This document shows positions 1 to 32,665 of a stretch of DNA of 32,665 bases, piece by piece; position 1 is the first letter of the stretch; each line of letters begins with the position of its first letter. Under the pieces are notes generated by a model that was given only the letters and a program-made list of their open reading frames with translations, had not been told where the DNA came from and ran no database searches. Both the position numbers and the translations under genes were made by a program. Source of the DNA: Candidatus Gottesmanbacteria bacterium GW2011_GWC1_43_10 (GTDB taxonomy: Bacteria; Patescibacteriota; Microgenomatia; UBA10105); the NCBI GenBank assembly GCA_000995415.1, contig LCEX01000007.1, forward strand, positions 1 through 32,665, written 5' to 3'.

Positions 1-78
1 AGGAGAACCTATCATCCGGCAATGTTTAAGGCATCTGTCTATTTGGCTTTAATCATTATTCTGGTAAGATATTCCTAG
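1..78 (+). CDS. Possible C-terminal end of a membrane protein (partial)
   Basis: A frame open from base 1 to a TAG at 76-78 encodes about 25 residues with a hydrophobic stretch (MFKASVYLALIIILVRY) that could be a last transmembrane helix. Its stop overlaps the stop of the convergent dioxygenase gene, as elsewhere in this compact window. The fragment is too short to name; an integral membrane enzyme or transporter upstream is a guess. It could also be chance. The sequence left of the window would decide. Confidence 0.3.
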   Translation, partial: RRTYHPAMFKASVYLALIIILVRYS

Positions 79-1271
79 TTTTGAAATGAGTTCATGGGCG
101 TCACAATGTCTAAATCCCCGTCGGCGGTTACTTCATCTGATTGCGTCGGATTCAGGCTAAAGGCTTTGGCTTCTGCCATCTTCGTCGATCCGGCAAGCTT
201 ACGTATTTCATAGTGAGGTTTTACTTCTGAAGGATAAACCCATTTTTTGTTTGAGTACACACGCTCCACGACAACTTCCATTTGTTTTACCGGAGTAGGC
301 GGGTAGAGATCGCGCGCATTCATTTTCAGTGCGGCTGCGATTATCTCCAACTCATTAATGGAGGGAAAAAGCCGTCCGCTTAAAAATTTGTGGATTTTAT
401 TTATACTCAGACCCGTCATTCTGGATAGAACCTCGTCGGTCATAAAACTATCTTGTGTTTTAACTCTAAGTAAATCGCTGAAAGAAGTTTTTTTTGCCGT
501 CAGATCGAGCAATGCGTTGTTGACTTCGTCCGGACGCAATACTGACAATTCTTGTTGAACTGCCGAACCAAGCTTGCCGGAAAAGGTAACAGCCATAATA
601 TAAGCTTCTTTACTTGTGTCGCGAGTCGTAAAAGAATGGGGTACATATGGTGTACCGTAATTTGAATCGCCGGTGTCCATAAACAAGGTGTGTGACCCAC
701 TGTCATCTTTCCAATGTAAATTTACCGGGCCCACATACATGGTAAGCTGATGCATGAAGTGTCCAGTGTTATAAGCAATATCTGGATCGTTTCCGTCTTC
801 TGTCGTTACTTCTCTTAATTCTTTAATCCATTCGGGTCTAAAGGGACCCAAATCGCTCATAGCGGCATCCCTGTATTCGTAGTACGGGGTTGGCATTCCA
901 TTTTTGTCTTTCCGGTCAAAAATTCTGCTGGTGGTTGCCGATTCCTGAGCATGTTTTACGATAACGCCGCCGTCCGTATCATCCCGTACAACTTCCAACG
1001 CAAGTCGAGAGACAGGGTATGTTGCCACCATTTTTTCAATAAGTTGATTTGTTTCGTCCTGAGAAGCTTCGCCCGCCAAAATACTTTTGACCGTTGGTAA
1101 CGGTAACTTAAGCTCCGAAGCTAAAAAATCGGGATGTCTTTTTATATCTCCGGCAACTCTCAACAGCAAACCACCCTGTCTTATTTTATAAGAAGGGTCC
1201 TCTGACTGTCTTGTACCGGGAACTCGTTGTTCTATCATATTTTTACACTGCTGTTTTAGCACGCACCTCAA
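75..1271 (-). CDS. mpnS: HEPD/MPnS-family non-heme iron dioxygenase, probable methylphosphonate synthase
   Basis: Likely converts 2-hydroxyethylphosphonate plus O2 into methylphosphonate (or hydroxymethylphosphonate if it behaves as HEPD). The family has tandem units of a helix-turn-helix-like helical domain and a cupin. Seen here: helical domain (about 35-95), first cupin (about 125-235), second HTH-like helical domain (about 275-325), then a short second cupin. Motif NTGHFMHQ gives Asn168, His171 and Gln175, and VPHSF gives His212. This matches the 2-His-1-Gln iron triad described for methylphosphonate synthase and the Asn three residues before the first His in HEPD. The second cupin stops about 70 residues after the HTH and looks incomplete (398 aa against about 440 usual). 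Last gene of the phosphonate operon, overlapping the reductase by 4 nt. An internal ATG at 1238 is an alternative start. Family call is strong; MPnS versus HEPD is inference. Confidence 0.8.
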   Translation of the reverse strand: MRCVLKQQCKNMIEQRVPGTRQSEDPSYKIRQGGLLLRVAGDIKRHPDFLASELKLPLPTVKSILAGEASQDETNQLIEKMVATYPVSRLALEVVRDDTDGGVIVKHAQESATTSRIFDRKDKNGMPTPYYEYRDAAMSDLGPFRPEWIKELREVTTEDGNDPDIAYNTGHFMHQLTMYVGPVNLHWKDDSGSHTLFMDTGDSNYGTPYVPHSFTTRDTSKEAYIMAVTFSGKLGSAVQQELSVLRPDEVNNALLDLTAKKTSFSDLLRVKTQDSFMTDEVLSRMTGLSINKIHKFLSGRLFPSINELEIIAAALKMNARDLYPPTPVKQMEVVVERVYSNKKWVYPSEVKPHYEIRKLAGSTKMAEAKAFSLNPTQSDEVTADGDLDIVTPMNSFQN

Positions 1272-2419
1272 TAAATTGCAACCAAGAACCTTTTAAGGCG
1301 CTGTTTATCATATTGTAGCGGAATGTTATTTACCCGATTTGTATAGAAGCTATCTTCAATAATCACATTAATATTTTCTTTTGTAATACCTAAAGCAGAT
1401 AGCTTGATTTTTAATCCAATGCGTATCATGAGTTGTTCTACGACATTTGCTCCCAGTGCCGGGGTGTGTGCGTTCAATGCTGAAAGAAGATGTTTTTGCC
1501 TATTTTTAGGCAACGCTGGAATTATGCCCCGCATAAAGCTTGGAAGCGTTACTGACGTAGCTTGTCCGTGTGTAACACCCCAGCGCGCGGTTAATGGATA
1601 AGAAACAGCATGACAGATTGTTGTTTGAGTATTGGAAAATGCGAGCCCCTGCATGAACGATCCCCATGCCATACGATCCCTGATTTTTTTTGTAGGATTA
1701 CGTACTGCATTTTCTAAGTTTGTACGTATTACGCTAATTGCCTCCAAAGCATATATATCAGATTGTCTATTGTGGTGTTTGTTCCAATAAGCTTCAATCG
1801 CCTGACACAATGCGTCCATACCGCTGGTTGCAGTATCTTTCTGGTTTAACGAATCGGTCAAATGAGAATCGACAATCGCAATGGCGGGGAACATGAAGCC
1901 CTTAGAATATAGAGAGTACTTTCTTTTATTATCTCCCCAAACGGTCGCCCATGGAGTAACTTCAGTTCCTGTTCCGGCAGTAGTGGGTATAGCAATATAT
2001 AGGAGCCCCTTCGCAGTTATTTTTTTTGATTTGGATACTAAATACTCCTCGATGAGTCCTTTGTGTGTGGTTAAAATAGCTGCACATTTCGCGGTATCCA
2101 ATACAGAACCCCCTCCGATTGCGATGATTGCTTCGTATCGATACTTTCTGCAATATGTAACGATCCTGTTAATGGTACTAAAATCGCTCCTTTTGATTTT
2201 TTCGTTGTAAACATCGATCGGTGTTTCTTTCAAATTCGAAATGACTTGACGGTAATCATCAGATTTTTTAAAATGTTCTCCGCAGACAAGAAGGGCAGAA
2301 TGAATACTTTTTTCAACTATTATATTCCCCAACAGTTGCAAGCTATTCCGACCAAAATATGCTTTTGTGGGCATTGAATACCGTTTAGTCTTTTTAGGCT
2401 CGAAAGTTTTAGCTTTCAT
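1268..2419 (-). CDS. Iron-containing alcohol dehydrogenase, probable phosphonoacetaldehyde reductase
   Basis: Group III alcohol dehydrogenase, 383 aa. Expected role from context: NAD(P)H reduction of phosphonoacetaldehyde to 2-hydroxyethylphosphonate, as PhpC does. The nucleotide-binding GGGS loop is at 102-105 and the GTGTEVTPWA stretch at about 149-158. Aligned to the FucO metal ligands (D-x3-H, then two His 14 apart), this protein has Asp202, His270 and His284, but Gln206 stands where the first His should be. It lies 19 nt after the decarboxylase stop and overlaps the dioxygenase start by 4 nt, so it is translationally coupled. Family assignment is firm. The substrate is inferred from the operon. 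The His-to-Gln change may be a subfamily trait or may alter the metal used. Confidence 0.85.
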   Translation of the reverse strand: MKAKTFEPKKTKRYSMPTKAYFGRNSLQLLGNIIVEKSIHSALLVCGEHFKKSDDYRQVISNLKETPIDVYNEKIKRSDFSTINRIVTYCRKYRYEAIIAIGGGSVLDTAKCAAILTTHKGLIEEYLVSKSKKITAKGLLYIAIPTTAGTGTEVTPWATVWGDNKRKYSLYSKGFMFPAIAIVDSHLTDSLNQKDTATSGMDALCQAIEAYWNKHHNRQSDIYALEAISVIRTNLENAVRNPTKKIRDRMAWGSFMQGLAFSNTQTTICHAVSYPLTARWGVTHGQATSVTLPSFMRGIIPALPKNRQKHLLSALNAHTPALGANVVEQLMIRIGLKIKLSALGITKENINVIIEDSFYTNRVNNIPLQYDKQRLKRFLVAIY

Positions 2420-2438
2420 GTGTCGCGCATTGTTGAGG

Positions 2439-3530
2439 TTAAAAATTCTCCATAAAACGGCTTTTTATTTGAGGACACGTATAGGCATCAGAAACCCTCT
2501 TAGCCACTTTATCATCAAATCTTACCTTAATATGAACAAAAACAGCACCATCATAGTTAGACAAGATCGATAAAAATAACGACAATTCTTTCAAAGTTGT
2601 AGCTTGATAAAAATTGTGGAATCTAAAAGCTTTCGCTAAATATGAGAAGTCGATATTCCTTGAGATGCTTGGTTGCCCGCCGGTGCTTTCATAGCTTTCA
2701 TTATCGAAAACAGTATACAAAATATTTTTATGAACTGCCGGATTAAATGAGGCTAATCCTCCAAGATGCATTAATAATGATCCATCTCCGTCAAAAACCA
2801 CAACGCGTTTATTTGTATTCGGGGCTAACCCTAATGCGATGGAAAAAATGTGTCCCATTGATCCGACCGTATAAAAATCCGGTGTATCTTTGATGGAAAA
2901 TGAATCACGGGTCGCGTATCCCGTGGTGGAAAGAAAAATCGCGCTTTTGAACAACTTTTCCTTGATCATCTTCATCGCTTCATATCTACTCATCTCATAC
3001 TTTGCATCAGTCAATTCGGAACCTACGAACGGTGTAAATGTATTTTTCCTAACAATAAGCGCAACCGGATTTTTTGTAATCCTCGCCTTTTGGGAAAGCT
3101 GTCTAATCTGTTGCACATACTCGGCGTCAGATATGATTTTATACGGAATGTTAAAAGTTTTGAGTATTTTTTCCATATTTTCCCCGACGATATCGTGTTC
3201 AGGAGCATCATGCCCTTTACCCCCCTCACCTCTCCAGGAAATAATGTAAAAGATCGGAATATTATAAACCTGATTCAGAGAAGTAAGCGCGTTAAGCGTA
3301 TTCATAAACCCAGAATTTTGTATTGCAACAATTGGAATAGTTCCTGAGGATAAATATTTGCCGGACGCAATACCTACAGCTAACGCTTCATTCGTAGGAT
3401 TAATTATTTCACACGCTTTACTGTTCCGGACATAATTCAAAAAATCTTTGAAATACGAACACGGTATCTCAACCAAGGGGCCGAGTTTATTGTGCATGAG
3501 AGCTTGTGTGAAATCCTTTGGATGAATCAT
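2439..3530 (-). CDS. ppd: Phosphonopyruvate decarboxylase (ThDP-dependent)
   Basis: Decarboxylates 3-phosphonopyruvate to phosphonoacetaldehyde, the step that pulls the unfavourable PEP mutase reaction forward. All parts are present in 363 aa: an N-terminal PYR-type domain with the ThDP-activating glutamate in NEALAVGIASG (Glu48), a Ppd-type ISWRGEGG...HDAPEH segment (about 97-112), and a C-terminal PP domain with GDGS (248-251) followed by the Mg-binding Asn277 in FDNESYESTGGQ. The start overlaps the PEP mutase stop by 4 nt (ATGA type). A sulfopyruvate decarboxylase is the main alternative, but the adjacent PEP mutase argues for phosphonopyruvate. Confidence 0.92.
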   Translation of the reverse strand: MIHPKDFTQALMHNKLGPLVEIPCSYFKDFLNYVRNSKACEIINPTNEALAVGIASGKYLSSGTIPIVAIQNSGFMNTLNALTSLNQVYNIPIFYIISWRGEGGKGHDAPEHDIVGENMEKILKTFNIPYKIISDAEYVQQIRQLSQKARITKNPVALIVRKNTFTPFVGSELTDAKYEMSRYEAMKMIKEKLFKSAIFLSTTGYATRDSFSIKDTPDFYTVGSMGHIFSIALGLAPNTNKRVVVFDGDGSLLMHLGGLASFNPAVHKNILYTVFDNESYESTGGQPSISRNIDFSYLAKAFRFHNFYQATTLKELSLFLSILSNYDGAVFVHIKVRFDDKVAKRVSDAYTCPQIKSRFMENF

Positions 3531-4480
3531 GTCTGTTTAGATTTGTCGTGTTGTTCATTTTCTTTTTGTGTAATTGCCAGTAATCCCGTCACTTCAAAGA
3601 GACTAGCAACTGGACCGCATACCACGTTTACTTCAAAAGATCGGTCATTAAGCAGAATGATTTCGCACGTTTTTTCCATCGCCGTATATGCAGATCGCAA
3701 CATATGATTTGCATATATAATGACCTGGAAACCGGCCTTAGCAAGTTCATCTGCGGTAATCGTGTTGTATGTTGTCGGTGCACAAACGAGCACTTTATTC
3801 TTTATCAACTTTTTAGGAAGCTGATAATATTTTTTGGCAAACTCTAATATTTCTGACGGGGTAGAGGATTTAGAATGTATCATTATTCCGTCCGCTCCGG
3901 CTGACAAAAATATCTTTGCTCTTCTGAGAGCATCAGCAACCGTTTCACCTGCTATCAAGCTTTCAAGCCGGGCCACAATCATAAAAGCCCTTTTTTGCTT
4001 CACTTGTACGCCTCTTCGTATTTTTTCAGCAAAGATATTCTGATCCTCAAGGCTTTGTTTTGTATCAACCAAACTATTCCGTTTAGGAAAAACTTTATCT
4101 TCTATAATGACCATGGAGACGCCTGCCCTTATAAGCCGCTTCACCAAATATTCAAAATGATTTACATCGCCACCGGTATCACCGTCAACGATCATTGGTT
4201 TGCCCGTTACTTCTAAAATTTGATTAATCGTATCTAGTCGAGAATCATGACTGACTACTTCAATATCCGGCAAACCCTTCGAAGCAGAATCTGTAAGACT
4301 ACTTTCCCAAAGCCCATCAAATGAAAGCGTGCGGCCTTTTTCTACTAATTGGAAGTTGTCTACAATCAAAGCACTTAATCCATTATGTACTTCCAAAACT
4401 TTAACGAATCCCCTTTTACGAATTAATTCTTTTAAGAGGGATACTCTTTTTTCGTTGTGAACAAACGTCTTAGAAAACAT
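3527..4480 (-). CDS. pepM: Phosphoenolpyruvate phosphomutase
   Basis: Rearranges phosphoenolpyruvate to phosphonopyruvate, making the C-P bond that commits carbon to phosphonates. Isocitrate-lyase/PEP-mutase superfamily barrel with the diagnostic EDK-x5-NS motif (EDKVFPKRNS), which separates PEP mutases from lyases, plus DGDTGG (Mg site), EVHNGLSA near the start, and DGLWESSLTDSASKG. The ORF track begins at a TTG (4513), but the ATG at 4480 is preferred. A perfect TATAAT at 4522-4527 would put the transcript start near 4515, leaving no leader for the TTG. About 317 aa, slightly longer than usual (about 295) because of a hydrophilic tail. First gene of the four-gene operon. Confidence 0.95.
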   Translation of the reverse strand: MFSKTFVHNEKRVSLLKELIRKRGFVKVLEVHNGLSALIVDNFQLVEKGRTLSFDGLWESSLTDSASKGLPDIEVVSHDSRLDTINQILEVTGKPMIVDGDTGGDVNHFEYLVKRLIRAGVSMVIIEDKVFPKRNSLVDTKQSLEDQNIFAEKIRRGVQVKQKRAFMIVARLESLIAGETVADALRRAKIFLSAGADGIMIHSKSSTPSEILEFAKKYYQLPKKLIKNKVLVCAPTTYNTITADELAKAGFQVIIYANHMLRSAYTAMEKTCEIILLNDRSFEVNVVCGPVASLFEVTGLLAITQKENEQHDKSKQT

Positions 4481-4498
4481 GATCCTAACCTCAAGTAT

Positions 4499-4550
4499 TT
4501 GATCCAAACACAATAAGATGTATTATAAGAACAAAGATGTCAAAATACAA
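4499..4550. promoter_or_regulatory. Overlapping divergent promoters of the phosphonate operon and the EEP gene
   Basis: On the minus strand, TTGTAT (4550-4545), a 17-nt spacer and a perfect TATAAT (4527-4522) precede pepM. On the plus strand, TTGATC (4499-4504), 16 nt and TATTAT (4521-4526) face the EEP-fold gene. The two -10 elements share bases, so the divergent units may compete for polymerase. These are sequence matches only; the -35 elements are weak. Confidence 0.5.
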
Positions 4551-4576
4551 GTTTAACCCGTAATGACTGGACATTT

Positions 4577-5347
4577 ATGAAAATACGAACAATGCAGTGG
4601 AATATTGGGGGTGCAAAAATCAGAAAATATTTTAATGATCCCACGGATACCTACCTATATGTATACGAAGGATTTGATTACGTGCAGAATATTCTCGCAT
4701 CGTCTCATTCTGACATAATCTCGCTTCAAGAGGTACACACAAGCACAAAAAACAACCAAGCACAGGATCTAGCAAAATATCTTCAATTTCCTTTTTGGGT
4801 CAGCGATACCTATAGTAGGTCGCATATTAAATCAAACCAGTATCTTTCCACTGCGATACTTTCTAAATTTCCTCTTTCTCATCATGTTTTTGACCTATTC
4901 TATAATCCAAAATACAAGGATATCGGGCCTAAAGGGGAAGAATGGACAAGTCATGATAAAGGGATAAGCCGTGCAATCGCGACGCTCCAAAAAGGAAAGA
5001 AATTGGAAATCCAAACGCTCCACCTCACCCCTTTTCATAGATTTCACATAGATCCGCTCGGAGAGGAAGCAAAAAAGGTAAGATTGGACGTTGAGGCAAA
5101 AATAAAGAATGATTGCCCAAAATTACTTCTGCAAGGCGATTTTAATATCGATACACCAAGTCTCCGGCCTTTTTTACCGAAGCTTTTTGCAGACAAAATG
5201 AAACAGGTCATCCTCAAAACTCCAACCACACCCAAAGGCAAATGGTATGATCATATTCTCTACAAGGGATTCCATCACCTTCAATCTTATGTTATCACTG
5301 ACGTACTCACGGACCATTTCCCAATCTATTCGGAGTTCGAAGTTTAG
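4577..5347 (+). CDS. Endonuclease/exonuclease/phosphatase (EEP) family protein
   Basis: 256-aa metal-dependent phosphodiesterase or phosphatase of the DNase I/inositol phosphatase fold. Recognisable sites: MQWNIGG (Asn9), LQEVHTS (Glu52), LHL (His149), QGDFNID (Asp188, Asn190) and the terminal DHFP (Asp246, His247), all expected catalytic or metal positions. No signal peptide or membrane segment, so it is cytosolic. Substrate cannot be told from sequence: DNA repair nuclease, phospholipid phosphodiesterase and sugar-phosphate phosphatase all share the fold. It is divergent from the phosphonate operon with overlapping promoters, and its stop overlaps the convergent nucleotidyltransferase stop by 4 nt. 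Confidence 0.8.
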   Translation: MKIRTMQWNIGGAKIRKYFNDPTDTYLYVYEGFDYVQNILASSHSDIISLQEVHTSTKNNQAQDLAKYLQFPFWVSDTYSRSHIKSNQYLSTAILSKFPLSHHVFDLFYNPKYKDIGPKGEEWTSHDKGISRAIATLQKGKKLEIQTLHLTPFHRFHIDPLGEEAKKVRLDVEAKIKNDCPKLLLQGDFNIDTPSLRPFLPKLFADKMKQVILKTPTTPKGKWYDHILYKGFHHLQSYVITDVLTDHFPIYSEFEV

Positions 5348-6306
5348 TAAACTTGGATATCCATTGTACGTTGTGCAAGTTCAATCATTTGCGGGGAAAA
5401 GAGAAACATTCTGTCGCTACAATTAATAAATTTCAGTTGATTTGGATCTAAAGCGCGTTTTCTTTCTATTTCAAATCTCTGTTTCAGGTGTTTTTTAAAG
5501 TGGTCGATTGAGGCTGTTATTGATCCGTCAGCATCATATTCTACGTTAAAATTAGGAATGATATGATTATGATGTTGCCCTGTATAGAGATGACCATTTG
5601 ATATGATGGTGGCCGGTAAATTTACGATGGCTCCTCCCTCTTGTGGATATTCTTCCGTCAAACGAAATTCACACGGCTCATGTAAAAAGTTATATCTAGG
5701 AAATACCATGTTCAAGTATGTGCTGGAATATGGCCCTTGTTTATAATCCCGTACTATTGCGACTGCATCCTTATCGCCAAAAATAATATCTCCGAGCTCC
5801 GTATCAAACTCTCTTATAAACGTTCCCTTTGGAAATATTTTTATGCTTGCTAGGTAGTCATCAATTGAAGATTTTAAACTAATCATATCAGCCTTTCCCT
5901 CAGCACACAGTTTTTGAAAAACGCGAGAGCGCAATGCAAAATCATCACATGCAGATCGGCAAAAACCTTTGTCTTCCCCTATTAAGTGCTGTCCATGATC
6001 CTCTTGGAAAAATTCTTGAGCAACAATAAAAAAGATATCTAAGTCAGAAGGATCAGGCTCTCCACGAATATTATAGAAGGGGCCGTATGATATGGATCCA
6101 CCTAAGATAACCCCAGTTACGCTTGGAGGTAAATTTTTGACTAATTTTTCAAAAAAAAGTAATCGTTTTGCATATAAATCAAAAGCAAATCTTCCGAAGA
6201 TATACTCTCTTGTTTGACCAGTCGATAGGTCTTCGCGGGCATTCTGCGTAAGCCGTTGCAATAGTCGATTCGGATTGTAAATGCGTTCTATTTCTGTTAT
6301 TTTCAT
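5344..6306 (-). CDS. Pol-beta-superfamily nucleotidyltransferase-like protein
   Basis: 320 aa. The core signature of the minimal nucleotidyltransferase fold is visible: ILGGSISYG (GGS at 69-71) followed by PSDLDIFFIV with Asp88 and Asp90 as the two metal-binding acids. The rest of the chain is not recognised and contains no membrane segment. The family includes tRNA nucleotidyltransferases, aminoglycoside nucleotidyltransferases and antitoxin-type enzymes, so the substrate is open. It sits next to the EEP gene and the phosphonate operon. A role in activating a phosphonate or sugar by nucleotidyl transfer is only a thought, since known phosphonate cytidylyltransferases belong to another fold. 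Confidence 0.6.
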   Translation of the reverse strand: MKITEIERIYNPNRLLQRLTQNAREDLSTGQTREYIFGRFAFDLYAKRLLFFEKLVKNLPPSVTGVILGGSISYGPFYNIRGEPDPSDLDIFFIVAQEFFQEDHGQHLIGEDKGFCRSACDDFALRSRVFQKLCAEGKADMISLKSSIDDYLASIKIFPKGTFIREFDTELGDIIFGDKDAVAIVRDYKQGPYSSTYLNMVFPRYNFLHEPCEFRLTEEYPQEGGAIVNLPATIISNGHLYTGQHHNHIIPNFNVEYDADGSITASIDHFKKHLKQRFEIERKRALDPNQLKFINCSDRMFLFSPQMIELAQRTMDIQVY

Positions 6307-6382
6307 ATACCAAAAGAGTATCTTAATCTCACTTTCTCAAACAATCAAATTTAGTAGTTGTACATGAACGAGCGGCTATCCT

Positions 6383-6397
6383 AGGGTTTTTAACCCT
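6383..6397. other. Short inverted repeat upstream of the zinc-ribbon gene
   Basis: AGGGTT-TTT-AACCCT forms a 6-bp stem with a 3-base loop in the 163-bp gap between the divergent nucleotidyltransferase and zinc-ribbon genes. It may be a leader hairpin or an operator. No clear -35/-10 pair was found nearby. Confidence 0.3.
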
Positions 6398-6478
6398 CGG
6401 CTGCAAAGCTCTTTTCGACAATGTTAGCATTAACAAAGATACCAAGGACTTTTAGCCATCGAAGATTCATTGAGTTAT

Positions 6479-6844
6479 ATGGCCAAAGTAAAATTCAAAT
6501 TCAAACGGGATAAATATCGGAAGGCAAGAGGCGGATACTCTAAATTCCTGGATATTTATTGCAGTAATTGCAAACAATATCTTCTCTTGTATCAAAAAGA
6601 TGGACCTGGCCCGTTAAAAAGACTGTACTTTGACCGTATTTTTGCTCCCAAATACCTGGCAGACTTACAAAATCTAAACTCAATTAAAGAAATAAAAAGA
6701 CTTGAGTGTCATCGTTGTCAGCAATTCATTGGAATGCCCATTATTTATCAAAAAGAAAACCGGAAATCATTTCATCTTGAGCAAGGAGCGTTTATAAAAA
6801 AAGTCGGCAAAGGCGTTTATCCTCCTGAAAATGCATCTTTGTAG
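6479..6844 (+). CDS. Small basic protein with two CxxC knuckles (zinc-ribbon type), unknown function
   Basis: 121 aa from the ATG at 6479; the ORF track uses an in-frame TTG at 6470, three codons earlier. CSNC (31-34 in track numbering) and CHRC (80-83) could bind one zinc ion. The N-terminus is very rich in Lys/Arg (KFKFKRDKYRKARGG), which suggests a nucleic-acid or ribosome partner. The family is not recognised. A long hairpin follows the stop. The Cys pairs and sensible composition argue that it is a real gene. Confidence 0.6.
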   Translation: MAKVKFKFKRDKYRKARGGYSKFLDIYCSNCKQYLLLYQKDGPGPLKRLYFDRIFAPKYLADLQNLNSIKEIKRLECHRCQQFIGMPIIYQKENRKSFHLEQGAFIKKVGKGVYPPENASL

Positions 6845-6846
6845 CT

Positions 6847-6890
6847 AAGGGCTCGTTCGTCCCGATTTAATCGGGACGATTACGGCCCTT
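6847..6890. terminator. Bidirectional hairpin terminator
   Basis: The 9-bp perfect stem CGTCCCGAT-TTA-ATCGGGACG (6858-6878) lies inside a second pairing AAGGGC (6847-6852) / GCCCTT (6885-6890). It sits between the convergent zinc-ribbon and histidine kinase genes, where a shared terminator is expected. No long T tract follows on either strand, so termination efficiency is uncertain. Confidence 0.6.
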
Positions 6891-6946
6891 TGTGCCGCAT
6901 CTTTCAATATTATAGCGATCACGTTGTTAACGGATGCGGCCTAAAG

Positions 6947-8401
6947 TCAAGCAGACACCACCGGTAAGGAAAAGAAGAACGTGCTCCCCTGGCCGACGGT
7001 AGATTCGAGCCAGATTTTCCCTTTGAGGCCTTCAATGATTTGCTTGCTGATATAGAGCCCCAAACCCGTTCCCCCGACTTGTTTGGTGTAGCTACCCACC
7101 TGCGAAAATTTCTTAAACAGTAAGTCCTGGTCTTCTTTGGATATCCCGTGCCCGGTATCAGCTACCGAAACCACGATCATATTGTCTTTGCGGCTGGCTT
7201 TGATCGTGATTCCGCCTTCGTGGGTAAATTTAAGCGCATTCCCAATCAGATTTATCAGCACCTCTTTGACTTTATCGATATCGGCAAATACCGGCACCAG
7301 TTCACCGTCTGTTTCATATTTGAGATAAAGATTTTTCTCTTTGGCTGCCATCTGCAAATTATTAATCACTTCACTTATCAATTTGTCCATCCCGACTTTG
7401 ACCACGGTAAAGGTGAACCTGCCGGCTTCAATCCGGGAAATATTCAGTAAGTTATTGACGAGTCTGATCAGGCGGTCGTTTTCGTTGTAGGCCGCGGTCA
7501 AAAAGTCGCGCGACTCCTTACTTACCTCCCCGGCATATCCTTCCAGGATAGTCGAAATTGAGCCTTTGATCGCCGTCATCGGCGTCCTCAGTTCATGCGA
7601 AGCCAACGACACAAACTCGTCTTTCAACTTGTCAAGCTCCTGAAGTTTTTCATTAGCACTTTGCAACTCCGTATTTATTTGGCTTAATTTCTGATGTAAC
7701 TGCGCCCTGTCCAAAGCGATTGTCACCACATCAATCAGTTCCTCAAGCGTTTCTTTTTCTGCCCGTGACAGATCATCTACCCGTTTACCCAGTCCGATAG
7801 TCAACGCTCCGATCGCTTTTTCTCCCAATATCAGTGGGTAGACAATGAGCGTTTTTACTTTAATGATTTTGTCAATTTCATCAGCTACCTCTTGTACAGC
7901 AAAAGGCACTAATATATCCAGGATATTGCCGGTGATTTTGCGCTCCTTATCTTTGATGGCATCAATAATCAAGTTGGAGGTATCGTCAAGCGCCACTATC
8001 AACTCTGAAAATGATTTACCCATGAGTTCAATGGCTTGGAGAATATCAGGAGATTGGGTGATAGCCAGCGGACGCAGTACCTTTTCCTGGTAGTCAACCA
8101 CGTTGATCAAAACTGCATTGAAATTGAGTTCTTTTGCCACCGTATCAACTATCCGCTGGGCGATCTCACCCACATCGAATGATGTCATGGTGATGGCATA
8201 AAGGGTCCGCAAGACTGACAAGGTTTTATTACGGATCGCGAGTTCAAAGTTCTGTTTATACATCTCCTCGGTGACTTTTTTGTATGAAGCCTCATCGTGG
8301 ATTGACAAAACGCTATCGTCACCACTTTGTAGGGATTGGTTTCCAGAATTACTTACAGGCTTATTCGAAGAACCATAGTAGACCAAATTCTGTGCAGGCA
8401 T
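6947..8401 (-). CDS. Soluble GAF-domain sensor histidine kinase
   Basis: 484 aa from the preferred ATG at 8401; the track extends to 8476 but that overlaps the divergent neighbour. Order: N-terminal tail, a GAF-like sensory domain (about 75-233), a short coiled linker, a HisKA domain with the phospho-acceptor in SHELRTP (His269), and a HATPase domain with N box NLIGNALKF, G1 ADTGHGIS and G2 GGTGLGLY. There are no membrane helices, so it senses a cytosolic ligand or partner. No response regulator lies beside it, making it an orphan kinase here. AGGAG is only 1 nt from the ATG, unusually tight, so the exact start is uncertain. Confidence 0.9.
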   Translation of the reverse strand: MPAQNLVYYGSSNKPVSNSGNQSLQSGDDSVLSIHDEASYKKVTEEMYKQNFELAIRNKTLSVLRTLYAITMTSFDVGEIAQRIVDTVAKELNFNAVLINVVDYQEKVLRPLAITQSPDILQAIELMGKSFSELIVALDDTSNLIIDAIKDKERKITGNILDILVPFAVQEVADEIDKIIKVKTLIVYPLILGEKAIGALTIGLGKRVDDLSRAEKETLEELIDVVTIALDRAQLHQKLSQINTELQSANEKLQELDKLKDEFVSLASHELRTPMTAIKGSISTILEGYAGEVSKESRDFLTAAYNENDRLIRLVNNLLNISRIEAGRFTFTVVKVGMDKLISEVINNLQMAAKEKNLYLKYETDGELVPVFADIDKVKEVLINLIGNALKFTHEGGITIKASRKDNMIVVSVADTGHGISKEDQDLLFKKFSQVGSYTKQVGGTGLGLYISKQIIEGLKGKIWLESTVGQGSTFFFSLPVVSA

Positions 8402-8432
8402 ACTCCTTATTATAAAGGTTTTACAGGAATTC

Positions 8433-8441
8433 TGATATAAT
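8433..8441 (+). promoter_or_regulatory. Extended -10 promoter for the LysRS-like gene
   Basis: TGATATAAT is an extended -10 (TGn plus perfect TATAAT) about 20 nt before the ATG at 8462. No fitting -35 is seen, which extended -10 promoters tolerate. On the opposite strand another TATAAT lies just before the kinase start. Confidence 0.5.
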
Positions 8442-8461
8442 CTTTTGGGAAGAAACAAACC

Positions 8462-9928
8462 ATGCATATTGACCACCGTTTATATATTGATTCCGATCTG
8501 GAAAAAGGCATTGACAAAAGGCTTGAACAGGTTCTTCCGAAACTGATCGTCGTCGGCACCGGTATCACCAGTTCTCATCTGGGTGACGAACGCAATTTAC
8601 GCGAGTTTTTATTTGCGGCGGAGGTGACGCGTTTTTTGCGTGCCAAAAACTACAATGTGTTTTTTATGTTGGCCGACGACTCTTATGATGCTTTGGATTT
8701 CCGCCAATTGAGGGTCGCCGTTAATAAAAACGAAGAGCTGATAGCCAAATTTGAAAAATACTGCGGCATGCCGCTCAAATTTATCCCGGATCCATTTGCC
8801 TGCCACGATAGTTATTCGGCTCATTTCCAAAACGAAATCCTTAAACGTTTTAATGACTTTGGCATCTTCCCCAATATTATCGACTCCTACTCAGCATACG
8901 CTTCGGGGTTATATGACGCGGCTAAAGAAATAGTTTTCTCAAGACATGAAGAAATAAAAGCGTTTCTGAAACAAAAATTCCCCTCGTACACGATGAAAAA
9001 ACTCTTTTATCCGGTTTGCCCTGATTGTAAACGGATGGCCGGAGTAGAAAAGACGGAAATATCCGGAGCCAAAATCCATATCCATTGCACCACCTGTCAA
9101 AAATCATCAACCCATTTATGGAAACAAATACCGGGTAAATTTAGCTGGAAAATAGACGAAGCTATCAAATGGAATGTCTATAAAACTGATTTTGAACCTT
9201 TTTCCAAGGCCTATTTGGACCCCGATGTCGGTAGTTTCTATATAGCCAAAGCGCTATCGGAAACCTTCTTTGGCGGCAACGTTCCAGAGGTGATTGAATA
9301 TGGTCAAGTAATCATGGACAAGAGTTTTTCATATACATTATTAAATACTCTACCGCTCCCTGCCTTTCGCTCACTCTATCTGGAACGCAGAAAAGCTGAT
9401 ATTCAGATTTCACTGCAGAAAATCATCCATGTAGCCAAACAACATCTGGTTGAGAAGGAATTATCCTTTTATGACTACGTCCACGAAAGACTTCCTTATG
9501 ACCTTTTGGAACATTTAAATGGACAACTCCATGATCCTTTTTGGCAAAAGCTATTGCATCTCGGTTTAGAGTTTAACCGGCGCCTCCTCAAGCGGGAAAT
9601 GTATCCCCAACTGCCGGCACTGGAAGCGCTAAAATTACAAAACGCAGAGACTTTAGGGCAAATCAGGTCGTTAATACTCTGGACTCTTACCTGGCGCCGG
9701 CAACCTAATCATGTATATACAGATTTTTCAAACCACTACCAACAATATTTAAAAGATCATAAAATCCAGAAATCCGCGCTTTTCCCAATACTTAGAAAAC
9801 TGCTTTCCCAGGAACAGGGTGTCCCGGTTCGGCGGCTTCTTTACTTTGCTCCGCTCCATTATCTCTATGCCTGCCTTGCACTAATTGATGAAACCAAGGA
9901 AGTAATTGCACCACTTAGTGTAAAATAA
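8462..9928 (+). CDS. Class I lysyl-tRNA synthetase-like protein with degenerate KMSKS motif
   Basis: 488 aa. Several blocks follow class I LysRS (archaeal type): SSHLGD...NLREF at the HIGH position (His39-Leu-Gly-Asp), ADDSYDALD, IPDPFACHDSYSAHF (about 108-122), a four-Cys zinc knuckle CPDC...CTTC (186-212), then FSWKIDEAIKWN and FEPFSKAY. The expected KMSSSKG loop is replaced by MDKSFSYTLL (285-294) and the HIGH region has extra residues. The C-terminal helical half resembles an anticodon-binding cage. It may have lost tRNA charging and kept adenylate chemistry or tRNA binding, or be a diverged synthetase. Followed after 45 nt by a co-directional aldehyde dehydrogenase and transporter. Homology is convincing; function is unknown. 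Confidence 0.75.
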   Translation: MHIDHRLYIDSDLEKGIDKRLEQVLPKLIVVGTGITSSHLGDERNLREFLFAAEVTRFLRAKNYNVFFMLADDSYDALDFRQLRVAVNKNEELIAKFEKYCGMPLKFIPDPFACHDSYSAHFQNEILKRFNDFGIFPNIIDSYSAYASGLYDAAKEIVFSRHEEIKAFLKQKFPSYTMKKLFYPVCPDCKRMAGVEKTEISGAKIHIHCTTCQKSSTHLWKQIPGKFSWKIDEAIKWNVYKTDFEPFSKAYLDPDVGSFYIAKALSETFFGGNVPEVIEYGQVIMDKSFSYTLLNTLPLPAFRSLYLERRKADIQISLQKIIHVAKQHLVEKELSFYDYVHERLPYDLLEHLNGQLHDPFWQKLLHLGLEFNRRLLKREMYPQLPALEALKLQNAETLGQIRSLILWTLTWRRQPNHVYTDFSNHYQQYLKDHKIQKSALFPILRKLLSQEQGVPVRRLLYFAPLHYLYACLALIDETKEVIAPLSVK

Positions 9929-9973
9929 ATAGCACTGACAAAGACATATTATTATTTTGACTCTAAGGAAAAC

Positions 9974-11386
9974 ATGATTTATGCAAACAGTTTAATAGCT
10001 GGAAATATTGTCACAACCAAGCATGTTCAGACAAACTTTAGTCCAGTGGATAATATTGAATCATCGCAAGTGAGTCTTTTAACTCAGGCAGAACTATCTC
10101 AAGTCTTTATTCAAGCCAAAAAAATAAAAAATAGAGAAATCAAATCTGATTATTCTGAGCTTGATAATTTGGCTAGATATCTTAAGAATAATTATTTACA
10201 GTTCATAAATCAAATTATAAAGGACGCAGGATTTACAAAAAAAGATGCCCAAGATCTGGTAGACTGTTCAATCGAGTTTTGCGAAGACTATCATTTACAT
10301 CTAAATGAAATTATAAAAGATGAAATGACCACGTCTTTTTCTTTTAAAAAGGGTGTGAATCATAAAATTAGACTTGCATCAACTCCCTTTGGTCTGATTG
10401 CTGCCACAACCCCCCGAAACACACCTTTAATTACCGAGCTGACTGTGATTATTCATGCACTTTGGTCGGGAAATGTAGTAGTTTTAAGACCTTCTCCAGG
10501 TGTTGCGGCAACTGTCGCACTGCTTATTGACGGCTTAAAAAAAAGCTTCCGTTCTGAAACACTAGCCAGACTAAATATCGCCTTTTCAGATGCAAAAGAC
10601 TTTGTCAGTACGAGTCTAGAGTACTCGAATCTTTTACATTACGTAGGCAGTACAAAATATTTGGAAGGGACACTTGTAGCAGGCATCAAAAAAGGTGTCA
10701 AAGTTTTAGTAGATGGAGATGGTTGCAGTTTAGTTTTAGTTGATACAACAGCAAATATAGAAGAAGCGGCCAAAACTTGTTATCGAGGCTTAATTCGCTG
10801 CAACGGGGAAATTTGTATCAGTGTACGAGTGATCGTAGTCGAACAATCAGTCTATGAAGAATTCAGCGCTAAATTTTTGAGTCTGGTAAATAAAACAATC
10901 GTGTCTCCACCTAATGATAATAAGAAATCTTTAATGGGTCCACTTTTTTCTTCAGCTCAAGCGGAAAATATACTTAACGTCGCTAAAAAATATAAACTTT
11001 TATCTGGTCAATTGAATCCACTCTCATATGGACAAAATTATATTTCTCCAGTCGTAGTAGAACTAAAACCAACCGATCGGGCTTTTTTGAGAGAAAGTTT
11101 GTTTGGACCAATTGTAGGTATATCTTCCTATCAAGGAAATGGGTGGAAAAGATGGCTCGCGGAAAATCCCATAAACTTAACTGATGTTCTTTTTAGTCAA
11201 GATGAGGGATTTATTGAAGAGTTTTTAAACATCAGCAAATCTCCACGTAAAGTGGTCAATGCCGATCCCACAGTCGAATCTGTTTTCGAGCCTTGGGGAG
11301 CTTTTTTACCTTCGGGGTGGAATGATGTAAGTTATTGGTATTATAAATATCGTAATTATTATCAACTCGTTAGAGAAAGCAAGTAA
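9974..11386 (+). CDS. Divergent aldehyde dehydrogenase superfamily protein
   Basis: 470 aa. ALDH landmarks: TPRNTPL with the oxyanion Asn149 (canonical PWNFP), VVVLRPSP where the usual Lys is Arg172, GSTKYLEG (Rossmann loop), and GEICIS holding the catalytic Cys281. The canonical ELGGK general-base motif reads as DGDGC, so Asp247 stands in for Glu. The C-terminal strand region is unusual (EPWGAFLPSGWND). Oxidation of an aldehyde or a CoA-acylating reaction are both possible. AAGGA precedes the ATG, and the EamA gene begins 3 nt after its stop, so the two are cotranscribed. The altered motifs suggest a specialised substrate or a carboxylate-reductase-like role. Confidence 0.75.
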   Translation: MIYANSLIAGNIVTTKHVQTNFSPVDNIESSQVSLLTQAELSQVFIQAKKIKNREIKSDYSELDNLARYLKNNYLQFINQIIKDAGFTKKDAQDLVDCSIEFCEDYHLHLNEIIKDEMTTSFSFKKGVNHKIRLASTPFGLIAATTPRNTPLITELTVIIHALWSGNVVVLRPSPGVAATVALLIDGLKKSFRSETLARLNIAFSDAKDFVSTSLEYSNLLHYVGSTKYLEGTLVAGIKKGVKVLVDGDGCSLVLVDTTANIEEAAKTCYRGLIRCNGEICISVRVIVVEQSVYEEFSAKFLSLVNKTIVSPPNDNKKSLMGPLFSSAQAENILNVAKKYKLLSGQLNPLSYGQNYISPVVVELKPTDRAFLRESLFGPIVGISSYQGNGWKRWLAENPINLTDVLFSQDEGFIEEFLNISKSPRKVVNADPTVESVFEPWGAFLPSGWNDVSYWYYKYRNYYQLVRESK

Positions 11387-11388
11387 AA

Positions 11389-12237
11389 ATGTGGTTCTTG
11401 TATGCACTTTTAGGGGCTATAATAACTGGAGTCGGACAAGTTTTGGTCAAAAAAGGACAAATTAAACTCACACCTCTCTTAGATAATTTATTAGCTGCTG
11501 TTATCGTTAATCTTATTTTGGTTCCTTTTCTTCTTCTTAAAGGCGTTGACTTGGGTGCAGGAAAAGGTGTTTTGATTTATGCTCTGATTGCTGCTACGGC
11601 GTATGCAACGTTTTACTATATTATTAGCTTTGGCAATGTTTCCTTAATGATCGGTCTCATCAATACGTTTCCTATAGTTACCATTGCTTTAACGGTTAGT
11701 TTTTTACGCGAATGGCCAAATATATATCAATGGTGCGGTATTTTTCTGGTGGTATTAGGAACCGTCTGTATAAGTAGGGAAAAGTCCACAACTAAGACAA
11801 TAAATAAAAGCAACATGTGGATTTTTTGGGGACTAGTTGGGTCTTTAGCCATAGGCACTGCCGAGTTTGTCACAAAATTAGCCACACTACTGGTAGATGG
11901 TTTTACCTTTACTTTCTTTGTCTACCTAATGTATGTTCCACCGCTATTAATTTTTATGATCTTGGACAAAAAAGGACGGAAATTCAATCAACTCAAAAAT
12001 GTATCAAGTTTGTTTAATACCCTCATCGGTATCTTCTTAATTGAAGCTGGTTTGATAGCTATTGCTTTAGCTTACCAACATGGCCTTGCTAGTTTAGTCT
12101 CACCCGTAGTTGCAACCCATTTATTGATAACGGCTGTGTTAGCCACCTATATTTTAAAAGAAAAACTTTTACGAATCCAGAAAATTGGTATTCTACTTAA
12201 TCTAATTGGGATAAGTATTATTGGCATCAGTTCTTGA
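11389..12237 (+). CDS. EamA/DMT-superfamily transporter
   Basis: 282 aa with about ten hydrophobic helices in two repeats, typical of the drug/metabolite transporter superfamily; the N-terminal YALLGAIITGVGQVLVKKG and the internal WGLVGSLAIGTAEFVTKL open the two halves. Members export or import small metabolites through the inner membrane. Only 2 nt separate it from the aldehyde dehydrogenase stop, so it may move that enzyme's substrate or product. Substrate cannot be predicted. Confidence 0.85.
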   Translation: MWFLYALLGAIITGVGQVLVKKGQIKLTPLLDNLLAAVIVNLILVPFLLLKGVDLGAGKGVLIYALIAATAYATFYYIISFGNVSLMIGLINTFPIVTIALTVSFLREWPNIYQWCGIFLVVLGTVCISREKSTTKTINKSNMWIFWGLVGSLAIGTAEFVTKLATLLVDGFTFTFFVYLMYVPPLLIFMILDKKGRKFNQLKNVSSLFNTLIGIFLIEAGLIAIALAYQHGLASLVSPVVATHLLITAVLATYILKEKLLRIQKIGILLNLIGISIIGISS

Positions 12238-12273
12238 CATGTTTCAATCGCCTCGTCTACACTAGATTAATAT

Positions 12274-13074
12274 ATGCGATTTAATAAATACATCTATTTC
12301 CTTTTAGGATTCTTCGTTTCTAGTTTTATCTATTACATAGCAGGTGTTCAAGCCTCTGGACCAAAAGATCTACCCTTTTTCCTTATGTTTAGTGTCTCAA
12401 ATTGTGTATTAGCATTAATAGGCGGATTTACGGGATTATTGGTGTCTAGACATTGGGGTGGTTTCAAAAGCGCAGTAGGTAAAGCCGTGCTTTTCATGTC
12501 TCTGGGAACTACTTCATGGGGATTGGGTAATGTTGTGTGGTCATTTTATAATTTTGTACTTCATCTAGAAGTACCATACCCTTCACTTGCAGATCTTGGT
12601 TTTGCAGGAGCGGTACCTTTATGGGCGATTGGCATGTATTACCTTTCTCAAGCAACTGGCGCAAAATTTAGTTTACGTAGGTTAAGGGGACGTGTGTTAC
12701 TAATAGTTTTACCAATTATTGCGGCTATAGCAAGCTATTATTTTCTGTTTGTAATAGCCAGAAATTCTTCGTTTGAAGTAGAAGGGGGCTTGCTTAAAAT
12801 TTTTCTAGACTTTTATTACCCAATTGGAGATTGGGTTATTTTAACTTTGAGTTTCCTACTTTTTGGTCTGTCTTTTAAATATCTGGGCGGTAAATTTAAG
12901 TGGCCTGTTTTTATAACAATACTTGGATTTATAGTGATGTTTCTAGCTGATTTTTCATTCTCTTACACTACAACCGTAGGAACTTATTACAATGGAAATA
13001 TCTCTGATCTGCTTTTTGCTATTGCATTGTTTGTGATCAGTTTTGGAATAAACGGTCTTGATGCAAAAACCTAA
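12274..13074 (+). CDS. Multi-pass membrane protein (7-8 TM), sensor-like, unknown function
   Basis: 266 aa, with seven or eight hydrophobic segments separated by short loops. The PYPSLADLGF segment after the third or fourth helix resembles a motif seen in 7TM input modules of histidine kinases and GGDEF proteins, but no signalling output domain is fused here. It starts 36 nt after the transporter and ends 5 nt before the next small gene. It may act as a free-standing membrane sensor partner of the small protein. This is inference from layout and resemblance only. Confidence 0.6.
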   Translation: MRFNKYIYFLLGFFVSSFIYYIAGVQASGPKDLPFFLMFSVSNCVLALIGGFTGLLVSRHWGGFKSAVGKAVLFMSLGTTSWGLGNVVWSFYNFVLHLEVPYPSLADLGFAGAVPLWAIGMYYLSQATGAKFSLRRLRGRVLLIVLPIIAAIASYYFLFVIARNSSFEVEGGLLKIFLDFYYPIGDWVILTLSFLLFGLSFKYLGGKFKWPVFITILGFIVMFLADFSFSYTTTVGTYYNGNISDLLFAIALFVISFGINGLDAKT

Positions 13075-13079
13075 AAACT

Positions 13080-13370
13080 ATGTTACAAATACCAGTTGTT
13101 CAAAATATTGTGAATATCATTATTGACCATCAAAGAGCTATCATTGGCCCACTGGCACTTGAACAAGCCAGCAGAGTTCCCGGTGTCAAAATCGCCGGCG
13201 GCGAACATGTAGAAGTTGAAGCCGGTATAAATCCGCAGTCCCTTCTCAATCAACTTGTAAAACAATATGAAACACTTTTTGGACTCGCCTCTGTCGAAGT
13301 TTGTAAAGATGCGGTGAAAGAATTAAAACCCACAGTTTCTGCAAATGATCTTCCAGAAATCCTGCGCTAA
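13080..13370 (+). CDS. Small conserved-looking cytosolic protein, unknown
   Basis: 96 aa, predicted mostly helical with a central Val/Glu-rich strand (GGEHVEVEAG). The N-terminal HQRAIIGPLALEQA and the LVKQYETLFG segment look like a compact folded unit. No catalytic motif was recognised. It begins 5 nt after the 7-8-TM gene on the same strand, so the two probably work together. The tight coupling and protein-like composition support a real gene. Confidence 0.55.
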   Translation: MLQIPVVQNIVNIIIDHQRAIIGPLALEQASRVPGVKIAGGEHVEVEAGINPQSLLNQLVKQYETLFGLASVEVCKDAVKELKPTVSANDLPEILR

Positions 13371-13429
13371 ATTAGCGAGGTAAATTTTTATTTCGATTAA
13401 TCTGTTCAGCAAATATCTTGCCCAACATT

Positions 13430-13458
13430 TTAACTTCAGTTCCGAAGGATATATAATT
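13430..13458 (+). promoter_or_regulatory. Sigma70-like promoter of the cysteine hydrolase gene
   Basis: TTAACT (13430-13435), a 17-nt spacer and a perfect TATAAT (13453-13458) lie 24 nt before the ATG at 13483. One of the best promoter matches in the window. Confidence 0.6.
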
Positions 13459-13482
13459 AGTACGTTTATCAAATAACTATCT

Positions 13483-13980
13483 ATGAAAAAAGCGCTGTTT
13501 GTGATCGATACCCAAAACTATTTCATAAATGATGTCACCAAAAACCTCCCCGGTAAAATAGCCCGATATATCAAGCGTCATCGGCGAGAGTTTGCGCTCA
13601 TCGTTTTTACCAATTTTGTCAACCACCCCGCCTCAAGCGCGTATCGTTTTCTCGGCTGGAAAAAAAGCCGAACTTCCCCAGATATCGATATCGTTCCCGA
13701 ATTACAACCACTACTGAAATATGGCGTAAGCATGTCAAAGGATGTTTATTCAGCATTAAAAGTGCCGGAGATAAAAACACTACTGAAGAAAAAGAAAATA
13801 CAAGAACTGCTCTTATGTGGTCTAGATACTGATTGCTGTATATTAGCCACTGCTTATGATGCGTTTGATCAGGGGTATAGAGTAAAGTTGTTGGAGGATT
13901 TATGCATGTCATCGACGGGCGATATTTTGCATGAAGCAGCCTTGTCAATGTTTAAAAGGACCGTAGGAGCCAAAAACTAG
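13483..13980 (+). CDS. Isochorismatase-like cysteine hydrolase
   Basis: 165 aa, typical for small isochorismatase-fold amidohydrolases such as nicotinamidase-type enzymes. The triad is visible: Asp9 in VIDTQNYF, Lys86 in MSKDVYSAL, and the nucleophile in GLDTDCCILATA (Cys119 by alignment to TDxCV). It has its own promoter and stands alone between the co-directional small gene and the convergent STAND gene. Whether it is a nicotinamidase cannot be decided. Confidence 0.85.
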   Translation: MKKALFVIDTQNYFINDVTKNLPGKIARYIKRHRREFALIVFTNFVNHPASSAYRFLGWKKSRTSPDIDIVPELQPLLKYGVSMSKDVYSALKVPEIKTLLKKKKIQELLLCGLDTDCCILATAYDAFDQGYRVKLLEDLCMSSTGDILHEAALSMFKRTVGAKN

Positions 13981-14056
13981 ATTCCCGATCTGTGAGGTCA
14001 AATTTTATCGTGATATGATGAAAGCATTGCTATTTGATTTGATAGAAAATGCTGCT

Positions 14057-16285
14057 TTAGTTGCTAATGCTAAATTTAGGATAAAAACCGCTATTCCTTA
14101 GTTTTTTTTGAAAAAGAAACGGAAACACGTCTATATTAAGAGTGTGTATAGTATAACCGCCAACTGCCATCCCCTTCCTTGCCAAACGAAAATTTTCCTG
14201 AGCCAATCGGGAATCTCCTTGTAAATAATATATCAGACCTAAAGCCAAATAATTCCAAAACATATCTCCGATCCGATATCCCAAATGTTTACGAAGTAAT
14301 AAGCTTTTATTGAGATAGTTTATAGCACGACTAAACTGACGTTCATGGAGGAAAATACAACCGATTCTGGATAAAATAGTCTCTTTCTGAGGCAAGTCAT
14401 CAATCGTGTTTACGATGCGGAGCGCCCGCCGTAAATAAGATTTGGCCAGTTTTCTTTTACCCAACATCCAATAGGTCTCACCGATATAAGTAAAAATGTC
14501 GCCCTGTTTTTCTTGATTACCTTGTTTAGTAAAATACGTGAGAGCCTGTTGGAAAAATCGCAGTGCCTTTTTGGAGTGGCGCTGGCTTTGGTAAATTTTT
14601 CCCAACCGAATCCAGGCCAGCGCAATTAAATACGCATCTTTTAATCCTTTTGCCAGTTCCAAACCAACTTGTGCATACTTCTGGGCTTTATTTATATCAC
14701 CTTGCCAATAATGCAACCAACAGAGTTCCCTTAGTAAACAAGTGGCTTCGGCGGAAGCATTATTAACCTTTTGAGAAGCGCGAACCACTAATCGACTGTA
14801 TCTTTCTACTGCCGACCACCGACCGGTATCCCACAAAAATACGCCTAAATATTCCCAGATGTTGATCATTTGCTGCCATAACTTAAGCTCAAAACAAATT
14901 TTCACTATTCCAGTAATATTTTTCAGTTCTTCCTCAACTTTAGGATAAAAATGTCGATTTGCCCTTCCTCCATCTGCCAAAAACTTATGATAATACAAAG
15001 CAAGTAAGTGGTAAGTAGAAGTATTTAGTTTTTTCTGCACAAAGATTTTAACCAATGAATGCAGTCTGTATCTTTTATTCACCGATCGTTCTACCAATGA
15101 CATTTTGTGAAGGACCTGAAGAGTTTGATTTGTTTCTTCCAAACTTAGTTTGTTGATAAAAGCCACTGCTTCAGAGCTAAAATCTACACCTCCAAAGGCA
15201 CCCAGGGAAATAAATACTTGCTTTAGTCTTGTATCCGAACTGTTGAAAGCCAAATCCAAAGATAGCTCCAGATTTTTATTATCATATTGAAACTCTTTCA
15301 AACTCACTTTTTGCTTTCTGATGCGCTCTAGAAATTCATATAATTTCTGAGGGTGGAGGGCTATGCGTCCAAAGAAAATTGTCAGGGCTAGCGGTGAATA
15401 ATAAAGTTGTTTACAAATGATTTGAATCTGCATCTTATTGCTTAAAACATAAGGTTTTCCCAACAATTGATATGCTAGTTGCAACGCTTCTGGTTGTGTA
15501 AAACTGGTTAACTCCAATTTTTGGAATTGGCGGATTTCGGAAGGCAAACTTTTTGAGGTAATTAATAAAGAATATTTTGGATCTTTGGCTGGCAAAAGGA
15601 AACGCAAAGAATCAAAATTGTCAACACTGTCTAAGATAAGAAGTGTGTCACGTTGATCAAGAATAGACCTGACGGTTTTGGCTTTGACTGCTGTATCCCG
15701 AATACTCGATACGTCTTCGCCGTATGTTTGGGCAATATGCGTCAGGATATCATCTATTTTTAGAATATCGAAGCGGTACCACAATATCCCGTCTTTAAAC
15801 CTATTTCTTAAAATATGTCCAATGCGGATAGCTAAAGTGGTTTTCCCGACACCGGCCATGCCATGTATCACTACCGGAGTTTTTTTGAATATTGCCCAAA
15901 CAGCATCTTTTAATGACTTTTCTCTGCCGACAAAATGAGCAGGTTCTTGAGGTACTGTAAACGGCACACTAGACAGTAATTTAGGCGAGAGTTGCAGGGA
16001 TTCGTCTTCTGAAAGATCACGTTGGCTGGCAGCAGCTAGAAATTGGTTTGCTTCAAGTAATGTGGTTACTCCACTTTTTTGAACAAATACTTTCAGTATT
16101 GCAAAAAGTACGTCTCGGTTATGGGGAATCCTCTTTCCCTTTTGCCAGTGGGAAAAAATACTATCTTCATAGACCTTGCCTTCCTCGGCTAAAGCAGATC
16201 CGAAGTCAGAAAGTGTCGCCAATTCGCTCTTTAAACGGTATTTGCGAAACAGATCTGCAAACCGCGGCATTTGGGATGGTATCAC
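14057..16285 (-). CDS. STAND NTPase regulator: XRE-like N-terminus, NB-ARC ATPase, TPR repeats
   Basis: The track starts at a GTG (16294) that overlaps its own AGGAGG; the GTG at 16285, 8 nt after AGGAGG, is the better start (742 aa). In track numbering: XRE-like helical domain (about 10-90) with HWQKGKRIP; an NB-ARC/AP-ATPase module opened by FVGREKSL (121), Walker A GMAGVGKTT (145-153) and Walker B LLILDSVDN; winged-helix region to about 430; then tetratricopeptide repeats to the C-terminus. STAND proteins are ATP-driven switches whose TPRs sense a ligand or protein. It may regulate transcription, possibly of itself and the divergent Nudix gene through the palindromes between them. A defence role is possible but nothing nearby supports it. 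Confidence 0.85.
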   Translation of the reverse strand: MIPSQMPRFADLFRKYRLKSELATLSDFGSALAEEGKVYEDSIFSHWQKGKRIPHNRDVLFAILKVFVQKSGVTTLLEANQFLAAASQRDLSEDESLQLSPKLLSSVPFTVPQEPAHFVGREKSLKDAVWAIFKKTPVVIHGMAGVGKTTLAIRIGHILRNRFKDGILWYRFDILKIDDILTHIAQTYGEDVSSIRDTAVKAKTVRSILDQRDTLLILDSVDNFDSLRFLLPAKDPKYSLLITSKSLPSEIRQFQKLELTSFTQPEALQLAYQLLGKPYVLSNKMQIQIICKQLYYSPLALTIFFGRIALHPQKLYEFLERIRKQKVSLKEFQYDNKNLELSLDLAFNSSDTRLKQVFISLGAFGGVDFSSEAVAFINKLSLEETNQTLQVLHKMSLVERSVNKRYRLHSLVKIFVQKKLNTSTYHLLALYYHKFLADGGRANRHFYPKVEEELKNITGIVKICFELKLWQQMINIWEYLGVFLWDTGRWSAVERYSRLVVRASQKVNNASAEATCLLRELCWLHYWQGDINKAQKYAQVGLELAKGLKDAYLIALAWIRLGKIYQSQRHSKKALRFFQQALTYFTKQGNQEKQGDIFTYIGETYWMLGKRKLAKSYLRRALRIVNTIDDLPQKETILSRIGCIFLHERQFSRAINYLNKSLLLRKHLGYRIGDMFWNYLALGLIYYLQGDSRLAQENFRLARKGMAVGGYTIHTLNIDVFPFLFQKKLRNSGFYPKFSISN

Positions 16286-16331
16286 GAACTTCACCTCCTG
16301 ATAAGGCGTATTTTAAGATCTACTATGGGTT

Positions 16332-16468
16332 TTGTCAAAAAAACTGACAACTGTGTCATTTACACTTCCACACGTACATCATACGCTTCAAGTCAGAATA
16401 TCCGTGAACAGAATTCACATTTTTATGTCAAATATTTGACATATCAGTTTGAATCGACTGTATTCAAA
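16332..16468. promoter_or_regulatory. Palindrome-rich divergent control region with TGTCA half-sites
   Basis: Between the STAND gene and the Nudix gene lie five TGTCA/TGACA half-sites (16333, 16345, 16354, 16426, 16437). They include TTGTCA-N7-TGACAA, TGACA-N4-TGTCA and a perfect 18-bp palindrome ATGTCAAATATTTGACAT (16425-16442). A second inverted repeat TTTGAAT-N7-ATTCAAA (16448-16468) and GTGAA-N5-TTCAC (16404-16418) add to it. TTGACA at 16436-16441 could serve as a -35 inside the palindrome. This looks like a multi-site operator; the XRE-type regulator next door is the natural candidate binder. Confidence 0.6.
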
Positions 16469-16492
16469 CAAAATGTGCCGCTAAGATTTGCT

Positions 16493-16858
16493 ATGCACCA
16501 TTTGATGCAAATTTCTGTGGGAATTTTACTTAAAAACAGACGTCCGTCTCTTCTGACATTGTTTTCTCGTCCAAATACCCCTTGTGTTTACTTGACTGAA
16601 ACACTCCAGTCCGGAGAAACTTTTAATCAATGCATCACCCGCGTCACCCGCCAGCTCGGGTTGACTTTAAGAAAAATCCAATTATTAAACAGTAACTATT
16701 TGGACGTAAAACCGCCAGCTTCACCGAACCAATCTAAAACTAGGGCAGTCTACGACCGGATCATGTACATCAATTTTGTTGCTGAAGTCAAGGAAACGCT
16801 CGATAACCCTACCATCAAAACCCAAGGTTACTTCGGACAAAGAAACCTAAGACTATGA
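16493..16858 (+). CDS. Nudix-fold protein with degenerate Nudix box
   Basis: The track begins at 16271 inside the STAND gene; homology begins near MHHLMQISVGILLKNRR, so the ATG at 16493 (121 aa) is preferred, with a GTG at 16475 possible. The strand order and the ETLQSGETFNQCITRVTRQLGL segment follow a Nudix box (Gx5Ex7REUxEExGU), but the REUxEE acids are replaced (RVTRQLG), so metal-dependent hydrolysis is unlikely. Such proteins can be ligand sensors, as in NrtR-type regulators. It is divergent from the STAND regulator with shared palindromes. No clear ribosome binding site, so the start is uncertain. Confidence 0.5.
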   Translation: MHHLMQISVGILLKNRRPSLLTLFSRPNTPCVYLTETLQSGETFNQCITRVTRQLGLTLRKIQLLNSNYLDVKPPASPNQSKTRAVYDRIMYINFVAEVKETLDNPTIKTQGYFGQRNLRL

Positions 16859-16864
16859 ATCTAC

Positions 16865-16893
16865 TTGAATTTTCACCATAACTGGATTATGAT
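16865..16893 (+). promoter_or_regulatory. Promoter of the M23 peptidase gene
   Basis: TTGAAT (16865-16870), a 17-nt spacer and TATGAT (16888-16893) precede the GTG start at 16927. The match is good but not perfect. Confidence 0.5.
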
Positions 16894-16926
16894 ATAAATA
16901 TACTAAAATCTCATCTGGTAATACTT

Positions 16927-19239
16927 GTGCATCTGTTTCGGAAAATTACTTGCCTCACTGTAGCCTTTTTGACCTTACTCATAGGTCTTTATCTGACCTC
17001 TGCCCCCACCCAAGCTGTGGAAACCAGCGTCTATTATTTTAGTATTTTTGCTTCTCAACCTTTTGTTGATACCGGAGTTGATTTTCAGGCGGGTGATTAT
17101 ATTGACTTTAAAACCGTCGTGGGGTACATGATTATACCCGGGATGACAGTGCCGTGGATCTCCACACCCGGTGATCCCGGATGTACGGCCGGACCGACGT
17201 ATATCATACCCGGAGTCTATTGTTATTCCCTGATTGCCCGCTTTGGTGAAAATAATCCATTTCATGTAGGGTTTGCTGCGAATCTTTATGTGGCACAATC
17301 GGGCAGACTTTACCTAGCTGTCAACCATCCCCAGCCCTGGGGTATATCGCAGGGAACCGGGTCTTGGAATATTCGGGTGATCCGCAACTACTCGATCCCT
17401 CCGGCACCACCGACACCGTTTCTGGAACTGCCGTGGGATTATACAAATAAAAACATGGCTTTTGGCGATGCGGCCCTCGCCATCAATTCCTACTTTGACC
17501 ACGAGTATCCGCTACTTAGTGCCGGGTTGGGGGAACCAAGTGAAGCCTTAAATACGACCACATTATATCGAGGAGACTTTCGTACTGATTTTGATTATTC
17601 TTCTCACGATGGCTATGACTATGGTATGTCTGCAGAAGTTAGACTGGGTGATCCTGTACTTGCTGCAGCTAGTGGCTGCGCTTATTATAGATACACCGGC
17701 GGACCAGATAACACTTGGGCAGGAGGAAATGAGATTCATATCATCCATAATGGTACTGGTCAAGGCTACCAGACCAGATATTTTCATCTGCTTGCGGAAA
17801 ACCTGATTACCAAGGAAACTGACCCAACAAAATGCGTCAACGTTACACAAGGCCAATGGATAGGCAACGTTGGTTCAACCGGCCACTCTACCGGACCACA
17901 TCTCCACTTTATGGTCATCCAGGACAAAAACCACGACGGCGATTTTGATGACAATATCCCGGACGGCGTGACTGATCCGTTTGGCTGGCAAAGCACTTTA
18001 CCCGATCCGTGGCCAGGCTATACATTTAACTATAATGGGTTATTGCGTTCCGGTAACCAAAGTTATTACTTATGGCTGCATCCCGTTCCGAACCTTGATC
18101 CGAAACTATTTACTAACGGCGGGTTCTTTCAGCTGGAGCAGTATAAACTAAACTTTCCTTCGGGGGCTACGAATCAAACTCTCAACCTGCATACCATCAT
18201 CGCCCCGATTCAGAAAATATCCGACGCTATTGTCTCTCTGGGGACTTCGTTTGTCGTCACCGCAACTGATCTGTTTGGTAATAGCGTCAATACTTTCCAA
18301 CAGCCGTTCACTTTAACTATTGATTTTTCAGATATTGATTTGACTAAATACAATCAAGATACTCTGAAAATCTATTCCAGCAGCGATGGCAGCAATTGGC
18401 AGCCGGAAGTGACTACTATTGATTTCACGGAAAAAACTGCCAGCGCCCAACTGAACCACCTGACACAATTTGCCCTCTTTGCTGAAAAACTTGATGCCGT
18501 TCCTCCCCAAACTACCATCTATTACAACGGTATCACTCCTCCACCCGCACAACTGGCGCCTCCGGTAAATATCAGCCTGGCGGCAACAGACAGTAGCCAG
18601 GTAGCCTATTCACTCTATCGTTTTGACGATGGCGATTGGCAGGAATACGCGGCTCCGTTTACCGCAGAGTCTGCCGGTTTGCATACACTGGAATATTACT
18701 CGGTGGATACGGCCGACAATATTGAGACGATTAAGAGCGAGACGTTTACTATCGTCACCGATACCATACCACCCGAGACCAGTTGGATATATGACCGGGT
18801 GGCAAACGATGTTGCCTTTACCGGCCTTGATGAACACTTGGAGCGGCTGGAAACCACACCACTCGGAGAAAACCTCTATCAAATGACTGTCACCGACACA
18901 TACGCCAATACATTTCGCATTACTTACAAAAAACAGCTGCAACCCGCGAAGTTGAAACTGGAAATTACTGATATTTCCTATAATAATCAGGCTGTGTCAC
19001 CCTTAATCCCCACTCGACTTTATGTTGAAAATCGCAGTGATACTTCAGGAGTACTCAAACGTACAAGCCAAAGCTGGGTAGTCTGGGATCAAACCAAAGT
19101 GAAGATTGAATACAACGCAGATCTTGACCAAAGCCGCATCACAAAACTGGAAAATGGCCAGGAGACAGTTGAAACCAAACCGGGATTTGTGCCGTTGCAA
19201 ATCACTACCAACCAAGGTATGCTAAATTTTAGTTACTAA
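16927..19239 (+). CDS. Secreted M23 metallopeptidase with lectin-like and Ig-like domains
   Basis: 770 aa with a GTG start. Signal peptide about 1-30 (LTVAFLTLLIGLYLTSAPTQA). Residues about 35-152 (VDTGVDFQAGDYIDF...GRLYLAVNHP) resemble PA-IL/LecA-like beta-sandwiches. The lysostaphin-type M23 domain (about 215-350) keeps its zinc ligands: His227 and Asp231 in HDGYD and His327 in the HLH motif. After it come a beta-rich region (about 385-520), an Ig-like domain introduced by VPPQTTIYYNG, and a C-terminal domain ending at 770. Expected to cleave peptidoglycan cross-links outside the membrane, of the cell itself or of a neighbour. The small gene downstream starts 2 nt after its stop. Confidence 0.88.
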   Translation: MHLFRKITCLTVAFLTLLIGLYLTSAPTQAVETSVYYFSIFASQPFVDTGVDFQAGDYIDFKTVVGYMIIPGMTVPWISTPGDPGCTAGPTYIIPGVYCYSLIARFGENNPFHVGFAANLYVAQSGRLYLAVNHPQPWGISQGTGSWNIRVIRNYSIPPAPPTPFLELPWDYTNKNMAFGDAALAINSYFDHEYPLLSAGLGEPSEALNTTTLYRGDFRTDFDYSSHDGYDYGMSAEVRLGDPVLAAASGCAYYRYTGGPDNTWAGGNEIHIIHNGTGQGYQTRYFHLLAENLITKETDPTKCVNVTQGQWIGNVGSTGHSTGPHLHFMVIQDKNHDGDFDDNIPDGVTDPFGWQSTLPDPWPGYTFNYNGLLRSGNQSYYLWLHPVPNLDPKLFTNGGFFQLEQYKLNFPSGATNQTLNLHTIIAPIQKISDAIVSLGTSFVVTATDLFGNSVNTFQQPFTLTIDFSDIDLTKYNQDTLKIYSSSDGSNWQPEVTTIDFTEKTASAQLNHLTQFALFAEKLDAVPPQTTIYYNGITPPPAQLAPPVNISLAATDSSQVAYSLYRFDDGDWQEYAAPFTAESAGLHTLEYYSVDTADNIETIKSETFTIVTDTIPPETSWIYDRVANDVAFTGLDEHLERLETTPLGENLYQMTVTDTYANTFRITYKKQLQPAKLKLEITDISYNNQAVSPLIPTRLYVENRSDTSGVLKRTSQSWVVWDQTKVKIEYNADLDQSRITKLENGQETVETKPGFVPLQITTNQGMLNFSY

Positions 19240-19241
19240 AT

Positions 19242-19763
19242 ATGGCGAAGAAAACTGATTTAAATAAACATCTATCTCCCTACTGGGTTATCGTTGCGAT
19301 AATACTAATACTTGGTTTGATTTATGCTAATAAATATAGCTTTGTACCACCACCAAAACCAACACCCTCTCCCCAAAGTGAATCACCGTTTAAAACTTTT
19401 AAATCCAGCAGTGTAATGGATTTCACGATACAAGTTCCAGCTAATTATGCAGTGGAAGAAAAATTAGGGGGTGTTAAAATTATTTCAAATAATAATTCAG
19501 AAATAACAATTGGATTTAACAGTACCAACTATGATAATTTGAAAGATTACTATAATAATAGTCCAAATAGATTCAATGACCGAGTTAAGCAAAAAAACGA
19601 TTTAGAAATAAATGGACTTCAAGGCATTAAAAGTCTATTTGAAGATCATGTAACATATTTTATTTACACAAAAAATCGAGTTTATATTATATCTACGTCA
19701 TTTTCTTCTCTCTATTCCGACCTTGACCAAATCGCCCTATCATTTCGCTACACCCCCAATTAA
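19242..19763 (+). CDS. Membrane-anchored extracytoplasmic protein, unknown
   Basis: 173 aa: a short basic N-terminus, one transmembrane helix (WVIVAIILILGLIYA, about 14-28), a Pro-rich linker (PPPKPTPSPQ), then a soluble beta-rich domain of about 115 residues facing outward. The soluble part (FTIQVPANYAVEEKLGG...) recalls PsbP-like domains found tethered in Gram-positives, but the match is weak. It begins 2 nt after the M23 peptidase and is probably cotranscribed, so it may anchor or assist that enzyme. Confidence 0.7.
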   Translation: MAKKTDLNKHLSPYWVIVAIILILGLIYANKYSFVPPPKPTPSPQSESPFKTFKSSSVMDFTIQVPANYAVEEKLGGVKIISNNNSEITIGFNSTNYDNLKDYYNNSPNRFNDRVKQKNDLEINGLQGIKSLFEDHVTYFIYTKNRVYIISTSFSSLYSDLDQIALSFRYTPN

Positions 19764-19799
19764 ATCTGGCTTCTATTTAAGATTAAGACAAGTCTAAGG

Positions 19800-20771
19800 C
19801 TAGTCGTTTTTTGCGATATTTAGTTCCCTCAAAACTGTCTCCACGGCTAATAATATTGGCACCGCCAGTATGATACCCACGGTACCGCCTAAACGTCCGC
19901 CTACCATTAGAGCCAACAGTGTCACGAGCGGTGGTATCCCCACAGCTTTTTGCATCACTGAAGGCACAATCAAATTATTCTCCAACTGCTGGATGATGAA
20001 GTATAAAGCAGCTACAGTCAGAGCCAGACCAGGAGATATAGTTAAAGCGACCAACACAGCCGGGATGGCGGAGATGATCGGACCGATGATCGGCACCATT
20101 TCCAGTACTCCGGCAACTAGAGCCAAAGGCAAAGCATAGCTTACTCCCAAAAGAGTCAATCCTAGATATGAGGTAATACCAATAATCAAACCTAATGTGA
20201 GCTCTCCCCGTACCCAAGCTCCGAGTCTGATTTCGATCAGACCGATGATACCTCCGATTTTGCGCGCTGATTCCTTCCCCACAAATATTTCCAAGTACTG
20301 TTCTAGTTTTTTTATTTCTAAAAGAAAATAAAATACAAATACGGCCAAAGTAAAAATTGTGACGATATCAGAAACTACGCTAAATGTCACTCTGGCCAGA
20401 TTTTGGCTTAGTGGCGCAAATTCTGAAATTATAGTGTCTATATCTATATTGATAAAAGGTGCTGTCTGCCTCAGATAATACGGCAAATTTGCCATTAATT
20501 TGACAGATTGTGCAACTAATGGTGGAAAAATCAAGGTTCCAAACATGACTAAAATACTTATCACGACCAAGTAAACACCCAAAATCGCCACAAATCTTGG
20601 TAGCTTAAGTCCTTCCAGTTTTTCTACACTTGGCCTCAAAGCCGACATGAAGATAAAAGCAACAAAAAGCAGTGTCAGGATATCCCGAATCCGGATCACC
20701 AACCAACCCAGCCCCAAAATAAGAGCTAGCCAAAGTAGAGTTTTAGGTGAAATTTCCAGTTTTGACGGCAT
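19800..20771 (-). CDS. AI-2E/PerM family membrane transporter
   Basis: 323 aa with about eight hydrophobic helices. The family pattern is clear: an N-terminal helix pair (TLLWLALILGLGWLVI...LTLLFVAFIFMSALRP), a long amphipathic middle region, and the conserved C-terminal PIIGPIISAIPAVLVAL and LENNLIVPSVMQ segments. Members export small molecules or act as Na+/H+ antiporters; the AI-2 link does not hold for most. It stands alone on the minus strand and is convergent with the M23 unit. Confidence 0.88.
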   Translation of the reverse strand: MPSKLEISPKTLLWLALILGLGWLVIRIRDILTLLFVAFIFMSALRPSVEKLEGLKLPRFVAILGVYLVVISILVMFGTLIFPPLVAQSVKLMANLPYYLRQTAPFINIDIDTIISEFAPLSQNLARVTFSVVSDIVTIFTLAVFVFYFLLEIKKLEQYLEIFVGKESARKIGGIIGLIEIRLGAWVRGELTLGLIIGITSYLGLTLLGVSYALPLALVAGVLEMVPIIGPIISAIPAVLVALTISPGLALTVAALYFIIQQLENNLIVPSVMQKAVGIPPLVTLLALMVGGRLGGTVGIILAVPILLAVETVLRELNIAKND

Positions 20772-20779
20772 TTTATTAA

Positions 20780-20867
20780 ATGACTAATGATCAATTCCTG
20801 CCTGCACAGACAGGTCTGATGTCTAAATAATAAAGAAATTTACTGATTTTTCAGATTAATTAGTCAT
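20780..20867. repeat. Intergenic inverted repeat with an inner palindrome
   Basis: ATGACTAAT (20780-20788) pairs with ATTAGTCAT (20859-20867) across most of the gap between the AI-2E gene and miaA. Inside is CCTGCCTG...CAGACAGG, a relative of short palindromes also seen at 22728-22750 and 26299-26316. Confidence 0.55.
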
Positions 20868-20873
20868 TAGGAA

Positions 20874-21977
20874 TTAGACATTTTGTTTATTATACCATTT
20901 ATCAACCATTTCGATCACGCGTTTTTGATAGTCAGTTGAAGTGATATCAAACCACTCGATTCCCGCCTCTTTCTTAAACCACGTCAACTGCCTTTTGGCA
21001 TATTGCTTCTCATCCAACTTCCACCGCTCAATGATTTCTGATATCAATTTTGAGTTCTGGGATTTGGGTTCTGAGTTCTCAAAGAATGGTTCCCATTCTC
21101 TATACCCCAGCCCACTCATTGCAGGCTTTTCCCATGAATAGCCTTTTTTTAACAGCTTTTCAATTTCCCCAAGCACACCTTGTTTCATCCGCTCGTCAAC
21201 ACGTGCGTCAATCCGATGGAATAACTCATCAGGTGGTGCAGTAAGACCGATTAGTAAATTATCTGTTCGTAACGCCCCCTGACCCCCTCTTAACCTAAGA
21301 GGGGGAAATCCCTCTCTTAAAATAAGAGAGGGTAAGGGTGAGTTATGAACATTTTGTTTTTTCCACTCTTCAACTTCAATCGCCCTCACAAGTCGTCGCG
21401 GATTGAATCTATCTGAATGGTTCATGCTTTCAAATTTCTCGGAGGTATTTTTCTTCAACTCTGTTTGAAGTTCTTCAACAGTTAATTTATCTAGCTTTTG
21501 TCGAAGACTCGCATTTGGTGGAATAAAAATTCCATCCCAAGGCCTAAGTAGTGCACGAACATATAACCCAGTTCCACCAACAATGATAGGTAATTTTCCC
21601 CTCTGCCAAATATCTTGAATAACCGCCTCCGCGAGTTGCTTAAATTCACCCACATTAAACACATAGTCCGGCTCAACTATATCAACTAACCATATCGGAA
21701 CTTCGTCTTTATTCCTAAACCCAACAGTAAATTTTTTATTAACCCCACCCCTCCTCCCCTTTATTAAAGGGGAGGTGAAGGAGGGGTTTAATTTTTCATT
21801 TTGATTTTTGATTTTTGATTTTTGATCAATGTCCTTTCCCGTCCCAATGTCCATACCACGATACACTTGTCTGCTATCTGCAGAAATAAGTTCTCCACCG
21901 AATTTTTTTGCAAGGTGTAACGCCAGCGCAGTTTTACCGGTAGCAGTGGGACCACAGATAATTAATAATTGTTTCAT
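20874..21977 (-). CDS. miaA: tRNA dimethylallyltransferase with repeat-derived insertions
   Basis: Adds a dimethylallyl group to A37 of tRNAs reading UNN codons. The ATG at 21977 (367 aa) is chosen because MKQLLIICGPTATGKT is the family's normal start; the 22 upstream residues in the track come from a repeat. P-loop GPTATGKT (9-16), DSRQVYRGMDIGTGK (34-48) and GGTGLYVRAL are intact. The protein is about 60 residues longer than usual because of low-complexity segments: about 52-80 (encoded by the palindrome at 21739-21791 plus a TGATTTT tandem repeat), a second one encoded by 21270-21345, and a third near EPKSQNSKL. All preserve frame. Followed in function by miaB just upstream. Confidence 0.93.
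   Translation of the reverse strand: MKQLLIICGPTATGKTALALHLAKKFGGELISADSRQVYRGMDIGTGKDIDQKSKIKNQNEKLNPSFTSPLIKGRRGGVNKKFTVGFRNKDEVPIWLVDIVEPDYVFNVGEFKQLAEAVIQDIWQRGKLPIIVGGTGLYVRALLRPWDGIFIPPNASLRQKLDKLTVEELQTELKKNTSEKFESMNHSDRFNPRRLVRAIEVEEWKKQNVHNSPLPSLILREGFPPLRLRGGQGALRTDNLLIGLTAPPDELFHRIDARVDERMKQGVLGEIEKLLKKGYSWEKPAMSGLGYREWEPFFENSEPKSQNSKLISEIIERWKLDEKQYAKRQLTWFKKEAGIEWFDITSTDYQKRVIEMVDKWYNKQNV
21270..21345. repeat. Palindromic element inside miaA
   Basis: TAACGCCCCCTGACCCCCT begins a block with two hairpins (CCCCCTCTTA/TAAGAGGGGG and CCCTCTCTTA/TAAGAGAGGG). Its first 24 bases equal the reverse complement of the right arm of the intergenic copy at 25441-25490. It is read through in frame and encodes SPLPSLILREGFPPLRLRGG-like sequence. 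Confidence 0.8.
21739..21791. repeat. Second palindromic element inside miaA
   Basis: TTAACCCCACCCCTCCTCCC starts a 53-bp near-perfect inverted repeat centred on CCCCTTTATTAAAGGGG. It is of the same type as the copy in miaB (22716-22784) and encodes NPSFTSPLIKGRRGGV in frame. Confidence 0.8.
21802..21826. repeat. TGATTTT tandem repeat inside miaA
   Basis: Three and a half copies of the 7-mer TGATTTT, directly beside the palindromic element. They encode the Lys/Asn/Gln-rich segment KSKIKNQN. Seven-base units shift the frame unless the total change is a multiple of three, so this is a possible slippage site. Confidence 0.75.
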
Positions 21978-22045
21978 TGTTATATTGTTGAATGGTTGAT
22001 TAACAAGCCTATGCAACAATTTAGCAATAGAACAATCTAACAATG
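21975..22045. repeat. Imperfect inverted repeat between miaB and miaA
   Basis: CATTGTTA (21975-21982) pairs with TAACAATG (22038-22045), with several further ATTGTT/AACAAT words inside. It fills the miaB-miaA gap and overlaps the miaA start codon, so a stem here could hide or expose that start. Confidence 0.6.
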
Positions 22046-22055
22046 TGCATTCTAT

Positions 22056-23414
22056 TTACAAGACACTCTGGGCTCTAGATGCATATCGATCAATGGTATA
22101 AGTTCCTCTCTTAAGGTTTTTTTGATTTATGAGCTCATCCAAGATTTTCCACCGGCGCTTTTTCTCGGTATGAGGAACATTATCTTGATAAGCTTTGTGG
22201 GCAGCAGTCATCGGCCGGTCTGAATACATCGCCACATAGGCTTTGCTAAATCCGACTTTTTTAACCAAATCTACCGTATTTTCAAACTGTTCTCTTGTCT
22301 CTCCGCAAAAACCAACGATAATATCTGTGGAAAATGTCATTTTCGGTATCTGTTGACGAATTTTTTTGATCAATTCTATATATTCTTCACGAGAGTACCA
22401 GCGATTCATTCGTTTAAGCACTTCATTATCTCCAGATTGCAGTGCAAAATGCAGATGACGAACAATTTTAGTATTCTTTTTGATCGTTTCAATCAGTTCA
22501 TCGGTAAAATCCCATGGGTTTGAGGAAATAAAGTCTACTTTTTCTACTCCACGGATTGCACAGACTTCATCAAGAAGAAACGGAAATAATGTTGGGATAC
22601 GCAACTTTCCTAAATGCTTCACAAATACTGGCGTAACCTTAATCCCGTTTGGCAACCCGTAACCGTCATACGGAACAACTTTATTTTTTGGTAACTCCCC
22701 CTCCTCTCCCCCTCGTAACCCCACCCCTGCCTCGCCGACAGACAGGCTTCCTCCCCTTAAATTAAGGGGAGGTGAGGAGGGGTTATTTTGGAAATAAGTC
22801 CCAACATCAAGATCTCGTAATACTTGAATATTATCTTTTCCCACCACCAAATCCGCTCCGTATGAGTTGACATTTTGACCAACTAAAGTAACTTCTGTAA
22901 ATCCCTGACTAGCCAAGTGCTCGATTTCATGAATGATTTCATGGAAAGGCCGACTAATCTCTCGACCCCTGGTAAAAGGCACTACACAAAAAGTACAAAA
23001 GTTATTGCAACCATTGGAAATCGGCACCCACGCATGTACTCGATTGGTACGGATGGGAGCATTATCAAATCCGACCTCTTCAATCGGCAAAAACTCATCG
23101 ACTTGGGGCATTGCCTCCCGAATCTTTTTGAAAAATCGGCCAGTCTTATCACGCGCCGCCATCCCAATCATACAACCAGTCACCACAACTTTGAGGTTTG
23201 GTTCACTCAATTTACGTTTGGATAAATTATTAACCAATCCGTAGACTCGATTTTCAGCCGACTCCCGAATCATGCAGGTGTTAATCACAATATGATCTGC
23301 TTCGTCAATACTCGCAGAAGGAACCATCCCACGCGCTTCCAACATCCCGGCTACTCTTTCCGAATCCGCTTTATTCGCCTGACATCCGAAGGTTTGGATA
23401 AAGTATTTTGTCAT
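22056..23414 (-). CDS. miaB: tRNA-2-methylthio-N6-dimethylallyladenosine synthase, lacking a TRAM domain
   Basis: Radical-SAM methylthiotransferase acting on the i6A37 that MiaA makes. The N-terminal cluster-binding Cys are 11, 47 and 81, and the radical-SAM motif CNNFCTFC gives Cys136, 140 and 143. Residues about 209-245 (Gly/Arg/Pro-rich) are encoded by a palindromic insertion absent from the family. The chain ends at RASRAQSVL-like residues right after the catalytic domain, so the usual C-terminal TRAM tRNA-binding domain of about 60 residues is missing; the DNA after the stop shows no frameshifted continuation. miaA follows 78 nt downstream, giving a two-step modification operon. Confidence 0.92.
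   Translation of the reverse strand: MTKYFIQTFGCQANKADSERVAGMLEARGMVPSASIDEADHIVINTCMIRESAENRVYGLVNNLSKRKLSEPNLKVVVTGCMIGMAARDKTGRFFKKIREAMPQVDEFLPIEEVGFDNAPIRTNRVHAWVPISNGCNNFCTFCVVPFTRGREISRPFHEIIHEIEHLASQGFTEVTLVGQNVNSYGADLVVGKDNIQVLRDLDVGTYFQNNPSSPPLNLRGGSLSVGEAGVGLRGGEEGELPKNKVVPYDGYGLPNGIKVTPVFVKHLGKLRIPTLFPFLLDEVCAIRGVEKVDFISSNPWDFTDELIETIKKNTKIVRHLHFALQSGDNEVLKRMNRWYSREEYIELIKKIRQQIPKMTFSTDIIVGFCGETREQFENTVDLVKKVGFSKAYVAMYSDRPMTAAHKAYQDNVPHTEKKRRWKILDELINQKNLKRGTYTIDRYASRAQSVL
22716..22784. repeat. Palindromic element in miaB carrying a nested smaller palindrome
   Basis: TAACCCCACCCCT...AGGAGGGGTTA matches the element in miaA (21739-21791), but its left arm is interrupted by about 20 bases (GCCTCGCCGACAGACAGGCT) that are themselves an imperfect palindrome. 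A further C-rich stretch (22692-22715) lies just before it. The whole block is translated in frame. Confidence 0.78.
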
Positions 23415-23439
23415 ACAGGGTATTTTAACAGAAAGGCGG

Positions 23440-24198
23440 CTAAGAGGAGGAAAATTTTTCCAAAATAAATTTCTCTATCACTACAGCCACTCCATCTTCC
23501 TCAACTCCCGGAGCTACAAAATCCGCTATGGCCTTAAGATCCGGCACTGCATTTCCCATCGCAATTTTGAGCCCACACGCCATCAGAAGTGGAAAATCGT
23601 TATAACCGTCGCCGACTCCGATAATTTCATGTGGTTCAACAGGAAGTAATTGACTGACTCGATGTATTCCATGAAGTTTTGAAGCATTCACATGGCAAAT
23701 TTCAATTCCAATTTGTCCTTTATTTGAAACGACCATCTTATGCAGATTAATATTTTTGTAGTGACTTAGGGCTTGAATGATTTGGTCAGCTTTGCTCTCA
23801 GTTAAATCAGGAAGATACAAACTATGAATTGGCTTGGTTATAGCCTCTCCTGCATATGGTACGTCAATAACACCATCAAACTGACGAATTTCCACTTGAA
23901 ATTGTTTCAACAGCTCATAAAGTTCCGGTACAAGCGCCTGATTGATCGGAGTTTCTTCAATAATTTTTCGTTTCACAGGATCATAAATTTGGATGCCGTT
24001 GGAAATGACACACAAACCGCTTAAATTAAGTTTTTCTATAACTGGAAGTGCTGTTAAAAGGATTCTTCCGGTAGCTAAACAAACATGAATCAACTTATCA
24101 GCCGCAAGCACTGCCTCAGTCACCCTTTTACTAGGAACTGTGTTTCCTGTAGACACAGTGGTTCCATCCAAATCCAAAAATAAGGCTTTATATTTCAT
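23440..24198 (-). CDS. HAD-superfamily (Cof-type) phosphatase
   Basis: 252 aa from the ATG at 24198; the extra 34 residues of the track come from the repeat at 24205-24278. Motif I DLDGT (nucleophile Asp in ALFLDLDGTTVS), motif II in the VISNG segment, and motif IV GDGYNDFPLL, with an IIB-type cap between them. Members dephosphorylate sugar phosphates or flavin and PLP precursors in the cytosol; the substrate is unknown. It lies between pyrD and miaB on the same strand. Confidence 0.9.
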   Translation of the reverse strand: MKYKALFLDLDGTTVSTGNTVPSKRVTEAVLAADKLIHVCLATGRILLTALPVIEKLNLSGLCVISNGIQIYDPVKRKIIEETPINQALVPELYELLKQFQVEIRQFDGVIDVPYAGEAITKPIHSLYLPDLTESKADQIIQALSHYKNINLHKMVVSNKGQIGIEICHVNASKLHGIHRVSQLLPVEPHEIIGVGDGYNDFPLLMACGLKIAMGNAVPDLKAIADFVAPGVEEDGVAVVIEKFILEKFSSS

Positions 24199-24204
24199 AC
24201 ATTT

Positions 24205-24278
24205 TGTCATTCTGGTAAACGAAGTGCATCCAGAATCCGGATTCTGGAGTCGTCGCTTCACTCCTCCCCAGAATGACA
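24205..24278. repeat. Nested inverted repeat (TGTCATTCTGG family)
   Basis: Outer arms TGTCATTCTGG (24205-24215) and CCAGAATGACA (24268-24278) enclose a perfect 18-bp palindrome CCAGAATCCGGATTCTGG (24230-24247). It sits in the gap between pyrD and the HAD gene, just upstream of the HAD start. Confidence 0.8.
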
Positions 24279-24289
24279 GAATAAAAAAG

Positions 24290-25411
24290 TTAACGTTCAA
24301 CTCCTACCGCTTCAGAAATATGATTTAATCCGTCTCTTTTTAAGAGTTGCACCAATCCTTGATTTATTTGCCCGATTACTTGCGGACCTTCAAAAATCAT
24401 ACCCGTAATTAATTGCACCAAAGACGCTCCGAGCTTTATTTTGATATATGCATCTTCGGCACTAAATACTCCTCCGCAGCCAATAATCATAAGTTTCTTT
24501 CCATAATGTTTATGAGTCAAAGTAATTAATTCATTAGATCTATTCCAACAAGGTTTGCCGCTAAAATGCCCTCTGTCAAATTTTTTAACTTCTACCGGGT
24601 CCAGTGCCGGATCCTGATGATTTTTTTGCAAGTTTCCAATGATCACTCCGGCGATGGGAAAATGGGTGACAACATCCAACATTGACTCAAATTCTTTGTT
24701 AGTTTTTTCTATTGGCATTTTGATAAAAACTGGTTTGGTAAGTTGCAACTTTTTAATTTCTGTAAGTAACTTGCGCAAATTTTTCGGTGGATAAAAAGTG
24801 ATATGTCCCAATAAATTTGGACAAGAAATATTGAGTTCATAATATGCGTGTTTTATGTTCGATTGTTCGAATAATCGAAATGCGGAAGTAATATCAGTGA
24901 TGCTTTGCTTTTGAGTTTTTAGTTGTAAAGAATTAGTCCGACCAACACTTATTCCCACCGGATATGGAAAATGTAAGTGACTCAATTTTTGGACAACTGT
25001 TTTTGCGCCTTCATTTTTGAAACCTTTATTTACCATAAGCGACAGTGATTTTGGTAACCTACCCAACATCGGCCTAGAATTACCTTGGTAAGCCACATTG
25101 GTAATCGTTCCCACTGTGCCGAATCCAAACCCAATACTTGCAAGCACCTGTGTAAGTCTGGCTTCATAATCAAAGCCCGCAGCCAGTCCAATTGGGTTGG
25201 CAAAAGTAATTCCCGCGATTTTTTGGGTCAACATCGGATCTTTATAAGCATAAGTGGTTTGCAGCAATTGTTTGGCAATATTAATTTGCCCGCAAAGTTG
25301 ACCAACTCGTACCATGTGGACATGCACCAACTCCGGATCAATTTTAAAAAGAATAGGCTTAATTAAGTTTTGATAAGTTAATCCCGAGGCATAAGAAATT
25401 GGTGTAATCAT
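24290..25411 (-). CDS. pyrD: Dihydroorotate dehydrogenase, class-2-like scaffold with a Cys active-site residue
   Basis: Oxidises dihydroorotate to orotate in pyrimidine synthesis using FMN. The 373-aa length and N-terminal extension (LIKPILFKIDPELVHVHMV) resemble the quinone-linked class 2. FMN and substrate motifs: FANPIGLAAGFDYEA, MVNKGFKNEG, and IIGCGGVFSAEDAY near the C-terminus. The active-site loop reads ELNISCPN (Asn194, Ser196, Cys197, Asn199). Class 2 enzymes usually have Ser at the Cys197 position, while Cys is typical of class 1. No other pyrimidine gene is adjacent. The electron acceptor is therefore uncertain. Confidence 0.9.
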   Translation of the reverse strand: MITPISYASGLTYQNLIKPILFKIDPELVHVHMVRVGQLCGQINIAKQLLQTTYAYKDPMLTQKIAGITFANPIGLAAGFDYEARLTQVLASIGFGFGTVGTITNVAYQGNSRPMLGRLPKSLSLMVNKGFKNEGAKTVVQKLSHLHFPYPVGISVGRTNSLQLKTQKQSITDITSAFRLFEQSNIKHAYYELNISCPNLLGHITFYPPKNLRKLLTEIKKLQLTKPVFIKMPIEKTNKEFESMLDVVTHFPIAGVIIGNLQKNHQDPALDPVEVKKFDRGHFSGKPCWNRSNELITLTHKHYGKKLMIIGCGGVFSAEDAYIKIKLGASLVQLITGMIFEGPQVIGQINQGLVQLLKRDGLNHISEAVGVER

Positions 25412-25440
25412 GACTTTGATATAATATCATACCTAACTAA

Positions 25441-25490
25441 TAACTCCCCCATTCCCCCTCTTAAATTAAGAGGGGGTCAGGGGGCGTTAT
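25441..25490. repeat. Free-standing palindromic element (C/G-rich arms)
   Basis: TAACTCCCCCATTCCCCCTC begins an imperfect 24-bp-arm inverted repeat centred on CTTAAATTAAG. It is the intergenic counterpart of the elements found inside miaA and miaB, and fills the gap between the last permease gene and pyrD. Confidence 0.8.
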
Positions 25491-25501
25491 AATTTTATTA
25501 T

Positions 25502-26284
25502 TCAACTCGAGGCCGAAGTGTACTGGGTTAATGCATATCTCCACAATTTGAGACTGACTACAAAAAATCCAATTCCTATCACCCCTGAAACTAACATAAA
25601 TTGTGGAGCCAAAAGTCCAAAAAGTGCTTTCGGCGGAAACGTCATCATGACACCAACCGGAATAATAAATGTGATAAATCCGCGCAAAGGTTCACTATAA
25701 ATATCTACCGGAAACCTGGCCATACTTGTGATATCCCGATAAATCATAATCGCGTGGTCAATTTCAGTTGTCAGAATTCCCAATGCCAATACCACAATAT
25801 GAAACGCAGCGGAAATCAAAAAAGCATTTATAAGTAACAGCATAAAAGAAACAAACGTTACAACAGTTACAGATAATTGCGTAATGAACAAAATTAATAA
25901 TCCTATATACGGAACTAATACTATCAAATCCAAAGGGTCTGCTCCGCCAAACAAAATTTTAAACAGTGGATTTATGGGTTTTATTAAAATGTAATCAAAA
26001 TAACCGCTTATTATATGCTCGCGAAACCGGTATACATCCCGAAACAAAAGTTGGGTCAGTGTATCAATCACATTGTAAGTCAGGAAAAAAACAAGTGATT
26101 GGTTAAGTGAATATCCGGCCAGAGACTGAGTTTGTGTCACGATTAAAACCACAATCAGCATAAAAAACCCAAACCGCATGAGTTTAGCAAAAGTAAATAA
26201 AAATGCACCCACACGTGATACAAACGCTATTTGAAATGCGCTTAGTGTGAAGCGTAACCAAATTTTGAAATAGTATTTCAACAT
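25502..26284 (-). CDS. ABC-2 type transporter permease (B-type, second copy)
   Basis: 260 aa from the ATG at 26284; the 14 extra residues of the track lie in a repeat. Six hydrophobic helices in the arrangement of the uncharacterised ABC-2 permease family often encoded as a pair behind a daunorubicin-type ATPase. The C-terminus LTQYTSASS matches the end of the permease at 27168-27956 (MKYYTSASS), so the two are paralogues. It is the last gene of the ABC cluster, separated from the others by a 92-bp gap with repeats. Substrate unknown; export of a lipid or polysaccharide is common for the fold. Confidence 0.85.
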   Translation of the reverse strand: MLKYYFKIWLRFTLSAFQIAFVSRVGAFLFTFAKLMRFGFFMLIVVLIVTQTQSLAGYSLNQSLVFFLTYNVIDTLTQLLFRDVYRFREHIISGYFDYILIKPINPLFKILFGGADPLDLIVLVPYIGLLILFITQLSVTVVTFVSFMLLLINAFLISAAFHIVVLALGILTTEIDHAIMIYRDITSMARFPVDIYSEPLRGFITFIIPVGVMMTFPPKALFGLLAPQFMLVSGVIGIGFFVVSLKLWRYALTQYTSASS

Positions 26285-26375
26285 AATTATCCAGTAATTC
26301 CTGCCTGCCGGCAGGAAATTATCCAATTTTATTTGATTATTGGATAATTGGTATTTATTTGAGAATTGGATAATT
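26285..26375. repeat. AATTATCCA repeat cluster with a central palindrome
   Basis: AATTATCCA occurs twice directly (26285-26293, 26317-26325) and twice inverted as TGGATAATT (26341-26349, 26367-26375). TTCCTGCCTGCCGGCAGGAA lies between the first two. It is the only sizeable gap inside the permease cluster. Confidence 0.7.
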
Positions 26376-26376
26376 C

Positions 26377-27171
26377 TTATCGTCCTTCTGCGCTATAAAC
26401 TTTGAGTCCTTTTCGCCAAACCAAAAACATGGCCTTAGTTAACAAGAATACCCAAACCGCCATTACTCCAAAACCTTGAATTGTTGCGCTAGTAGTCAGT
26501 TGACCTAAATAAACTTTCACCGGGAAATAAAACATATACGGAAATGGTGTCAACATGAGTATTTGACTCAAAATTTTAGGTAAAATATCAATTGGGAAAA
26601 AATTGCCGGCGACAAAATCCAAAAGTATTATAAATATAAACCTGGTGGCCCAAATCTCACTGGTCCAAAATCCCAAGAACCCCAAAAGTACACTGATACA
26701 AAAATATACTCCCACCGCACCGACAAATGCGACTACTGCCAAAATTATAAGTCCTAAGTTTTCCTGAAAGAAAAACGGCGGTCTAAAAAGCAAATAGATA
26801 ATTGCAAATTCAAACACTGTACAACCAAAGTTGAGAAGCTTGTCACTTACATCCCGTGCCCCTAGACTGATGAAGTAATTGAAAGGCTTAAGTAAATAAT
26901 TCGTCAACTTACCTTCGTTGATTTCAGAACCAATATTTTGGGTCCGTGTGGCAAACACAAAGTTACTCACGAGATAAACCATCAGCACATAGGTAAGCAT
27001 CATTTCCCGTGAATAACCAAAAAACTGTTGATTTCCTGAATAAATTGACGACCACAAAAAGTAAGTAATCAAAAACCGGATGACCACCCGCACCCGCCAT
27101 AATATAAAGTTCAGTCGGTAAACCAACGCTTCATCCCAGGTATTTTTGATGAGCATCCAATATTTTTTCAT
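26377..27171 (-). CDS. ABC-2 type transporter permease (A-type, second copy)
   Basis: 264 aa with six hydrophobic helices. The start MKKYWMLIKNTWDEALVYR and the end KGLKVYSAEGR resemble the permease at 27953-28753 (end KGIKKYTAIGI), marking them as paralogues of the A type. The ATG overlaps the stop of the preceding permease by 4 nt. It would pair with a B-type subunit to form the membrane channel driven by the ATPase at 28762-29742. Confidence 0.87.
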   Translation of the reverse strand: MKKYWMLIKNTWDEALVYRLNFILWRVRVVIRFLITYFLWSSIYSGNQQFFGYSREMMLTYVLMVYLVSNFVFATRTQNIGSEINEGKLTNYLLKPFNYFISLGARDVSDKLLNFGCTVFEFAIIYLLFRPPFFFQENLGLIILAVVAFVGAVGVYFCISVLLGFLGFWTSEIWATRFIFIILLDFVAGNFFPIDILPKILSQILMLTPFPYMFYFPVKVYLGQLTTSATIQGFGVMAVWVFLLTKAMFLVWRKGLKVYSAEGR

Positions 27172-27956
27172 GAACTCGCACTCGTATAATACTTCATCGC
27201 AAACTGCCAGAACTTTCTTGATCCAATGAAAAATAATGTGGTCAGCAGAAACAAACCTATGGCGTCGAATAGAGTGGCTTTAGCCAACAATACTTTTGTT
27301 GGTGACACAATCACAAATGTCAACGGAAATAAAATATACAAAACTACTTGAGAATACCTTTGAAACATTTCTCGAGGGAATCGCGCCATCCCCATAATAC
27401 TAAACATAAACTCGACTATGTTGGATAGTCTTGGTACCCAGATAAGAAGTGTCACGACACTCATCCAAACTGAATAAATGAGTAGCAATCCGGCTCCAAA
27501 AAAAAGTAGAAAAACTCCACTGGAAACCCAGGTCAGTTTAAATTGGATTTGAACCAGAATATAAATTGTAAAAGCCATTGCTGCAACTAAACGTGTCACG
27601 GCCCCGAAGTTTACATACATGAAACTCGTCAAAAATTGGGAATCGATCGGCTTCAGGAGCCAAGCGTCGAGTCTTCCGAAGTTTACTAAGGCAGCTATAT
27701 TTTCAAAATTTGGAGTCAAAAAGATGTGAAATAAACCCACACCAACACTGAAAACTCCGGTCAAAAGTAAGAGTTCGTTCTTGGTCCAACCGAAAATTTG
27801 GGTTGATCTTGAGGTTAGTAAAAGCATTTGTACGATAATAAATATCCCCCAAACCAAGCTTGATACAAGACTGCTAACAAAGTTTGTCCGGTAAATCACG
27901 AGCTTAGCGAAATTGATCTTTAGTAAATATCGGTAGACTTTTAGGTATCGCTTCAT
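27168..27956 (-). CDS. ABC-2 type transporter permease (B-type, first copy)
   Basis: 262 aa with six hydrophobic helices, starting MKRYLKVYRYLLKINFAKLVIYR and ending MKYYTSASS. Overlaps the genes on both sides by 4 nt, so the three permeases are translationally coupled. It shares the internal FP(R)-type loop MARFPREMF / MARFPVDIY with the B-type copy at 25502-26284. Confidence 0.87.
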   Translation of the reverse strand: MKRYLKVYRYLLKINFAKLVIYRTNFVSSLVSSLVWGIFIIVQMLLLTSRSTQIFGWTKNELLLLTGVFSVGVGLFHIFLTPNFENIAALVNFGRLDAWLLKPIDSQFLTSFMYVNFGAVTRLVAAMAFTIYILVQIQFKLTWVSSGVFLLFFGAGLLLIYSVWMSVVTLLIWVPRLSNIVEFMFSIMGMARFPREMFQRYSQVVLYILFPLTFVIVSPTKVLLAKATLFDAIGLFLLTTLFFIGSRKFWQFAMKYYTSASS

Positions 27957-28753
27957 ATTCCAATCGCAGTATATTTTTTAATTCCCTTGACCCAAAGCGA
28001 ACGATAAATCAGATATAACAGGCTTACCCACAATAGCTGGTTCAGTAAAAGTTTAGCTAACTCAAAAGGAAGCAATTTTCCTTGTAGTACTAATACCGGG
28101 TAATAAATCATGTAAGGAAAAGGTGTCATATATGCAAATTTTGATATAAACTGCGGATAAAATTCTATAGGCATCACGAACCCTGCTAAAACCAAAAGTG
28201 TGACAAATACTAATTCCTGAAGGCCGTGGTAATCTGTCATCCAAAAAGTTATCAGCCCTATGATCATTTTGAACAGAAAAGATATTCCATATGCCAGCAT
28301 GAAAACCGGAATTAACCAAGTTATATTTTGAAATGTCAAGTCGATTCCCAATAATCTTGGATAGAAGATGGAAATCGCAATAAAAATCAAAACGGCAAAA
28401 CTTGTCTGCAATAGACGATAAGGAAATTCAGTCAGAAATTTAAATCCCAAATAAGAAAAAGGTTTTAATAAGTATGTAGATAATTTGCCTTCTTTGATAT
28501 CGTATTCTGCTACTTCTTCTTCAATATGAACATGAAGTAAAGTGCTAGTTAACATAAGCAATAAGTAATAAGAAGTGATTGAAGATGAATTCCATCCTGA
28601 CAGACTGATAGATTGTTCTGCAAATGCGCCTTGCCAAAAAATAAGCAGAGTCAGAGGATTAATGACTGCCAACAGAAACCATACAAACGAACGTCCTCTT
28701 GAATCCAAGGCGTCGTGCAGATTTAAACTGAAAATAGTGACAATTTTCTTCAT
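27953..28753 (-). CDS. ABC-2 type transporter permease (A-type, first copy)
   Basis: 266 aa with six hydrophobic helices; the conserved VMPIEFYPQFISKFAYMTPFP-like loop before the fifth helix also occurs in the other A-type copy (FFPIDILPKILSQILMLTPFP). It follows the ATPase gene by 8 nt and overlaps the B-type permease by 4 nt. Expected to form a heterodimer with a B subunit. Confidence 0.87.
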   Translation of the reverse strand: MKKIVTIFSLNLHDALDSRGRSFVWFLLAVINPLTLLIFWQGAFAEQSISLSGWNSSSITSYYLLLMLTSTLLHVHIEEEVAEYDIKEGKLSTYLLKPFSYLGFKFLTEFPYRLLQTSFAVLIFIAISIFYPRLLGIDLTFQNITWLIPVFMLAYGISFLFKMIIGLITFWMTDYHGLQELVFVTLLVLAGFVMPIEFYPQFISKFAYMTPFPYMIYYPVLVLQGKLLPFELAKLLLNQLLWVSLLYLIYRSLWVKGIKKYTAIGI

Positions 28754-28761
28754 ACATAATT

Positions 28762-29742
28762 TTAGACTAATTCTTTCCCTTTGAACACCTGGCGGATGAT
28801 GTCTTCGATATCCGGCTCTTCGATATTGATATCTGCTACCGGAAATTTTTGTAAAAGCTCTGCTGCTGCCACATTGGATGCTCCTCGCTCGACGGAAATC
28901 ACGACTTTGGGAAAGTTATATTCCTTGATTTCGCCGATAGCGTCCAATTGTTTGGGGTCGACATCGCTTTCAAAAATCACGGTGATTTTTTTGTGTGTAG
29001 CTAGTTTTTTGACGATATCGCCTAGCAATCCATCGTAGATGATTTTACCGTGATCGATGATGATCACACGTTTACAAAGTTCTTTTACATCTTCCATATA
29101 ATGAGATGTCAAAAGAATCGTAGATTTATGTCGTCGATTATACTCTCGGATAAACTCGCGCATCTTTTGCTGCATGATCACGTCCAATCCGATCGTGGGT
29201 TCATCCAAAAATAACACTTTGGGTTTATGAATCAGAGCCGCGATGAGTTCCATTTTCATCCGTTGCCCTAGTGACAATTTCCTCACCTGGGTTTTCAAGA
29301 CATCTGCCACATCTAAAAGTTCTACCAACTCATGCAACGTTTTTTTGTAGACCTCGTCGCTAATTTCATAAATTTCCTTATTTAATAAAAATGTATCTTC
29401 AGCGGGCAAATCCCACCAGAGTTGATTTTTTTGGCCCATCACCAAAGAAATTTGTTTCAAACAAGTATTCTTACGCTCAAAAGGAGTAAACCCCAAAACT
29501 GAAACGTGACCAGAAGTGGGATACAAGAGTCCGGATAAGCATTTAAGTGTCGTGGTTTTCCCCGCCCCGTTGGGTCCGATAAAACCAACTAATTCTCCTT
29601 CACCGATGGCAAAAGAAACATCACTGACTGCATGAACTTCTTTGTACTGGCGATTAAAAAAAGAATTTAACGTGCCCAAAAATCCCGGCTCTTTTTGCGC
29701 GACGCGGTAAGTTTTGGAAAGATGAGATACGGAGATAACCAT
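28762..29742 (-). CDS. ABC transporter ATP-binding protein (DrrA/CcmA-like)
   Basis: 326 aa. Walker A GPNGAGKT (56-63), Q loop region SLVMGQKNQLWWD, signature LSLGQRMKMEL, Walker B VLFLDEPTIGLD and switch His in TSHYMED. A C-terminal extension of about 85 residues (after about 240) is typical of the DrrA-like group. It is the only ATPase in the cluster and must serve all four permeases unless a second one lies elsewhere. An extended -10 lies upstream. Confidence 0.93.
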   Translation of the reverse strand: MVISVSHLSKTYRVAQKEPGFLGTLNSFFNRQYKEVHAVSDVSFAIGEGELVGFIGPNGAGKTTTLKCLSGLLYPTSGHVSVLGFTPFERKNTCLKQISLVMGQKNQLWWDLPAEDTFLLNKEIYEISDEVYKKTLHELVELLDVADVLKTQVRKLSLGQRMKMELIAALIHKPKVLFLDEPTIGLDVIMQQKMREFIREYNRRHKSTILLTSHYMEDVKELCKRVIIIDHGKIIYDGLLGDIVKKLATHKKITVIFESDVDPKQLDAIGEIKEYNFPKVVISVERGASNVAAAELLQKFPVADINIEEPDIEDIIRQVFKGKELV

Positions 29743-29750
29743 ATTTAATC

Positions 29751-29776
29751 GATTCTAATATACGAATCTAATTGTA
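29751..29776 (-). promoter_or_regulatory. Promoter and small inverted repeat before the ABC operon
   Basis: On the minus strand, TGGTACAAT is an extended -10 (TACAAT at 29776-29771) about 30 nt before the ATPase ATG. Just downstream of it GATTC-N8-GAATC (29751-29768) forms an inverted repeat that could be an operator over the transcript start. Confidence 0.4.
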
Positions 29777-29814
29777 CCACACCAAAAAGGAAAGACCCGA
29801 TCCGCTTCCGCTAT

Positions 29815-29828
29815 CCGCCAATTGGCGG
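29815..29828. terminator. Hairpin after HU
   Basis: CCGCCAATTGGCGG is a perfect 14-bp palindrome, extended by ATCCG (29800-29804)/CGGAT (29832-29836), 40 nt past the HU stop. On the minus strand a T-rich stretch (TCTTTCCTTTTTGG) follows, so it may terminate the HU transcript. Confidence 0.5.
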
Positions 29829-29869
29829 AGACGGATGAGGAGGGTTCTCTCCTTTGAGCATGCACATAT

Positions 29870-30142
29870 TTACCGAACTGCTTTTTTCAAAGCTTTACCA
29901 GCCGTAAATCCTGGTGTCTTGCGTGCCGGGATATTGATCGATGCCCCGGTTTGCGGATTGCGACCAGTTCTGGCGGCTCTACTTCTGACCATAAACGTCC
30001 CAAATCCAGTCACTACGACTTTGTCACCCTTTTTTAAAGCATCTTCTACGGCTTTAAACACAGCGGCCACTGCTTCTTTAGCAGCTTTATTGGTCAAGTT
30101 AACTTTTTTGGCTACCAAATCGACTAAATCTGCCTTTGTCAT
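29870..30142 (-). CDS. hup: HU-family DNA-binding protein
   Basis: 90 aa from the ATG at 30142; the track's GTG four codons earlier overlaps the ribosome binding site GGGGAGG, which is correctly spaced for 30142. Standard HU layout: helical dimerisation half starting MTKADLVDLVAKKVNLT, GFGTF turn, then the DNA-gripping arm RTGRNPQTGASINIPARKTPGF with the intercalating Pro, and a Lys-rich end. A histone-like chromosome-packing protein, with its own promoter and terminator. Confidence 0.96.
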   Translation of the reverse strand: MTKADLVDLVAKKVNLTNKAAKEAVAAVFKAVEDALKKGDKVVVTGFGTFMVRSRAARTGRNPQTGASINIPARKTPGFTAGKALKKAVR

Positions 30143-30200
30143 AAATATTTTCACCTCCCCTCGCCCACCGAAGTACTGAACAATGGCGGGTTAACTTTAT

Positions 30201-30269
30201 GTCATCCTGAATTCATTTCAGGATCTATTGGTTTTTTATTTGGAGATGCTGAAACAAGTTCAGCATGAC
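30201..30269. repeat. Double-hairpin repeat (GTCATCCTGAA family)
   Basis: Outer GTCAT/ATGAC enclose two hairpins: ATCCTGAA-N5-TTCAGGAT (30204-30224) and ATGCTGAA-N5-TTCAGCAT (30246-30266). Similar CCTGAA/TTCAGG repeats are dispersed in many bacterial genomes. It lies in the HU leader region, between promoter and gene, so the transcript would carry both hairpins. Confidence 0.75.
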
Positions 30270-30354
30270 GAATTAATGAATTTTTCACGCCCATCACAAC
30301 AGTATTTTTTGGGCAGTGTTTTTTATTTAGAAGATTAGAATAAGATCCACAGTC

Positions 30355-30383
30355 AATGTAGTTTTTTTTTATTGTCCTGTCAA
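30355..30383 (-). promoter_or_regulatory. Promoter of HU
   Basis: Minus-strand TTGACA (30383-30378), a 17-nt spacer that contains nine consecutive A's, and TACATT (30360-30355). The A-tract may add intrinsic bending. It implies a leader of about 200 nt before HU. Confidence 0.55.
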
Positions 30384-30589
30384 GAAGATCTTTACTATGA
30401 GATTAAGCTAAGGCGTGAAGATAGGCTAAAGTAAAATACTATAGTTATTTAGGTTGATATAGTAAGCAATATTTAAAATAAAAATTCTAATACCAAAATC
30501 CAAATGTCAAATCAAAAGTTCAAAAGTAACAGTTCAGATTTCCGTTACTTTTTCGTCATTGCGAGCGTAGCGAAGCAATCTTCTTAGAT
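30384..30589. other. AT-rich gene-free stretch between HU promoter and rny
   Basis: Part of the only gap above 300 bases (30143-30589). It holds an inverted repeat AAAGTAAC-N13-GTTACTTT (30523-30551) followed by T's on the plus strand, possibly a terminator-like hairpin, and the repeat at 30552-30582. No gene, tRNA fold or convincing ORF was seen. Confidence 0.5.
30552..30582. repeat. CGTCATTGCGAGCGTAGCGA-type dispersed repeat
   Basis: CGTCATTGCGAGCGTAGCGA followed by AGCAATC is a short imperfect palindrome (ATTGC...GCAAT) known as a dispersed repeat in diverse bacteria. It lies 8 nt past the rny stop and may help end or protect the transcript. Confidence 0.7.
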
Positions 30590-32077
30590 TTACCTCGCTA
30601 TATCAATCGCTCTTAACTCCCTGATGACGGTGACCCGAATTTGCCCGGGATAGGTCAGTTTCTTTTCAATTTCATCTTTTAGCTCATGTGCTAAAATCAC
30701 TGCCTTTGCATCATCTATTTCTTGCGGTTCAACTATCACCCGTAGCTCACGTCCGGCCTGAAAAGCAAAGGCTTCTTTGACACCGGTACGCACCTTGGCG
30801 ATCTGCTCCAGATCTGAAAGCCGTTTGATGTAAGCCTCGATATCTTCGTAGCGGGCCCCCGGACGGCTGCCGGAAATCGCATCGGAGATATAGACTAAAG
30901 TCGACTCGATTGAGCTAAACGGTACATCTTCGTGGTGTTGAGCCACGCAATCAATCACTGCCTGGGGCATCCGGTATCTTTTCAATAACTCTACCCCCAA
31001 CTCAATATGTGTCCCTTCTTGGTCAGTGATGATTTTCCCGATGTCATGTAGCAAACACCCGAGACGCACTACATTTACATCAGCACCGATTTCATGGGCC
31101 AAGGCGATTCCGATTTTGGTTTCCTCAAGTGTGTGGGCGATCATATTTTGTCCGTAGGAAAAACGGTATTTAAACCTACCCAAAAGAGCTACTAAAGGTG
31201 GAGGTAAATTAAAGACGCCCACACTGTGGCATAACTTTTGTCCCTCCTCCAGCATGATCCGCTCAATATCACGTTTGACCTCGTTTACCAGTTCCTCGAT
31301 CCGGCCCGGTTGTACCCGTCCGTCTTTCATCAAACGCTCCAGAGCCACACGGGCAATTTCCCGGCGTACCGGATCAAAAGAAGACAGTTTGATCGCCCCT
31401 TCTTCATCCAAATCCACATCCACTCCGGTGACTTGTTCAAAAGTGCGGATATTGCGGCCTTCTTTGCCGATGATTCGCCCCTTCATTTCTTCATCCGGCA
31501 ATTTGACAGTCGAAATCGTATATTCGGCTACATAGTCAGTTGCCCCGTGTTTCATCGCATCCACCAGTATTTCCCGGGCTTTTTTATCAGCATCTTCCCG
31601 GGCATTTTCTTCAGCTTCACGTAGACGTTTGGCGATGTCTTCCTGCAAACTTTCCTCAACTGCCTTCAAAATCAAGTTGCGCGCCTCATCACGGGTCAGA
31701 TGGGCTGCCCGTTCGAGTTTTTGCAGTTGTTCGATTTTGATTTGCTCAAGTTCTTTTAGGCGCTCGTTGATTTTTTCTTCTCCGGCTTGTAATAATTTTT
31801 CGCGCTCTTCTATCGCTCCTTGCTTCCGGTCCAAAAACTCCTCTTTGTGACGTAGTTCTTCCTGAATTCGGTTTTTGATCTTGAGTGCTTCGTCTTTGGC
31901 TTCGATGATGATATCCCGGGCCTCGGCCTGGGCTAGGCGGAGTTGTTCCTGAAGTTGGATCTGTTCCAGCTGCGGTCTGGGCGAAACTGTTTTTTCAATC
32001 TTACGTTTTGGCGGATGAGCTACAACTGGTGGCTTTTTACCTGATAATATTTGTGAAACTGTATCAAAAATACCCAT
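30590..32077 (-). CDS. rny: Ribonuclease Y without the usual membrane anchor
   Basis: Endoribonuclease that starts mRNA decay. 495 aa: a long charged coiled coil (about 40-185), a KH RNA-binding domain with RIIGKEGRNIRTFE, an HD phosphodiesterase domain with CLLHDIGK and the downstream QHHED, and the conserved C-terminal RELRVIVEP and YPGQIRVTVIREL. RNase Y normally begins with a transmembrane helix; this one begins MGIFDTVSQILSGKKPP with no hydrophobic helix, and an in-frame TAA lies a few codons upstream, so the anchor is absent rather than missed. AAGGAG precedes the ATG at a good distance. It is probably cytosolic. Confidence 0.95.
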   Translation of the reverse strand: MGIFDTVSQILSGKKPPVVAHPPKRKIEKTVSPRPQLEQIQLQEQLRLAQAEARDIIIEAKDEALKIKNRIQEELRHKEEFLDRKQGAIEEREKLLQAGEEKINERLKELEQIKIEQLQKLERAAHLTRDEARNLILKAVEESLQEDIAKRLREAEENAREDADKKAREILVDAMKHGATDYVAEYTISTVKLPDEEMKGRIIGKEGRNIRTFEQVTGVDVDLDEEGAIKLSSFDPVRREIARVALERLMKDGRVQPGRIEELVNEVKRDIERIMLEEGQKLCHSVGVFNLPPPLVALLGRFKYRFSYGQNMIAHTLEETKIGIALAHEIGADVNVVRLGCLLHDIGKIITDQEGTHIELGVELLKRYRMPQAVIDCVAQHHEDVPFSSIESTLVYISDAISGSRPGARYEDIEAYIKRLSDLEQIAKVRTGVKEAFAFQAGRELRVIVEPQEIDDAKAVILAHELKDEIEKKLTYPGQIRVTVIRELRAIDIAR

Positions 32078-32119
32078 AAGAAAACTCCTTTATCTTTTCC
32101 TGGAAAATACACATGAAGC

Positions 32120-32138
32120 AACCTACAAGAAGTAGGTT
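32120..32138. other. Hairpin in the recX-rny gap
   Basis: AACCTAC-AAGAA-GTAGGTT gives a 7-bp stem. The 182-bp gap between recX and rny otherwise holds no ORF. No T tract follows, so it may be an rny leader hairpin rather than a terminator. Confidence 0.4.
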
Positions 32139-32259
32139 TACTTGAGAGGTATAGCAAGTAGAATGGAATGGTTTTGCATACTCAAGCTATAGTCTGCCGT
32201 TTTTCCAAGAAAGTTAATTTATGTTTAATTGTAAGATCTATTTTATCCTTTTTTGTAAG

Positions 32260-32665
32260 TCACGTCAAATCAGAGGTGGCCGCCGTTTCTGCCTCTAATA
32301 CCCGGTTTATGACTGCATACGAGAATCCTCGCCGGAGAAGCAGATTTTGCAGCTTGAGGCGCAACTTGAGTGGGGGCAGCTTTTGCCAAAAAGTGAGCTT
32401 TTTAGCTACAATTTGCCTTGCCAGACCAATTTGAGTGGTTTCATCCAGGTGTTTTGTCAAGACTTCCTGGATAATATCTGTGGAAATCCCTTTTTGTTTA
32501 AGTTCCATTTGGAGTGCCCGACTACCTTTGGGTCTAAAAGTCAAACGCTGCTCGACGAACCACTCTGCAAATTTTTCATCGTTTAACCAGTTTTTGGCTG
32601 TGAGCTGATTTAACACTGTTTTTTGGGTAAGTTCGCCGACTTCGTGGCGGGTGAGATAATCTCCA
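32260..32665 (-). CDS. recX: RecX-family regulator of RecA, 5' end cut by window edge
   Basis: The track begins at an internal GTG (32616), but the frame stays open to the window end, adding GDYLTRHEVGELTQKT before it, which fits RecX's repeated helix-bundle pattern. Visible: the LTAKNWLNDEKFAEWFVEQR-type unit and RPKGSRALQMELKQKGIS, which is the family's most recognisable block. RecX binds RecA filaments and limits their activity. The N-terminal part lies outside the window. Confidence 0.88.
   Translation of the reverse strand, partial: GDYLTRHEVGELTQKTVLNQLTAKNWLNDEKFAEWFVEQRLTFRPKGSRALQMELKQKGISTDIIQEVLTKHLDETTQIGLARQIVAKKLTFWQKLPPLKLRLKLQNLLLRRGFSYAVINRVLEAETAATSDLT

Follow-up and report, generated by a model that had tools for sequence, protein, structure and literature searches.

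Gene content of the locus

The window analyzed here is the whole 32,665-nt stretch of contig LCEX01000007.1 from Candidatus Gottesmanbacteria bacterium GW2011_GWC1_43_10; it is contig C7 of a 1.4-Mb, 56-contig genome. The genes treated below (A to E and a divergent histidine kinase gene), with the motif positions within A, are as follows.

6947-8476, minus strand: GAF-HisKA-HATPase histidine kinase (Pfam), divergent from A, probable start near 8402
8462-9928, plus strand: A, class I lysyl-tRNA synthetase (LysRS)-like protein, 488 aa (PF01921, tRNA-synt_1f, E = 3.9e-41, residues 17-287)
8585-8596, plus strand: DERN, codons 42-45 of A, replacing HIGH (HxGx); D, E, R, and N invariant in 4/4 A proteins
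9017-9097, plus strand: Cys4 knuckle of A, C186xxC189...C209xxC212; each Cys in 28/28 LysRSs and 3/3 full-length A proteins
9203-9214, plus strand: SKAY, codons 248-251 of A, replacing GKDH; invariant in 3/3 full-length A proteins
9299-9334, plus strand: codons 280-291 of A, YGQVIMDKSFSY, site of the missing KMSKS loop (alignment with 28 LysRSs)
9974-11386, plus strand: B, aldehyde dehydrogenase (ALDH)-superfamily partner, 470 aa (PF00171, E = 1.1e-40; LuxC, E = 4.4e-8)
11389-12237, plus strand: C, EamA/DMT transporter, 282 aa (PF00892, E = 4.8e-27)
12274-13074, plus strand: D, membrane protein, 266 aa, about 6 hydrophobic segments, no Pfam family
13080-13370, plus strand: E, small protein, 96 aa, conserved downstream of D

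The ALDH-superfamily and EamA genes are thus the neighbors that a sequence-only reading of this DNA had named as an aldehyde dehydrogenase and an exporter. Elsewhere in the window, genes for a PEP mutase, a phosphonopyruvate-decarboxylase-like TPP enzyme, and an iron alcohol dehydrogenase stand in a row (1268-4513, minus strand), an arrangement resembling a cassette for phosphonate biosynthesis in a Patescibacterium. Also on the minus strand, an ABC ATPase (28762-29742) and three ABC2_membrane_6 permeases (25502-27956) probably make up a single exporter operon (25502-29742).

Homology of A to class I LysRS

A is homologous to class I LysRS, as the sequence-only reading had claimed. Its catalytic domain scores 141.6 bits against PF01921 (cutoff, 27), and the Cys knuckle is retained; against TIGR00467, the lysine--tRNA ligase equivalog, it scores 119 bits, below the cutoff of 147.55. 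The nearest solved structure, and the sole clear solved relative of A by sequence, is 1irx, the Pyrococcus horikoshii (P. horikoshii) class I LysRS (E = 1e-18 by sequence, 4e-24 by profile). In profile-profile comparison the homology spans residues 28 to 311, approximately, and the C-terminal part (residues 285 to 488) matched the LysRS C terminus with an hhalign E value of 0.42, from a shallow profile. Three orthologs are 53% (L008), 52% (L041), and 47% (L009) identical to A; the last is partial, leaving three full-length sequences in our sample. AlphaFold models were of low confidence (mean pLDDT, 41 with 2 input sequences and 47 with 4; pTM, about 0.3), too poor for a fold search or a structural claim.

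HIGH, GKDH, and KMSKS are the ATP-handling parts of class I synthetases. We aligned the four A proteins with 28 LysRSs of related genomes and found all three motifs lost from A. Positions 1 (H) and 3 (G) of HIGH are present in 28/28 LysRSs; in 4/4 A proteins the motif is DERN, so that the change at HIGH noted earlier is real but is a full replacement rather than an alteration. The LysRS counterpart of SKAY is GKDH or GKEH, with its H in 28/28; A retains the K, while D has become A and H has become Y. Hence FEPFSKAY, which had been listed as a LysRS hallmark, is present but is itself an altered GKDH motif. The KMSKS loop, already reported as missing, is deleted in all three full-length proteins. 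Other LysRS residues are retained: T36, S38, D76, the four cysteines, K226, W229, W237, E245, K249, and Y280. Moreover, the substitutes at the lost motifs are themselves fixed across A, as SSxLGDERNLREF and DFExFSKAYLDPDVGS.

With HIGH, GKDH, and KMSKS gone, adenylate chemistry by A is unlikely. The retained LysRS residues make it plausible that A holds an amino acid. Since the ATP motifs were replaced by other invariant residues while the LysRS core was kept, the pattern argues for a new, constrained function rather than decay. The idea that A is a decaying, functionless pseudo-enzyme, for which the motif loss might speak, we consider scarcely credible, as it is already contradicted by conservation: the frames are open in four genomes of four families, at 47 to 53% identity, with new residues fixed at the lost motifs.

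Housekeeping LysRS, phylogeny, and distribution of A

The sequence-only reading turned in part on whether A is the only LysRS of its genome. It is not: a canonical class I LysRS of 789 aa, with HVGS, GKDH, and KMSSS, is encoded on another contig (G000:C16:43740-44798), and A is therefore not the housekeeping enzyme. The canonical protein also carries an Anticodon_2 domain and, at its C terminus, a B3/4 domain (L005 1468-3837, G000:C16), the editing domain of PheRS type. Class II synthetase matches on contigs C9 and C28 were rejected as class II LysRS; by inspection they are an AspRS and an EpmA-like protein.

A tree built from the catalytic region places A in a clade of its own (support, 100/100) whose stem measures 3.2 changes per site; the host LysRS clusters with the LysRSs of its own family. 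The tree thus rejects a recent origin of A as a copy of the host enzyme. The sequence L100 groups with normal LysRSs in this tree.

Of 374 genomes of the class, 4 encode an A ortholog, each representing a different family, and a further family search added none. A 380-genome sample of the phylum held ordinary LysRSs alone and no A orthologs; its weak matches L043 and L044 are ordinary LysRSs with HIGH and KMSKS-like loops. These counts refer to one genome per species, with collections beyond the class sampled in part and metagenome-assembled genomes interrupted by contig breaks. A plasmid search with A gave four weak class I LysRS-like matches, none covering 80% of the query; a phage search gave no matches, and the sole match in a virus collection was a chance match. 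Two virus-labeled IMG/VR contigs (L102 and L103; 416 and 465 kb) encode very diverged class I LysRSs that retain KMSKS (KISKSKG), with a stem of 3.0.

Partner B and the conserved gene string

B has the catalytic Cys (C281; 10814-10816), the oxyanion Asn (N149), and the conserved NAD-site Glu (E374) of ALDHs, all three invariant in the 3 complete B proteins. The position of the ALDH general-base Glu corresponds to Asp247 in an ungapped alignment or Val244 in a gapped one, and the two alignments disagree. B weakly resembles ProA (5 bits).

The 4 genomes of 374 that encode B are precisely those that encode A (chance, 1e-9). The two genes adjoin in three genomes, and in the fourth (G091) they are split over two contig ends, with A on one and B-EamA-D-E-kinase-regulator on the other. 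The window, L008, and L041 show the gene order A-B-EamA-D-E; in L041 an aldo/keto reductase gene lies between A and B on the opposite strand. Relative to those of the window, the D proteins of the other A loci are 63 to 70% identical and the E proteins of the other three are 42 to 49% identical. Downstream of E, three A genomes encode a GAF-type histidine kinase and a response regulator; in the window, the homologous kinase is upstream of A and divergent, with no adjacent response regulator. Isochorismatase-family proteins are encoded near A in the window and in L008, but at differing places, and for this reason we left them out of the module.

Thus, the gene set of 8462-12237, whose conservation the sequence-only reading had put forward for checking, is conserved as A-B-EamA, and this makes the small-molecule pathway it suggested for A and its neighbors likely. 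The set extends past these three genes, however, to D, E, and the histidine kinase, and the same module is elsewhere headed by a decarboxylase-family gene.

The D-E-kinase module and its heads

Across the class, 30 of 374 genomes encode a D-family protein. Outside the A loci, we examined 23 more loci strongly matching D (L071-L093). By gene picking, E comes after D in 19 of these; the kinase is present in 22 and EamA in 12. In 19 of the 23, a gene of a basic-amino-acid-decarboxylase family lies near D: 1 OKR_DC_1, 6 Orn_Arg_deC (one split by a contig end), 6 AdoMet_dc, and 6 PvlArgDC, four mutually unrelated families. In the remaining 4 loci, D is at or near a contig end or on a short contig. 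These heads are assigned as decarboxylases by their Pfam family, and those of the AdoMet_dc family may be genuine AdoMetDCs. An NNMT/PNMT-type methyltransferase, another amine-like theme, is encoded in one PvlArgDC locus. A protein of about 300 aa similar to LPG_synthase_C, the domain of the lysyl-tRNA-dependent MprF, is encoded beside D in 14 of the 23 loci (L077, L078, L081, L082, and L084-L093; by phmmer, Pfam confirmed where checked), including most of those with a decarboxylase head, and in no A locus.

We searched genome-wide for Orn_Arg_deC, AdoMet_dc, and PvlArgDC genes. Within 8 kb of D lie 17 of the 29 genes of these three families (22 genomes), where 0.5 would be expected; the binomial value of 7e-23 ignores genome relatedness and how the loci were chosen. 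The four A genomes have no Orn_Arg_deC or PvlArgDC gene, and among them the window genome alone has an AdoMet_dc gene, on another contig (L104 5991-6428, G000:C8), near the contig end and away from the module.

The A loci share D, E, the kinase, and EamA with the decarboxylase-headed module, but in 4/4 the head is A+B, not a decarboxylase-family gene, and their EamA (C) is closest to that of PvlArgDC and AdoMet_dc loci. From this kinship and from the lack of Orn_Arg_deC and PvlArgDC genes in the A genomes, with the one AdoMet_dc gene elsewhere, we conclude that A+B occupies the decarboxylase slot of the D-E-kinase module.

NB-ARC (STAND) proteins adjoin the module in the window (14057-16294, minus strand) and in L008 (5800-7821), as well as in L084, L089, and L091. 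A D-like membrane domain is found on the NB-ARC protein in L008 and on a protein of similar length in L084, L089, and L091; D may be a sensor domain common to two kinds of regulator.

Proposed function of A+B

We propose that A+B serves as an alternative head: it would bind lysine or a lysyl group and turn it into a basic metabolite for export, in connection with a sensor module. We give this general explanation an even chance, and each specific chemical version of it considerably less. The usual head of the module would be a basic-amino-acid-decarboxylase-family enzyme making a di- or polyamine-type product. In the A loci, A, with its LysRS core largely kept and no ATP handling, would hold lysine or a lysyl group, the latter possibly from Lys-tRNA charged by the normal LysRS, as in cyclodipeptide synthases. 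B would act on a carbonyl via Cys281 and its NAD(P) fold, giving a lysine-derived basic compound such as an amino-aldehyde; the aldo/keto reductase of L041 would suit an aldehyde product. EamA would export the product, and D, E, and the histidine kinase would respond to it or to its effect. Lysine as the substrate, the nature of the product, the direction of transport, and sensing are what we infer from these gene families. An aldehyde-forming pair is chemically distinct from a decarboxylase, which counts against the explanation, as do the divergent kinase of the window with no regulator beside it and the small number of complete A sequences (three). Instead of signaling, the module might alternatively serve amine export for pH or energy balance.

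Given the loss of the ATP motifs, the activated form might be Lys-tRNA, or A might be a HisZ-like subunit of B; either role would fit that loss better than ATP-dependent ligation does. In the first and boldest form, a LysRS-derived, ATP-independent A would transfer lysyl from Lys-tRNA to a reductase of ALDH type, which would form a lysine-derived aldehyde signal, with the heads of the module interchangeable; we regard this full scheme as a long shot.

In the second, which we consider unlikely, A would be a lysine-sensing regulatory subunit of B in the style of HisZ-HisG, binding lysine without adenylation and switching B on or off, so that B is the sole enzyme. The loss of every ATP motif with retention of LysRS-invariant core residues agrees with such a role, as does the strict one-to-one pairing with B (by co-occurrence), and HisZ itself is a regulatory subunit without adenylation (PMC9437257). 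Yet no other enzyme for a basic product is constant across the four loci, and the strongest conservation in A is in the new active-site loop, SSxLGDERNLREF, which suggests catalysis.

Alternatively, like MshC or EpmA, A could use ATP and its altered motifs to activate an amino acid, which it would then ligate to B or a small molecule. The fold homology does extend through residue 311, and three of the four sequences have SHLGD in the loop, which could represent a displaced HxGx; however, the fourth reads SGLGD, which shows that the histidine is not conserved, and GKDH and KMSKS are gone too. We find this improbable. Of the earlier suggestion that a synthetase paralogue had been reused for amino-acid ligation, the LysRS paralogy therefore stands, and ligation by ATP-PPi chemistry is weakened by the loss of HIGH, GKDH, and KMSKS.

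That A is a diverged second LysRS, charging a tRNA under special conditions in an incidental neighborhood, is very improbable: its 488 aa are close to the length of LysRS, and its C-terminal part is mostly helical in the low-confidence models, but that part alone has no detectable homology to the LysRS C terminus (at the depth of its shallow profile), a normal LysRS is present, HIGH and KMSKS are lost, and B co-occurs perfectly with A.

Comparison with known systems

With class I LysRS (LysRS1; PF01921, TIGR00467, 1irx), A shares the region of residues 28 to 311, the Cys4 knuckle, T36, W237, E245, K249, and Y280. It differs in having none of HIGH, GKDH, and KMSKS, in falling below the TIGR00467 cutoff, in its separate, long-stemmed clade, in a C-terminal part that is not recognizable with a shallow profile, and in being tied to B. 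Judged by the three features tested, A is not a functional LysRS; it would be a repurposed synthetase paralogue.

Cyclodipeptide synthases are not known to carry HIGH or KMSKS. Like A, they combine a class I synthetase core with metabolite operons, a likeness of description, not sequence; A differs in its LysRS-derived core, its retained Zn knuckle, and its ALDH partner. They are described as class I synthetase-like and aminoacyl-tRNA dependent (PMC3105412, as cited in PMC9437257), and the motif loss in A is consistent with ATP-free action of this type on aminoacyl-tRNA. HisZ resembles A as a non-adenylating synthetase paralogue (putatively so for A) paired with a metabolic enzyme, but has a class II fold and HisG rather than an ALDH as its partner. 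EpmA/PoxA, LysU, and LysX are, like A, related to LysRS, and they have roles outside normal charging or on top of it; to our knowledge, they are all class II, unlike A. LysU, PoxA, and LysX are the only entries in the LysRS row of a 2022 review of synthetase paralogues (PMC9437257), and our literature search, largely outside subscription journals, turned up no description of a class I LysRS paralogue of the kind of A.

Some AdoMet_dc homologs, among them members from the candidate phyla radiation, are ornithine or arginine decarboxylases (PMC10407285). These AdoMetDC-derived enzymes resemble the AdoMet_dc heads of the sister loci and belong to a different enzyme family from A; the main text of that paper mentions neither a transporter nor a histidine kinase.

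If our proposal is true, a class I LysRS has been turned to metabolism. One sensor-kinase module has five unrelated kinds of head, namely four decarboxylase families and the A+B pair, an indication that bacteria with such reduced genomes devote some of their few genes to the export, and perhaps the sensing, of amino-acid-derived, amine-like molecules. The module would then offer a testable lead to chemical communication or to energy and pH management in a mostly uncultured group.
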